The translations under genes were made by a program, and so were the position numbers. This document shows, piece after piece, positions 1-64,000 of a stretch of 64,000 bases of DNA. The DNA lies in the NCBI GenBank assembly GCA_015655145.1, contig JAATFO010000004.1, forward strand, positions 1-64,000, given 5' to 3'. Origin of the DNA: Enterobacterales bacterium. GTDB taxonomy: Bacteria; Pseudomonadota; Gammaproteobacteria; Enterobacterales; Enterobacteriaceae. Position 1 is the first letter of the stretch. Every line of letters starts with the position of its first letter. The notes under the pieces were generated by a model. That model saw only the letters and a program-made list of their open reading frames with translations, had not been told where the DNA came from and did no database searches.

Positions 1-1
1 G

Positions 2-102
2 CGCCTTGTCCGTAAAACAATCTGTTTTTCACGCTCAATTGAGTTACATGAAAAAGTCATCGGGGCATTTATTGAAAAATACATGTTCTACTCATTGGAT
101 CC
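2..102 (+). mobile_element. IS1-family insB 3' fragment (copy A)
   Basis: In the frame beginning at base 2 the translation reads [19 protein letters not shown] followed by [12 protein letters not shown], which is the C-terminus of the IS1 transposase InsB. Only about 33 codons remain, and the match stops near base 102, where copy B begins in a different frame. The upstream part lies outside the window, so its extent there is unknown. It cannot make an active transposase from what is visible. Confidence 0.8.
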
Positions 103-110
103 ATTATCTG

Positions 111-276
111 ACCGGCAAGATCTTCACTCAACGTATTGAGCGCAACAATCTAACACTGAGAACCCGAATCAAGCGTCTGGCTCGCAGAACCCTCTATTTC
201 TCTCGTTCCGTTGAACTTCACGAAAAAGTCATTGGTGCTTTTATCGAAAAATACATGTTCTCCTCATTGGATGCGC
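111..276 (+). mobile_element. IS1-family insB 3' fragment (copy B)
   Basis: The translation from about base 114 reads [20 protein letters not shown], then [20 protein letters not shown], the C-terminal third of IS1 InsB. It follows copy A directly in the same orientation but in another frame, and it has lost its own 5' two thirds. It ends at the IS terminus near CATTGGATGCGCCACC. Two partial copies of the same end in tandem suggest repeated IS1 insertion or recombination followed by deletion. The 104-codon reading frame spanning both copies is an artefact of the fusion. Confidence 0.8.
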
Positions 277-477
277 CACCGTCTGTTGCTGCTGACAGAC
301 GTCCTGATATTCATCAGTAAAGCAGGCGGTGTAATACAACGCGCGTTTTGCGCCAGCTCCTGTCGTTTCAATCTGATTTGATACCGCTTTCCCGACGCCG
401 GTTAAAACGTGGTCGAGTTTTAGTGCGAGGATTTTATTGGACTGTAAATAACTGATGACTTGATTACTGTAGTACAT
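241..477 (-). pseudogene. unknown ORF cut off by IS1 remnant
   Basis: A leftward ORF starts with ATG at 477 behind a reasonable ribosome binding site (AAGGCG, 8 bases upstream). It encodes about 60 unique residues beginning MYYSNQVISYLQSNKILALK before running into the end of IS1 copy B near base 276; the last dozen codons are IS1 DNA read backwards. The protein has an even amphipathic composition and no membrane segment or signal peptide. I do not recognise the family. The IS junction suggests a truncated accessory gene rather than an intact short one. Confidence 0.4.
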
Positions 478-790
478 AACTGCGCCTTGTTAACGCGCAC
501 TAATGTCCATAAGAAAAGTATAAACGCGCTATGTTGGCAGGTAAACAGGCACTGTTGCCAAGAGTCGGCAGTGGTAAGCTGATAGCACACTTTTGCTGAA
601 GGCACGGCACATACATCCTTTCCATGGCCGCCATTTTCAGGAGCGGCAGCCTCCGGGCCGTTCGCCGGTATTATAGATACGACATCAGTTATCGTGAATT
701 GTAGGCGATGCTGGCCAAACGCGGTGTGCCCGCTCTCCTGTTTTCAACAGTGCCGTTTTCGGGGCGGCGGCTCACGCCCCGGGGAAATGA
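478..790. other. gene-free stretch before rlmB
   Basis: About 310 bases with no credible coding region. A GC-rich hairpin with 7-base arms (760-766 and 775-781) sits just past the rlmB stop codon and could help end rlmB transcription, although no U-tract follows it. Nothing else is recognisable. Confidence 0.4.
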
Positions 791-1522
791 TTAACCTCGC
801 TGGCGTACTGCCTCAAACAGACAAATGCCGGTCGCCACCGAAACATTTAGCGATGAAACACTGCCGGCCATGGGAATACGGATCAACTCATCACAGTGTT
901 CGCGGGTCAGACGACGCATCCCCTCACCTTCAGCGCCCATCACCAGCGCCATCGAACCGGCCATTTTACTGTGGTACAGATCGTGGTCAGCTTCACCGGC
1001 AGTGCCAATAATCCAGACATTGGCTTCCTGCAATAATCGCAGCGTTCGCGCCAGGTTGGTGACCCGAATCAAAGGCACATTTTCGGCGGCGCCACTGGCC
1101 ACTTTTTTCACCGTTGCATTCAACGGTGCGGAACGATCTTTCGGCACAATAACGGCGTGAACACCCGCAGCATCCGCGCTGCGCAAGCAGGCGCCGAGAT
1201 TGTGCGGATCAGTGATACCGTCAAGGACCAGCAAAAAAGGGTGATCGAGGCTATCAAGTAAACCCGGCAGATCATTTTCCTGATATTGCCGCCCCGGTTT
1301 AACGCTCGCGACGATCCCCTGATGTACCGCACCAGCCACTTTATTATCCAGCCATTGTCGGCTTGCCAGTTGAACCACCACGCCCTGCGCCTCCAGTGCG
1401 CTGATCAGCGGGTGTAGACGGCGATCATCACGACCTTTCAGGATAAAAACTTCCTGAAAACGCAACGGATCACGTTCCAGCAGAGCGGTTACAGCGTGGA
1501 TGCCAAAAATAATTTCACTCAT
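791..1522 (-). CDS. rlmB: 23S rRNA 2'-O-ribose G2251 methyltransferase RlmB
   Basis: RlmB methylates the 2'-OH of G2251 in the peptidyl-transferase P loop of 23S rRNA using S-adenosylmethionine. The 243-residue protein has the family's usual length. Residues 1 to about 75 form the L30e-like RNA-binding domain, and the rest is a SpoU/TrmH knotted methyltransferase. The three SPOUT motifs are visible: [20 protein letters not shown] near residue 101, MGAEGEGM near 195, and SLNVSVA near 224, which forms the trefoil-knot SAM site. It lies 82 bases downstream of rnr, as in E. coli, and is probably cotranscribed with it. The ATG at 1522 gives the standard start MSEIIFGIH. Confidence 0.97.
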
Positions 1523-1604
1523 GTTTAAACTCGATCATTGGCGGGCCAGGCAAGCCTGCGCCCTGCATCATGCATTGGGACGACATACATCGCCCCCTGA
1601 GACG

Positions 1605-4049
1605 TTATACCGGAGTATCGTTTTTCTTTTTCGTCGCCCGTTTCGCTTTGGTGGCGGCGGCGATTTTACGGGTCTTCTCCGAGGTTTTTTTGACTTTTCC
1701 CTCCTTTTTTTCCTTAACCGCTGGCACGCTGTTAGCACGCGAAGCGGCATTCGGTTCAGCCCCCGTCTTTTTACGCTGGGTGCGCTGACGTTTTCCGTTG
1801 CTGTTCCCCGCGCCTTTTTTCCCTCGTTCGCGTTCGGTTTTCCCCGCGCCCCGGGGTTTCCGTTGGCTTGAAATCAACGCAAAATCAATTTTACGCTCAT
1901 CCATATGGACGGCTTCAACCCGCACTTCCACAGTATCGCCCAGCCGATAAGTATGCCCGCCAGATTCACCGATCAGGCGCTGTCCAACCGCATCGAAACG
2001 GTAGTAGTCATTATCGAGTGTTGATACATGCACCAGACCATCGATAAACAGGTCGTTCAGGCGGACAAAAAAACCAAACCCGGTCACGCTGGCGATCACC
2101 CCGGTAAAGGTATTGCCCACCTGGTCTTGCATGAAATCACATTTCAGCCAGTCGGCTACATCACGCGTGGCTTCATCGGCACGGCGTTCAGCCATCGAAC
2201 AATGCTGACCCAATTGCAACATCTGATTGATGTCGTAATGGTAACCGCCGGTTGGCGTCCCGTTCTCTGTTAGCGTGCCATGTTGTTTCGCCAGCAGATA
2301 CTTAATGCCGCGGTGTAGCAGTAAATCAGGATAACGGCGAATGGGAGAGGTAAAATGTGCATAGGAGGTGAGCGCCAGACCAAAATGCCCCCGGTTTTCC
2401 GGATCATAAACCGCCTGCTTCATTGAGCGAAGTAGCATGGTTTGCAGCATTTCATGATCGGGCCGATCAGCGATCTGCGTCAGTAATTCAGCATAATCCA
2501 GTGGTTGTGGTTTATTGCCTCCCGATAATGTCAGGCCCAACTCACTCAATACTGAGCGGAAGCTGGTAATGCTGTCGTCGCCTGGACGATCATGATCGCG
2601 GAACAGCGCGGGCTCATCATTTTTTTCCACAAAACGGGCCGATGCAATGTTCGCCAGAATCATGCACTCTTCAATTAATTTATGCGCATCGTTGCGCACC
2701 GTCTGCTCGACCCGTTCGATACGGCGTTCCGCGTTGAAAATAAACTTTGCTTCTTCTGTTTCGAAAGAGATCCCGCCGCGCTGCGCGCGTGCCTGTTCCA
2801 GCACCTGATACATGCGGTGTAATTCTTCCAGCGGATCCAGCAATGACTGATACTGTTCACGTAATGCTTCATCCCCTTGCAAAATCTGCCACACCTTGGT
2901 GTAAGTCAGACGCGCATGAGAATTCATTACCGCTTCATAATGCCGATAACTGGTCAGTTTTCCTGCCGAGGAGATCGTCATTTCACAGACCATACACAGG
3001 CGATCCACCTGCGGATTAAGCGAACATAGCCCATTCGACAACACTTCCGGCAACATCGGCACCACTTGTGACGGGAAGTAGACCGACGTTCCTCGATTGT
3101 GTGCCTCATTATCCAGCGGCGTACCCGGACGGACGTAATAGCTGACATCGGCGATAGCCACCCACAAACGCCAGCCGCCACCGCGTTTTTTCTCACAGTA
3201 AACTGCATCGTCAAAGTCGCGAGCATCCTCACCGTCAATCGTCACCAGCGGCAGACGACGCAAATCAACCCGCCCCTGTTTCGCTTCTTCCGGCACCTCT
3301 TCATGTAGCTTAGCGACCTGCTCTTCTACTTCTAACGGCCAGATATGTGGGATTTCATGGGTGCGCAGTGCCATATCCACCGCCAAACCGGTGCCCATGT
3401 TATCGCCCAGAACTTCAACGATTTTACCAATGGCCTTGGTCCGCCGTGTCGGGCGTTGGATCAGTTCAACCACCACCACGAACCCCATCCGCGCCCCCAT
3501 AATGTCTTCGGGCGGGATCAGAATATCAAAGCTGAGACGGCTGTCATCCGGCACAACAAATCCGACGCCTGCATCGGTAAAGTAGCGGCCAACAATTTGG
3601 CTGTTGCGGGGTTCCAACACGCGCACCACGCGGGCTTCACGACGTCCTTTACGATCCGCCCCCATGGGCTGGGCCAGGATCACATCGCCCTGCATGCACA
3701 ACTTCATCTGCTCGGCGGAAAGATAGAGATCGTCTTTTTGTCCTTCAACCCGCAGAAAACCAAAACCGTCGCGATGACCAATGACGCGCCCACGCAGCAA
3801 ATCAAGCCGCTCCGGCAGGGCATAACATTGGCGACGAGTGAAAACTAACTGACCATCACGCTCCATTGCCCGCAGACGACGGCGTAATGCTTCCAGTTGT
3901 TCTTCGCCACTGATGCCCAGCGCAGTCGCCAGTTCTTCCCGGCTGGCTGGTTTTTCGCGTTCATCTAAATGCGCCAGGATAAATTCCCGACTGGGAATAG
4001 GGTTTTCATATTTTCCAGCTTCGCGTTCCTGAAAAGGATCTTTTGACAT
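1605..4049 (-). CDS. rnr: ribonuclease R
   Basis: RNase R is a processive 3'-to-5' exoribonuclease that degrades structured RNA, including rRNA and mRNA repeats, and acts with tmRNA in quality control. The 814-residue protein shows an N-terminal helix-turn-helix region, cold-shock domains, an RNB catalytic core with the acidic cluster in [14 protein letters not shown], an S1 domain ([20 protein letters not shown]), and a long Lys/Arg/Thr-rich basic tail. An in-frame ORF continues 61 codons upstream, but the start at 4049 ([20 protein letters not shown]) matches the family and has the ribosome binding site GGAGGAA; the upstream part is decayed nsrR sequence. It follows the nsrR remnant and precedes rlmB. 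Confidence 0.96.
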
Positions 4050-4065
4050 AGCGGTTCCTCCGTTG

Positions 4066-4275
4066 TCATCTGTCATTGGGCGCGCGACACTCAACCAACA
4101 GTAATATATAAGGCGGCTGGTTATCGTCCATCCGCTCAGCAAGCACAACCGTATCAAGGCCCGGCAGGCAATAGCATAACCTGGGGTATAATGGGCTTTT
4201 AAGACAACGAAGAGGCAATGACGCCATCGCAATCAGCACACCTAAGCTATCATCAATAAAATTTGTTAGCTGCAC
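4066..4275 (-). pseudogene. nsrR: remnant of nitric-oxide-sensing repressor nsrR
   Basis: NsrR is an Rrf2-family [2Fe-2S] repressor of nitric oxide stress genes, normally about 141 residues and encoded between purA and rnr. Here that slot holds a reading frame of only 69 codons from a GTG at 4275. Its start, [20 protein letters not shown], matches the NsrR N-terminus (known form [20 protein letters not shown]). Its end, [18 protein letters not shown], matches the NsrR C-terminus (LADLVEENQPLYKLLLVE). The winged-helix recognition part and the three cluster-binding cysteines are gone, so it cannot be a functional repressor. The surviving ends line up with the rnr ribosome binding site as in relatives. 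The comparison is from memory of the E. coli protein. Confidence 0.78.
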
Positions 4276-4420
4276 ATTAACCTCAGTGGTTCCCGGGGGC
4301 ATGTTCATCCGCGTAACTGCGTCATATTCTTCATGATGATAAATCAGTCGCCCACGTTGGGCATTGTTCTAACCAGCGTTGAGCATGAAAAAGCAGGATT
4401 GATGAGATAATCGAACAGAT

Positions 4421-4446
4421 AAAAAAGACCGGACAGAGCCGGCCTT
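4421..4446 (-). terminator. rho-independent terminator after purA
   Basis: On the minus strand AGGCCGG, a six-base loop CTCTGT, and CCGGTCT form a 7-base stem with one G-U pair. It is followed directly by a run of six T. It begins a few bases past the purA stop codon and would end purA transcription before the nsrR remnant and rnr. Confidence 0.75.
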
Positions 4447-4454
4447 TATGAGAT

Positions 4455-5774
<1,320 letters not shown>

Positions 5775-5905
5775 TTAAAAATGGATTCTACCATCGTCAT
5801 TTTTGTCTTTCAGCACTTTTAACATCGAATCATCGAGTTTTTTGATCGTTAAATAACCAGTTGACCGTGTCTGACGCCATGCATAATTACCCCAGCCGGG
5901 TGACC

Positions 5906-6106
5906 TTATCCGCCACGGTGAATATGCAACATACAGTAAATCACCATTCCTGCTACCACTAAACCGCCGCCAAAACGATGTAATAGTTTATCTGGCAACT
6001 GCGTCATGGACAGGATCATCCTGCGCCAGAGTCTCGGTAATAGCATCGGCCCTAATCCTTCCAGCACTAACACTAATGCCAGTGCCGTCAACATGGTTGA
6101 ATTCAT
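5906..6106 (-). CDS. yjeT: small membrane protein YjeT (DUF2065)
   Basis: A 66-residue protein with two hydrophobic segments (TMLTALALVLVLEGLGPMLL near residues 3-22 and GGLVVAGMVIYCMLHI near 47-62), typical of the DUF2065/YjeT inner-membrane family. Its function is unknown. In E. coli it follows hflC directly and precedes purA. Here the purA side is conserved, but the frmR-frmA-gfa module separates it from hflC, so it has probably lost readthrough from hflKC and may depend on other transcription. Confidence 0.88.
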   Translation of the reverse strand: MNSTMLTALALVLVLEGLGPMLLPRLWRRMILSMTQLPDKLLHRFGGGLVVAGMVIYCMLHIHRGG

Positions 6107-6217
6107 TGTACAATCCAGTTAAAAGGGCCACCGCAAGCCCGACCAGGGATTATCTCACCCTGGAAGTTAAATTAAAACAGCATATTACCTCAAGTTTTAG
6201 CCTCTGTCAGGTTCCAC

Positions 6218-6246
6218 TACGTTGGCAGACATAGTCTGCCAACGTA
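6218..6246. terminator. perfect 13-base inverted repeat between gfa and yjeT
   Basis: TACGTTGGCAGAC, a three-base loop ATA, and GTCTGCCAACGTA form a perfect hairpin about 50 bases past the gfa stop. No U-tract follows on either strand, so it may be a terminator or RNA-stabilising hairpin for the frmR-frmA-gfa transcript, or an operator near the yjeT start. A terminator role is inferred from position only. Confidence 0.45.
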
Positions 6247-6294
6247 ACGAGAAGCGTGTACGAGACACTCCAGCATCAAAGCACTACGGGCAAA

Positions 6295-6873
6295 TCACGC
6301 CGCGTGATAAGTCCCTTTTTGCTTTGCCGCATGTGTGGCCAGTGCATCCATCAAGTCTGGCGACAGGCAGTCATAGGGAGTGAGGCCAAGCGTTTGCAGA
6401 CGCGTGCGAATAGCGCTCATTTGCGACGGTGGCGTACCACTCTCAATAACCGAGGAGACGAACGCGGCAAAGCCCGGCGCCGACCAGCCACTTTGCGGCG
6501 ACAGTTCGGTATGGACGAAATCCAGGCCATAGAAAGCATGGTTCTTATTCTCAATGCGGCCAAAAAGATGCACACCACACTCCCGGCATGCATGGCGCTG
6601 GATCGCAGCGCTTTCGTCAACAATGTCCAGCTTCTCACCGTGGGCGATGATGCTGACTTTATCGCGCGGTACGACAGCAATCACGGCAAATAGCGCGCCC
6701 GCGGGCTTCCAGCACTTAGTACAACCACAAGCATGATTGTGCAAAGTCTGACTCTCAATCCTGATTTCAACCTTGTCGCTCTGACAAAGGCATTGCAGAG
6801 TTCCACCGGCAAAATCTGGTTTTGTCGGGGCGATGACATTATCCACGACGGGGTGGATGGCAACTGTACTCAT
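6295..6873 (-). CDS. gfa: S-(hydroxymethyl)glutathione synthase Gfa
   Basis: Gfa is a zinc protein reported to speed the condensation of formaldehyde with glutathione to S-(hydroxymethyl)glutathione, the substrate of FrmA. The 192-residue protein shows the family's cysteine clusters: C28 and C30 (QCLCQ), C49, C51 and C54 (CGCTKCW), and C96 and C99 (CRECG). These match the two-zinc Gfa fold. It is the third gene of the frmR-frmA-gfa unit, 68 bases past frmA, where E. coli carries frmB (S-formylglutathione hydrolase) instead. Some studies question the enzymatic role of Gfa and suggest it acts as a glutathione carrier. Confidence 0.9.
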
Positions 6874-6941
6874 GATGATTCTCCAGTGGTTCGGACGGGT
6901 TAACGTGGCTGATGCCGCGTCGTGGTATAATTAACGTCCAT

Positions 6942-8367
<1,426 letters not shown>

Positions 8368-8375
8368 TCACTGCT

Positions 8376-8424
8376 CCTTAATACTGTAGGGGAGTATCAA
8401 AGATACTCCCCTACAGTATTAAGG
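8376..8424. promoter_or_regulatory. FrmR operator: perfect 23-base-arm palindrome
   Basis: Arms 8376-8398 and 8402-8424 are exact reverse complements around a three-base centre, AAA. The core TACTGTAGGGGAGTATC has the G-tract flanked by AT-rich ends that RcnR/CsoR-family proteins recognise, similar to the known FrmR site in E. coli. The frmR-proximal end (TAAGG on the minus strand) supplies part of the frmR ribosome binding site AAGGAG, so bound repressor or the RNA hairpin would also block translation initiation. Confidence 0.82.
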
Positions 8425-8622
8425 TCAAGCTGCGATATGCGTTGTCAATACAGCAGGTTGGTCTACTTAATCATAGACCAGGGGATAGCATGGGGGATTG
8501 TTATCGAACCAGAGGTGCGTCAGCTGACCTGGTGTCAGGTGAAAAATAGAATGTCGAAAGGCAGCGAGGTGAACATGGTGTTAGCCATGATCATGATGAT
8601 TAGCGGCAAGGGGCATTATTGC

Positions 8623-8654
8623 AAAAAAAAGGCTGGCATTGATGCCAGCCCTTT
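8623..8654 (-). terminator. rho-independent terminator after hflC
   Basis: GGCTGGCA and TGCCAGCC form an 8-base stem with a four-base loop. On the minus strand it is followed by eight T, ending hflKC transcription 25-30 bases past hflC. On the plus strand four T follow, so it may also work weakly in that direction. It isolates the inserted frm unit from hflKC. Confidence 0.88.
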
Positions 8655-8678
8655 TCTCAACTGCGTTATCGCCGTTTT

Positions 8679-9683
8679 TTAACGTGTTGCGTTGGTCGGT
8701 GCTTTCATATAACGGAAGAAATCATTATCCGGGCTAAGCACCATCACATCCTGATTGCCTTTGAAACTGGTTTCATAGGCACGCAGACTACGAATAAAGG
8801 TGTAGAAATCCGCATCCTGACTAAACGCATTAGCAAACAATTTAGCGGCTTCAGCATCCCCTTCACCACGCGTGATCAGCGCCTGACGTTGCGCCTCCGC
8901 CAGTGTGCGGGTCACTTCATAGTCTGCAGTAGCCCGCAGTTTTTCCGCCTCTTCCTGCCCCTGAGAACGCTGGCTACGGGCAACGGCTTCGCGTTCGGCA
9001 CGCATACGATTATAAATAGCGCCAGACACTTCCGCTGGCAGGTTAATCTGTTTAATACGGACATCCACCACCTGAATACCCAACGCCGCCATGCTGTTCG
9101 GATTCGGCGCAGGTTCATTGCTCCGGGTTTCCCGCTCTACACGCGCCGCCGCACTGGCAATAGCATCATCGGCAGCCGGCGTCACGACATCATCATCACG
9201 ACCGGCGCTACCGGTGTTCAATGCATCGCGCACATCCGTCGTCAGACGACCACGGGAATCCGTGACGATATCTTTCACATCCAGACGCCCCATCTCAGAG
9301 CGCAAGCGGTCACTGAACTTACGTTTCAGCAAAACTTCCGCCTGAGAAACATCACCCCCCCCCGTCGCCAGATAGTAACGACTGAAATCGCTGATACGCC
9401 ATTTGATGTAGGAATCAACAATCAGGTCCTTTTTCTCTTTAGTGACAAAGCGATCAGCCTGATTGTCCATGGTTTGAATCCGCGCATCCAACATCTTCAT
9501 AGATTCGATAAACGGTAGTTTGAAGTGCAACCCCGGCGAATAAACCAACGGCTTATTCTCTGCATCACGCAACACCTTACCGAAACGCAGCACAATGCCA
9601 CGCTGGCCTTCCTGCACGACAAACAGTGACGTGTAGAGCACCACCAGCACAACAACCAATAATACGATTAATGACTTACGCAT
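8679..9683 (-). CDS. hflC: FtsH protease modulator HflC
   Basis: HflC and HflK form a large membrane cage around the FtsH protease and restrain its access to membrane substrates. The 334-residue protein has one N-terminal membrane segment (SLIVLLVVVLVVLYTSLFVV), an SPFH/band 7 domain in the periplasm, and a coiled-coil region rich in Ala/Glu/Arg (EEAEKLRATADYEVTRTLAE). It follows hflK by three bases in a single operon. A terminator follows, and the neighbour beyond it is frmR rather than yjeT. Confidence 0.96.
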   Translation of the reverse strand: MRKSLIVLLVVVLVVLYTSLFVVQEGQRGIVLRFGKVLRDAENKPLVYSPGLHFKLPFIESMKMLDARIQTMDNQADRFVTKEKKDLIVDSYIKWRISDFSRYYLATGGGDVSQAEVLLKRKFSDRLRSEMGRLDVKDIVTDSRGRLTTDVRDALNTGSAGRDDDVVTPAADDAIASAAARVERETRSNEPAPNPNSMAALGIQVVDVRIKQINLPAEVSGAIYNRMRAEREAVARSQRSQGQEEAEKLRATADYEVTRTLAEAQRQALITRGEGDAEAAKLFANAFSQDADFYTFIRSLRAYETSFKGNQDVMVLSPDNDFFRYMKAPTNATR

Positions 9684-9686
9684 CGC

Positions 9687-10931
9687 TTATTCTCTCCCTT
9701 CGCGCTGACTATCACTGCGTTGCGCATTAGCGCGGCGCTGATCCATGATGTCGCTCGGACTGAACGACGAGCTGCTGCTGGCTCGGTCACTACTGTCAGC
9801 GGCAGGCGGCAGGCGCAACACACTGCTGCTTTCTTGCGTATTGCGGGTTGATGCGTTACCCGGAGCGCGCAGTAATTGATCGAGTGGCAATACCATCAGA
9901 TTATTGCCTTTGTCATTAACCAACACTTTGCGGGTATGACTGAGCACCCGTTCCATCGTTTCAATATAAAGACGTTCGCGGGTAATTTGCGGTGCGGCTT
10001 TATACTCTGGCAAAATTTTGGCGAAACGCGCCACTTCACCTTGCGCTTCCAGCACCGTACGCGCTTTGTAAGCCCGTCCCTCTTCCAGAATGCGCTGCGC
10101 CTGGCCGTTAGCACGCGGCTGCACTTCGTTAGCATAGGCTTCTGCCTCACGCACATACTGTTCGCGGTTTTCACGCGCAGCAATCGCATCGTCAAAGGCT
10201 GCTTTCACCTCTTCAGGTGGACGCGCCGCCTGGAAGTTGACGTCAAGAACAGTAATCCCCATGTTATAAGGACGAATAGTCTCATCGATATCACGTTGCG
10301 TTTCACTGCGTACTACGGTACGGCCTTCGGTTAGAATGCGGTCCATGCTGGAACGACCAATCACGCCACGTAATGCACTGTCTGTCGCCTGGCGCAGGCT
10401 ATCATCCGCACTGGTCACGGCAAACAGATAACGTTCGGGATCCGTCACACGATACTGCACGTTCATTTCTACACGCACCACGTTTTCGTCCGAAGTTAGC
10501 ATCACGCCGGATGCCGCCAACTCACGGACCGCTTCCACGTTCACCGCACGGACCTGATCGATAAATGTGGGTTTCCAGTTCAAACCGGGGTCCACCAGGT
10601 GGCTAAACTTGCCAAAACGGGTCACGACCCCACGTTCTGCTTCTTTGATGGTATAGAAACCGCTCGCCGCCCAGATAACCACAGCGGCAACCGCGACGAT
10701 GCCTGCCAGTTTACCGCCACCACCCAATGTGCGTTGGCCACCGCTGTTGTCGCTATTTTTGCCACCGCCCAAGCTACCCAGTTTCTTACTCAGCTTACGG
10801 AAAATATCATCAAGATCGGGAGGCCCCTGTTCACGGCCGCCTTTATTTCCCCCAGAGTTGCCGCCTTGATTATTGCTGCTACCCCACGGGTCGCGGTCCT
10901 GTCCGTTCTTACCGGGCTGATTCCACGCCAT
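9687..10931 (-). CDS. hflK: FtsH protease modulator HflK
   Basis: HflK is the larger partner of HflC in the FtsH-regulating membrane complex. The 414-residue protein starts with a cytoplasmic Gly/Asn/Lys-rich segment (to about residue 75), then a membrane segment (GKLAGIVAVAAVVIWAASGF), the SPFH domain (GVVTRFGKFSHLVDPGLNW) and a helical region. The C-terminus is rich in Ser and charged residues, a variable part of the family. It lies 68 bases past hflX and directly before hflC, as in other Enterobacterales. Confidence 0.96.
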   Translation of the reverse strand: MAWNQPGKNGQDRDPWGSSNNQGGNSGGNKGGREQGPPDLDDIFRKLSKKLGSLGGGKNSDNSGGQRTLGGGGKLAGIVAVAAVVIWAASGFYTIKEAERGVVTRFGKFSHLVDPGLNWKPTFIDQVRAVNVEAVRELAASGVMLTSDENVVRVEMNVQYRVTDPERYLFAVTSADDSLRQATDSALRGVIGRSSMDRILTEGRTVVRSETQRDIDETIRPYNMGITVLDVNFQAARPPEEVKAAFDDAIAARENREQYVREAEAYANEVQPRANGQAQRILEEGRAYKARTVLEAQGEVARFAKILPEYKAAPQITRERLYIETMERVLSHTRKVLVNDKGNNLMVLPLDQLLRAPGNASTRNTQESSSVLRLPPAADSSDRASSSSSFSPSDIMDQRRANAQRSDSQREGRE

Positions 10932-10999
10932 GTTTATACTCCATTAATTGTGTGTGCGGTGGTATCCCAGACCGGGATACACGTCTCAGGCAATATCAG

Positions 11000-12280
11000 T
11001 CAAACAATGTAATCTACCAGCGTTGGTTCCTGTTTACACAGGCGGCGCCAGTCAATAATGGGCATGCGCACGTGCAAACCGATGCAACCATCATCCTCAT
11101 TCCACTCTTTTTCTATCGCCTGGATCTGATAAAAGCGGCTACGCAACCGCCCTGCCTCTGGCGGCAGACATAAATTATACTGCGCGATTTCGCCTGACAA
11201 CCGTTCGCTCAGCGCCTGATACAGCAACGGTATGCCAGCTCCCGTTTGCGCAGATAACCAAACTCGAATCGGCAGGTGTTCATCATTACGATCAATTCGG
11301 GGTTCGAAATCCTCAAGCATATCAATTTTATTCATCACTAACAGCGTCGGAACTTCATCCGCTGCAATCTCTTCAAGCACGGTATCCACAGCGGCAATAT
11401 TTTCATCAACCCGGACATCCGCCGCATCAATAACATGAAGCAACAAAGTGGCCTGGCGCGTTTCCTGCAGCGTGGCTTTAAATGCCGCGACGAGATCATG
11501 AGGCAAATGGCGAATGAAACCGACTGTATCAGCCAGCACCACTTCGCCGACATCTGCCACATCCAAACGCCGCAACGTTGGATCGAGTGTCGCAAATAAC
11601 TGGTCGGCCGTGTAAACATCGGCCGACGTAATGCAATTAAAAAGCGTGGATTTCCCTGCGTTGGTGTAGCCCACCAGGGATACCGTTGAGACATCAGCTT
11701 TGGCACGGGCTCGCCTTCCCTGATCTCGCTGTTTTTCTACGCGTTCAAGTCGGGAAAGAATCTGGCTGATGCGGTTACGCAATAAACGCCGGTCAGTTTC
11801 GAGCTGAGTTTCACCAGGGCCACGTAAGCCGATCCCCCCTTTCTGGCGTTCAAGGTGTGTCCAGCCGCGCACCAGACGCGTCGCCAGATGGCGCAACTGC
11901 GCCAACTCAACCTGTAACTTGCCTTCATGAGTGCGGGCGCGTTGGGCAAAAATATCAAGGATCAGCCCGGTACGATCAATCACCCGGCATTCACACAGGC
12001 GCTCAAGATTCCGTTCCTGAGCCGGCGTTAAAGCATGATCAAAGAGCACTACAGACGCACCGCTGGATTTTACCGCATCGGCAATTTCAACTGCCTTTCC
12101 TTCACCGACAAAATATTTGGGATGTGGCGCTTTGCGGCTACCTGTCACCACACACAGCGCTTCAACGCCAGCAGAAGAAACCAGCGTTTCAAACTCTTGC
12201 AGGGCTTCCGTATCTTTGTCTTGCGAGAAATAGATGTGTACCAGTACGGCCTGCTCGCCGGCATCATAACGGTCAAACAA
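11000..12280 (-). CDS. hflX: ribosome-splitting GTPase HflX
   Basis: HflX is a GTPase that binds the 50S subunit and rescues stalled or heat-damaged ribosomes by splitting them. The 426-residue protein has an N-terminal HflX domain, a Gly-rich linker ([20 protein letters not shown]), and a G domain with GYTNAGKST (P loop), DTVGFI (switch II) and NKID. It sits between hfq and hflK, as in E. coli, where the genes form the hfq superoperon. Confidence 0.97.
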
Positions 12281-12360
12281 GCGTTAACCTCTCTAAAATA
12301 AATGCCAGAACGGGGGAAAGACTATGGCAATTCCCCGTCATGGAAGTGTCGTTATTACAC

Positions 12361-12687
<327 letters not shown>

Positions 12688-12778
12688 TTATATGCTTGTT
12701 GTTTATTACTTAAGAGTCATACAACTCTGAAATACTGCGTAAAAAATTTGCGCACGATAACAAACCAATTGTACACAA

Positions 12779-13729
12779 TCACCCATGCTTCGCACTAAGA
12801 ACCTGTAATACCGCATCGCGCGCTAAAACAGGCTGATCACTGTCAAGCCAGTGAACATTCGACCAGCCACGTAACCAGGTGACCTGACGCTTAGCAAGTT
12901 GCCGGGTTGCGCAAATTCCCCGATAAACCATTTCGTTATAATCAATCTCACCAGCAAAATACGACCACATCTGGCGATATCCAACACAACGAATGGAAGG
13001 CAAGTCCGTATGCAAATCGCCTCGCGCAAACAATGCGCGAGCTTCTTCTTCAAAACCTGACGCCAACATCTGTTCAAAACGTAGCGCGATGCGTTGATGT
13101 AACTGTTCGCGACTCGCCGGAGCGATGGCAAACTGATAGACATCATAAGGCAAAACCTCGCCGGCTGTTTTTGTCAGTTCTGTTAAAGTGTTACCCGAAA
13201 TGAAAAAAACTTCCAGTGCTCGCGAGAGTCTCTGGGGATCATTCGGATGAATACGCCGCCCCGCTACGGGATCTATTTCGCACAACTGGCGGTGCAGGGA
13301 TTCCCATCCCTTTTCATCCGCCATTCGCTCAATACGCTCGCGCACGTCAGGATCAGCCGAGGGCAACGGCGATAATCCTTCCAGCAACGCCTTGTAATAG
13401 AGCATGGTCCCACCAACAAGCAAAGGAATTCGCCCTGACTGAGTGATTTCCGCCATTTCCTCCCGTGCAGCACGACAAAAATCTGCCGCCGACCAGGTCT
13501 CTGCAGGATCAAGAATGTTCAGTAACCGATGAGGCGCCTGCGCTAACTCTGCCGCAGTGGGTTTGGCGGTGCCAATATCCATGCCGCGATAAATCAGTGC
13601 CGAATCAACGCTAATCAACTCAACCGGTAAACGTTTATGCAGCGCCAGCGCCAGCGCCGTCTTACCGGAGGCTGTCGGCCCCATCAAAAAAATAGCTTTA
13701 GGCCTGCTCACCGTCATTCTTTTACTCAC
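12779..13729 (-). CDS. miaA: tRNA dimethylallyltransferase MiaA
   Basis: MiaA adds an isopentenyl group to A37 of tRNAs that read UNN codons, the first step to ms2i6A. The 316-residue protein has the P loop [11 protein letters not shown] near residue 17, the catalytic-Asp region [20 protein letters not shown], and the tRNA-binding RCVGYRQMW. Its start overlaps the mutL end by eight bases, so the two are translationally coupled. hfq follows downstream, the classic mutL-miaA-hfq-hflX order. Confidence 0.97.
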
Positions 13730-15551
13730 ACTTCAGGGCATTTAACGCCAAATCAATATCAATGGGTTGCAATAATCCCGCAGGCGGCAGGTTCAACAAC
13801 GCGGGACAAAGTCGTTCAACTTCCGCTAACAGGGCAATCGCCTGCGCATGATTCCAGTGTAAATGCTCCGCCACTGTATGACGAGCTAACCATTGTGCAA
13901 CCTGTACTGACGAGATATCCGACTGTCGGGCAAGATAGCCTAACAGTTCTGGAATCAAGTTTTGTAAATTTTGTTGGCGTAATGGTAAAGGCACCGCGCA
14001 CAAGGTGACATGTTGTCCATCTGGCAACAGTGTTATACCCATTTGCATCAGCAATTCGCCACAACGATTAACCACCTCACGTTCTGACTTCGCCAGTTTT
14101 AGTCGTAGCGGGATGAGCAACGGCTGTGCTTTCAATCCTTCATGTCCCGGCTCAAGCTGAGCCTGCTTTAACCAACGCTCCGCAACCGGCAAGGCGAGAA
14201 GCGCCAATCCATCGGCGCGTTCAAGCAGTGCATAGTGTTCGCGCACCAGCGTGAGCACACGCCCAAAGCTCTGCACATGTGCATGTAACGGGGCACGCTC
14301 CCCGGTATCCGCTGGCGGCTGGGTCACGGATGTTGTCTGCGGTATCGCTTCCTGCGCTTTACCACTTCCCGAAGTTTTTAACAATTGCTGATAAACCGCG
14401 CCTTCCCGTTGCTGATAGGCAGGCGGCGCCGGGTGCGATGAGTGAATTGGCCCTGAAGACGCAGGGGCAGCAAAGTGATTTTTGCCCGCTGCTTGTCGGT
14501 TTTCTGGTTGCCGGCGCGCGGTTGATGTTACCGGCTCACCGATGCCCGGCAAGGCTGGCGCGCCGGTTTCCTGCAATGCACTCATCACGCCCTGATAGAT
14601 GAAATCATGCACCAACCGCGATTGATGGAAACGAACTTCATGCTTCGCCGGATGCACATTAACATCCACCTGGTGCGGGTCAATGTGCAGATAAAGCACA
14701 TAGACCGGCTGTTGCGTATCGCCCAGTGTTTCCTGACAGGCCTGCCGGATCGCATGATTAATCAGTTTGTCGCGCATCATGCGACCATTAACATAACAAT
14801 ATTGTAATTCGCTCACCGGTTGCATCCCGGCAACCCAACCATGCAAGCTGAGATCGCCATGCTGCCACGCAATCGCCAGCGCATGATCCATAAACGTGGT
14901 ACCACAGATTGCGCCAAGACGGCGCAGACGTTGGCTTTCATCGCTGGCCCCACGGTACTGACGAATCAATTTTCCATTATGGGTCAGTGAGATCGCCACA
15001 TCAAATCGCGCCAGCGCAATGCGGCGTACCACTTCATCAATGTGGGTAAATTCCGTCTTTTCGGTACGCATGAATTTGCGGCGGGCAGGCGTGTTGTAAA
15101 ACAAATCCAGCACTTCCAGCGTGGTGCCTGTGGGGTGAGCCGCGGGTTTAACCGTCACCGCCATTTCGCGCCCTTCGGCATAAGCCTGCCAGGCTTCACT
15201 CTGTTCAGCGGTACGTGAGGTCAGTGTCAGACGAGCGACAGCACTGATGCTGGCCAGCGCTTCGCCGCGAAAACCAAGACTCATGATCGCTTCAAGATCA
15301 TCAAGCGAGGCGATTTTGCTGGTGGCATGACGGGCCAGCGCCATGGCCAGTTCATCTTTATTAATACCGCATCCGTTATCGCGAATACGGATCAATTTTG
15401 CGCCGCCTTGTTCAATCTCGATATCAATGCGCGTCGCGCCCGCATCAAGGCTGTTTTCCACCAGTTCCTTCACCACCGATGCTGGGCGTTCAACCACCTC
15501 GCCCGCAGCGATTTGGTTAGCAAGTTGAGGAGGCAGGACCTGAATGGGCAT
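13722..15551 (-). CDS. mutL: DNA mismatch repair protein MutL
   Basis: MutL links mismatch recognition by MutS to MutH nicking and UvrD unwinding. The 609-residue protein has the GHKL ATPase motifs [19 protein letters not shown] and [10 protein letters not shown] in the N-terminal third, a variable proline-rich linker (about residues 345-420), and a C-terminal dimerisation domain. It lacks the endonuclease motif DQHAxxE, as expected in a MutH-containing lineage. It lies between amiB and miaA. Confidence 0.97.
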
Positions 15552-15635
15552 GGTGATTCCTTATTACGCGGGTACCTGAAACGAATGCAATGATGAATAA
15601 ATCTGATTATCAGCAGCCGGGATGCGCGTTCCGTT

Positions 15636-17312
15636 TTATGATTCAGGGATAGTCAATGTTTGCCCCAGCATAACACTGGTCGACTTCATATTGTTCGATT
15701 GCATGATGGCCTGCGAACTGACGCCATAATGGGCGGCAATCGCTGTCAATGAATCACCACGCACGACTTTGTGTCGCAATGCACGCTTTGCCGCACCGAT
15801 GGAGGCGGTCGTACTACGACTGGCGGGCACTTTTAGCCGCTGCCCGACCCAAACCCCGTTTTTTTTCAGCTTATTTAGCTGCATCAGTGTCGTCATCGAT
15901 ACCCCATACTGCGCAGCAATCCCCGACAACGTTTCCCCGCGCGCCACCACATGGCGCGTGGTGGTCACCACATCTGGTGTAACAGCGGGCGCGCTGTCGG
16001 AAGTGACATTACCGACCGCAGCGGACTCAAGCGGCCGGTTTTCCTCCTTTGGGATCGCTTGTAACGGATGCGCCAGGAAGTAATTGCGTAGTCCTTTATA
16101 AATCGACTCGGCAATTTTTTCCTGATACGCGCTACTGCCAAGCAGGCGCTCCTCCGACGGATTACTGATAAAACCGGTTTCCACCAGCAAAGAAGGGATA
16201 TCCGGTGAACGCAACACGCCCAGACTGGCGTGTTCAGGGCGGCGTTTGTGTAAAGCGCCCACACTTTGCAATTGTTGGATAACCTTCGTCGCCACATCAT
16301 AGCCAACACGCTGTGAATGGCCGAACTGTAGATCAAGAACCGCCTGACTCAGATACGGGTCCGCCTTGCTATTCGCCAGCAAATCGCCCGCCCCGCCCAA
16401 TAACTCTGACTGTTTCTCATGTTGCTCCAGCCAGTTCGCCATTTCACTGTTTGCCCGCCGATTAGACAACACCCACACCGAAGCCCCACGAGCGCTGCGG
16501 TTCGGGGCCGCATCCGCGTGAATGGAGACCAGTACGTTAGCATTCTGTTTACGTGCCACATCCGAACGACCCATAACCGAAATAAAGTAATCACCGTCAC
16601 GGGTGAGTACGGCTTTGAACATCGGATCGCTATTCACCAGCCCTTTTAGTTTGCGCGCAATGGCAATCGTGACATTTTTTTCTTTCAGGCCATTCATGCC
16701 CGTCGCGCCAGGATCCTGGCCACCGTGACCCGCATCAATCGCCACAATCACCGTTTCATTGCCGTCATTGCGGCGAGCCGACCTGGCCGGCATATCGTTG
16801 CCGCTGACCGCCGCCACGTTATTATTGTTAAAGGGGTTGCGCGTCGTCTCCAGTGGCGCCACCGAGGTGACTGGATTGCGTGCCGCGCGGCTTACCGGCG
16901 GCGACGTCGTGCTCACTGCTGGTTGTGAAGAGGCAATGGTAAACACCACCTGATAACCATTGCCGTTACGTTGTGCAAGCGCTCGTGTCTTGCCCGCTTG
17001 CGTCAGATCAAACACCAGACGAATGCTGTCGCTCTGTTGCGGCTGGCTATTACGGATACGCTTCAGCATGTTCTCACCGCTGAAGATCAATGGCAGCCCC
17101 TGAATCGCCCCGGACTGACGCACATCAAGCACCACGCGCTCAGGGTTATGCAAGGTAAAGAACGCATAAACCGGCTGACCATTAAAACTGAGTGTCACCG
17201 TCGCCTGCCGCTCGCCATTAGACACTTTTATATCTGAAAGACTCGCCGCCAAAGACGAGAAAGTGAACAGGCATAATGCCAGCAACAGCCAGGCGTTAAC
17301 ACGCGATATCAT
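15636..17312 (-). CDS. amiB: N-acetylmuramoyl-L-alanine amidase AmiB
   Basis: AmiB cuts the amide between muramic acid and the stem peptide to split septal murein, and is activated by EnvC. The 558-residue precursor has a signal peptide ending near LAASLSD (residue 22), an AMIN domain for septal targeting, an amidase_3 zinc domain ([12 protein letters not shown] near residue 190, with further ligands in the catalytic core), and two C-terminal LysM modules ([19 protein letters not shown] and [19 protein letters not shown]). E. coli AmiB, from memory, has fewer LysM repeats and is shorter. The gene overlaps tsaE by four bases. Confidence 0.95.
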
Positions 17313-17785
17313 GGATTATCCTCGCGTGCGTTGAACTGCCGCAACAGCGCGTCCCCTGCCAGCGACATGGCATGAATATCGGCTTGCCGCGCCTGATCCA
17401 CATAATGAAATGTTATCGCCAAATCCGCTGGCGGCAATACGCCGTCCCCTTGCTGCGGCCACTCGATCAAACACAGCGCATCGCCAGAAAAATAGTCACG
17501 AATTCCCATGAACTCCAGTTCTTCCGCATCAGCCAGACGATAAAGATCGAAATGATACACTGTCCGATGGCTCAGGGAATAGGGTTCAACCAGCGTATAA
17601 GTTGGGCTTTTCACATTTCCCTGATGGCCCAGCGCCTGTAAAAAACCACGGCTGAAGGTCGTTTTCCCGGCGCCCAAATCGCCATAGAGATAGATAACCC
17701 GCACACTGTTGCAGGCGTGGGCCAGTTGAGCGCCCAATGCAAGGGTTGCGGCCTCATCGGGCAATGCGATAACACAGGTTTTCAT
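17309..17785 (-). CDS. tsaE: tRNA t6A synthesis ATPase TsaE
   Basis: TsaE is the ATPase that works with TsaB and TsaD to place threonylcarbamoyl on A37 of ANN-decoding tRNAs. The 158-residue protein has the P loop [15 protein letters not shown] near residue 36 and the family motif [10 protein letters not shown]. It overlaps nnr by four bases upstream and amiB by four bases downstream, so nnr-tsaE-amiB are translationally coupled, as in E. coli. Confidence 0.96.
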
Positions 17786-19305
17786 GCTTTCTTATTCGTG
17801 ATCTCAGGGTTTACAAATAGATACAATTCAGCAAACAAATCTGTCGCCAGCATTCCACGCATGCCATATCGCGCAGCCAACACGTCAGCGGCGGCGCCAT
17901 GCACCACACAGCCGGCACATGCTGCATCATACAACGGAAGCCGTTGCGCCAACAGTGCGCCAATAATGCCTGAAAGCACATCGCCCATGCCGCCGGAGGC
18001 CATGCCTGCGTTACCCACATCAGCAAACGCGATTGCCCCTTCATGGCTGGCGATCACCGTTCCCGCACCTTTTAACACCACCACCCCGCCATAGCGTTTT
18101 ACCAACTGTTGCGCCGCATGTAAGCGGTCACTTTCAATTTCCGCTGTTTTCACATTCAGCAATCGGCTGGCTTCGCCTGGATGGGGCGTGATAATCCGAT
18201 TTTGACGTTTATCAGGACTGATTGCCAGCAGGTTAAGCGCATCCGCATCCCAAAGCATCATTTTCTGTGATTTTTCGACACTTTTCAGCGCCTTCTTACC
18301 CCATTCTTGCTGACCGAGTCCGGGGCCTGTTACAATCACATCCGCCCATTCCAGACCTTGTTCGAGGGTCTTGCTACTCAGTTCATGTACCATCAACTCA
18401 GGTCTGGCCGTTAACAACGGCGCCACATTATCTTTGTGAGTGAGCACTCGCACTAATCCTGCTCCGGCACGTAAAGCCGCTTCCGCAGTCATGCGGATTG
18501 CTCCTGCGGTACCATAATCGCCACCGATAACCAGTAAACAACCATGATCCCCTTTATGTGATGTCGGCTGACGGGGTTTCAGCCATTGTTGCAGGGATGT
18601 CGCGTCATAACGCGCCATCGGCGCAACCTTGCCTCGCAACCAGTTGTCCAGCCCCAGCGCGTGATAATGCAGTTTACCCACCACATCGCGCGCTTTACCG
18701 GTGAGCAGCCCTGGCTTTATCGCTATCATGGTCAGCGTATGGGCCGCGTGTATCACCTCACCCGGCGTTGTACCGTTAGCAGCCACTAACCCGGAAGGAA
18801 TATCAAGCGCAAATACCGGTGCGGCATGCTGGTTAGCCTGCCGAATTAACGTTGCATAAGACGCTGCGGGAGGACGATTCAGCCCGGTCCCCAGCAAGGC
18901 ATCAACAATCACATCAACCTGCTCCGGCCAGACCGCATCGGCGGCATGAATCAGCCCGCCGGCTTCCAGCCAACCAGCGCGTGCCATATCCGCTTCCTCC
19001 GGCAGCGTGTTACTGCTTTCGCAGGCCAGCAGCGTCACCGTAAAACCAGCCGCCTGCGCCAGGCGCGCGACCACATAACCGTCGCCGCCATTATTCCCTG
19101 CACCGCACAAAACCAGCCAATGACGCGCATCGGGCCAAAGCAGGCGAATATGGTCAAACGCGGCGCTTCCTGCACGCTGCATCAGTTCATACAAGGTAAT
19201 ACCGAGGTCATCCGCCCCCTCGCGTTCCAGTTGTTTCAGCGCCTGCGCAGGCCAGACAGAATGTGGTAAACTGTCACTGTTTTCTTTCTGTTTATGGTCA
19301 GTCAT
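17782..19305 (-). CDS. nnr: bifunctional NAD(P)H-hydrate epimerase/dehydratase
   Basis: This enzyme repairs damaged NAD(P)H hydrates: the N-terminal YjeF_N domain epimerises them and the C-terminal carbohydrate-kinase-like domain dehydrates them with ADP. Seen in the 507-residue protein are the epimerase motif [16 protein letters not shown] near residue 63 and the dehydratase motifs VTGPGLGQ and [12 protein letters not shown] near residue 440. Its start codon overlaps that of divergent queG by two bases, so the two genes share no spacer DNA and each promoter must lie inside the other's coding region. Confidence 0.95.
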
Positions 19306-20443
19306 GTCATACCCTCTCGATCTCCATCAACTTGCTCAGGATATAAAACTGTGGGGGCTGTCGCTCGGTTTTCAGCAAGTCGGCATCTGCGATACGGACT
19401 TAAGCGCTGAAGAGCCACGCCTGCAAGCGTGGCTGGACAAACAATACCACGGCGAAATGGCATGGATGGAGCGCCACGGCATGATGCGTGCTCGCCCTCA
19501 TGCATTACTACCGGGCACATTACGCGTGATCAGCGTGCGGATGAACTATTTACCGGTCAAGGCCGCGTTCGCCAGCACATTAAAAAATGCCCGCCTTGGC
19601 TATGTTAGTCGTTATGCGCTGGGTCGTGACTATCACAAAGTGATGCGCAATCGGTTAAAAAAGTTGGGTGAGATGATCCGAGAGCGGTGTTCGGAGGCAA
19701 ATTTCCGCCCGTTTGTCGATTCCGCGCCGCTACTTGAGCGCCCACTGGCGGAAAAGGCGGGCCTCGGCTGGACCGGTAAACACACATTACTCCTTAACCG
19801 CGAGGCCGGTTCGTGGTTTTTTCTCGGCGAATTACTGATAGACCTGCCGTTGCCGGTGGATCAACCGCAAGCAGAGCAGTGTGGGCGGTGTGTCGCCTGC
19901 ATGACGACCTGTCCGACCGGCGCCATTGTCGCCCCTTATGTCGTCGATGCGCGCCGTTGTATTTCTTACCTCACCATTGAGCTGGAAGGCGCTATTCCTG
20001 AAGCGTTTCGCCCACTGATTGGCAACCGGATCTATGGTTGCGATGACTGCCAGTTAATTTGCCCATGGAATCGTTTCGGCCAGCTTACCGATGAAGCGGA
20101 TTTCAGCCCACGCGCAGCGCTACATGCCCCTGCACTGCCTGAGCTATTCATCTGGGATGAAAACCATTTCTTACAGGTGACGGCGGGGTCTGCCATTCGT
20201 CGCATTGGACATGTGCGCTGGCTGCGTAATGTCGCGGTCGCACTGGGCAACGCGCCTTATGATGCAGACAACATCCGCGTACTGACGCAACGACTGGGTG
20301 AAAATGCCATGCTGGATGAACATATTCACTGGGCAATAGCACAGCAAGAATCGAAACGACGAGAAAACAGCATTGAAGTACAACCTCCCCGACAAAAACG
20401 TCTGGTTCGTACCATTGAAAAAGGTTTACCCCGTGATGCTTAG
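19304..20443 (+). CDS. queG: epoxyqueuosine reductase QueG
   Basis: QueG carries out the last step of queuosine synthesis, reducing epoxyqueuosine in tRNA with cobalamin and two [4Fe-4S] clusters. The 379-residue protein has both cluster motifs, CGRCVACMTTCPTGAI near residue 193 and CDDCQLICPWN near residue 246, and the catalytic region VDSAPLLERPLAEKAG. It is the first rightward gene of the window and is divergent from nnr with overlapping start codons. The DnaA-box region follows it. Confidence 0.97.
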   Translation: MSYPLDLHQLAQDIKLWGLSLGFQQVGICDTDLSAEEPRLQAWLDKQYHGEMAWMERHGMMRARPHALLPGTLRVISVRMNYLPVKAAFASTLKNARLGYVSRYALGRDYHKVMRNRLKKLGEMIRERCSEANFRPFVDSAPLLERPLAEKAGLGWTGKHTLLLNREAGSWFFLGELLIDLPLPVDQPQAEQCGRCVACMTTCPTGAIVAPYVVDARRCISYLTIELEGAIPEAFRPLIGNRIYGCDDCQLICPWNRFGQLTDEADFSPRAALHAPALPELFIWDENHFLQVTAGSAIRRIGHVRWLRNVAVALGNAPYDADNIRVLTQRLGENAMLDEHIHWAIAQQESKRRENSIEVQPPRQKRLVRTIEKGLPRDA

Positions 20444-21081
20444 CGGTCTACATAATCACAAAACGGACCGAAACTATTTTTCCACATCCTGTGCATAAAA
20501 ATAAAAATTCTTTGTCATTCAATTGTCACAGAAACCGCAAGTGATCAAGACGACAATTTTGAATAAAATTATATAAATAAAAAACAATGAGTTATAAAAA
20601 AAATCTCAATCAGCGTCACATGACGGCAACGCAACGAACACACTAAGATCTGTGGATAAGTCTGTTCACAACATTATGACTAACTGCAAGGAAGGCCTTA
20701 TACACAGCAGCTCCCACTGTGGATAACCCGCAGCATTAACACGAAGTGGCGGGTACGCGGGCAGCAAAGAAGATTTAAATATAATGCGTTGATTAATAAT
20801 AAATTTTACTAAATCCGCACGCCTGTCCGGCGCAATTATGCGCCGCGCGAAGAACGAATGGCAAGCCCTTTCTGAACATCCTTAAGTTAATACAGCCAGC
20901 ATCCCCGGCGCCACGCTGTGCGCTGGGGGTACCATCACGTTAAATTCCCCGGGTGATAACAACAAGACACCCGGCACGCGGAATAAACAGAAAAACGAAT
21001 GTATTAACACCTGAGTGAGTATAAGAAATGGAGGTTTTCCGCAACGATGACGCCCACTGCATTCACTGTGGGCGGTATCCG
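20444..21081. other. long gene-free stretch between queG and acyltransferase gene
   Basis: Besides the DnaA boxes it is AT-rich (for example 20555-20605). A 7-base hairpin (21051-21057 with 21068-21074) sits just past the stop codon of the leftward acyltransferase and may help end its transcript. No credible coding region or tRNA was seen. Confidence 0.55.
20478..20794. promoter_or_regulatory. datA: datA-like cluster of DnaA boxes with IHF site
   Basis: This gene-free stretch after queG holds five matches to the DnaA box TTWTNCACA: 20478-20486 (+), 20490-20498 (-), 20651-20659 (-, perfect TTATCCACA), 20698-20706 (+, TTATACACA) and 20718-20726 (-, perfect). A perfect IHF consensus lies at 20782-20794 on the minus strand (AATCAACGCATTA). 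In E. coli the DnaA-titrating and inactivating locus datA lies just past queG and has DnaA boxes plus an IHF site, so the same role is inferred here. The glycine tRNA genes that flank it in E. coli are absent from this window. Confidence 0.7.
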
Positions 21082-22944
21082 TCACATCGCTTTCGATGCC
21101 GATGGCGGGAGCAGCTTTACCAGGTAACTGGCAAGATAATTCGCCGATGACATGCTTAAGTGGTTATCATCAAACAGCAAGGGATGATCATTTAATAACA
21201 TATTGCAGCGATCTTTTTCGCACAAAACTGAGGCTGGCATAAAACGAGTAATGCTGGGATCAACAGATTTATCAATTTGTGCAAAGGACGTATCAGCAAA
21301 GATAAACCCGGGATTTCTGCCGCGCGCCAGACTGGTTGGTACATCGACGCCAGCAGAAGGGACTGGTCCAATGATAATGACTTTTTTGCCATGAGCTGCC
21401 AGTCGCTCGGCCGTTTTCTTGAAACTATCATAGAATGCCTGAGCCGGATAAACCTGATATCGCGCAGCCATTATCACCACGTTAATATCTTTATCTTGCT
21501 CCAGAAATTGTATTGCCCTTGCATTATGCGCGATACAATCGGGCCGGGCATCTAACTGGAAGTCTAATGCCGGAGGGCAAGAAGAATAGGTAATTTCGTA
21601 CAAACTGACATTATTATTGCCCAAAGCCAGTGAAAGTTCCGCGCCATGGCTATCAGCCCATACGGCAACGGTTGGTTTTCCGGGACCGAAATGACAATAT
21701 TGCGAAGTTTGCGGCACGCCATGGTCAAAGTGGCATTGGGTTCGGGCAGCGCTGGAATCTTTATGTGCAGAGACGTAGCGCATCGTCTGCGCACTGAATC
21801 GTTCTGGCCATCCTCCCTGGGTAAAGGTCGCCAGAGTGGCCACAATCAACAAAGAAAAACCCCAGGCACTGACTTTATATAGCTTGCGGGCAGGATACGC
21901 CTTGCGGTCGCGGAAAGGCCGTTCAATAAAACGCCATGATATGACAGCAAAAATTATTGCAACAGCAACCACCATCAATTGGCCCGTGCTATCCGTGAGC
22001 AAGTTCCAGTTTCTAAAGAAAACAATCAGTGGCCAGTGCCAAAGGTAGAGAGAATAGGAAATCAGCCCGATAAACACCACCGGTTTCCATGACAGAATTT
22101 TCCCCACCAGCGACTTTTCCGCCGCATAGATAATACATACGCTACCGAATACCGGGAGTGCCGCAGCATATCCCGGAAAAGGGGTCGTTGCGTCAAACAA
22201 AAAGACACCCGCTAAAATACACAGCAAACCCGCCAACGAAATCAGTTCATTTACAGTGCTATTTTCAGTTTTGGGCAGAAGATTAAACGCCAGCAATGAT
22301 CCGGCAAGAAGTTCCCATGCACGTGACGGCAGCAGATAAAATGCCGCAGAAGGTTTCTGGTGGGTGAGCAGGATACTCAACAGGAACGACGCGAGAAAAA
22401 TAACCAGCAAAATTAATGCGGAGGAACGGTTAAACTTTTTAATGAGAAAGAATAAAAGAATCGGAGCAAATATATAAAACTGTTCCTCCACGCCCAAAGA
22501 CCATGTGTGCAATAAAGGGCGTTCTTCAGCATCGGCGGAAAAATAGCCTGATTTTTTCCAGCTCACAATATTTGAGACAAAGAGCAATGCACCGGCCACT
22601 TCTTTCGGCAAAAACTGATATTCGTCGGGTAATAACGCAAAAGGTGAAACGACGAGCACAAATAATACAACCGAGAAAAGTGCAGGGAATATCCTTCGGA
22701 TACGTCGCTCGTAGAAAGCGATAATACTGTAGCTACCAGAACGAATATCCTTAAGCAAAATTGATGTAATAAGAAAGCCACTTATCACAAAGAAGATATC
22801 TACACCCACATAGCCGCCAGAAACAACGGTAAATCCGGCGTGGAACAACAGAACAGGGAGAATAGCTAAAGCACGTAACCCGTCGATATCGGGGCGATAT
22901 TTAATTACCACAGTGGATGGCTCCGGTCTGTATAGCACAGTCAT
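21082..22944 (-). CDS. membrane O-acyltransferase with SGNH domain (OafA-like)
   Basis: A 620-residue protein built like OafA: an acyltransferase_3 membrane domain (start YRPDIDGLRALAILPVLLFH, about ten membrane segments to residue 380), then a periplasmic SGNH domain with VWADSHGAE (catalytic Ser) and DDNHLS (Asp/His pair). Such proteins transfer acetyl groups from the cytoplasm to surface sugars such as O-antigen, murein or exopolysaccharide. The acceptor cannot be told from sequence, since no glycan gene lies beside it. The start is uncertain: ATG at 22944 is used here, and TTG at 22950 is in frame. No strong ribosome binding site is seen. It is a single gene, probably acquired. Confidence 0.85.
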   Translation of the reverse strand: MTVLYRPEPSTVVIKYRPDIDGLRALAILPVLLFHAGFTVVSGGYVGVDIFFVISGFLITSILLKDIRSGSYSIIAFYERRIRRIFPALFSVVLFVLVVSPFALLPDEYQFLPKEVAGALLFVSNIVSWKKSGYFSADAEERPLLHTWSLGVEEQFYIFAPILLFFLIKKFNRSSALILLVIFLASFLLSILLTHQKPSAAFYLLPSRAWELLAGSLLAFNLLPKTENSTVNELISLAGLLCILAGVFLFDATTPFPGYAAALPVFGSVCIIYAAEKSLVGKILSWKPVVFIGLISYSLYLWHWPLIVFFRNWNLLTDSTGQLMVVAVAIIFAVISWRFIERPFRDRKAYPARKLYKVSAWGFSLLIVATLATFTQGGWPERFSAQTMRYVSAHKDSSAARTQCHFDHGVPQTSQYCHFGPGKPTVAVWADSHGAELSLALGNNNVSLYEITYSSCPPALDFQLDARPDCIAHNARAIQFLEQDKDINVVIMAARYQVYPAQAFYDSFKKTAERLAAHGKKVIIIGPVPSAGVDVPTSLARGRNPGFIFADTSFAQIDKSVDPSITRFMPASVLCEKDRCNMLLNDHPLLFDDNHLSMSSANYLASYLVKLLPPSASKAM

Positions 22945-23102
22945 AATCAATAGTTACAAAAAGATAACACATTGTCATGATCAAGCTCTAACTCGGCAGA
23001 TCAACTGATTAAAATTCAGATTTAACCTTATTATCCGATAAAACAATACGTACTTTCCTGTAAACCCCGATAACGTCTTACTCGCCTCCGCCAGCCAAAT
23101 GG

Positions 23103-23134
23103 CGCAAGGCAGGCCAGTGACGGCCTGCCTTGCG
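23103..23134. terminator. strong hairpin past betT
   Basis: Thirteen-base arms (CGCAAGGCAGGCC and its complement) around the loop AGTGAC lie about 80 bases past the betT stop, between two leftward genes. No U-tract follows, so it may be a terminator or an mRNA-end stabiliser. Confidence 0.45.
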
Positions 23135-23216
23135 GTTATCAGGTATTAGTGAGCAGGCTGCAAATACCCGGCCCCAATAGGCCGGTCCTGCTTTCCCATA
23201 TCCACACGGGTCGCTG

Positions 23217-24785
23217 TTAATGACTGAGGCCAGCCCGCTGCCCACTATGCAGTGCATCACGTTCTGCCTGTTGTAAATCTTTGTATAAATTCGCCATATA
23301 CAAAATCAACACGGCTGAGAACGGTAAACCACATAACACCACGGCGGTTTGCATCGCAGTGAAACTGCCAGCATACAATAAACCGATACACAGCAACGTG
23401 GTCAATATCGCCCAAAAAATTCGCAGCCATGCTGGCGCGTCATCATTGACCGTACCGCCCTGACTCGACAAATTAGCGATCATCAGGGTGCCGGAATCCA
23501 CTGGCGTCAGGAACAACACAAAGCTGATCACCACGGTAAATCCGGCGGTAATTTTGGTGTAAGGCAGGTATTCAAACAGTTTAAAAATCGACATTGGCGG
23601 ATCTGACAGCGCAATTTTCCCTAACAGGATGTTGCCATTCTCGAGGATCAAACTGATAGCGGTGTTACCAAAAATGGACAACCACGCAAGGGTAAATCCT
23701 AACGGAATCAACAGTACCCCTAAAATCAGTTCACGAATCGTACGCCCTTTGGAAATACGGGCAATGAACATTCCGACGAAAGGCGCCCACGCCACCCACC
23801 ATGCCCAGTAAAATAATGTCCAGGCGCCCTGCCACTGTTGCGCTTTACCGTACAGATAAAGATCAAAACTTTTACCCACAATGGAGGTAAGATAATCGCC
23901 GGTATTCTGTACCAGGCCATTAATTAAATTCAGTGTCGGTCCGGTCACGAATACAAACAATAACAACACACACAGGAAACCAACATTGATATTGGACAGC
24001 ACAGCAATGCCCTTTTCCACCCCGGTCACCGCCGCCAGCGTCGCTACCACCATCATGATGACAATCAACACCAACAACACATGGGTGTTCTGATCAACAT
24101 TGAACAGATAGTGTAACCCGGAATTAACCAACAACGCGCCGATGCCAAGGTTAGTCACCATCGAAATCACCGTCACCAGAATGCCGAAGCTATCTACCAG
24201 ATGGCCGATCCAGCCATTTGTCCGCGCGCCAAAAATCGGATACAGCGCGGAGCGCAACGCCAAAGGCAAACCGCGACAATAAGCAAACCAGGCCAATGCG
24301 GTGGCGATCAGCGCGTACAGCGCCCAGCCATGTAATCCCCAGTGCAGGAAAGTGATGGCCATTGCCTGACGCGCCGCCTGCACACTACCACCGACGCCTT
24401 CCGGTGGTTCAAGGAAGTGATCCAGCGGCTCATAGGCGCCGTAATAAACCAGCGCAATACCAATCCCGGCGGAAAACAGCATCGCCACCCATGAGGCATA
24501 GCTGAATTGCGGTTTTTCATCCTCCGCCCCAAGCCGAATCTTACCGAAGCGCGACAGTGCCAGCCAAAAGACAAACACCATACACGCCACCATCAACAGC
24601 ATGTAGTACCAGCCAAATACATCGGAAACCCACACTTGCGCGTGATTTAGCCAAAGTTGGCTACCTGCAGGGAAACACACAATAAGTACGCCCAGTAGCA
24701 GAATCACTGCGGCTGAGCTGATAAACACCGGAAGATTAAGCCTGATCGGTTCTGTACCGACATCTTTAGGAGCTATCGCTGTCAT
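23217..24785 (-). CDS. betT: choline transporter BetT, BCCT family, short form
   Basis: BetT is a BCCT-family secondary transporter that imports choline for conversion to glycine betaine. The 522-residue protein has about twelve membrane segments and the family signature in segment 8, WTLFYWAWWVAWAPFVGMFI. It is divergent from betIBA, which fixes the substrate as choline with good likelihood. Unlike E. coli BetT, which I recall as about 677 residues, it ends soon after the last membrane segment and lacks the long cytoplasmic tail linked to osmotic control. The tail is absent by design rather than cut off, since no frameshift is visible at the end. Confidence 0.88.
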   Translation of the reverse strand: MTAIAPKDVGTEPIRLNLPVFISSAAVILLLGVLIVCFPAGSQLWLNHAQVWVSDVFGWYYMLLMVACMVFVFWLALSRFGKIRLGAEDEKPQFSYASWVAMLFSAGIGIALVYYGAYEPLDHFLEPPEGVGGSVQAARQAMAITFLHWGLHGWALYALIATALAWFAYCRGLPLALRSALYPIFGARTNGWIGHLVDSFGILVTVISMVTNLGIGALLVNSGLHYLFNVDQNTHVLLVLIVIMMVVATLAAVTGVEKGIAVLSNINVGFLCVLLLFVFVTGPTLNLINGLVQNTGDYLTSIVGKSFDLYLYGKAQQWQGAWTLFYWAWWVAWAPFVGMFIARISKGRTIRELILGVLLIPLGFTLAWLSIFGNTAISLILENGNILLGKIALSDPPMSIFKLFEYLPYTKITAGFTVVISFVLFLTPVDSGTLMIANLSSQGGTVNDDAPAWLRIFWAILTTLLCIGLLYAGSFTAMQTAVVLCGLPFSAVLILYMANLYKDLQQAERDALHSGQRAGLSH

Positions 24786-24855
24786 TTAAAGGGTCCAGGA
24801 GAGGAAAATTAAACGGGCTAACGTAACGATTAGTTAACGTAAAGCCACCATTTTG

Positions 24856-24902
24856 TTGACAAGTTTGCAGCATATAGGGTATTGATTGAACGTTCAATCA
24901 AT
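24856..24902 (+). promoter_or_regulatory. betIBA promoter with BetI operator
   Basis: A -35 element TTGACA (24856-24861) and a -10-like TATTGA (24880-24885) are 18 bases apart. The -10 element overlaps a perfect 22-base palindrome (24881-24902) whose half is ATTGATTGAAC. BetI of E. coli binds a site in the same betT-betI interval and is released by choline. The overlap with the -10 element suggests direct blocking of RNA polymerase, and the site could also serve betT. Confidence 0.75.
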
Positions 24903-24940
24903 TAAATTCTACTGACACGAAGAAAAAAACTGAGGGTACG

Positions 24941-25540
24941 ATGTACCGTAAAGACATTCCAGAACAGCGCAAAGTGCAGCTGATTAACGCCGCCTTTGAA
25001 ACCATCGGCGAGGTCGGTCTGGCTAGCGTCACCATGTCGCAGGTTGCCACTCAGGCGGGCCTGTCCACCGGTATCGTTAGCCACTATTTTGGCGATAAAG
25101 AAGGCTTACTGAACGCCACCATGCGCAAGATTTTGCGCGATCTGTACGATGCGGTCGCCACATGTCGGGCACAGGCGGAGGACACGCCGCGCGCGCAACT
25201 GCAAGCCATCATTGCCGGCAACTTCCATGCCAGCCAGATCACGCCGAAAGCGATGCGCACCTGGCTCGATTTTTGGGCCGCCAGTATGCATCGCCCGGCG
25301 CTGCGCCGTCTGCAACGCGTCAACGACCATCGCCTCTATACCCATATCTGCTGTCAATTCCTACGCGTGCTACCACAAAACGCCGCACGCCGTTCCGCGC
25401 GTGGACTGGCAGCGATGATTGACGGACTGTGGCTGCGTGGCAGCCTGTCCGGCGACCATTTTGATAGCGCACAAGCCTGCCAAATCGCGGAAGACTATGT
25501 CGACAATATTCTCGCGCTACAACCGCATCGCGCGCACTAA
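24941..25540 (+). CDS. betI: choline-responsive TetR repressor BetI
   Basis: BetI represses the bet genes and is relieved by choline. The 199-residue protein has the TetR N-terminal helix-turn-helix (VTMSQVATQAGLSTGIVSHYFGDKEG, of which STGIVSHYFGDKEGLL is the recognition part) and a C-terminal ligand domain. It is the first gene of betIBA, 13 bases before betB, and is divergent from betT. The palindrome TTGATTGAACGTTCAATCAA upstream is its likely binding site. Confidence 0.94.
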   Translation: MYRKDIPEQRKVQLINAAFETIGEVGLASVTMSQVATQAGLSTGIVSHYFGDKEGLLNATMRKILRDLYDAVATCRAQAEDTPRAQLQAIIAGNFHASQITPKAMRTWLDFWAASMHRPALRRLQRVNDHRLYTHICCQFLRVLPQNAARRSARGLAAMIDGLWLRGSLSGDHFDSAQACQIAEDYVDNILALQPHRAH

Positions 25541-25553
25541 CGGAGCCTGATTA

Positions 25554-27026
25554 ATGAGCCAATTTCCCTTACAACAACTGTATATCGATGGTGCGCTGAC
25601 TGATGCCACGAGCGGTGAAACCTTCAACACCATCAATCCGGCAAACGGTGAGATTCTGGCGCAGGTACAACGCGCCAGTGAAGCAGACGTGGAACGCGCA
25701 GTGGTCAGCGCCGAACGCGGGCAGCGGATCTGGGCATCCATGACGCCCACTGAGCGTTCCCGAATTCTGTTACGCGCCGTAGATATCCTGCGTGCCCGTA
25801 ACGATGAACTGGCACGACTGGAAACCCTTGATACCGGTAAACCTTTCGCCGAAACCTCCACGGTCGATATCGTAACCGGCGCTGACGTACTGGAATATTA
25901 CGCCGGGCTGGCGACAGCAATTGAAGGCGAACAATATCCGCTGCGTGATAACAGTTTCTTCTATACGCGCCGTGAACCACTGGGGGTTACCGCCGGGATT
26001 GGCGCCTGGAACTACCCGATCAAGATTGCGTTGTGGAAATCCGCACCAGCACTGGCCGCCGGCAATGCAATGATTTTTAAACCCAGTGAAGTCACGCCCC
26101 TGAGTGTGCTTAAGCTGGCAGAAATCTACAGCGAAGCCGGATTACCGCCGGGTGTATTTAACGTGCTGCAGGGTGCGGGCCGCCAGGTTGGGCAATGGTT
26201 AACCGAGCATCCGCGCATCGAAAAGATCTCCTTCACCGGTGGTGTGGAAACCGGCAAAAAAGTGATGGCCAGCGCGGCATCCTCATCACTGAAAGAAGTC
26301 ACGATGGAACTGGGCGGCAAATCGCCGCTGGTGATTCTGCCGGATGCCGATATTGATCGAGCGGCCGACATCGCCATGATGGCGAACTTTTTCAGCTCCG
26401 GCCAGGTATGTACCAATGGTACCCGGGTGTTTATCCATCGCTCACAACAGGCAGCCTTTGAACAGGCACTGTTGCAACGCGTGGCGCGTATTCATCCCGG
26501 CGACCCGCATGACAGTAGGACCAATTTTGGTCCACTTACCAGCTTTGCCCATCTGGAAAAGGTACTGAAATACATCGATACCGGCAAAACGGAAGGCCCG
26601 CGCCTGCTCACTGGCGGCGAACGCATCACAGAAGGCGAATTTGCCCGCGGCGCCTGGGTACAACCGACCATTTTTAGCGATTGCGCAGATCATCACACCA
26701 TTGTTCGTGAAGAGATTTTCGGACCGGTGATGAGCATTCTTACCTGGGATGACGAAGAAGAAGTGATCCGCCGCGCTAATGACACCCATTTTGGTCTTGC
26801 TGCTGGCGTTGTGACCAACGATTTGTCACGAGCGCATCGCATTATCCACCGTCTGGAAGCCGGCATTTGTTGGATCAATACCTGGGGAGAATCCCCGGCG
26901 CAGATGCCTGTCGGCGGTTACAAACAATCCGGTGTTGGGCGTGAAAATGGTCTTGCTACCCTCGCCCACTACACGCGGATCAAATCTATCCAGGTTGAAC
27001 TGGACAAATTCACTTCTGTATTTTGA
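25554..27026 (+). CDS. betB: betaine aldehyde dehydrogenase BetB
   Basis: BetB oxidises betaine aldehyde to glycine betaine with NAD(P)+. The 490-residue protein has the aldehyde dehydrogenase catalytic Glu in [11 protein letters not shown] and the catalytic Cys in [14 protein letters not shown], plus the cofactor region [11 protein letters not shown]. It is the middle gene of betIBA, and the order and spacing match E. coli. Confidence 0.97.
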
Positions 27027-27042
27027 TGGTGAGGACGGTGTT

Positions 27043-28719
27043 ATGAGTAACCGCAGGGAATATGATTATATTATTATTGGTGCAGGATCTGCCGGTAACG
27101 TACTGGCGACGCACCTGACTGAAGATGCGGATGTCAGCGTGCTGCTGCTGGAAGCAGGCGGACCTGATTATCGTCTTGATTTTCGTACCCAAATGCCCGC
27201 AGCCCTTGCTTACCCGTTGCAGGGACGACGTTACAACTGGGCTTATTTGACCGATCCCGAGCCTTATATGAATAACCGCCGCATGGAATGCGGCCGCGGC
27301 AAAGGTCTGGGTGGATCCTCGTTGATCAACGGCATGTGTTATATCCGCGGCAACGCGCTGGATTATGATAACTGGGCAAAACAGTCGGGCCTGGAAAACT
27401 GGAGTTATCTTGATTGCCTGCCCTATTTTAAACGCGCGGAACATCGCGATATTGGCGGCAACGACTACCATGGTGACCATGGCCCGGTCAGAGTGACCAC
27501 GCCGAAAGCCGATAATAATGTGTTATTCCATGCCATGGTAGACGCTGGCGTACAGGCGGGATATCCACGCACGGAAGATCTGAATGGTTACCAGCAGGAA
27601 GGGTTTGGTCCGATGGACAGAACCGTCACCCCCAATGGTCGTCGCTCCAGCACGGCCCGTGGCTATCTTGATCAGGCGCGCGCGCGTACCAATCTGACCA
27701 TTGAAGTGCATGCCCTGACTGATCGGATCCTGTTTGACGGCAAACGCGCCATCGGCGTCAGTTGGTTACAACATGATAAATCTAACCAGGCATTTGCCCG
27801 CCGTGAAGTGTTGTTGTGTGGCGGCGCGATTGCTTCACCGCAGATTTTACAACGCTCCGGCGTCGGCCCGGCCGACGTATTAAAAAGTCTGGATATTCCG
27901 CTGGTGTCACATCTGCCAGGCGTGGGTGCTAACCTGCAAGACCACCTGGAAATGTACCTGCAATATGCCTGTAAGCAGCCGGTATCTTTATCACCGGCGC
28001 TGAAATGGTATAACCAGCCGGCGATCGGCGCGGAATGGCTGTTCTCCGGCACCGGCATCGGCGCCAGTAACCAGTTTGAAGCCGGTGGGTTTATTCGTAC
28101 TCATGAAGAATTCGCCTGGCCAAACATTCAGTACCATTTCCTGCCAGTGGCGATTAACTATAACGGATCGAATCCGATTAAAGTTCACAGCTTCCAGGCG
28201 CATGTTGGCTCAATGCGTTCACCCAGCCGTGGCCGGATACAGGTGCGTTCACGTGATCCGCGCGAACACCCCAGCATTTTATTTAACTATATGTCCCATG
28301 AGCAGGACTGGCGTGAATTCCGTGCGGCAATCCGTATCACCCGTGAGATCATGCAACAAGCTGCGCTGGACCCATACCGCGGACATGAAATTTCACCCGG
28401 CGCCAATTGCCAAAGCGATGATGAACTGGATAACTTTGTTCGCCATCATGCTGAAACGGCCTACCATCCCTCCTGCTCCAATGCCATGGGTTACCATGAT
28501 ATGGCCGTGGTGGGCGGCGATGGCAAAGTTCACGGGCTGGAAAACCTGCGTATCGTCGATGCGTCAATCATGCCGCAAATCACCACGGGCAACCTCAATG
28601 CGCCAACCATCATGATTGCGGAGAAAATCGCTGACATGATCCGTGGACGTCAACCGCTGCCTCGTGTTGAAGTGCCTTACTATGTGGCGAATGGTGCTCC
28701 GGTGCGGCAGAAGAAATAA
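27043..28719 (+). CDS. betA: choline dehydrogenase BetA
   Basis: BetA is a membrane-associated FAD enzyme of the GMC family that oxidises choline to betaine aldehyde. The 558-residue protein shows the FAD-binding start [17 protein letters not shown] signature 1 ([15 protein letters not shown]) and signature 2 ([17 protein letters not shown]), and the C-terminal region [20 protein letters not shown]. The start is ATG at 27043 behind GAGGACGG; the longer frame runs back into betB. It is a distant paralogue of the GMC enzyme at 35291. Confidence 0.96.
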
Positions 28720-29264
28720 CGCCCTACACCCGCAGATATCCCCGTTGCCCTGATGATTAAGCCCGGCAACGGCGAAACACCACTTACCCGGCCACAGACA
28801 AGCCTCACGCGTGTCTGTGGCATTAATTAAGCCTCACCGTCTCCTTCAGGTCATCCATCCAAAGGGCAAAAAGTGCAATCGGTTAGCTAAGCAATATCAA
28901 CGCCATACTTCTCATCTGTAAATATGGCGTCCGCTTACACCAGCGTGCCGTAGCATTGATCCTCACAGTCAATAAAGTTGATCTGCATCACAAATGACCC
29001 CCAGAAAGGTTTGATGGCTTTTTGCACCAAATTGATCTGAATGGGCTAAATGTGTGCAGATAAAAAATGCTGCCGCCACCTGAAAAAAAACCGGATTTGC
29101 GCGTGTGCTCTGCCTTGCCAGCGTAAATCACTTTTTGGCCCAAAAATTGCTTACTTCTTACTATGGCTGCTTAACGGGTCGATCAACGGACAAAGCACGC
29201 TAATTTTTTAACATAAATTGGTCCAGCCAGTGGACAATCAGGATATTAAGTAGGGTCGCATTAC
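28720..29264. other. gene-free stretch between betA and gntR-type regulator
   Basis: Two hairpins lie past betA: 8-base arms at 28742-28749 and 28765-28772, and 10-base arms (GCCACAGACA) at 28791-28800 and 28812-28821. The second is followed by an AT-rich stretch and is the better terminator candidate. The rest is AT-rich and leads to the regulator promoter and candidate operator near 29217. No coding region is supported. Confidence 0.5.
29217..29238. promoter_or_regulatory. candidate operator upstream of GntR-type regulator
   Basis: ATTGGTCCAGCCAGTGG followed by ACAAT forms an imperfect inverted repeat (TTGGTCCA against TGGACAA), a shape typical of FCD-subfamily GntR sites. Fifteen of its first 17 bases recur at 30023-30039, in front of the transporter operon. 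Confidence 0.6.
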
Positions 29265-29984
29265 ATGAATAAGTTTCAGCCCGTCAGCGTTACACGTTTG
29301 TATCGGCAAATCGCCGATCAGATAGCAGGGAAGATCAAAGAGGGAGACTTTCTACCAGGCAATCGCTTGCCGGCGGAACGGGAACTCGCTGAACAACTCC
29401 AGGTGAGCCGTACATCGGTGCGAGAAGCATTGATTGCTTTGGAGATTGGAGGGTTTGTAGAAGTTCGCGTGGGTAGCGGTGTGTATGTTACTGCCAACGG
29501 CGCGGGTTTAAATAACCTGTCCGGGGCGCTTGTCGGTCATTATGCGGATATAGGGGCGTTCGAGCTGATAGATGTGCATTTACTTATCGAGCCAGAGTGT
29601 GCGGCCCGGGCGGCAACGCAAGGTTCCGAGGACGAACTGGCAAAAATAATCACGGCCGGTCGGGCAATGGAGGACTCGGATAACCCGCGCTTACATAACC
29701 GCATGTTTCATTTGGCCATCTCTCAAGCCACAGGAAACGCGGCCATGGCATTAACGGTAGCGAATCTTTGGGAAATGCATGATGACAGCGTGATGTTCTA
29801 CAAACTGGAACAACACCTGGCCGAGCGAGAATCCTGGAAGCATGCGGAGTGTGAGCATCGCGAACTTATTGCGGCAATCGTCACTCGTGACCCTGTCGCA
29901 GCAAAACGCGCCATGCGAAAACATTTTCTGGGAAGTCGACGACGGCTGGGCGAAGTGTTCAATAGCAAGCAAGGTATTTTTTAA
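29265..29984 (+). CDS. FCD-type GntR transcriptional regulator
   Basis: A 239-residue regulator with an N-terminal winged helix (LYRQIADQIAGKIKEGDFLPG, helix-turn-helix RELAEQLQVSRTSVREALIA) and a C-terminal all-helical FCD ligand domain. The FCD metal/ligand residues appear as Asp/His-rich stretches (RMFHLAISQATGN, CEHRELIAAI). Such regulators commonly bind an organic acid and control the adjacent catabolic genes, which here are the ABC importer and three hydrolytic/oxidative enzymes. The start ATG at 29265 follows the candidate operator. No name can be given; the inducer is unknown. Confidence 0.88.
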   Translation: MNKFQPVSVTRLYRQIADQIAGKIKEGDFLPGNRLPAERELAEQLQVSRTSVREALIALEIGGFVEVRVGSGVYVTANGAGLNNLSGALVGHYADIGAFELIDVHLLIEPECAARAATQGSEDELAKIITAGRAMEDSDNPRLHNRMFHLAISQATGNAAMALTVANLWEMHDDSVMFYKLEQHLAERESWKHAECEHRELIAAIVTRDPVAAKRAMRKHFLGSRRRLGEVFNSKQGIF

Positions 29985-30022
29985 CCACTCTCGGTAAATC
30001 CTACCGGGGTTACCATCCTGAT

Positions 30023-30055
30023 ATTGGTCCAACCACTGGTATACCGGACCATATG
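30023..30055. promoter_or_regulatory. candidate operator before ABC-importer operon
   Basis: ATTGGTCCAACCACTGG differs from the site before the regulator gene at two of 17 bases. It runs into CTGGTATACCGG, a near-palindrome, and then CCGGACCATATGG. It lies between the regulator stop and the substrate-binding protein start, about 75-100 bases upstream of the latter, where a promoter is expected. Confidence 0.6.
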
Positions 30056-30122
30056 GTATTGACGGCTTTACTCGGGTTGATGACCCCGGTTGGCTGCAGT
30101 TGAATTTATGACGGAGCAAACA

Positions 30123-31706
30123 ATGAAACAAACGTTTTTGAAGTGCGCCGCGATGGTACTCGGCCTGGCAATCCTGACCAATAGTGCGTTAGTCCGGGCG
30201 GATGATGACAAGCCGGTTCATGGCGGCACGCTGGACGCTGTTGTGCAACCTGAACCGCCTATTCTGATGCTTGGCCTCAATCAGCAATCACCCACGCAAT
30301 ATGTGGGCGGCAAAATTTATGAAGGGTTATTGACCTATTCCCCGGACTTAAAGCCAATGCCCTCACTGGCTAAGTCATGGAAAGTATCGGAGGACGGACT
30401 GACCTATACGTTCAATCTGCAGAGTGGCGTCAAGTGGCATGATGGCAAGCCGTTTACGTCTGCCGACGCAGTATTCAGCGTTGATAAGTTTCTGCGCGAA
30501 AGTCACCCGCGTGTCCGCGTAGTAATTAACAAATACCTGGAATCGGTCACCGCGCCCGATGATCTGACCGTGGTATTTAAGTTGAAAGAACGATTTACGC
30601 CGTTTCTCGGCCTGTTTGGCGCAGACAATATGACCATGGTGCCAAAACATATCTATGAAGGGACTGACTTCAAAACCAACCCGGCGAATCAGACGCCCAT
30701 CGGTACCGGTCCGTTTAAATTCAAAGAGTGGAAAAAAGGGTCATATATTACGTTAGTGCGTAACCCGGACTACTGGAAAAATGGCAAGCCTTATCTGGAT
30801 CAAATCGTATTTCATGTTATTCCGGATGCCGCGTCTCGTTCGGTCGCCTTCGAAAAGGGAGACGTGCAGTTGTTACGCGGCAATGATATCGACTATGTGG
30901 ATGTTAAGCGTCTCAAGGCACTGCCGGGAGTGGAATATACCAACAAAGGCAACGAAATGTTCTCGCCAATGACATCCATGGTGATGAACGAGCGCAAACC
31001 GCCCTTTAATAATGTGAAGGTGCGGCAGGCGGTAATGCATGCAATCAATCGTAAGTTTATCGTCGACAACATTTTCTTTGGCATCGGCAAAGTGGCTACT
31101 GGCCCCATATCTTCCTCTACGCCGTTTTACGATAAAAATGTACCTGACTACGATTACGATTTGAACAAAGCCAGGGCGCTGATCAAAGAGTCCGGCGTTG
31201 ATGTCGGGGCGACCACCGTCAGGATCCTCTCCTACCCCTACGGATCAGCCTGGGATCGCCTCGCCGAATATACCAAACAAAGCCTTGAGCAAATTGGCTT
31301 TCATGTCGACATTGAAGCAGCGGATGCCGGCGGATGGGCACAACGGGTAGCGAACTTCGACTTCGACCTGACCTATCATTTTACTGACCAGTTCGGTGAT
31401 CCCGCGATCGGGGTTTCACGGTTATTTTTAACCAGCAACATCGTCAAGGGATCGCCATTCGTCAACAATGAAGGTTACAGCAACCCCAGGGTAGACGATT
31501 TACTGATCCGGGCCTCTTCCGCACAAACCCCCGAGGAGCGTCAGAAGCTGTATTCTCAGGCTCAATATATTCTGGTGGATGAAGTGGCCAACGGCTACTT
31601 ATTCGAAATTAAGAATGTGAGCTTCTATCGCAGCAATATAAAGAACCTGATCACCTCCGGGATCGGTTTGAATGCCTCTTTTGACAGCGTCTATATCAAG
31701 AAATAA
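30123..31706 (+). CDS. ABC importer substrate-binding protein, dipeptide/oligopeptide type
   Basis: A 527-residue periplasmic protein with a Sec signal peptide ending near ALVRADDD (residue 24) and the SBP family 5 pattern: VGGKIYEGLLTYSPDLKPMP, SLAKSWKVSEDGLTYTFNL, GTGPFKFKEW and RNPDYWKNGKPYLD. Family 5 proteins bind peptides, nickel, glutathione, opines or other small compounds. The enzymes downstream argue for a small amide or ester rather than a true peptide. The ATG at 30123 follows GGAG. It heads a tightly packed operon reaching to 39712. Confidence 0.9.
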   Translation: MKQTFLKCAAMVLGLAILTNSALVRADDDKPVHGGTLDAVVQPEPPILMLGLNQQSPTQYVGGKIYEGLLTYSPDLKPMPSLAKSWKVSEDGLTYTFNLQSGVKWHDGKPFTSADAVFSVDKFLRESHPRVRVVINKYLESVTAPDDLTVVFKLKERFTPFLGLFGADNMTMVPKHIYEGTDFKTNPANQTPIGTGPFKFKEWKKGSYITLVRNPDYWKNGKPYLDQIVFHVIPDAASRSVAFEKGDVQLLRGNDIDYVDVKRLKALPGVEYTNKGNEMFSPMTSMVMNERKPPFNNVKVRQAVMHAINRKFIVDNIFFGIGKVATGPISSSTPFYDKNVPDYDYDLNKARALIKESGVDVGATTVRILSYPYGSAWDRLAEYTKQSLEQIGFHVDIEAADAGGWAQRVANFDFDLTYHFTDQFGDPAIGVSRLFLTSNIVKGSPFVNNEGYSNPRVDDLLIRASSAQTPEERQKLYSQAQYILVDEVANGYLFEIKNVSFYRSNIKNLITSGIGLNASFDSVYIKK

Positions 31707-31802
31707 CGCCTTGCGCCAATGATCGCAACCTGCCGGGGGAGCGGTCATTGGCCAGGATACAACGCGGTATTAGCCCATTCACTTAATAGAGCGCTTTTTA
31801 CC

Positions 31803-32792
31803 ATGAAATTTTTTTCATTCCTGCTTTCCCGACTCGGCAAGGCTCTCATTGTTATCCTTGGCGTGGTTACGGTGAATTTCCTGTTGATCCGCCTGGCACC
31901 GGGTGATCCCGCCGCCATTATGGCGGGCGAGGCTGGTGCGAGCGACCCCAGCTATCTCACGCAACTGCGCACGCAGTTTGGTTTTGATCAACCTCTTTAT
32001 TATCAGCTTTGGGTCTATATCAAGGGTATTTTTCATTTTGATTTCGGCTATTCCTATCGTAATGAATTGCCGGTATTGCAGCTAATTCTCGATCGTCTAC
32101 CGGCAACACTGTTGCTGATGGGGTGCGCATTTATTTTTTCTATTGTAACCGGGGTGCTGCTGGGTGTTTTGGCCTCGCGAAGCCGTTACACCAACCGGCA
32201 TAAATGGGTCGACAGCCTCATCATGTTTGGCGCGTTGATTCTTTACGCGACCCCATTGTTCTGGCTATCGCTACTGGGGATTTTGTTGTTCTCGGTATTC
32301 CTTAACTGGTTGCCGGCGTTTGGCATGGAAACGGTTGGCGCCAGCCTGACTGGCTGGGCGCAGGTCAAGGATATTGGTGCGCATCTGGTACTGCCGACCC
32401 TATCACTGGGCTGTTTTTATATGGCCATGTATGCACGTCTGACGCGAGGATCAATGCTTGAAGTTATGGGCATGGATTTTGTCAAGACCGCCCGCGCCAA
32501 GGGGGTACCTACCAGCCAGGTGATCCGCCGGCATGTATTGCGTAATGCCTTGCTGCCGGTGGTGACTTTCTCCGGCATTCAGTTGGGACAGATGGCCGGC
32601 GGAGCGGTATTAACCGAGACCGTATTCGGCTGGCCGGGCATTGGCCGGCTCATGTTTGATGCCTTGATGCAGCGTGATTATCAAGTGCTGTTGGGGGTCT
32701 TTTTGATCACATCAACCATGGTTGTACTGTTCAATCTGCTGACCGACCTGATATATCGCTTCGTCGATCCGCGCATTGAGTTCGGGAATTGA
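31803..32792 (+). CDS. ABC importer permease, DppB type
   Basis: A 329-residue inner-membrane protein with six predicted segments, the first at residues 9-30 (ALIVILGVVTVNFLLIRLAP), followed by the DppB-type N-terminal region APGDPAA and the EAA loop RAKGVPTSQVIRRHVLRNAL that docks on the ATPase. It lies 96 bases after the binding protein and one base before the second permease. The start at 31803 (MKFFSFLLSRLGKAL) is preferred over the longer in-frame one, which covers the intergenic spacer. Confidence 0.92.
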   Translation: MKFFSFLLSRLGKALIVILGVVTVNFLLIRLAPGDPAAIMAGEAGASDPSYLTQLRTQFGFDQPLYYQLWVYIKGIFHFDFGYSYRNELPVLQLILDRLPATLLLMGCAFIFSIVTGVLLGVLASRSRYTNRHKWVDSLIMFGALILYATPLFWLSLLGILLFSVFLNWLPAFGMETVGASLTGWAQVKDIGAHLVLPTLSLGCFYMAMYARLTRGSMLEVMGMDFVKTARAKGVPTSQVIRRHVLRNALLPVVTFSGIQLGQMAGGAVLTETVFGWPGIGRLMFDALMQRDYQVLLGVFLITSTMVVLFNLLTDLIYRFVDPRIEFGN

Positions 32793-32793
32793 T

Positions 32794-33639
32794 ATGACTA
32801 CTTTTTTACAACGTTTTACGACTAACAAAGGCGCCGTAGTGGGTTTGGTCATTGTGGCTGTGGTGATTGCCATCGCCTTGATGGCTCCGTTTATTTTTGC
32901 ATCCTCCCCCTGGATGATGGTAGGGCAGCCACTGCTTAAACCCTTTGAAAATCCCGAATTCCCACTGGGTACCGACATGCTCGGCCGGGACATCGGCGCT
33001 GGGCTGGCTTACGGCGCCCAAGTGTCATTACTGATTGGCGTTATTTCTACGATGGTCGCCGTGGTGGTCGGTATTCTGATCGGCGCAGCGGCGGGTTTCC
33101 ACGGCGGATGGATCGACGATCTGCTCATGCGCTTTACCGAGTTCTTCCAAACCATACCTCAACTGGCCATGGCCGTAGTACTGGTGGCGATTTTTAATCC
33201 TTCCATCTACTCGATCGTTGGCGCGATAGCCCTGGTCTCATGGCCACCCGTGGCGCGACTGGTGCGTAGTGAATTCATGTCGCTTAAGCAACGCGAGTTT
33301 GTGCAGGCTGCGGTGGTCATTGGACAACGGCCATCGCGCATCATTTTCACGCAGATCCTGCCCAACGCCATCTCGCCCATCATCATTACCGCATCGCTGA
33401 TGATTGCCACCGCCATTTTGACCGAATCGGCCCTGTCGTTCCTTGGGTTGGGCGATCGGAACATGATGAGTTGGGGGTATATGATCGGCGCTTCACGCAC
33501 CATGTTGCGTGAAGCGCCGTGGATGAGTGTGATGCCGGGGTTGGCCATTCTGCTCACTGTGCTGGCCATCAATCTTATCGGCGAAGGCCTGAGCGATGCG
33601 ATGAATCCACAACTGCACAAGCATAGGGGCAATAAGTGA
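32794..33639 (+). CDS. ABC importer permease, DppC type
   Basis: A 281-residue partner permease of DppC type. It has the N-terminal OppC segment, the characteristic FPLGTDMLGRD motif, and the EAA loop VVIGQRPSRIIFTQILPNAI. It follows the DppB-type gene with a one-base gap, and its stop overlaps the GTG start of the ATPase gene, so the translation of the three is coupled. Confidence 0.92.
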   Translation: MTTFLQRFTTNKGAVVGLVIVAVVIAIALMAPFIFASSPWMMVGQPLLKPFENPEFPLGTDMLGRDIGAGLAYGAQVSLLIGVISTMVAVVVGILIGAAAGFHGGWIDDLLMRFTEFFQTIPQLAMAVVLVAIFNPSIYSIVGAIALVSWPPVARLVRSEFMSLKQREFVQAAVVIGQRPSRIIFTQILPNAISPIIITASLMIATAILTESALSFLGLGDRNMMSWGYMIGASRTMLREAPWMSVMPGLAILLTVLAINLIGEGLSDAMNPQLHKHRGNK

Positions 33640-35294
33640 TCAACCAACAAAACGAGGCGTTGCTGAGCATTCGCAACCTGACCGTCGCGTTGCCTGAAGG
33701 CGGAGATCGCCCCCATGCAGTGCGGGATATTTCCTTCGATCTACGCGCGGGCGAAATTTTATGTATCGTCGGCGAGTCAGGTTCAGGCAAGTCGATTAGC
33801 GCCAACGCCATTATGGGTTTGCTGCCTGACTATCTGAAACCGCAGGCCGGTAGCATCCTGTTCAAAGGCCATGATTTGCTGCAGCTCTCTGAAAACGCAT
33901 TGCTGAAATTACGCGGCAAAGATATCGGCATGATTTTCCAGGAACCCATGTCGGCGCTGAATCCGGTGATGACCGTTGGTCGGCAAATTGCCGAAGTCAT
34001 GGCCATCCATGGCGCTTATCCCGGCAACGAACGCGCCACCAGAGTCGTGCAGATGCTCGATTTAGTCGGCTTGCCCGACCCGCAAATTTTGCAGCATGCC
34101 TACCCATTCCGGCTTTCCGGTGGTCAGCGCCAAAGGGTGATGATTGCCATGGCGCTGGCATTGGAACCGGCGATCCTGATTGCCGACGAACCGACTACCG
34201 CGCTGGATGTAACCACCCAGGCACAAATCCTTGACTTGATCAAACGTATCCAGAAATCGATGGGCATGGGCGTGATGTTCATCACCCATGACTTTGGCGT
34301 GGTGGCCGATATCGCCGATCGGGTGGCGGTGATGGAAAAAGGCCTGCTGGTTGAGCAAGGATCGGTTTCGGCGGTGCTGAACCATCCCCAACATCCTTAT
34401 ACCCGCCGGCTTATCGCGGCAGTGCCGCATGGCCGAACCGATAAGTCGTTGTTGGCAGAGAGTCCGCGCCTGCCCCTGCTGGAAGTGAAAAATCTGCATA
34501 AGACCTACGTGACGGCACGGGGAATGATGGTCAAAAAGCGCGTAGTGCATGCTATTGATGATGTCAGTTTCACGGTACCTCATGGCCAGACGTTGGGTAT
34601 CGTTGGTGAATCGGGTTCAGGCAAATCGACCATTGGTAAATGTCTGCTTAGATTGGTCGATATAGACAGCGGCCAACTGATATTCAATGGCGAAAATATT
34701 GCCCTGCTGACACCCGCCCAGTTTCGTAAACATCGCCAGCATATTCAGATGATCTTCCAGGATCCCTTCGCTTCGCTGAATCCACGCCATACTGTAGGCC
34801 GTTCTATCATGGACGGTCCGTTAAGCAATGGCGTCGGCCGCAGGGAAGCTGAAATCCGCGCGCGTGAATTGCTGCGGCTGGTTGAACTTGATGAGTCGGC
34901 ATTCCATCGTTACCCCAATGAATTCTCAGGCGGCCAGCGCCAGCGGGTCGGTATTGCCCGCGCCTTAGCCTTACAACCACAGTTGCTGGTCGCCGATGAG
35001 TCAGTCTCGGCGCTGGACGTTTCCGTACAGGCTCAGGTACTGCAGCTTTTGCAGGATATTCAGCGGCGTTTACACCTTTCAATGATTTTCATTACCCACG
35101 ACCTTCGTGTCGCGGCCAAAATCTGCCATCAGATTGTGGTCATGCATAAGGGCCGCATCGTCGAGTACGGTGCGCCTGCTCAAGTGCTCGACCAGCCGCA
35201 GCACGCTTATACCCAGAGTTTGATCGATGCGATTCCAGGCAAAACATGGAATCCGATCTCTGCCATACACCCTCGCGATGGAATCCTGAAATGA
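33636..35294 (+). CDS. ABC importer ATPase, fused DppD-DppF type
   Basis: A 552-residue protein with two complete ABC ATPase domains in one chain. The first has the P loop GESGSGKS near residue 45, the signature [14 protein letters not shown] and Walker [13 protein letters not shown]. The second has [12 protein letters not shown] near residue 323, the signature [15 protein letters not shown] and Walker [13 protein letters not shown]. Each is followed by the oligopeptide-transporter C-terminal extension. One fused protein replaces the usual separate DppD and DppF. The start is GTG at 33636, overlapping the permease stop by four bases; the stop overlaps the next start by four bases. Confidence 0.93.
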
Positions 35295-37012
35295 CCAGTA
35301 AAACGTCCGACACAACTAAAGAAACGTTCGATTATGTGATCGTCGGCGCTGGCGCAGCCGGTGCAATCCTGGCCAACCGATTGAGCGCCGACCCGTCAGT
35401 CACGGTTTGCGTACTTGAAGCTGGCGGGCATGATCGCTCGCCCCTGCTCCATATCCCATCGGGTTTTATCAAAGTTATCTTTAATCCAGCCTACGCCTGG
35501 CAATTTTCTTCCCGGGCGACGGAGCAAACCGCCGGACGAAATGTCCCGATCCCTCAGGGCAAGGTGCTGGGCGGTACGACATCAATTAATGGCATGATCT
35601 ATAACCGCGGCCAGGCCGAGGACTATGACTTATGGGCTAACGCCGGTAATTCAGGGTGGAGCTATGCCGAGGTACTACCGTATTTTAAACGCATGGAAGC
35701 CTGTGCCAGCGAGATTGGCGAGAACAGGTTCCATGGGCGCGATGGATGTCTGCCCATCACCGGTCTGGACTGGATACACCCGATTTGTGAAGCCTTTATC
35801 CATGGTGCGACAAACAAAGGTTTGCCGCGTAATCCGGACTACAATGGCGCGACACAAGAAGGTGTGGGATATTTCCAGCGGACCATCAAAGGCCGTTGGC
35901 GCATGAGTACAGCAAGCACATTTCTGCGTCCGGCAAAATCACGTCCAAACCTGTTCATCAAAACGCATGCCCATGCCGTCGCGGTATTGCTTGAGGGAAA
36001 ATCTGCGGTGGGTATACGCTATCTTTACCGACAAAATACCGCGCAGCCTTTGGAGGTACATGCCCGCAAGGAAGTCATTATTTGCAGTGGAGCAATCAAT
36101 ACACCCAAGCTTATGCAGCTTTCAGGTATTGGTCCGGCGCCGCTGCTCGCCTCGTTAGGCATACCGCTACGCCATGAACTGCCCGGTGTCGGTGAAAATC
36201 TGCGCGATCATTTTTCGGTGCGCCTGGTGGCCCGGGTGCGTAATAGCCTCACCATCAATGAAATGGTCAATGGATTGGGCCTGATGAAGCAAATCGGCCG
36301 CTGGTTACTCGGCAAACCAAACATACTGGCCGTTAGCCCATCGCTGGTGCATTGGTTTGCTAAATCAGACAAAGCGCTAACGCGTCCGGATCTTCAGGGC
36401 GTCTTCTCGCCCGCCAGTTATAAAGAGGGCTATGTTGGCCTTCTGGATAATTTCCCAGGCATGACTGTCGGCGTCTGGGGGCATCGCCCCTTTAGCGTCG
36501 GTTACGTCCACGCGCAATCGTCAGATCCCCTGCAGGAACCGTTGGTTCAGGCAAATTATCTCGCCGACGCCCGCGACAGGGAAGTGCTGCTAAGCGGTAT
36601 GAGGCAGGCGCGGGAACTCCTGCGCACCGCCGAGCTGGCAGGCTACTTTGAGAGCGAGGCGATGCCGGGAGAGAGCGTTACCAGCGATCAAGCGCTTCTG
36701 GATTACGCGCGTCGATATGGCGTTTCCGCCTGTCACCTGATTGGGACATCACGCATGGGGCCGAAAGAGGATCCGATGGCGGTGGTTGATGATCGGTTAT
36801 GCGTGCATGGACTGCAGGGACTGCGGATTGTCGATGCGTCGATCATGCCCAGTACCCCCTCGGCAAATACCTGTGCGGCAACGATGATGATCGCCGAAAA
36901 GGCCAGCGACATGATCCGTGGCAAAGCGCCCATGGAACCGATTTTTACCCGTGAGCCCCTAACACAGCAGAAATCCGATGCAGGAGCCGCTTATGCCGAA
37001 GTTGACCGCTAA
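35291..37012 (+). CDS. GMC-family FAD oxidoreductase (choline-dehydrogenase-like)
   Basis: A 573-residue GMC flavoenzyme: FAD-binding start YVIVGAGAAGAILANRL, signature 1 GKVLGGTTSINGMIYNRG, signature 2 SGAINTPKLMQLSGIGP, the catalytic His in CHLIGTSRMG, and the C-terminal [20 protein letters not shown] with the conserved Asn. It oxidises a primary alcohol on an unknown substrate. It is only distantly similar to BetA of this window and sits in an unrelated operon with an importer and an amidase, so choline is unlikely to be the substrate. It overlaps the ATPase stop by four bases and the AtzG-like gene by 20. Confidence 0.9.
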   Translation: MTSKTSDTTKETFDYVIVGAGAAGAILANRLSADPSVTVCVLEAGGHDRSPLLHIPSGFIKVIFNPAYAWQFSSRATEQTAGRNVPIPQGKVLGGTTSINGMIYNRGQAEDYDLWANAGNSGWSYAEVLPYFKRMEACASEIGENRFHGRDGCLPITGLDWIHPICEAFIHGATNKGLPRNPDYNGATQEGVGYFQRTIKGRWRMSTASTFLRPAKSRPNLFIKTHAHAVAVLLEGKSAVGIRYLYRQNTAQPLEVHARKEVIICSGAINTPKLMQLSGIGPAPLLASLGIPLRHELPGVGENLRDHFSVRLVARVRNSLTINEMVNGLGLMKQIGRWLLGKPNILAVSPSLVHWFAKSDKALTRPDLQGVFSPASYKEGYVGLLDNFPGMTVGVWGHRPFSVGYVHAQSSDPLQEPLVQANYLADARDREVLLSGMRQARELLRTAELAGYFESEAMPGESVTSDQALLDYARRYGVSACHLIGTSRMGPKEDPMAVVDDRLCVHGLQGLRIVDASIMPSTPSANTCAATMMIAEKASDMIRGKAPMEPIFTREPLTQQKSDAGAAYAEVDR

Positions 37013-37202
37013 TGATATTAAAACCGCCGCCAGGCACGCCGGCTGGCGTCTTGCGCCGCAGCGTGCCGAACAAATCGCCGCCGTTGCCGCTGAGCGAATC
37101 GTTGTGTTCGAGCGGGTCCGGGCACGTTTGCAATTTGATGATGACACCGGGTTTGCCCAGGTTCTGGATGCGACCCGCCATCCCGAAGAGGGGAACATCT
37201 GA
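36993..37202 (+). CDS. AtzG-like small subunit (DUF4089)
   Basis: A 69-residue protein starting MPKLTANDIKTAARHAGWRL. It resembles AtzG, a small GatC-like partner that forms a complex with the amidase AtzE and is needed for its folding or activity. The start is ATG at 36993 behind AGGAG and lies inside the 3' end of the GMC gene; the stop TGA overlaps the amidase ATG by one base. This close coupling to an amidase-signature gene is the main support. The AtzG resemblance is from memory and needs a profile search. Confidence 0.75.
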   Translation: MPKLTANDIKTAARHAGWRLAPQRAEQIAAVAAERIVVFERVRARLQFDDDTGFAQVLDATRHPEEGNI

Positions 37203-38650
37203 TGGATGGGCTTAACATGACATTGATCGAGGCGAGCCAGGCGATTAGGCGGCGCGAAGTGTCTTCGCTGGAACTAACCCAGGCGGCGATCGCGCATGCC
37301 CATCGATTGCAGCCCGATTTTAATGCGTTTGTACGTTTCGACGAGGAGCAAGCCCTTGCCGGTGCCCGTCGCTGTGACCAGGATCTCCACCGGGGTTTGC
37401 CTGTCCAGCCTCTGCAAGGCCTGCCGCTGGCCCATAAAGATATGTTCTATCGTCGTGGGCTAATTTCAACATGCGGTTCAAAACTCAGAGAGCATTGGGT
37501 AGCCGATACGACAGCGACGGTACTGGAAAAAATCGACGCCAGTGGCGCAGTCCAGATTGGCACCCTGAATATGACCGAGTTCGCTTATGGTCCCACCGGC
37601 CAGAATGCGTTTTTGGGCGATGCGCGTAATCCCTGGAACCCGGCCCATATCAGCGGCGGATCATCTTCAGGCTCAGCCATTGCCACTGCCGCACGTATCG
37701 TTTTTGGCGCGCTGGGCTCGGACACAGCCGGTTCTGTGAGAATGCCAGCCAGTCTGTGTGGCATTACCGGGATGAAAACCACGCTGGGCCTGGTCTCCCG
37801 TGCAGGTTGCATGCCGTTATCGGGTTCACTGGACACCATTGGTCCCTTGACGCGTACCGTCGCGGACAACGCGCAACTGTTGTCAGTCATTGCCGGTCAC
37901 GATCCGCGAGACGGCGTATCGGCTCATTCAAATCTGGGGATCCCGGGTACACCCGAGCATATTTTCAACCGCGCGGTGGCCCTCGGCCAGCGAGGGTCCC
38001 TCACCGGTTTACGCGTGGGATGGCCGTTGGGTTATTTCGATGAAAACCTTGACGTACAGGTCAGTGCTTTACTGACTCAGGCGGCGCGACAATTCGCTGC
38101 ATTGGGCGCCGAGATCATTGAAGTTCCGATGCCCGACCTTGAGGCGGTCAATGCGGTCGGCATGATCCTGAACTGGGGTGATGTGCTGGCCCTGCATGGT
38201 GCAAACATGCGCGAGCGTGTCGATGGATACAGCGCACAAACCCGTGGACGCATTGAGGTCGCGTTGGCCGCCGGCGTGCAGGACTATATTGACGCGCAAC
38301 GTTCCCGGGGCATGTTATTGCGCGAATTTGTCGCCTCTGTTTTCAACTATTGTGATGTGCTGTTAACACCGACACTGGCATTCCCGACCCCAGCGTTGGC
38401 CGATGTGGATGTCGCCGGTGGACCAAAAATGATGAAGATCCTCGACGAGATCACCCGACTAATGCGCCCGGTCAATGTGCTCGGCCTGCCAGCTCTCGCG
38501 TTACCCTGTGGTTTCACTGAACAGTGCTTACCTTACGGTATGCAATTGATTGCCAGGCCGTTTGGCGAAAGCCTGCTCTACCGGATGGGTTCAGCTTATC
38601 AGGCTCATACCGACTGGCATGTTAAGTCCCCTGTGGGCTTGTGTCTTTAA
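37202..38650 (+). CDS. amidase-signature hydrolase (AtzE-like)
   Basis: A 482-residue amidase-signature enzyme. The Ser-cisSer-Lys triad can be read: Lys in GLPLAHKDMF near residue 80, cis-Ser in GGSSSGSA near residue 155, and the nucleophile in GSDTAGSVRMPASLCG near residue 180. The family cleaves amides, including amides of small acids, urea derivatives and aminoacyl-tRNA intermediates. Coupling to the AtzG-like gene points to a heteromeric enzyme of AtzE type. The operon lacks the other biuret/cyanurate genes, so biuret itself is not indicated. The substrate is unknown. Confidence 0.88.
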   Translation: MDGLNMTLIEASQAIRRREVSSLELTQAAIAHAHRLQPDFNAFVRFDEEQALAGARRCDQDLHRGLPVQPLQGLPLAHKDMFYRRGLISTCGSKLREHWVADTTATVLEKIDASGAVQIGTLNMTEFAYGPTGQNAFLGDARNPWNPAHISGGSSSGSAIATAARIVFGALGSDTAGSVRMPASLCGITGMKTTLGLVSRAGCMPLSGSLDTIGPLTRTVADNAQLLSVIAGHDPRDGVSAHSNLGIPGTPEHIFNRAVALGQRGSLTGLRVGWPLGYFDENLDVQVSALLTQAARQFAALGAEIIEVPMPDLEAVNAVGMILNWGDVLALHGANMRERVDGYSAQTRGRIEVALAAGVQDYIDAQRSRGMLLREFVASVFNYCDVLLTPTLAFPTPALADVDVAGGPKMMKILDEITRLMRPVNVLGLPALALPCGFTEQCLPYGMQLIARPFGESLLYRMGSAYQAHTDWHVKSPVGLCL

Positions 38651-38686
38651 TGCTCATGAGCGTCATTTTTTAGGATATTTAGTACT

Positions 38687-39712
38687 ATGAACCAGGACTA
38701 TCAGATTTTCGATGCAGGTGATGTTGTCCTCCAGTCCGGCCGCACTCTGCGCGGCATGAAGCTGGCCTATAAAACCTTCGGCACATTAAATCCGGCGCGT
38801 ACCAACGCCATCCTTTACCCGACATCGTTCGGCGCACAGCATTATGATACGCAATTTATGATCGCGCCTGGGGCTGCCCTGGATCCGGAAAAATATTTTA
38901 TCGTGATCCCGAATGCATTCGGTAACGGTCTGTCAAGCTCGCCTTCCACCCTGCAATGGCCTGACCAGGGCGATCGTTATCCGCAGGTTACGGTATATGA
39001 TGGGGTCACCGTCCAACAGCGTATGCTGGCCGAACTATGGGGCATTGATAAACTCGCCATGGTTTACGGTTATTCGATGGGTGCCATGCAAGCCTACCAC
39101 TGGGCGGCGATGTTTCCGACTCAGGTAGAACGCATTGCCGTGGTGTGCGGCGCGGCGCGTTGTTCCCCACATAATCGTGTGTTTCTTGAAGGCGTGGAAG
39201 CAGCGCTAACCGCCGATCCTGCCTGGAAAGACGGGATATTCGTGGAGAAACCACGACGGGGTTTTCGGGCGATGGGACGGGTTTACGCAGGCTGGGCGCT
39301 ATCGCAGCGTTTTTATCGTGAAGAGACCTGGCGTCAACTCGGCGCCAGCTCGCTGGAAGATTATTTGATCACCTTTTGGGAAAACAATTTTTACCGGCGT
39401 GATCCCAGCGATCTGCTGGCGCAATTATGGACCTGGAAACATGGCGACATCAGCGCCAATACACAGTACAACGGCGATTTCGCCAGTGCGCTCGCGAACA
39501 TCCAGGCCCGCACCTTACTGTTACCCGGCGACCATGATCTTTATTTTCAGGTCGCGGACAGCGAAGATGAAATGATCCACCTGAACAATGCCACGCTTAA
39601 GCCCATTCCATCCATCTGGGGACATCGGGCTGGACATCCGCTCAACCAACCGGAGGATCGCGATTTCATCAATCGACATGTACGTGCATTACTCGACGAA
39701 CAGGGTGCCTGA
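38687..39712 (+). CDS. homoserine-acetyltransferase-like alpha/beta hydrolase
   Basis: A 341-residue alpha/beta hydrolase of the MetX-like group. It has the start region RGMKLAYKTFGTLNPARTNA, the oxyanion region PTSFGAQHYD, the nucleophile elbow YGYSMGAMQAYHWA near residue 130, an Asp in LLPGDHDLYF and the catalytic His in SIWGHRAGHP. True homoserine acyltransferases are found in methionine loci; here the gene ends a catabolic operon, so an ester or thioester hydrolase or acyltransferase acting on the pathway's intermediate is more likely. It is 36 bases past the amidase gene. Confidence 0.85.
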   Translation: MNQDYQIFDAGDVVLQSGRTLRGMKLAYKTFGTLNPARTNAILYPTSFGAQHYDTQFMIAPGAALDPEKYFIVIPNAFGNGLSSSPSTLQWPDQGDRYPQVTVYDGVTVQQRMLAELWGIDKLAMVYGYSMGAMQAYHWAAMFPTQVERIAVVCGAARCSPHNRVFLEGVEAALTADPAWKDGIFVEKPRRGFRAMGRVYAGWALSQRFYREETWRQLGASSLEDYLITFWENNFYRRDPSDLLAQLWTWKHGDISANTQYNGDFASALANIQARTLLLPGDHDLYFQVADSEDEMIHLNNATLKPIPSIWGHRAGHPLNQPEDRDFINRHVRALLDEQGA

Positions 39713-40253
39713 GGAATACGCGGACCACACACGTACAGTGGCACATCAGCGCCTGGCAGGACGCAATGCGCGGTGGAAATGGACCACGGATTGCACTCAC
39801 CGGTCACGGGCAGACACTGCCATGTACCTCTGATTTATTCATCACACCAGGGAACAAAAAATAAGTACAGTCAGAAGGGTAATATATAACTATTATTTTC
39901 AGTTAAGCGCCTGGCCCAGTAGGTATTATTGTCGCAGTCAATTTGGGCACGGACAGCGCGGAGAAACCGGAGCGGACACGTAGTACGTGAGGATTTAGCG
40001 CACTGCCCTGGGCCAAAGTGGCAAGTAAAATTTTCCTGATGGGACAGGCTCTAAGTAATATTAATAATTCCCCGCCATATATAATCGCAGGACAATGACC
40101 GATAATGCGTTTAAGTCAAATTAAACATCGAGTAGTATTGCGGCAACCCTGACCACGGTGAAGGTAAGGAAAATCAACGGACAGCCATAATACCCGCGAA
40201 CTTTTCGCCGGGATTCTGGCAAATAATTTCTTTAAGGATTGATGAACTCACTA
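39713..40253. other. decayed stretch with a repeat-like block
   Basis: About 540 bases with no supported gene. Bases 39910-40055 contain a GC-balanced block (GACAGCGCGGAGAAACCGGA, then TACGTGAGGATTTAGCGCAC, then GGGACAGGCTC) that reads like an interspersed enterobacterial repeat unit, but I cannot name it. AT-rich DNA follows up to the PAAR remnant. Confidence 0.35.
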
Positions 40254-40460
40254 ATGGAGGCGATGGGATTTTATCTGCGGGTGGGTGATTACACCACCTG
40301 CGGTGGGAAAAGACAGACAGAAGATGAAACATTAAGCTGGTACGGCGTCGCCGGCGCGCGGGAAGGCGATGCAGTGACCTGTGGTTAACATCTGGGCGGA
40401 TATAAAATTTTGGGCGGCACCCCTGACAGCTGGGACAAGCGTGGTGACTCCAATGAGTAG
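40254..40460 (+). pseudogene. dead PAAR-spike gene (type VI secretion type)
   Basis: Read from ATG at 40254, the frame begins MEAMGFYLRVGDYTTCGGKR and continues GVAGAREGDAVTCG, then an in-frame TAA at 40386-40388, then HLGGYKILGGTPDSWDKRGD to TAG at 40458-40460. The pattern (GDxTTCGG, AREGDxVTCG, YxIxGG) is that of short PAAR proteins, which cap the VgrG spike in type VI secretion. The TAA replaces the usual Lys codon (AAA), so one base change killed it. Its C-terminus is cut by IS1-derived DNA from about 40443. Confidence 0.75.
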
Positions 40461-40632
40461 AACATGTACTTTTCAATGAAGGCTCCGATGACTTTTTCAT
40501 GAAGCTCAATCGAGCGTGAGAAGCAGATTATTTTCCGGGCCAGACGTTTAATACGTGTTCTCAATGTCAGGTTGTTGCGCTCAATACGTTGAGTAAATAT
40601 CTTGCCGCTCAGACACTCAACGGCTGCCTTTT
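40443..40632 (-). mobile_element. IS1-family insB 3' fragment (copy C)
   Basis: On the minus strand the translation gives the InsB C-terminus, with [20 protein letters not shown] at its end and [20 protein letters not shown] before it. Its terminus GGTGACTCCAATGAG resembles the known IS1 right end. Only the 3' third is left. It closely resembles copies A and B at the window's left end but in opposite orientation. Confidence 0.8.
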
Positions 40633-40640
40633 TGGCTCAC

Positions 40641-40680
40641 TGAACCGCCCCGGACTTCCCTCATTATTTAGAGAATAACC
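40641..40680. repeat. possible IS3-family terminal sequence
   Basis: TGAACCGCCCCGGACTTCCC resembles the terminal repeat of some IS3-group elements found in plant-associated and other Enterobacterales. No matching second end or transposase is present here, so at most one end has survived. The call is from memory of the terminal sequence. Confidence 0.35.
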
Positions 40681-40725
40681 TGCAGATGAGTGAGCTAAAG
40701 CGCCTAAAATTTTATCGCTATAACA

Positions 40726-41913
40726 CTACAACGCTTCTGCGCATGCCCAGGCCGAGCTCCAGGCCCACTGGAAATTGTAGCCGCCTAACCAGCCTGTCAC
40801 ATCGACCACTTCACCAATAAAGTACAGACAAGGCACTTCGCGTGCCGCCATGGTTTTTGACGAGAGCTGGGTGGTATCTACCCCGCCTTGCGTCACTTCG
40901 GCTGTCCGATAACCTTCCGTGCCGTTGGGTTGTATGCGCCACTGGTGTAATGTGGCCGCCAGTTCGCTCTGTTGCCGGTGATTAAGTTGTTTTAGCGTGG
41001 CATCAGGTACCTTGCCCAGCGTTTGCAGCACGTCCACCAGCCGTCGCGGCAGCAACTTTGCCAGGGTATTTTTCAGGCTTTGATTGGGGTGCGCCAGGCG
41101 CTCATCATTGATCACGGTATTCAGATCTGCCGAAGGCGATAAATCGACAGTAATATGCTCCCCTGGTTGCCAGTAACTGGAGGTTTGCAACACGGCCGGT
41201 CCGGACAAACCCCGGTGGGTAAACAGCAACGCTTCTTTAAATACCGTGCCATCCTGCGCGGTAATCGCCACAGGTACTGAGACCCCCGCCAGTGTTTGCA
41301 CTGTATCCAGCAACGGTTTATGCAGCGTAAAAGGGACTAACGCCGCCCGCGTCGGGTGGACAGATAAACCAAATTGTGCCGCAATTTTGTAGCCGAACGG
41401 CGTCGCCCCTAAACCCGGCATCGACAACCCGCCACTGGCGATCACCAGGTTCTCGGCCTGAACATCCTGCATCCCATTGAGTTGCAAGGTGTAGCCGCTG
41501 TCGTCACGATCCAGCCGCAATACTTCACTGCGCAGCCGTAATGTTACTCGCCCCTGCTCGCATTCCCGCAGCAGCAAATCAACAATTTGCCCGGCGGAAT
41601 CGTCGCAAAACAACTGACCCAGCGCTTTTTCGTGATAAGCAATACCATAGCGAGATACCAGGTCAATAAAATCCCACTGGGTATAACGCGCCAGCGCCGA
41701 TTTACAAAAGTGAGGATTTTGGGACAGATACGCTGCGGGTTCAGTATAAAGATTGGTAAAATTACAACGTCCGCCCCCCGACATCAGGATCTTCCGCCCG
41801 GGTTTTTTGCCGTTATCAAGCAACAAAACACGGCGCCCGCGTTGTCCGGCCCGTGCGGCACAGAACAAACCGGCAGCCCCTGCGCCAACAATGATAACGT
41901 CGTACTTTTCCAC
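40726..41913 (-). CDS. yhiN: HI0933-like flavoprotein YhiN
   Basis: A 395-residue flavoprotein of the BaiN/HI0933 (aminoacetone oxidase-like) family: FAD-binding start YDVIIVGAGAAGLFCAARAG, KKPGRKILMSGGGRCNFTN, and the C-terminal FIGEVVDVTGWLGGYNFQWA. Its substrate in Enterobacterales is not known. The start is GTG at 41913, behind a GGGAG site. The frame reaches 41 codons further upstream, but that part has no similarity to the family. It is next to pitA and divergent from it, as in E. coli. Confidence 0.93.
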   Translation of the reverse strand: MEKYDVIIVGAGAAGLFCAARAGQRGRRVLLLDNGKKPGRKILMSGGGRCNFTNLYTEPAAYLSQNPHFCKSALARYTQWDFIDLVSRYGIAYHEKALGQLFCDDSAGQIVDLLLRECEQGRVTLRLRSEVLRLDRDDSGYTLQLNGMQDVQAENLVIASGGLSMPGLGATPFGYKIAAQFGLSVHPTRAALVPFTLHKPLLDTVQTLAGVSVPVAITAQDGTVFKEALLFTHRGLSGPAVLQTSSYWQPGEHITVDLSPSADLNTVINDERLAHPNQSLKNTLAKLLPRRLVDVLQTLGKVPDATLKQLNHRQQSELAATLHQWRIQPNGTEGYRTAEVTQGGVDTTQLSSKTMAAREVPCLYFIGEVVDVTGWLGGYNFQWAWSSAWACAEAL

Positions 41914-42152
41914 GCGAACTCCCGCCAGCGGATAAAACGGTGATTGTAGAGAGTTGCCCACCACGTTACCAGCGTAACAAAAGCGCAGGAAAAGTAACAC
42001 AATGTAAGTGGCTAATTTCTGGCATCTTTCTGCCATTAGTTGAAGAGAAACGACTTATCCGAAGAAAAAAAAGTCTATATTTCCCTTTCCCCCGACGCAG
42101 TTTGTCGCTGATAATGCGCCGCGTTCATGTTCCCTAAAATGGCGTAACATTT

Positions 42153-43658
42153 ATGCTGCATCTGTTTGCTGGTCTTGAGTTCCATACCGGCCTGTTATTA
42201 GTGCTCGCACTGCTGTTTGTCTTATTTTATGAAGCCATTAACGGCTTCCATGATACAGCGAATGCGGTCGCCACCGTGATTTATACCCGGGCAATGCGCT
42301 CACAGCTGGCGGTTGTCATGGCCGGGGTATTTAACTTCCTTGGTGTATTACTGGGTGGATTGAGTGTCGCTTATGCGATTGTCCACCTACTTCCAACTGA
42401 CTTGTTGATCAACGTAGGCTCGGCGCATGGCCTGGCGATGGTATTTTCCATGCTGCTTGCAGCCATTATCTGGAACCTGGGCACCTGGTATTTTGGCCTG
42501 CCGGCATCCAGTTCCCACACCTTGATTGGCGCCATCATCGGGATAGGGCTGACCAATGCGTTGCTCACCGGCTCTTCGGTAGTTGATGCACTTAATATTC
42601 CCAAAATGATCAGTATTTTTATGTCGCTGATCCTCTCACCCATCCTGGGGCTAATTATTGCCGGAACGCTGATTTTTTTGCTGCGCCGTTACTGGAGCGG
42701 AACCAAAAAAAAACGGCGTGTCCATATGACGCCGGCTGAACGCGAAAAAATCGATGGCAAGAGAAAACCGCCATTCTGGACACGTATTGCGTTAATCACG
42801 TCAGCGATTGGTGTGAGCTATTCTCACGGCGCCAACGATGGACAAAAAGGTATCGGCCTGATCATGCTGGTGTTGATCGGTGTCGCGCCGGCCGGGTTTG
42901 TGGTCAATATGAATGCGTCCGGTTATGACATCACACGTACCCGGGATGCCATAAGCCATCTCGGACAATATTACCAACAGCACAACAATATACTGACGCA
43001 AATGACGCCCCCGGCGTTACCGACACCCGAAGAAGCGCCCAACGGACCACAAGAGTTCCACTGCAACAGCGACCGTGCCGTGCAAGCGATTCAACATGCT
43101 CAGGGACTGCTGAATAATCTGCAAAGTTACGATACCCTCAGCGGCGAGCAACGCGGCCAGCTACGCCGTTTGTTAATCTGCATTTCTGATACCGCAGATA
43201 AAGTCGCTAAGCTACCTACCACGCAGGCTGATGACCAACGTTTCCTCGGTAAATTGCAAACTGACTTGCTGAATACCGTCGAGTACGCGCCAGTATGGAT
43301 CATTATGGTGGTCGCGATGGCATTGTCTCTGGGTACTATGGTGGGCTGGCGGCGGGTCGCCACCACTATCGGCGAAAAAATAGGCAAAAAAGGGATGACA
43401 TACGCCCAGGGAATGTCCGCTCAGATTACGGCGGCGCTCTCCATTGGCGTCGCCAGCTATACCGGGATGCCCGTCTCCACCACCCATATTCTCTCTTCGT
43501 CGGTGGCTGGCACCATGCTGGTTGACGGTGGTGGGGTTCAACGCCGCACAATCACAAACATTGCGCTGGCATGGGTCTTTACGTTGCCGGTTTCAATCCT
43601 GCTGTCTGGTTCATTGTACTGGATCGCTTTGCAACTGATCGGGCACTTCCCGGCATGA
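42153..43658 (+). CDS. pitA: low-affinity phosphate transporter PitA
   Basis: PitA is a proton-coupled transporter of metal-phosphate complexes. The 501-residue protein has about ten membrane segments and the two PiT-family signatures [18 protein letters not shown] near residue 32 and [18 protein letters not shown] near residue 220, with a long cytoplasmic loop in between. It is divergent from yhiN and convergent with uspB, the E. coli order. The strong hairpin at 43665 separates it from uspB. Confidence 0.96.
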
Positions 43659-43664
43659 CAACCG

Positions 43665-43708
43665 GCAGACTGTGGCGGCGAGACATTGAACTCGCCGCCA
43701 CAGTCTGC
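43665..43708. terminator. long bidirectional hairpin between pitA and uspB
   Basis: Arms of 18 bases (GCAGACTGTGGCGGCGAG and its exact complement) flank an eight-base loop. It starts a few bases past the pitA stop and about 20 bases before the uspB stop, so it can serve both convergent genes. It has no clear U-tract on either side. Confidence 0.7.
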
Positions 43709-43730
43709 TGTTGTTGATTCAGCCCGTTTT

Positions 43731-44066
43731 TCAGTGCCAGATGGCCAAGCCGGTCAGGCTAATGATCACCAGGCCACACAATGAGCTGGTCAGAATGAAC
43801 TGACCCCGCACGCGTTCGCAGCGACGGATAAACTCTTCATCATGATGATCACGATAACGCTGAGCCCAGATATAACGCACTAAACGCACCTGTTTGCCCG
43901 GTTGTCCATGTGCTGTAAAAAATCCTGCGCCATCAACATATTGATAAAGCAAAGGATCACACCCGCGAAGTACTATCAGTAACGCGCGCAGAGAAGAAAG
44001 GTAACGCGCCATATTCACCAAACAAACCACACATAAAGCCCAGAAAAGCGCGATGGTGCTGATCAT
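43731..44066 (-). CDS. uspB: universal stress protein B
   Basis: UspB is a small inner-membrane protein needed for ethanol resistance in stationary phase. The 111-residue protein has two membrane segments ([20 protein letters not shown] and the C-terminal [19 protein letters not shown]), with conserved [20 protein letters not shown] between them. The start at 44066 (MISTIALFW) is the family start and has a nearby GGAGG-like site. The frame stays open 70 codons upstream, through a poly-Asp stretch made by a GTCATC hexamer repeat; that part is taken as non-coding. Confidence 0.94.
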
Positions 44067-44682
44067 GTTCCCCTCCCGGTTTATTACCCCGGAGACGTTT
44101 GCAGCTGGGTAACGCTGAACACGCCCCACGATAAATCGCCAACCATTACTGAACCGGACTGCATTGCCGTACTGAAAACAGATAACGGTCACACCTTCAT
44201 TATCGTCATCGTCATCGTCATCGTCATGTTTCAGTTTAGGAGATCTGCTTAAACGTTTTCCAGCACTGTTTTTCATTCCCGTGGAAAAGTGAATAAAATA
44301 AATTGATCAGCGGTTTAATCCATCAGTAATACAGGTAAATACACAAGATACATGTATCGACCAGCTAACAGCGGCCCGATATATCGCCAGCTAACGTCGA
44401 GATGCAGCCAACACCCCGGCATCTCGAAGGACGACGAGTATAGTGTATTGATCGCGCTCGCAAAGGATATGCTTCTCAGAAGCATATATTAATCATTAGC
44501 GCTATACTGAAAACGCAGAATAATAATGTATCGTTGCGTTTATTTGGTGCCAGGGCGCAAAATACGGCGGCGGAATCTGTAGCGATCATCTCCCCTACTT
44601 TCGCAATGGATTTCAACACGTTGTGCCACAGCGCGACATCGCCTGTCACCCGGTTCGAACATCTAACGGAAGGAGTTTCATT
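44067..44682. promoter_or_regulatory. uspB-uspA divergent control region
   Basis: A 616-base divergent interval. It contains four tandem copies of ATCGTC (about 44205-44228), read on the minus strand as a poly-Asp run, and a perfect palindrome ATATGCTTCT-C-AGAAGCATAT (44467-44487). The usual GGA-AGGAG ribosome binding site of uspA lies at the right end. No confident promoter was placed. No gene is supported in it. Confidence 0.5.
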
Positions 44683-45120
44683 ATGGCTTACAAACACATC
44701 CTGATTGCAGTAGACCTCTCCCCGGAAAGTAAACTATTGGTCGAGAAAGCAGTTTCTATGGCGCGCCCGTATAATGCAAAAGTGTCACTGATTCATGTTG
44801 ATGTGAATTACTCTGATCTTTACACTGGGCTGATCGACGTCAATTTGGGTGATATGCAAAAACGCATATCGGAAGAAACCCGCCACTCACTGACCGATCT
44901 CTCACAAACCGCGAATTATCCCATCACCGAAACACTCAGCGGCAGCGGCGATCTGGGACAAGTTCTGGTCGATGCCATTAAAAAATATGGCATGGACCTG
45001 GTCGTCTGTGGCCATCATCAGGACTTCTGGAGCAAGCTGATGTCATCCGCACGCCAGTTGATCAACACCGTGCATATTGACATGCTGATTGTTCCGCTTC
45101 GCGATGATGAAGATGAATAA
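44683..45120 (+). CDS. uspA: universal stress protein A
   Basis: UspA is a cytoplasmic stress protein induced when growth stops. The 145-residue protein starts [19 protein letters not shown] and has the Usp alpha/beta fold. It belongs to the UspA subgroup, which does not bind ATP, and the canonical G-2X-G-9X-G(S/T) ATP loop is not intact ([19 protein letters not shown]). The start at 44683 follows GGAAGGAG; the longer frame is not used. It is divergent from uspB. dtpB, expected next in E. coli, is absent. Confidence 0.97.
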
Positions 45121-45141
45121 CAGTTTCGTCGCCACTGTGTT

Positions 45142-45183
45142 AGCGCACTTGCATTCTCCCGTCCGGCTGAATGCAAGTGCGCT
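45142..45183. terminator. hairpin after uspA
   Basis: Fifteen-base arms (AGCGCACTTGCATTC and its complement) flank a 12-base loop, about 20 bases past the uspA stop. A T-rich but not uniform stretch follows. Confidence 0.6.
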
Positions 45184-45242
45184 GGTTTACCGCCTTTCTG
45201 CAACGTAAAATCTGTTGGGTGTACGCCGTCACCGCGTAACCG

Positions 45243-45266
45243 TTTGGCCGGTCTTCCCCGGCCAAA
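45243..45266 (-). terminator. hairpin after rsmJ
   Basis: TTTGGCCGG and CCGGCCAAA form a 9-base stem with a six-base loop, 12 bases past the rsmJ stop. A-T ends on the arms allow it to work in either direction. Confidence 0.5.
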
Positions 45267-45277
45267 TTTCGTGATGC

Positions 45278-46030
45278 CTATACCATGAGCGGCGGATAAA
45301 TATCAAAACGGTGGCTTTTTGTTGTCACGGCTGATTGTGTCACTATGCCCGCCAGCGGCGGTGCATAATCAGGACGTTTGACCACCACGCGCTTCTTTGC
45401 CAGAAGCCGGGCGGGAAGCAGTAAACCATCAGCATCATCATCGGCGCCAATCAGTGTCTGAAATACCCGCATCTCTTTCCTGACCAACGCCCGCTTCTGC
45501 TTATGGGGGTACATCGGGTCCAGATACACCACATCGGGCCGGGGATCAATTGCGGTTAGCGCAGTCAGGCTGGAAGTATGCAACAGTGACAGACGCTGGC
45601 GCAGCCAGCCACCAATTTCAGCATCCCGATAACCCCGCTGCAATCCCTCATCCAGCAACGCCGCCACCACCGGGTTACGTTCCAGCATACGTACATGGCA
45701 CCCTAATGCCGCCAGCACAAAAGCATCGCGTCCCAGCCCGGCTGTGGCATCGACTATATCGGGTAAATAGCGCCCTTTTATGCCGACCGCTTTTGCTACC
45801 GCTTCACCGCGCCCGCCACCAAAACGCCGACGGTGCGCCAGCGCGCCGCTAACGAAATCGACATAAATACCGCCGAGTTTTGGCTCATCACGTTTACGCA
45901 ATTCAAGGTGCGTGGGCGTCAGCACCAGCATCATCAATGCTTGTTCGTCATGTTGCAGTTGCCAGCGTTCGGCTAAAACAGATAAGGCGCCGTCACCGGC
46001 GCCTGATTCATCAAGCAAACAAATGTTCAC
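45278..46030 (-). CDS. rsmJ: 16S rRNA m2G1516 methyltransferase RsmJ
   Basis: RsmJ methylates N2 of G1516 in 16S rRNA. The 250-residue protein matches E. coli RsmJ in length when started at the GTG at 46030 ([18 protein letters not shown]). The SAM-binding motif [18 protein letters not shown] is near residue 108 and the catalytic DPMYPH is near residue 173. The frame extends 21 codons further, into prlC. The start is seven bases past the prlC stop, so it is in the prlC transcript. Confidence 0.93.
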
Positions 46031-46037
46031 TCGGTGG

Positions 46038-48080
46038 TTATTCCTTGATACCGTAATGCGCCAACATCGCATCCAGTTGTGGTTCACGACCACGGAAACG
46101 TTTGAACAGCGTCATCGGTTCTTCCGAACCACCACGGGTCAGGATTGTATCAAGGAACGATTGCCCGGTTTCACGGTTGAAAATACCTTCCTCTTCAAAA
46201 CGCGAATAGGCATCCGCCGCCAGAACGTCCGCCCATAAGTAGCTGTAATACCCTGCCGCATATCCCCCGGCGAAAATATGGCTGAACGCATGCGGGAAAC
46301 GACCCCAGGCGGGAGATGGCATCACTGAAACTTGTTTTTTCACTGCGGCCAGCATCGGCAAAATTTGTGCACCTTTCGCCGGATCAAACTCAGCATGCAA
46401 ACGGAAGTCAAACAGACCAAATTCCAACTGACGCAGAATAAACAGCGCCGCCTGGTAATTTTTCGCCGCCAGCATGTTGTCTAACATCCCCTGTGGCAAA
46501 GGCTCACCGGTTTCATAATGCCCGGAGATAAACGCCAGTGCTTCCGGTTCCCAACACCAGTTTTCCATAAACTGGCTCGGCAATTCGACCGCATCCCACG
46601 GCACCCCGCTGATACCCGACACGCCCGGAATTTCCACCCGGGTCAGCATGTGGTGCAAACCATGGCCAAACTCATGGAATAAGGTGGTCACTTCATCATG
46701 GGTAAACAGTGCCGGTTTGCCGTTGATCGGCTGATTAAAATTACAGGTTAAATAAGCCACCGGTTTTTGCAGCGAGCCATCGGCTTTACGCATCATGCCG
46801 ACGCAGTCATCCATCCATGCGCCACCGCGTTTATGCTCTCGCGCATACAGATCGAGGTAAAAACTGCCTCGCAGATCACCGTTTTCATCAAACAGATCAA
46901 AAAAACGCACATCAGAATGCCAGACATCAACCCCGTAGCGTTCTTTGGCGCGAATACCGTAAATACGTTTCACCACCTCAAACAAACCGTTAATCACCCG
47001 ATCTTCCGGGAACCAGGGGCGAAGTTGCTCATCACTGATGGTATACAGATGCTGTTTCTGCTTTTCACCGTAATAGCTGAGATCCCACGGCTGCAATTCG
47101 TCAATGCCATACTCTTTTTTCGCAAAAGCACGTAACTGCGCTAACTCTTTTTCTGCTTGTGGACGTGCACGTTTTGCCATATCCGTCAGGAAATCAATCA
47201 CCTGAGTTGAATTTTCCGCCATTTTAGTGGCGAGAGATTTCTCGGCATAAGAGCCAAAACCCAGCAGTTGCGCCAGTTCATGGCGCAGCGCCAGTTCTTC
47301 TTCCATTACCGCGCTATTATCCCACTTTCCGGCATTCGGCCCCTGATCAGAGGCACGGGTGGAATAGGCACGATACATCTCTTCACGCAGTGCCTGATTA
47401 TCGCCATAGGTCATGACCGGCAGATAGCTGGGGACATCCAACGTCAGCAGCCATCCATCCTGTTCTTTCGCCTCCGCTTGCGCTTTACTGGCCGCCAGCG
47501 CACTCTCCGGCAGACCGGCAAGCTCATGCACATCGGTGATAAGCTTGCTCCAGCCCATCGTGGCATCCAGCACATTGTTACTGTACGTCGACCCCAGTTC
47601 AGACAGGCGTGCCGCAATTTCGCCATAACGTTGCTGCTTTTCTTTCGGTAAACCAATGCCGGACAATTCGAAGTCCCGCAATGCATTATCGACAACTTTT
47701 TTCTGCGCCACGCTGAGTGCGGCGTAATAGTCGCCCTCTTTCACATTGCGCCAGGCTTGATAAAGCCCTTCGTGCTGACCGACCCAGGTGCTGTATTCCG
47801 ACAACAAAGGGAGCGTTTGTTCATAAACTTGCCGTAATTCCGCGCTGTTTTTGACGGAATTCAGATGACTCACCGGTGAAAAAATGCGTCCAAGACGATC
47901 ATCAACTTCCGCCAACGGCTGGCAAAGGTTATCCCAGTGGTAAGGCGCGCCCTGTGCAACCACGCGTTCGACCACCGCCCGGCAATCGTCCAGCGCGGCT
48001 TGTACCGCCGGCACGATATGCTCTGGTTTAATCGCCGAAAAGGGGGGAAGCGTAAAAGAAGTCAGTAATGGGTTGGTCAT
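46038..48080 (-). CDS. prlC: oligopeptidase A
   Basis: PrlC is a zinc metallopeptidase (M3 family) of the cytoplasm that degrades small peptides, including cleaved signal peptides. The 680-residue protein has the zinc motif [13 protein letters not shown] near residue 465 and the downstream Glu region. The start at 48080 ([15 protein letters not shown]) is preferred to the in-frame ATG 15 bases upstream because it matches the family. rsmJ follows directly. Confidence 0.97.
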
Positions 48081-48470
48081 AGCGCAGTCCTTCATGTTTC
48101 AGAGTCGAGTAAGCGCGCGCGCGCGATCTCACTAACATGCGGGTAAGCGACGCGGAAATCAAGGCAGTGACTAATGGCTCACACCACAAAACCCGTATCA
48201 CCCCCAAATAGCCCGAACGCGCTGTTTGCAGTGAAGCCCAGATGTTTGCCAGGCTAACAGGGTAAAATCACCCTGTGCGCCGACTTTGTTGTGATGCTTT
48301 TAGCGCATAAGCAAACATCCCTGATATAATCCTTCGCTTGTGAAGATTCTCATGCTTTTTCCTGCATCCGTTGCTGTGCGCCGTTCTGTAGGGTAATCCG
48401 TGGGGTAATAATTGTAATGAATTGATTTACCATCAATTAAAACCGCGTAAAATCAGCAGGATAATTTAAA
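48081..48470. other. gene-free divergent interval prlC-rlmJ
   Basis: The 390-base interval holds promoters for the divergent prlC and rlmJ genes. A run of alternating CG dinucleotides (about 48113-48125, GCGCGCGCGCGCG) lies near the prlC end. No gene is supported. Confidence 0.5.
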
Positions 48471-49313
48471 ATGCTCAGCTACCGCCACAGTTTTCATGCC
48501 GGCAACCATGCCGATGTTCTCAAACACACCGTACAAAGTCTGATTATCACGTCACTGAAAGAAAAAGAAAAACCGTTTCTGTATCTCGATACGCATGCCG
48601 GCGCCGGACGCTATCAATTGCGTAGCGAGCATGCCGCGCGTACCGGAGAGTATCTGGAAGGCATTGCGCAACTCTGGCAACACACCGATTTACCTGCAGA
48701 ACTGATGCCCTACATGAGTGCCGTACGCGCACTCAACCCTGCCGGTAATTTACGCTATTATCCGGGTTCTCCGTTGATTGCACGCCATTTACTGCGTGAA
48801 GACGATATGCTGCAACTCACTGAGCTACACTCAAGCGACTTCCCGCTGCTACGCGGGGAATTTCTTAAGGATAAGCGAGCCCGGGTCGCCCGCGCTGATG
48901 GTTACCAACAACTCAAAGCAAAACTACCGCCGCCTTCGCGTCGTGGCCTGATCCTGATTGATCCGCCTTATGAGATGAAAACCGATTATCAGGACGTGGT
49001 GAAAGGCATACAAGAAGGTTATAAACGTTTTAACACCGGCGTTTTCGCACTCTGGTATCCGGTCGTGTTACGCCAGAAAATTAAACAAATGTTTGCCGGG
49101 CTGGAAGCCGCCGGGATCCGGAACATCCTACAGATTGAACTGGCGGTGCGCCCGGATAATAATCAACGCGGCATGACAGCATCCGGCATGGTGGTCATTA
49201 ACCCACCGTGGAAACTGGAGCAGCAGATGCGTAACGTCCTCCCCTGGCTGCATAAAACGCTGGTACCTGCCGGAACCGGGCATACCCTGGTGAACTGGCT
49301 GGTTGCTGAATAA
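48471..49313 (+). CDS. rlmJ: 23S rRNA m6A2030 methyltransferase RlmJ
   Basis: RlmJ methylates N6 of A2030 in 23S rRNA. The 280-residue protein starts MLSYRHSFHAGNHADVLKH, the family N-terminus, with the SAM-binding DTHAGAGRYQL near residue 40 and the catalytic DPPYEMK near residue 164. In E. coli it also lies between prlC and gor. Here rbn lies between it and gor, convergent with it and only 16 bases away. Confidence 0.95.
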   Translation: MLSYRHSFHAGNHADVLKHTVQSLIITSLKEKEKPFLYLDTHAGAGRYQLRSEHAARTGEYLEGIAQLWQHTDLPAELMPYMSAVRALNPAGNLRYYPGSPLIARHLLREDDMLQLTELHSSDFPLLRGEFLKDKRARVARADGYQQLKAKLPPPSRRGLILIDPPYEMKTDYQDVVKGIQEGYKRFNTGVFALWYPVVLRQKIKQMFAGLEAAGIRNILQIELAVRPDNNQRGMTASGMVVINPPWKLEQQMRNVLPWLHKTLVPAGTGHTLVNWLVAE

Positions 49314-49329
49314 ATCAGCATTCCTCATG

Positions 49330-50241
49330 TTATACCTCAAATACCGCCAGATCGTGGGCCAGTTCCGTTTCAGGGAAAACATGCTGGCATTCTGCCAACA
49401 ATTTTTCGCAATCCGCAAAACGATAACGCGCGCTGAAATGCGTGACAATTAAACGCTTTGCCCCCGCCAGCTTTGCAGCCGTGGCAGCTTGCAGCGTGGT
49501 GGAATGACCACGCCCATTAGCTTTTTCCGCCAACGCCGCTTCCAGGGTGGCTTCATGGACCATGACATCCACCCCGCACGCCAGTTCGCTGGCAACCGGT
49601 GTCGGCGCGGTGTCGCCAAAAATGGCCACCGATTTCCCTTTTATCGCCGGACCGGTGTAATTGCGCCCGTCGACCACACGTCCATCAGGCAATGTCACGC
49701 TGGCGCCCAGTTTCAGTTGCTGTAACCATGCGCCGCGCGGTACACCATCCGCATGCAATTTTTCGGCATCCAGCTCGCCGGGCTTATCCCGTTCCTCAAT
49801 ACGATAACCATAGCATTCAATTACATGGTTCACAGGAAAGGCGGTCACTGTGATGTGCTCATCGGCAAAGACCTCACCTGCGACAATCTCAACCACCGTC
49901 AATGGGAAGGTGACAAACGAACCACTCAGGCTCAGTGTCGTGTCGACAAATGTCTTCAGCCCTTTCGGACCGTACAGGGTGAGCGGCTCGCTGACACCGC
50001 CCATGGAACGGCTGGTCAACAGACCGGGCAAACCGAAAATATGATCGCCATGCAAATGGGTAATAAAGATTTTTTCCAGTTTACCTGGCTTAAGCGCGCT
50101 GCGCATAAACTGATGCTGTGTCCCTTCGCCGCAATCAAAAAGCCAGGCCGCGCTGTGATGCGACAATGTCAGACCAATGGCAGTGACGTTACGTTGCAGG
50201 CTCGGCGTACCGGCGCCAGTGCCGAGAAAAGTGAGTTGCAT
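49330..50241 (-). CDS. rbn: ribonuclease BN/Z
   Basis: RNase BN (ElaC) trims the 3' ends of tRNA precursors that lack encoded CCA. The 303-residue metallo-beta-lactamase protein starts MQLTFLGTGAGTPSLQRNVT and has the zinc motif THLHGDHIFGLPGLL near residue 62, plus GDTAPT and the late His in THFSARY. In E. coli rbn (elaC) lies elsewhere, so its place between rlmJ and gor is particular to this lineage. It converges on rlmJ. Confidence 0.93.
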   Translation of the reverse strand: MQLTFLGTGAGTPSLQRNVTAIGLTLSHHSAAWLFDCGEGTQHQFMRSALKPGKLEKIFITHLHGDHIFGLPGLLTSRSMGGVSEPLTLYGPKGLKTFVDTTLSLSGSFVTFPLTVVEIVAGEVFADEHITVTAFPVNHVIECYGYRIEERDKPGELDAEKLHADGVPRGAWLQQLKLGASVTLPDGRVVDGRNYTGPAIKGKSVAIFGDTAPTPVASELACGVDVMVHEATLEAALAEKANGRGHSTTLQAATAAKLAGAKRLIVTHFSARYRFADCEKLLAECQHVFPETELAHDLAVFEV

Positions 50242-50525
50242 GTTATGATTCCGCCATCGCTATACTTTACATCATTCACGCTGTCGAATCCCCGGGAACT
50301 GACCAACATCAGGAACCCACGATGTCCGGAACAGGTTTAACCACAACCCGAAGCCAGGTAACCCGACCCGCGCATCGGCAACGAGAAGTATGGCAAGTAT
50401 AGATGTTTTTTGTTAATGATTTACCCACACCCTATCATAACCACAGGGGCAAGCTTTAGGGTAATCCGCTACGTGGCGGTACGCTTTACCGTCATTTGAC
50501 TTCACCCATTGATGGAACATGCGCA

Positions 50526-51878
50526 ATGACCAGACATTATGATTACATCGCGATCGGCGGCGGCAGCGGCGGTATCGCCTCCATTAACCGTGCGGCCCTG
50601 TATGGGCAAAAATGTGCGCTGATTGAAGCCAATGCGCTGGGAGGCACCTGTGTCAATGTTGGGTGTGTGCCAAAGAAAGTGATGTGGTATGCCGCGCAAA
50701 TCGCAGAAGCCATTCATCATTATGGTCCGGATTATGGCTTCGATACCACCGTAAACCAGTTTAGCTGGGAAACGCTGGTAAAAAACCGCAGTGCTTATAT
50801 TGATCGTATCCATCGCGCTTACGATAACGTCCTGAATAAAAATAATGTGACAGTGATTAACGGATTTGCCCGTTTCGTTGACGCGCACACCGTGGAGGTC
50901 AACGGTGAAAAAATCACCGCTAATCATATTTTGATCGCCACAGGCGGTCATCCCAGCCATCCGCAAATACCTGGCGTGGAATTCGGCATTGATTCTGATG
51001 GCTTCTTCGGCCTGAATGCATTGCCAAAGCGTATCGCTGTGGTCGGTGCGGGTTACATCGCGGTAGAAATCGCTGGCGTGGTGAATGCATTGGGCGCCCA
51101 AACCCACTTGTTCGTGCGCAAGGACACCCCATTGCGTCAGTTTGACCCGCTGCTCACGACAACGCTGGTCGAGGTGATGAAAAACAGCGGTCTGACGCTG
51201 CATACACAATCGATACCCAAAGCCGTGGTCAAGAACGCTGACGGTAGCCTGACGCTGCAACTGGAAAATGGCCATGAACACACCGTTGATTGTGTGATCT
51301 GGGCGATTGGACGCCAGCCCGCTAACAGCAAACTTAACCTGGCGGCGGTGGGCGTGGCGCTGAATGAAAAAGGCTATATCCAGGTGGATAAATACCAGAA
51401 TACCAACGTTCCGGGCATTTACGCCGTCGGGGACAATACCGGCGCAGTCGAATTGACTCCCGTGGCGGTGGCTGCAGGCAGGCGTCTTGCTGAACGCCTG
51501 TTTAACCACCAACCGGAAGAACATCTGGACTACAGCAATATTCCCACCGTGGTGTTCAGCCACCCACCGATCGGCACCGTTGGCCTGACCGAGCCCGCTG
51601 CGCGGGAACGCTATGGCGATAATGAGGTGAAGGTCTATACCTCATCATTCAGCGCAATGTACACCGCCGTGACGCAACATCGCCAGCCATGTAAAATGAA
51701 ACTGGTTTGCGTCGGTAAAGAAGAAAAAATTGTGGGCATACATGGGATTGGCTACGGCATGGATGAAATATTGCAGGGCTTTGCGGTGGCGCTGAAAATG
51801 GGTGCGACCAAGAAAGACTTCGATAATACTGTCGCCATCCATCCGACCGGCGCGGAAGAGTTTGTCACCATGAGGTGA
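50526..51878 (+). CDS. gor: glutathione reductase
   Basis: Gor reduces glutathione disulfide with NADPH. The 450-residue FAD enzyme has the FAD-binding [17 protein letters not shown], the redox-active [13 protein letters not shown], the NADPH fold [14 protein letters not shown], and the C-terminal catalytic His/Glu in AIHPTGAEE. The ATG at 50526 gives the family start; the longer frame is not supported. It keeps glutathione reduced for the frmA/gfa pathway in the same window, though the two are not co-regulated as far as seen. Confidence 0.97.
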
Positions 51879-52226
51879 CATACCGCGCAGAGATCGCACG
51901 GGTCACGCCTTGCGGGCGAAAATAACCGACCAATGCGCAAACAAACAAGTACACAGCAGGCTGTGGGAAACCCCGGCCCGAAACGTGCTGGCGCGTGAGG
52001 GAAATCCGGTTATTCATCGCCCGGAGGCTGGAGTGAAGTGGATCAATGTGCCGTGAGAAAAATAATGCTCAGTAGCAACAACTTGTTTTGCCGCCTGTTC
52101 AGGACGGGTTTCCCAGTAAGGCCAAAGTTGATCTGGGTCACTGTTTAACGTTTCTATGCGGTGATTCAAAGAAAGGGGCGCTTATTCAGCGTATGTTCAT
52201 CTCTTTAGCATATGCGGTATCCGGGT
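51879..52226. other. interval between gor and btsS
   Basis: Nearly 350 bases with no supported gene. Bases 51965-52056 have a short frame ending in VIHRPEAGVKWINVP before a stop, which could be the end of a lost gene, but there is no start, family match or codon support. It must contain the btsS promoter; none was placed with confidence. Confidence 0.4.
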
Positions 52227-53915
52227 ATGTACGCATTAAATCTGGTTTTACTGTTGTTACAGCAGATGTGTGTGTTTTTAGTCATTGCCTGGCTGATGAG
52301 TAAAACCCGTCTTTTTATCCCACTCATGCAAGTCACGGTACGCCTGCCTCATAAGCTACTGTGCTATATCACCTTCTCTATCTTTTGCATTATGGGCACA
52401 TACTTCGGCCTGCATATTGATGACTCCATCGCCAATACCCGTGCTATCGGTGCGGTAATGGGGGGATTGCTGGGTGGGCCGGTAGTCGGCGGGTTGATTG
52501 GCCTGACCGGCGGGCTACACCGCTATTCAATGGGGGGAATGACCGCCCTTAGCTGCATGATCTCCACGATTGCCGAAGGGCTTCTTGGCGGTCTCACCCA
52601 CAGCATGCTTATCAAACATGGGCGTACCGATAAAGTGTTCAGTCCATTGACGGCCGGGATGATCACCTTTGTCGCTGAGCTGGTTCAGATGATGATCATC
52701 CTGTTGATTGCGCGTCCGTTTCAGGAAGCATTACATCTGGTCGGAAACATTGCCGCGCCGATGGTGGTGACAAATACCGTGGGAGCCGCGCTGTTTATGC
52801 GTATTCTGCTGGATAAACGTGCGATGTTTGAGAAATATACCTCCGCCTTTTCTGCTGTGGCGCTCAAAGTGGCTGCATCAACAGAGGGTATTCTGCGCCA
52901 GGGGTTTAACGAAGTGAACAGCCTGAAAGTGGCGCAGGTTCTCTATCAGGAACTGGAGATCGGTGCTGTTGCCATCACAGATCGTGAAAAGTTGCTGGCA
53001 TTTACCGGCATTGGCGATGACCATCATTTGCCAGGAAAAGCCATTTCATCGCAGTATACCTGGCGAGCAATTGAAACCGGCGAGGTGGTCTACGCTGACG
53101 GTAATGAAATCCCCTACCGCTGTTCGATACATCCGCAGTGCAAACTGGGTTCAACACTGGTGATCCCGTTAAAAGGGGAAAACCAGCGCGTTATTGGCAC
53201 GATTAAGCTGTATGAGGCCAAAAATCGCCTGTTCAGTTCGATCAACCGTACGCTGGGCGAGGGGATTGCCCAGCTCTTGTCAGCACAGATACTGGCCGGG
53301 AAATACGAACGCCAGAAGGCATTACTGGCGCAATCCGAGATTAAACTACTGCATGCTCAGGTAAATCCGCACTTTCTGTTTAATGCGCTCAATACGCTGA
53401 TGGCAGTGATCCGCCGTGACAAAGATCAGGCCGGGCTATTGGTGCAATACCTGTCGACATTCTTTCGTAAGAATCTCAAACGTTCATCGGAAATTGTGAC
53501 GCTGGCCGATGAAATAGAACACGTCAATGCTTACTTACAGATTGAAAAAGCGCGTTTTCAGTCACTGCTGGATGTGCGCCTGCAGATACCAGAAGAGTTA
53601 TCACATCAACAATTGCCTGCCTTCAGCCTGCAACCTATCGTTGAAAATGCCATAAAACACGGTACTTCGCAGTTACTTGGCCAGGGAGAAATCATTATTC
53701 AGGCCAGTCGGGAAGGGCAACAACTGATTCTCTCCATTCAGGATAATGCCGGTCTGTATCATCCGCACAATAAGACCGATGGCTTAGGAATGAGCCTGGT
53801 GGATAAGCGCCTACGGGCACAGTTTGGCGACAGCTACGGCATTACCGTCAATTGCGAACCTGACAGGTTTACCTGCATAAGCTTACGACTTCCGTTGAAG
53901 GAGCCGATATGTTAA
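52227..53915 (+). CDS. btsS: pyruvate-sensing histidine kinase BtsS
   Basis: BtsS (YehU) is a LytS-type histidine kinase that senses external pyruvate with high affinity. The 562-residue protein has a multi-segment membrane domain of 5TM-5TMR_LYT type (residues about 1-200), a GAF domain, and a kinase part with the phospho-His region [18 protein letters not shown] near residue 380 and the ATPase N box [10 protein letters not shown]. The start chosen at 52227 matches the E. coli start position; an ATG five codons upstream is possible. It overlaps btsR by seven bases. Confidence 0.94.
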
Positions 53916-54628
53916 AGGTGTTGATTGTCGACGATGAACCACTGGCGCGGGAAAACCTGCGCATCCTGCTGCAAGATGAAAGTGATATTGATATCGTTGG
54001 TGAGTGCGCAAACGCCATTGAAGCCATTGGCGCGGTGCACCAACTGCGCCCGGACGTACTGTTCCTCGATATCCAGATGCCACGCATCAGTGGCCTGGAG
54101 ATGGCGGGGATGCTGGACAGTGAGGAGCGTCCTTATATCGTTTTTCTAACCGCCTTTGATGAGTACGCCATTAAAGCATTTGAAGAACATGCCTTTGACT
54201 ACCTGCTCAAGCCGATTGCGGCCGAACGCCTGCGCAAAACACTGACGCGCCTGCGCCATGACCGCCGCGCGCAGGATATTTCGCTGTTGCCTGAAAATCA
54301 GCAACCACTGAAGTTTATTCCCTGCACTGGCCTGAGCCGCATTTACTTGTTGCAGATGGATGATGTAGCGTTTGTCAGTAGCCGCATGAGCGGGGTCTAT
54401 GTCACCAATAGTGAAGGCAAGGAAGGCTTTACCGAACTGACATTGCGCACCCTGGAAAGCCGAACGCCACTACTGCGTTGTCATCGTCAATATCTGGTGA
54501 ATATGACGCACCTGAAAGAGATTCGTCTGGAAGATAACGGCCAGGCGGAACTTCTGTTGCGTAGCGGGCTGACTGTCCCCGTCAGCCGCCGATATCTTAA
54601 GCCGCTCAAAGAAAGCCTGGGCCTGTAA
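53909..54628 (+). CDS. btsR: LytTR response regulator BtsR
   Basis: BtsR (YehT) is the partner regulator of BtsS and activates btsT. The 239-residue protein has a receiver domain with acidic D9 and D10, phospho-Asp D54 ([10 protein letters not shown]) and Lys in DYLLKPIA, followed by a LytTR DNA-binding domain ([22 protein letters not shown]). It overlaps btsS and converges with yjiA. Three candidate binding boxes lie upstream of btsT at 58371-58419. Confidence 0.95.
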
Positions 54629-54669
54629 CAACAACACATACGGGAACCGCAGGGTCCCCGGTGAATCAT

Positions 54670-55632
54670 TTACACCTTACGCAACCCGGCGAATGCCTGG
54701 CGGATTGCTGCTTCAGGCAACTGAACACCAATAAACACCAGTTTACTCTGCGGCAGTTCTTCGGGTTGCCACTCACGATCCCAGTCTGCACTGTATAACC
54801 GCTGCACGCCCTGGAATAGCAAACGACGCGTATCGCCTTCAATCCACAACATCCCTTTATAACGCAATAAGTTATCCGCAAAGCTTAATAGCAGATCTTC
54901 CATGACGCGTGAGACCTCATCCAGGACCACCGGGTAGTCAAGCTCGACCACGATTGAGGTGATCTCATTTTGCTGCGGAGCAATGAAATGGAAACTACGA
55001 CTGGCGGGCACCACGGCTTCTTCCAGCATGAAACCACGGGTATTAAACAACATCGCCAGGTCAATGCTGCCGTTAATCACCGGGTAAATCGGCGCTCGTG
55101 CATTGATCCGTTGCAGACGCTCAGTCAACTGGCGGCTATCGCCGGCAATATCGGTTTTGGTTAACAGAATGCGATCAGCATAACCGACTTGCGATTGCGC
55201 CAGCGTGAATTGATCCATTTGTTGTTCAGCATGAACAGCATCCACCAGGGTAATAACGCCATCCAACAGATAACGCTGGCAGATAACGTCATGGGAAAAG
55301 AAGGCCTGGATAATGGGGCCGGGATCCGCCATGCCCGTGCATTCAATCACTAACCGGTCAAAATTTATCTTACCGTTATCCAGACTTTCAAGAAGATCTA
55401 ACAACGCATCTTCAAGTTCACTGGAACGTGTGCAACAGATACAACCGTTGGTCAGGGTCTTGATTTCGGTCGCTCTGGTGCCAATAAGTTGATCGTCCAC
55501 GGCGACATCACCAAACTCGTTCTCAATCACCGCAATGTTGTATTCATGATGTTCATGGAGGATATGGCGTAACAGCGTGGTTTTCCCTGCCCCCAAAAAT
55601 CCGGTTAATACCGTTACCGCAATGTGGGCCAT
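54670..55632 (-). CDS. yjiA: COG0523 zinc-binding GTPase YjiA
   Basis: A 320-residue G3E-family GTPase with the Walker A GFLGAGKTTLL near residue 10, the CxCC metal motif NGCICCTRS near residue 64, and a C-terminal CobW_C domain. The family includes metal chaperones, and E. coli YjiA binds zinc and other metals, but its role is not settled. The ATG at 55632 (MAHIAVTVLTGFLGAGKT) is the family start. It follows yjiX, as in E. coli where both lie past btsT. Confidence 0.94.
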   Translation of the reverse strand: MAHIAVTVLTGFLGAGKTTLLRHILHEHHEYNIAVIENEFGDVAVDDQLIGTRATEIKTLTNGCICCTRSSELEDALLDLLESLDNGKINFDRLVIECTGMADPGPIIQAFFSHDVICQRYLLDGVITLVDAVHAEQQMDQFTLAQSQVGYADRILLTKTDIAGDSRQLTERLQRINARAPIYPVINGSIDLAMLFNTRGFMLEEAVVPASRSFHFIAPQQNEITSIVVELDYPVVLDEVSRVMEDLLLSFADNLLRYKGMLWIEGDTRRLLFQGVQRLYSADWDREWQPEELPQSKLVFIGVQLPEAAIRQAFAGLRKV

Positions 55633-55651
55633 GTTTAGCCTCCTTTTTACA

Positions 55652-55855
55652 TCAACAACAGCGCATGCCGCCTTTACCATCACCACCGTAACGCGCCTGC
55701 TGGCGTTCGCGGAAGAACTCTTTATAGGTCATGACCGGCTTATCCGGATGGTTGGTGTTCATATGCTGAACGTAAGTATCATAATCAGGAATACCAATCA
55801 GCATTCTGGCCGCCTGACCAAGGTACTTTGTTGCGGTGCCTAAATTACCAAACAT
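55652..55855 (-). CDS. yjiX: YbdD/YjiX family small protein
   Basis: A 67-residue protein with [19 protein letters not shown] and the C-terminal [13 protein letters not shown], the signature of the DUF466/YbdD family found next to CstA-type transporters. Its function is not clear, but members are usually cotranscribed with the peptide/pyruvate transporter upstream. It lies between btsT and yjiA. Confidence 0.92.
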
Positions 55856-55875
55856 CGTGTTTTCCTGAATGGGAT

Positions 55876-55932
55876 AGCCCCGCCAGTGCGGGGCTGATAC
55901 CGGTTAAGTGTCATGCCGTGTAGGGCATGACA
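55876..55932. terminator. two hairpins between btsT and yjiX
   Basis: AGCCCCGC-CAGT-GCGGGGCT (55876-55895) and TGTCATGCC with its complement (55909-55932) form two separate stems in the 86-base gap. Neither has a U-tract. They may reduce readthrough from btsT into yjiX or protect the btsT mRNA end. Confidence 0.45.
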
Positions 55933-55941
55933 GGTCTGTGG

Positions 55942-58098
55942 TTATTTGTGGCCGGAAGAGACTTTCACTCCGCCTTCCGGTACCGGAACATACGGTGTTT
56001 CTTTATCCGTACGCGCCTCTGACTGCCGCCCCGCCATCCATGCGCGGATACCGTAAAAGATGATACTGTAAACCACCACCAGGAAGAGAATACTCAGCCC
56101 GGCATTAGTATAGTTGTTAATCACAATGTGGTTCATATTGGCGATCTGCTGCGCACTCAGTTCCGCCCCATTGGCAAGAATACGTGCTTTGTATTCTTTC
56201 GCCATATACAAGAACCCTTCCATTTCCGGATTGGTGCTGAACAGCTTCATCCCCAGCGCCCAGGTGGTGCAGATCAACAGCCAGACCGCCGGGATCACTG
56301 TAACCCAAATGTATTTGGCGCGTTTCATTTTTACCAGAATAACTGTCGCCAGTACCAGAGCCACAGCGGCCAGCATATGATTAGAGATACCGAACAGCGG
56401 CCACAAGCTCTTCACTCCGCCCAGCGGATCGACGACACCCTGGTACAATAGATAGCCCCACAGTCCAACACAACCCGCCGTACCGGCAATCCCCGCCACC
56501 AGCGAGTCAGTTTTCTTCAGGAAAGGCACAAAGTTACCCAGCAGATCCTGGAGCATAAAGCGGCCAGAACGGGTACCCGCATCCAGTGCGGTCAGGATAA
56601 ACAGCGCTTCAAACAGAATCCCGAAATGGTACCAAAAGCCCATATCCGCCACCGGAACAATTTTGTGGAAGACATGTGCAATCCCTACCGCCAGCGTCGG
56701 TGCTCCTCCGGCACGGTTCAGCACGGAAGGTTCGCCAATATCTTTTGCTGTCTGGAGAATCTGCTCTGGTGAAATCACGAAGCCCCAGGAACTGACGGTT
56801 GCCGCCGCATGCGCCGTGACTTCGTTCAGTTGAGCCATGATCATCGGTGCGTTTGCCGTGCCCAGTTCATGCAGGTTCGGCATGACAATCCCGAGGCTGG
56901 CCGGTGGCGTATTCATGGCAAAGTAGAGACCTGGCTCGATGATGGAAGCAGCAACCAGCGCCATCACTGCCACGAAAGATTCCATCAGCATTGCGCCATA
57001 GCCGATAAAGCGCGCATCGGTTTCACAGGCCAGCAGTTTGGGTGTGGTGCCGGAAGCAATCAGTGCGTGGAAACCAGACACCGCGCCGCAGGCAATAGTA
57101 ATAAACAAAAACGGGAACAGCGCACCTTTCCAGAGGGGGCCGGTACCATCAATATACTGAGTCATTGCAGGCATTTTCAGATCCGGATTGAGCAAGACGA
57201 TCCCCAATGCCAAACCAACAATGACCCCAATTTTCAGGAAGGTCGCCAGATAGTCCCGCGGTGCCAGAATCAGCCACACAGGTAGCAACGCCGAAACAAA
57301 CGCATAGCCGATCAGCGTGAAGGTGATGGTGGTATCTTTAAAGGTCAGTGCCGGGCCCCAGTACGGGTCGTGAGCAATCACACCCCCAAACCAGATAGCG
57401 GCAACCAACAGAATCACGCCGATAACGGAGACTTCACCCACCCGGCCCGGTCGGATAAAGCGCATGTAAATCCCCATAAACAACGCGATCGGCACTGTTG
57501 AACAGACCGTGAATACCCCCCAGGGACTTTCGGCAAGCGCTTTCACCACGATGAGGGCCAGCACCGCCAGAATAATAATCATGATGATGAAGCAGCCGAA
57601 CAAGGCAATCGTACCGGGAACCGGGCCCATCTCTTCTTTCACCATCTCGCCCAGAGAGGCGCCATTACGACGTGAAGAGATAAACAGCACCATAAAGTCC
57701 TGTACTGCGCCAGCCAGCACCACCCCGGCCAGAAGCCAGAGGACGCCAGGCAGATAACCCATTTGCGCCGCCAGTACCGGACCAACAAGCGGCCCCGCCC
57801 CGGCAATGGCGGCAAAATGGTGACCAAACAGCACATAGCGATTAGTCGGCACATAGTTAAGACCGTCGTTGTTTATGACGGCTGGCGTCGAACGCGTCGG
57901 ATCCAACTTCATGACTTTTTGCGCGATGTAAAGACTGTAATAACGATAAGCCACCAGATAAACGGAAACGGAAGCTACAACAATCCACAGAGCACTGACA
58001 TGTTCACCCCGGCGTAAGGCGATGGTCGCCAGACAGAAAGCACCGATGATTCCGAGAATCACCCAGGGTATGTGCTTGACTATTTTTTTATTATCCAT
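55942..58098 (-). CDS. btsT: pyruvate:proton symporter BtsT
   Basis: BtsT (YjiY) is a CstA-family transporter that takes up pyruvate. The 718-residue protein has the CstA start WVILGIIGAFCLATIALRRG, the conserved FGHHFAAIAGAGPLVGPVLA near residue 84, and many membrane segments. The start at 58098 (MDNKKIVKHIPW) is preferred to an ATG ten codons upstream. The candidate BtsR boxes, CRP site and a weak promoter lie upstream, consistent with control by pyruvate and by cAMP-CRP as in E. coli. yjiX-yjiA follow. Confidence 0.95.
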   Translation of the reverse strand: MDNKKIVKHIPWVILGIIGAFCLATIALRRGEHVSALWIVVASVSVYLVAYRYYSLYIAQKVMKLDPTRSTPAVINNDGLNYVPTNRYVLFGHHFAAIAGAGPLVGPVLAAQMGYLPGVLWLLAGVVLAGAVQDFMVLFISSRRNGASLGEMVKEEMGPVPGTIALFGCFIIMIIILAVLALIVVKALAESPWGVFTVCSTVPIALFMGIYMRFIRPGRVGEVSVIGVILLVAAIWFGGVIAHDPYWGPALTFKDTTITFTLIGYAFVSALLPVWLILAPRDYLATFLKIGVIVGLALGIVLLNPDLKMPAMTQYIDGTGPLWKGALFPFLFITIACGAVSGFHALIASGTTPKLLACETDARFIGYGAMLMESFVAVMALVAASIIEPGLYFAMNTPPASLGIVMPNLHELGTANAPMIMAQLNEVTAHAAATVSSWGFVISPEQILQTAKDIGEPSVLNRAGGAPTLAVGIAHVFHKIVPVADMGFWYHFGILFEALFILTALDAGTRSGRFMLQDLLGNFVPFLKKTDSLVAGIAGTAGCVGLWGYLLYQGVVDPLGGVKSLWPLFGISNHMLAAVALVLATVILVKMKRAKYIWVTVIPAVWLLICTTWALGMKLFSTNPEMEGFLYMAKEYKARILANGAELSAQQIANMNHIVINNYTNAGLSILFLVVVYSIIFYGIRAWMAGRQSEARTDKETPYVPVPEGGVKVSSGHK

Positions 58099-58325
58099 AG
58101 GAGACCTGATTGTAAGATTAATAAGCAAAACAGCCTTTGCCGTTTTGGGTAGATTACACGAACCGATATTTATTAAGACTTGAGCATCTGGTTATACCCA
58201 ATAAATCTCACATTACAGACCGGCGATAAGCGAACAGATCCCAATACACTTACCTCGGGTCCGCTATTTGGATGAACCCGTACAGCCAATGCATCTGCAA
58301 TGTGAAAGATGGCGGATATATGTTG

Positions 58326-58463
58326 AGAATATTTTGGCTAATTTCTGATCTTAACGGGGGAATAAATGGTTGAGCGGTTATATTAGTAGGGTAAGCGGTA
58401 GTTTAACCGGGTAAGTGGTTTTTTACCGGTTTGGGGGGCGATAAATATGTGATTTAGATCTCA
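58326..58463 (-). promoter_or_regulatory. btsT promoter with three BtsR boxes and CRP-like site
   Basis: On the minus strand, three direct repeats fit the BtsR consensus ACC[G/A]CT[C/T]A: ACCACTTA (58412-58419), ACCGCTTA (58392-58399) and ACCGCTCA (58371-58378). The gaps are 12 and 13 bases, so they lie about two helical turns apart; two such boxes 13 bases apart are known at E. coli btsT. A CRP-like site is at 58448-58463 (TGAGATCTAAATCACA on the minus strand). A possible promoter is TTAAGA (58349-58354) with TATTCT (58326-58331), 17 bases apart; this part is uncertain. Confidence 0.75.
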
Positions 58464-59127
58464 TTATAAACCGCGATAATACCAGCAACGACGGTTAACA
58501 CAGACTAAATAGCACACATTACAACAAGACAAATGCGCCCGAATATTCGGGTACTAACGCTGTCAGTGCCCGGCATTGACGAAGAGCGTCAACGCGTGGT
58601 CGTTTAACAAATAATGGGTATCACCGTCACTTTTTCTGCGCCAGCCGGTTATTTTAACCATCACTCTCGTTAGACGTCAGAAATAGGGTAATCGGCAGAA
58701 AAAAACATTGCGCAAAAGATGAAAATTAACAGCCATAAAATTAAAAAATTTGTGTGATCTCACCTTAAAAAATGAAAAGAAGGAATAAATAAACCTATCC
58801 CGATGTTACTCATTCACTGTCGGTATGTTTATTTTTTGTTGGAAATTAATCTATTTAATCATAACAGCGTGAAGAATACGCTGAATCGGGCACGCATAAA
58901 GCTATCGAATTTCATCGATCGACGATGAAATAAAACAAATTACTAACGCATTTACAACATAACAAATGACGACCAGTGGGCGGCATGCAAATAATAAAAG
59001 AGTTGCAATAAAAAAATGCGACAGCGTTTGTCATTGTTTGTGGTCACGCGCTACACGTTTATGGCCGAACTTCGGAGGTCACCGCGTACCTCGCTTCCCA
59101 CACTAACGACTCCCGATTGGCGCGTAT
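58464..59127. other. long gene-free stretch upstream of btsT
   Basis: About 660 AT-rich bases, with A/T runs and no convincing coding region, RNA hairpin or repeat. Past the btsT control sites nothing is recognised. Confidence 0.45.
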
Positions 59128-60024
59128 TCAGGCATGCGCATCCAGCCAGACCGCATAAGCCTGGTCCCATAAGGCCGCTGGCGTGCCGGCTTTACCGAGG
59201 CCAAAACCATGACCTCCTTTGGTTATTTTGAATAACTCCACGGGTACTCCCATCCGTCGGCAGGTATCACGCATCAGCTCAGTATTATAAGGATTAGCGG
59301 TATGGTCATCTTCCGCCTGTGCCATAAACAGTGGCGGGAAAGCGTGCGTCACATAGTTTTGCACCGACCAGGCCGCCTCTTCTGCCGGCGTGGCATTATG
59401 TCCAACCAGTTCAGTATGCGTTGTGGTGTGCGAGTAAGGCGCTTCCAGCGTAATTACCGGGTAAAGTAACCCAACACTGTCCACGCGCGGGACAAGGGCA
59501 TCCACATCATCCTGCGGCGAATAGGAGGCGAAATCAGGACGGGCGGCGGCTAACCCCAATAAATGCCCCCCGGCGGAAAAACCTAACACATGTACTCTTT
59601 TTTCCAGTGAGCGCACCAATCGAATGGCGCGCTGTGCATCCTGCAACGCAACCATATTGCCTGCATGCCATGCTTCTCCGGGCAAGCGATAGCTGAGAAC
59701 ATAGGTGGTAAAACCACGGCCGTTCAGCCAGCGCGCCACCGGCCATGCCTCACGGGCCATGCCTATCCAGCGATAACCGCCGCCAGCGGCAATCAGTACA
59801 CTCTGACCATTGGGCTTCTGCGGCTGAAAACGTTGAATCATCGGATTAACGATATTAGACCACGACCCATTGTGGCTAATATGTACACTCCCATGCGGAC
59901 CGCCACCGCCGGGGGGTCCGTCAGGCCAAAGCAACACCACATCTTCCCGGGCAATCAGGTCACCTGCTTTCATCGAAAGCAAAGTAGCGCCAGCGCCCAA
60001 TAATAACTGGCGACGACTAATCAT
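59128..60024 (-). CDS. Tat-exported alpha/beta hydrolase (acetyl-esterase-like)
   Basis: A 298-residue alpha/beta hydrolase with a twin-arginine signal peptide (MISRRQLLLGAGATLLSMKA), so probably folded before export to the periplasm. The fold markers are an oxyanion region (LIAAGGGYRW), the nucleophile motif GFSAGGHLLG near residue 145, an Asp/Glu-containing AQAEDDHTANPYN, and the catalytic His in KGGHGFGLG. Relatives are acetyl-xylan or carbohydrate esterases that remove acetyl groups from plant sugars. The real substrate is unknown. The gene stands alone, between btsT and a rightward gene. Confidence 0.87.
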   Translation of the reverse strand: MISRRQLLLGAGATLLSMKAGDLIAREDVVLLWPDGPPGGGGPHGSVHISHNGSWSNIVNPMIQRFQPQKPNGQSVLIAAGGGYRWIGMAREAWPVARWLNGRGFTTYVLSYRLPGEAWHAGNMVALQDAQRAIRLVRSLEKRVHVLGFSAGGHLLGLAAARPDFASYSPQDDVDALVPRVDSVGLLYPVITLEAPYSHTTTHTELVGHNATPAEEAAWSVQNYVTHAFPPLFMAQAEDDHTANPYNTELMRDTCRRMGVPVELFKITKGGHGFGLGKAGTPAALWDQAYAVWLDAHA

Positions 60025-60321
60025 GTTACATTTCCATTATTTTTTTAGTGGATGCATTCTCAGGCAACCAGGATTTATGGCTCGTTTTGGCGATGCGCAA
60101 AACAGCCACAACAACATACTATTCCTCTGCGAAAAAAATTCACTCGTTCGCAGAATAAATTTTCTGTCGCCGGTTGATTCCGTAACCGCGATGATCACGT
60201 ACCGCCTTGTTCAGTAAAAAAGCAGGGCCACACGCATTACTTGCTTTGCTGTAGGATGGCGGTTCCGATTACGCCAACTGACTGGCTGGTGTTCACGTTT
60301 TTTTCACTCGGGAGCCTGTTG

Positions 60322-61473
60322 ATGTCATTGTCTTATCTCACCGCGTTATCAGATATTGCCGCCACTGACTGGGATGCGCTGTTACCCGATGATAATCCGT
60401 TTTTACGCCATGCCTTTCTTGATACGCTGGAAGCGAGTGGCTGTATCAGGGCGGAAAACGGTTGGCAACCAGAACACCTGATCTGGCGAGCGCAGGGCCG
60501 TTTGCTGGCGGCCATTCCGGGCTACCGCAAACGTCACTCCATGGGTGAATATGTTTTCGATCATGGCTGGGCAGAGGCCTGCTATCGTGCCGGGATTGCC
60601 TACTACCCGAAATGGCTGGGGGCGATCCCATTCAGTCCGGTGACCGGGCCGCGCTTACTGGGCTCACGTCCCGCGGCCAGCCAACTGCTGGCTGCGCTGC
60701 CGGATTATCTGCATCACCAGCAACTTTCCGGGGCGCACATCAATTTCACCGCCGGGCCGGACAATGCGCTGCTCGCCGATCAACCCAACTGGCTGGCACG
60801 CCCCGGCTGCCAGTATCACTGGCATAATTATGGCTATCGCGACTTCAGCGATTATCTCGATACACTGATGTCACGCAAGCGCAAACAGCTACGAAAGGAA
60901 CGCGAACAGGTCGCGGCCAGCGGGATCGAATTTAACGGGTTTACCGGCGCCACCATGAACGAGCCCCTGTGGGATTTTGTTTATGCCTGTTACGCCAATA
61001 CGTATCAGGTGCGTGGCCAGCAACCTTACCTGACCCGTGATTTTTTCAGTCTGCTGGCAGCAAGGATGCCCACGGCAATCCGCGTGGTGGTCGCATCAAA
61101 ACAGCGCCAAAACGTGGCAATGGCGTTCAGTCTGGTTGGCAATAACACGCTTTATGGTCGTTACTGGGGTTGCCTGGCGGAATTTAACCGTTTGCACTTT
61201 GAGACCTGCTTTTATCAGGGCATAGATTACGCCATCGCCCATGGTTTACAGCATTTCGATGCTGGCGCGCAGGGGGAACATAAGTTGATGAGAGGCTTTG
61301 AACCGGTTATCACCCATTCATGGCATTATCTTTGTCATCCCGGGTTACGCGCGGCAGTGGCTGATGTTCTGTCGCAAGAGTGGGCGGACACGCATGCATG
61401 GATAAAAGACGCGCGCGCCGCCTTGCCATACCGTAAAGACACTCAGCCCGCGCCAACAAAGCCCCCGGTCTGA
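60322..61473 (+). CDS. FemAB/GNAT-like acyltransferase (COG3146)
   Basis: A 383-residue protein of the FemAB_like (DUF482) family with two GNAT-type halves. It has the start MSLSYLTALSDIAATDWDAL, the segments RRK..SRKRKQLRKEREQVA near residue 190 and YWGCLAEFNRLHFETCFYQG near residue 285, and HFDAGAQGEHKLMRGFEP, the best-conserved end of the family. The function is not established; related proteins add amino acids to murein or acyl groups to small molecules. The ATG at 60322 follows GGAG; the longer frame is rejected. It overlaps the convergent ABC exporter gene by 31 bases. Confidence 0.85.
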   Translation: MSLSYLTALSDIAATDWDALLPDDNPFLRHAFLDTLEASGCIRAENGWQPEHLIWRAQGRLLAAIPGYRKRHSMGEYVFDHGWAEACYRAGIAYYPKWLGAIPFSPVTGPRLLGSRPAASQLLAALPDYLHHQQLSGAHINFTAGPDNALLADQPNWLARPGCQYHWHNYGYRDFSDYLDTLMSRKRKQLRKEREQVAASGIEFNGFTGATMNEPLWDFVYACYANTYQVRGQQPYLTRDFFSLLAARMPTAIRVVVASKQRQNVAMAFSLVGNNTLYGRYWGCLAEFNRLHFETCFYQGIDYAIAHGLQHFDAGAQGEHKLMRGFEPVITHSWHYLCHPGLRAAVADVLSQEWADTHAWIKDARAALPYRKDTQPAPTKPPV

Positions 61474-63275
61474 TGGCGCCACAAACGCGCATACAAACCG
61501 TTTTGCGCCAGCAGTTCATGATGGCTGCCGACTTCCGCAATCTGGCCTTTATCCAGCACCACCAGCCGGTCGAGTTTTGCAATGGTGGATAATCGGTGCG
61601 CAATCGCAATCACGGTTTTCCCTGTCATCAGGGTTTCCAGGTTCTCCTGAATGGCGGCTTCCACTTCAGAATCAAGCGCGGAGGTGGCTTCGTCCATAAT
61701 CAAAATCGGCGCATTTTTCAATAATACCCGGGCGATAGCAATACGCTGCCGCTGTCCGCCAGACAGTTTCACGCCCCGTTCGCCGACATGCGCATCCAGC
61801 CCGTGGCGTCCCTGCGGATCAGAAAGCAGCGGAATAAACTCATCGGCGCGGGCGCGCTGGATGGCGGTGATCACCGCCTCTTCACTGGCGTCTGGGTTAC
61901 CATAAAGTAAATTGTCGCGAATGGAGCGATGCAGCAGTGAGGTATCCTGCGTGATCATGCCAATTTGTGCTCGCAGGCTGGTCTGGCTGACCTCCGCAAT
62001 GTTTTGGCCGTCGATCATAATACGTCCGCCATTAATGTCATACAGACGCAACAGCAGGTTGACCAGGGTTGATTTTCCGGCGCCTGACGGACCAATCAGG
62101 CCAATTTTTTCCCCCGGACGGATAGTCAGATTCAGGTTATTAATCACCTGGCGGCTACCACCGTAATCAAAACGCACCTTATCGAAACAAATACCGCCAT
62201 GCGGTACCTGTAAAGTCTTTGCCCTGGGGATATCGGTGACACTCAGCGGTTGCGAAACCGTTTGCAGGCCATCCTGCACAATGCCAATATTTTCAAAGAT
62301 GCCGTTCACCACCCACATGATCCAGCCCGACATATTAACAATGCGGATCACCAGCCCCGTCGCCAGAGCAATGCCGCCAATGCTGATCTGAGACAGTGAC
62401 CAGAGCCAAAGTGCCAGGCCGCTGGTTCCGACGATGAGCAAGCCATTCAATATTGACAGCGTGACATCCATGCTGGTCACCATGCGGCTTGCCCGCTGGG
62501 TTTTTTCGGTTTGCTCGCTAATGGCTTCCCGCGCATACCGTTGTTCCAGATCGGTATGGGCAAACAATTTCAGGGTCGCAATATTGGTATAACCATCAAC
62601 AATGCATCCCATCAGGCGAGAACGCGCCGCCGAAGACTCGACCGAACGGGCTTTGACCCGTGGCACGAAATAGCCAAGTGCGCAGCTATAGGCGATGATC
62701 CATGCCACCAAAGGCACCATCAGACGCCAGTCCGCTTCGGCAAATAAGATCAACGCTGTCACGGAATAAATCAGTACATGCCAAATCGCATCCACCATCT
62801 GCACGGCGGAATCGCGCAGAGCGTTACCCGTTTGCATAATGCGCTGAGCAATACGCCCGGCGAAATCACTCTGAAAAAAATTAAGGCTTTGCTTTAACAC
62901 ATAGTTATGATTCTGCCAGCGGATCAAACTGGTCATGCCGGGGTTAATACTTTGATGTATCAATAAATCATGTAAACCGATAAATACCGGACGCAGAATC
63001 AACGCCACCGTGCCCATCCATAATAATGTGCCCCAGTGATCGCGAAAGAAGGTGGCGCCAGGCGAGGTATTGGCCAAATCGATCAGGCGACTCAGGTAAC
63101 TGAATAAGGCGACCTCAATCAGCGAGGTGACCAGCCCCACCGCCAGCAACGCGGCAAAACTGCGCCAAACCTGCCGCAGGTAGAACCAATAAAACGCCCA
63201 GACCTCATCAGGCGGCACCTCACCCGGCGCATCCTGAAAAATATCAATAAATTTTTCAAAGCGACGAAACAGCAT
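61443..63275 (-). CDS. ABC exporter, fused permease-ATPase
   Basis: A 610-residue type IV ABC exporter half-transporter. Residues 1 to about 340 contain six membrane segments (for example FAALLAVGLVTSLIEVALFS), and the rest is an ATPase with the P loop GPSGAGKSTLVN near residue 400, the signature [17 protein letters not shown] near residue 500 and Walker B ILIMDEATSALD. It resembles MsbA-like multidrug and lipid exporters. The substrate is not predictable. The ATG at 63275 (MLFRRFEKFIDIF) is preferred to the upstream one. Its 3' end overlaps the convergent FemAB-like gene. Confidence 0.88.
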   Translation of the reverse strand: MLFRRFEKFIDIFQDAPGEVPPDEVWAFYWFYLRQVWRSFAALLAVGLVTSLIEVALFSYLSRLIDLANTSPGATFFRDHWGTLLWMGTVALILRPVFIGLHDLLIHQSINPGMTSLIRWQNHNYVLKQSLNFFQSDFAGRIAQRIMQTGNALRDSAVQMVDAIWHVLIYSVTALILFAEADWRLMVPLVAWIIAYSCALGYFVPRVKARSVESSAARSRLMGCIVDGYTNIATLKLFAHTDLEQRYAREAISEQTEKTQRASRMVTSMDVTLSILNGLLIVGTSGLALWLWSLSQISIGGIALATGLVIRIVNMSGWIMWVVNGIFENIGIVQDGLQTVSQPLSVTDIPRAKTLQVPHGGICFDKVRFDYGGSRQVINNLNLTIRPGEKIGLIGPSGAGKSTLVNLLLRLYDINGGRIMIDGQNIAEVSQTSLRAQIGMITQDTSLLHRSIRDNLLYGNPDASEEAVITAIQRARADEFIPLLSDPQGRHGLDAHVGERGVKLSGGQRQRIAIARVLLKNAPILIMDEATSALDSEVEAAIQENLETLMTGKTVIAIAHRLSTIAKLDRLVVLDKGQIAEVGSHHELLAQNGLYARLWRHQTGGFVGAG

Positions 63276-63391
63276 ACACAGTCTCACATTCAACACATCA
63301 GGCGGCTGAGTTTAATGCACTTCTATTGCGCTTTCAGGTTTCTGTGACCTGAACCGCACAATTATCACTATTCGACCGCACTATTCCTGCA

Positions 63392-63769
63392 TTACCCCAG
63401 CAGGGTGACCAGCGTAAATCCGACAAACGCCATCAGCACCGATCCAATAACATGCGTCATAACGCTGATCATCGCCCACAGGTACTTGCCGCTTTGCAGC
63501 AACAGCAAAATTTCCGCCGAAAACGAGGAAAAGGTCGTTAACCCGCCACACAACCCGGTGACCAGCAGCAACCGCCAGAGCGGATCAAGGTGAGGATTTT
63601 TCAGAAAATAGGCCAGCGCCGCACCCACAATCAGCCCGCCCACCAGATTGACGATCAACGTTCCGGGCGGCAAATTGGGAAACAGAGCATTGAAACGGAC
63701 AGAAATTAACCAGCGCAAGATGCACCCCACCGTGCCGCCGACCATGACTACCAGCATTGATTTAAACAT
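63392..63769 (-). CDS. crcB: fluoride ion exporter CrcB
   Basis: CrcB/Fluc is a dual-topology dimeric fluoride channel. The 125-residue protein has four membrane segments, the conserved Asn in NLVGGLIVGAALAYF (near residue 41) and the Phe-box segment GGLTTFSSFSAE near residue 75. The ribosome binding site is GGGGAGAG. The fluoride riboswitch upstream indicates induction by fluoride. Confidence 0.96.
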   Translation of the reverse strand: MFKSMLVVMVGGTVGCILRWLISVRFNALFPNLPPGTLIVNLVGGLIVGAALAYFLKNPHLDPLWRLLLVTGLCGGLTTFSSFSAEILLLLQSGKYLWAMISVMTHVIGSVLMAFVGFTLVTLLG

Positions 63770-63839
63770 CGGTCACTCTCCCCAAAACCTCATATGGTTC
63801 CCGCGCAGTCGGGGATAGCGAACAGGATGGATGTGCGTC

Positions 63840-63940
63840 CTGACATACCCCTGACTCCCGCGCGAGGATAATGTATGTCAGGCGTCATCAGCCAGCCGCA
63901 TCCGGCTGGCGGTTGGGTAAGGTGGCACGCCATCACCTTG
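63840..63940 (-). promoter_or_regulatory. fluoride riboswitch (crcB motif) with downstream hairpin
   Basis: The minus-strand RNA reads GGUGAUGGCGUGCCACC, then AACCGCCAGCC, then GGCUGGCUGAUGACGCCU (63881-63939), which matches the crcB aptamer consensus: a GGNGAUGG start, a stem-loop with a pseudoknot, and CUGAUGACGCCU at the end. Its last bases begin a second stem (CTGACATAC, 63840-63848 paired with 63873-63881) that could switch against the aptamer. The crcB start lies 71 bases further on. No U-tract is seen, so the mode of control is uncertain. Confidence 0.85.
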
Positions 63941-64000
63941 ATGCGAAAAATCATAGCTTTTCATCAGCGATGAAACAAGACTGCCCCACTGTTAACGGCG

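Follow-up and report, generated by a model that had tools for sequence, protein, structure and literature searches.

The DNA analysed here, referred to as the window, is a stretch of 64,000 nucleotides from an Enterobacterales genome. The gene for epoxyqueuosine reductase, queG, is situated on the plus strand at 19304-20443 (NCBIfam TIGR00276, 500 bits). Past queG, five exact TTWTNCACA DnaA boxes are found within 249 bp, in agreement with an earlier sequence-only reading that had counted five boxes, two of them perfect. They are TTTTCCACA at 20478-20486 (plus strand), the partner of E. coli TCATCCACA (L001, 3919); TTATGCACA at 20490-20498 (minus); TTATCCACA at 20651-20659 (minus), within the conserved CTGTGGATAASTCTGT; TTATACACA at 20698-20706 (plus); and a second TTATCCACA at 20718-20726 (minus). 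These are named box 5, box 4, box 2, the extra box and box 1, respectively. Boxes 2 and 1 were assigned by exact match and alignment, and the extra box has no E. coli counterpart in the alignment. A candidate low-affinity box, box 7 (TTGTGAACA, two mismatches), is located on the minus strand at 20663-20671; as in E. coli, 3 bp separate it from box 2. The numbers 5, 4, 2, 7 and 1 were deduced from passages of published papers; box 3 was given no position.

The window contains six exact boxes, one of them outside the cluster, a total that matches shuffled sequence (mean 5.8); the unusual feature is the clustering. The whole genome has 367 exact boxes per 4.18 Mb. The number of clusters of at least five boxes in 249 bp expected genome-wide is 3.4e-6, for a uniform Poisson distribution and a width chosen after the cluster had been seen.

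In E. coli MG1655, queG is followed, in this order, by a box pair, the IHF site TATCAATAGGTTA, TTATCCACA with the adjoining TTGTAAACA, ATATCCACA, three tRNA-Gly genes and orn. The alignment of the window with E. coli datA extends up to box 1. The two loci are alike in adjoining the 3' end of queG, in the order and orientation of the boxes, in having a low-affinity box beside box 2, and in the 56 bp that separate the IHF site from box 2. However, the window has an extra exact box (20698), an IHF site one mismatch away from the consensus, and 161 bp instead of 162 bp between boxes 4 and 2. Furthermore, glyVXY and orn are gone from the flank, and a tRNA-type leader faces datA instead. Because alignment and spacing agree with E. 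coli and relatives, 20478-20726 is firmly identified, on sequence grounds, as the datA orthologue of this genome, which supports the datA-like locus that had been read after queG.

Related loci were collected with a 16-base box 2 signature, which 187 of the 314 family genomes carry, the remainder including many reduced genomes; a reversed control had no occurrence among the matches listed. From 182 loci, 24 were dropped (8 lacking the exact signature, and 16 that have it lacking queG). The remaining 158, which include some species twice because two collections were pooled, comprise 104 with a tRNA-Gly gene within 400 bp of box 2 (tRNA-adjacent), 48 non-adjacent ones and 6 on contigs too short to tell. 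The distance between boxes 4 and 2 is 161 bp in 85 of the 104 tRNA-adjacent loci and 162 bp in 9. Between box 4 and the IHF site, in 20499-20550 and its homologues, there are two conserved blocks, approximately TTTGNNNATCAA and CAAGTGATC, found in most aligned Enterobacterales datA loci. Neither is an obvious DnaA box, and one of them may be box 3.

At the place that corresponds to the IHF site of E. coli datA, the window has AAACAATGAGTTA (20582-20594, plus strand), one mismatch from WATCAANNNNTTR and, as in E. coli, 56 bp from box 2. Among the tRNA-adjacent loci this site has no mismatch in 27, one in 50, two in 21 and three in 6, so that one mismatch is the commonest state (50/104) and the site in the window is ordinary. 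The IHF site proposed earlier, 20782-20794, does have a perfect consensus, but it lies outside the boxes, beyond box 1, and not at the E. coli position. It was ruled out as the datA IHF site because the E. coli site is situated between the box groups, 56 bp from TTATCCACA; it aligns instead with an IHF-like column of tRNA leaders. According to passages of one report (PMC5742627), hydrolysis at datA depends on R281, R285 and R334 of DnaA and on both IHF subunits. The genome encodes both IHF subunits, and its DnaA, identical at 429 of 463 residues overall, has all three arginines conserved.

The other flank is rearranged. No tRNA genes were found in the 64-kb window, which confirms that the glyVXY operon is missing beside datA. 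The next gene (21082-22950, minus strand, reading toward datA) is of the acyltransferase-3/SGNH type; an acyltransferase gene had also been read there. It is 73% identical to an acyltransferase gene product in G020 that is encoded far from the datA of that genome. Beyond it are a BCCT transporter gene and a BetI-type regulator gene; further right are HI0933-like and phosphate-transporter genes, followed by rsmJ, prlC and rlmJ, which are far from datA on the E. coli map. A cluster at 23217-38650, between datA and the pitA-like, rsmJ-prlC-rlmJ region, consists of the BCCT transporter, the BetI-type regulator, an aldehyde dehydrogenase, two GMC-type oxidoreductases, a peptide ABC transporter and an amidase, some members being named by eye. 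All matches to the junction itself, 20740-21090, were short and weak; at E <= 0.01 they came from 14 of 118 genomes, its own included.

The orn gene, with its usual glyV-type promoter, and one tRNA-Gly gene are on a separate contig, C48. This contig ends 484 bp after orn/tRNA-Gly, and further tRNA copies could lie past its end, which looks like IS1. A second tRNA-Gly gene is on contig C130, where it is followed by an integrase-like start, recognised by eye, and then by IS903-like sequence. The tRNA-Gly genes L082/L143 (C130) and L083 (C48) have similar downstream sequences. The best two datA matches among the family genomes searched have tRNA-Gly genes followed by orn: four in G129 and three in G085. 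In G276, assigned by its label to the genus of G129, the 5 kb extracted at datA contain no tRNA-Gly. That the window retains a remnant of a tRNA gene or of an att site was also considered and rejected: blastn with the genome's own tRNA-Gly region returned only exact matches of 11-13 bp among the best 20. The CCCGC that follows the leader is too short to be claimed as a tRNA remnant. It was supposed, too, that after tRNA displacement datA is invariably followed by a gene that reads toward it; this was given up because several loci, L018, L275, L276, L136, L189 and L266 among them, have the opposite direction, as judged by eye, including in one set of 18 loci.

The sequence-only reading had described a rearrangement on one flank. 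The tRNA genes are indeed gone, but something of the flank is left: a tRNA-type leader still faces datA. This leader occupies 20774-20871 on the minus strand, with limits taken from a leader model, and was recognised by alignment and by a match to a tRNA-leader profile at E = 3.8e-4. A promoter scan located its core, TTGCCA-N18-CATAAT, at 20835-20864 (minus). The perfect IHF consensus AATCAACGCATTA at 20782-20794 (minus) falls on the IHF-like column of the leader alignment. Over 20 bp, positions 20855-20874 (minus) are identical to the C130 tRNA-Gly leader of this genome, and 18 of these 20 bases match the leader before tRNA-Cys on C30. The 15-base AAAGGGCTTGCCATT occurs exactly twice in the genome, in the datA leader and in the C130 tRNA-Gly leader; when two mismatches are allowed it is hardly commoner (18) than its reversed control (12). 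The core is the one promoter-like site found in a scan of 20300-23300 and is aimed at datA; shuffles of the region gave 5.4, showing that the promoter match alone is not significant. No terminator-like site was found between the leader and datA. No tRNA gene lies directly downstream of the leader in the 64-kb window, and the element was therefore named an orphan leader rather than a tRNA leader.

The profile had been trained on 12 tRNA-gene leaders: nine datA-side leaders with non-native promoters, the genome's own tRNA-Gly and tRNA-Cys leaders, and E. coli glyW; the window was excluded from training. The E-value of leader model R1 on the window is circular, the window being in its alignment, and was not counted as evidence. 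Of the 48 non-adjacent loci, 31 were tested, 13 having been omitted because of a tRNA within about 1.1 kb (L020 among them being in the training set) and 4 as repeat species. In the gaps of these 31 loci the profile found a match at E <= 0.003 in 14, every one on the strand facing datA. The same profile gave none below E = 1 in 93 native upstream regions, where the best value was 3.1. The 14 positives form five groups, some of them assembled by neighbour gene and similarity: the window, six loci with an ahpF-like neighbour, two of Xenorhabdus, four of Photorhabdus or Photorhabdus-like, and L199. There was no clear leader in 17 loci: L035, L183, L136, L189 (E = 0.029), L195, L238, L265, L266, L283, L284, L128 and six of the Limnobaculum type (L039, L253, L255, L258, L259, L261), whose gaps of 72-74 bp leave no room for one. 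On these matches the predicted orphan leader recurs in several genera, and chance does not explain it.

Promoters of the same kind face datA beside other neighbour genes in Brenneria and Pectobacterium (ahpF-like), Xenorhabdus, Photorhabdus and others, with the end of the -10 element 137-242 bp from box 2. A promoter with a GC-rich discriminator was found facing datA in 18 of the 31 loci and facing away in one, and dinucleotide shuffles gave such a promoter in 0 to 10% of cases per locus. Among the six ahpF-neighbour loci, identity is 75% in the 17-bp spacer, against 31% and 45% in the upstream flanks, 61% over the ten bases past the -10, and 33% and 27% thereafter; the hexamers, being fixed by the search, were excluded from this comparison. 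The spacer is 80% identical in Photorhabdus and 82% in Xenorhabdus. There, identity is complete over the ten bases past the -10 and 63-91% in the stretches that follow; since the sequence past the -10 is as conserved as the spacer, these genera (3-4 loci each) provide no contrast. A leader-model search of 60 genomes found 20 places at E <= 1.4e-4, some of them in the model's own alignment. An intact tRNA gene lies within about 120 bp downstream in 16 of these, and in one the contig stops within a tRNA-Cys. In the window and in L311 the match faces datA, and in L322 it precedes a tRNA-Gly 3' end without a body.

The site itself appears to persist when the tRNA genes do not. Among loci selected by queG, an exact TTATCCACA box is situated within 700 bp of queG in all 41 from Enterobacterales, and nine of these (L005, L010, L012, L018, L023, L031, L035, L038 and L039) have no tRNA-Gly within 1.1 kb. 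The earlier suggestion that the site outlives loss of its tRNA flank is thus upheld, and survival of datA in such lineages supports selection on the site itself. Outside Enterobacterales, four of nine queG-selected loci have the exact box and five do not. The 158 loci, selected by the box 2 signature, cannot reveal loss of datA; the queG-selected set can, and shows none. Comparison of the non-adjacent with the tRNA-adjacent loci shows box 4 exact in 44/48 against 99/104, the IHF site with at most one mismatch in 27/48 against 77/104, and box 1 exact in 20/48 against 51/104. The lower counts for the IHF site and box 1 indicate somewhat poorer conservation of these two elements where the tRNA neighbour is missing. 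According to passages of PMC10950094, E. coli can dispense with box 1. In L195 and L238, one from a genome of 1.6 Mb and the other from one of 2.2 Mb, the box 2 signature is beside orn, with no tRNA-Gly recognised between them.

According to the same paper (Kasho et al. 2024, PMC10950094), IHF leaves E. coli datA on time only if there is read-through from glyVXY, with a further, unnamed factor also involved. This model thus ties the removal of IHF ahead of initiation to glycine tRNA transcription and that additional factor. The orphan leader resembles the glyVXY control in that it has a predicted promoter of the stable-RNA type on the same side, upstream of box 1 and aimed at datA. Unlike glyVXY, it has no tRNA product, its hexamers are TTGCCA/CATAAT and not of the TATAATGCGC type, it has its own IHF consensus, and its promoter is a predicted one.

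The best overall explanation, and one that we consider rather probable, is that transcription from the leader supplies the read-through of datA. By homology with E. coli datA, IHF would bind at 20582-20594 and bend the DNA. ATP-DnaA on the flanking boxes would then oligomerise and hydrolyse ATP after initiation, as reported for E. coli. With glyVXY, which transcribes into datA in E. coli, displaced here, the orphan leader, possessing a promoter and an IHF consensus but no tRNA body, would take over. Its transcript would cross the datA IHF site and help to displace IHF ahead of initiation, as has been reported for read-through from glyVXY. We infer the activity of the promoter, the effect on IHF and selection for the leader, and the role of the leader at datA is put forward as a testable proposal, not as a result.

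The leader might instead be a neutral relict, left by a deleted tRNA-Gly gene or forming the right end of an element that inserts at the 3' end of tRNA-Gly, in which case datA works and the leader plays no part. We consider this unlikely, but it is the least improbable of the alternatives. A tRNA-Gly 3' end without a body is found downstream of the leader in L018, L023, L199 and L322 and fits either origin; the integrase-like start (by eye) after the tRNA-Gly on C130 points the same way, and 17 of the 31 tested loci manage without a clear leader. It accounts less well for the persistence of a promoter facing datA in several genera with different neighbour genes, or for a spacer that is more alike than most of its surroundings in six loci. 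That the leader drives an unrecognised small RNA between 20828 and datA appears improbable. The promoter looks strong with no known gene behind it, and the sequence past the -10 is conserved in Photorhabdus and Xenorhabdus (3-4 loci each), but the identity beyond +10 falls to 27-33% in the six ahpF-neighbour loci, and an Rfam scan gave one sub-threshold match, in the acyltransferase gene, and none between 20828 and datA.

The mismatch in the positional IHF site could mean that this site is weak, and hence that the locus just titrates DnaA and does not stimulate ATP hydrolysis; this is more improbable still, as one mismatch is also the commonest state beside tRNA genes, and the spacing and the DnaA residues are kept. 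An assembly error at the junction of datA with the acyltransferase gene might be suspected in a draft of 156 contigs that is 91.7% complete. It is very improbable, since leaders of the same kind and direction occur at a similar distance in other genomes, and orn with its own promoter and a tRNA-Gly is on a different contig.

Returning to leader-driven read-through, a broader form may be advanced tentatively: incoming transcription could be a conserved part of datA, such that several lineages with displaced tRNA genes have retained or acquired a promoter, equipped with an IHF site, that serves to transcribe datA and yields no tRNA. If so, a tRNA-type promoter has been turned into a replication-timing element. 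Loci that have a facing promoter and no tRNA separate tRNA production from transcription of datA, and those with neither provide a second contrast. As natural loci with and without the facing promoter exist, the model can be tested by comparison. Among the open-licence papers listed, none was noticed that deals with an orphan tRNA leader or with the fate of datA in organisms other than E. coli that have lost the tRNA genes; both are weak evidence of absence, the latter also because "datA" equals "data" as a search term.

Similar leaders precede tRNA-Gly, tRNA-Cys-Leu and tRNA-Val genes in relatives, several of them in split tRNA operons. They share with the window the -35, the -10, the discriminator and the IHF-like column, but lead into a tRNA gene where the window has datA. 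A TTGCCA-N17-CATAAT leader with an IHF-like site was seen before tRNA genes in L144 (C30), L309, L310, L314, L321, L323, L324, L326 and L331. In E. coli such tRNA genes are later members of operons, for example tRNA-Cys-Leu after tRNA-Gly. From their sequences, the split operons look as if they had been supplied with a new promoter. On the datA side of orn, L321, L209 and L212 have a dehydrogenase-like gene of about 310 codons with a tRNA-Gly gene on either side.
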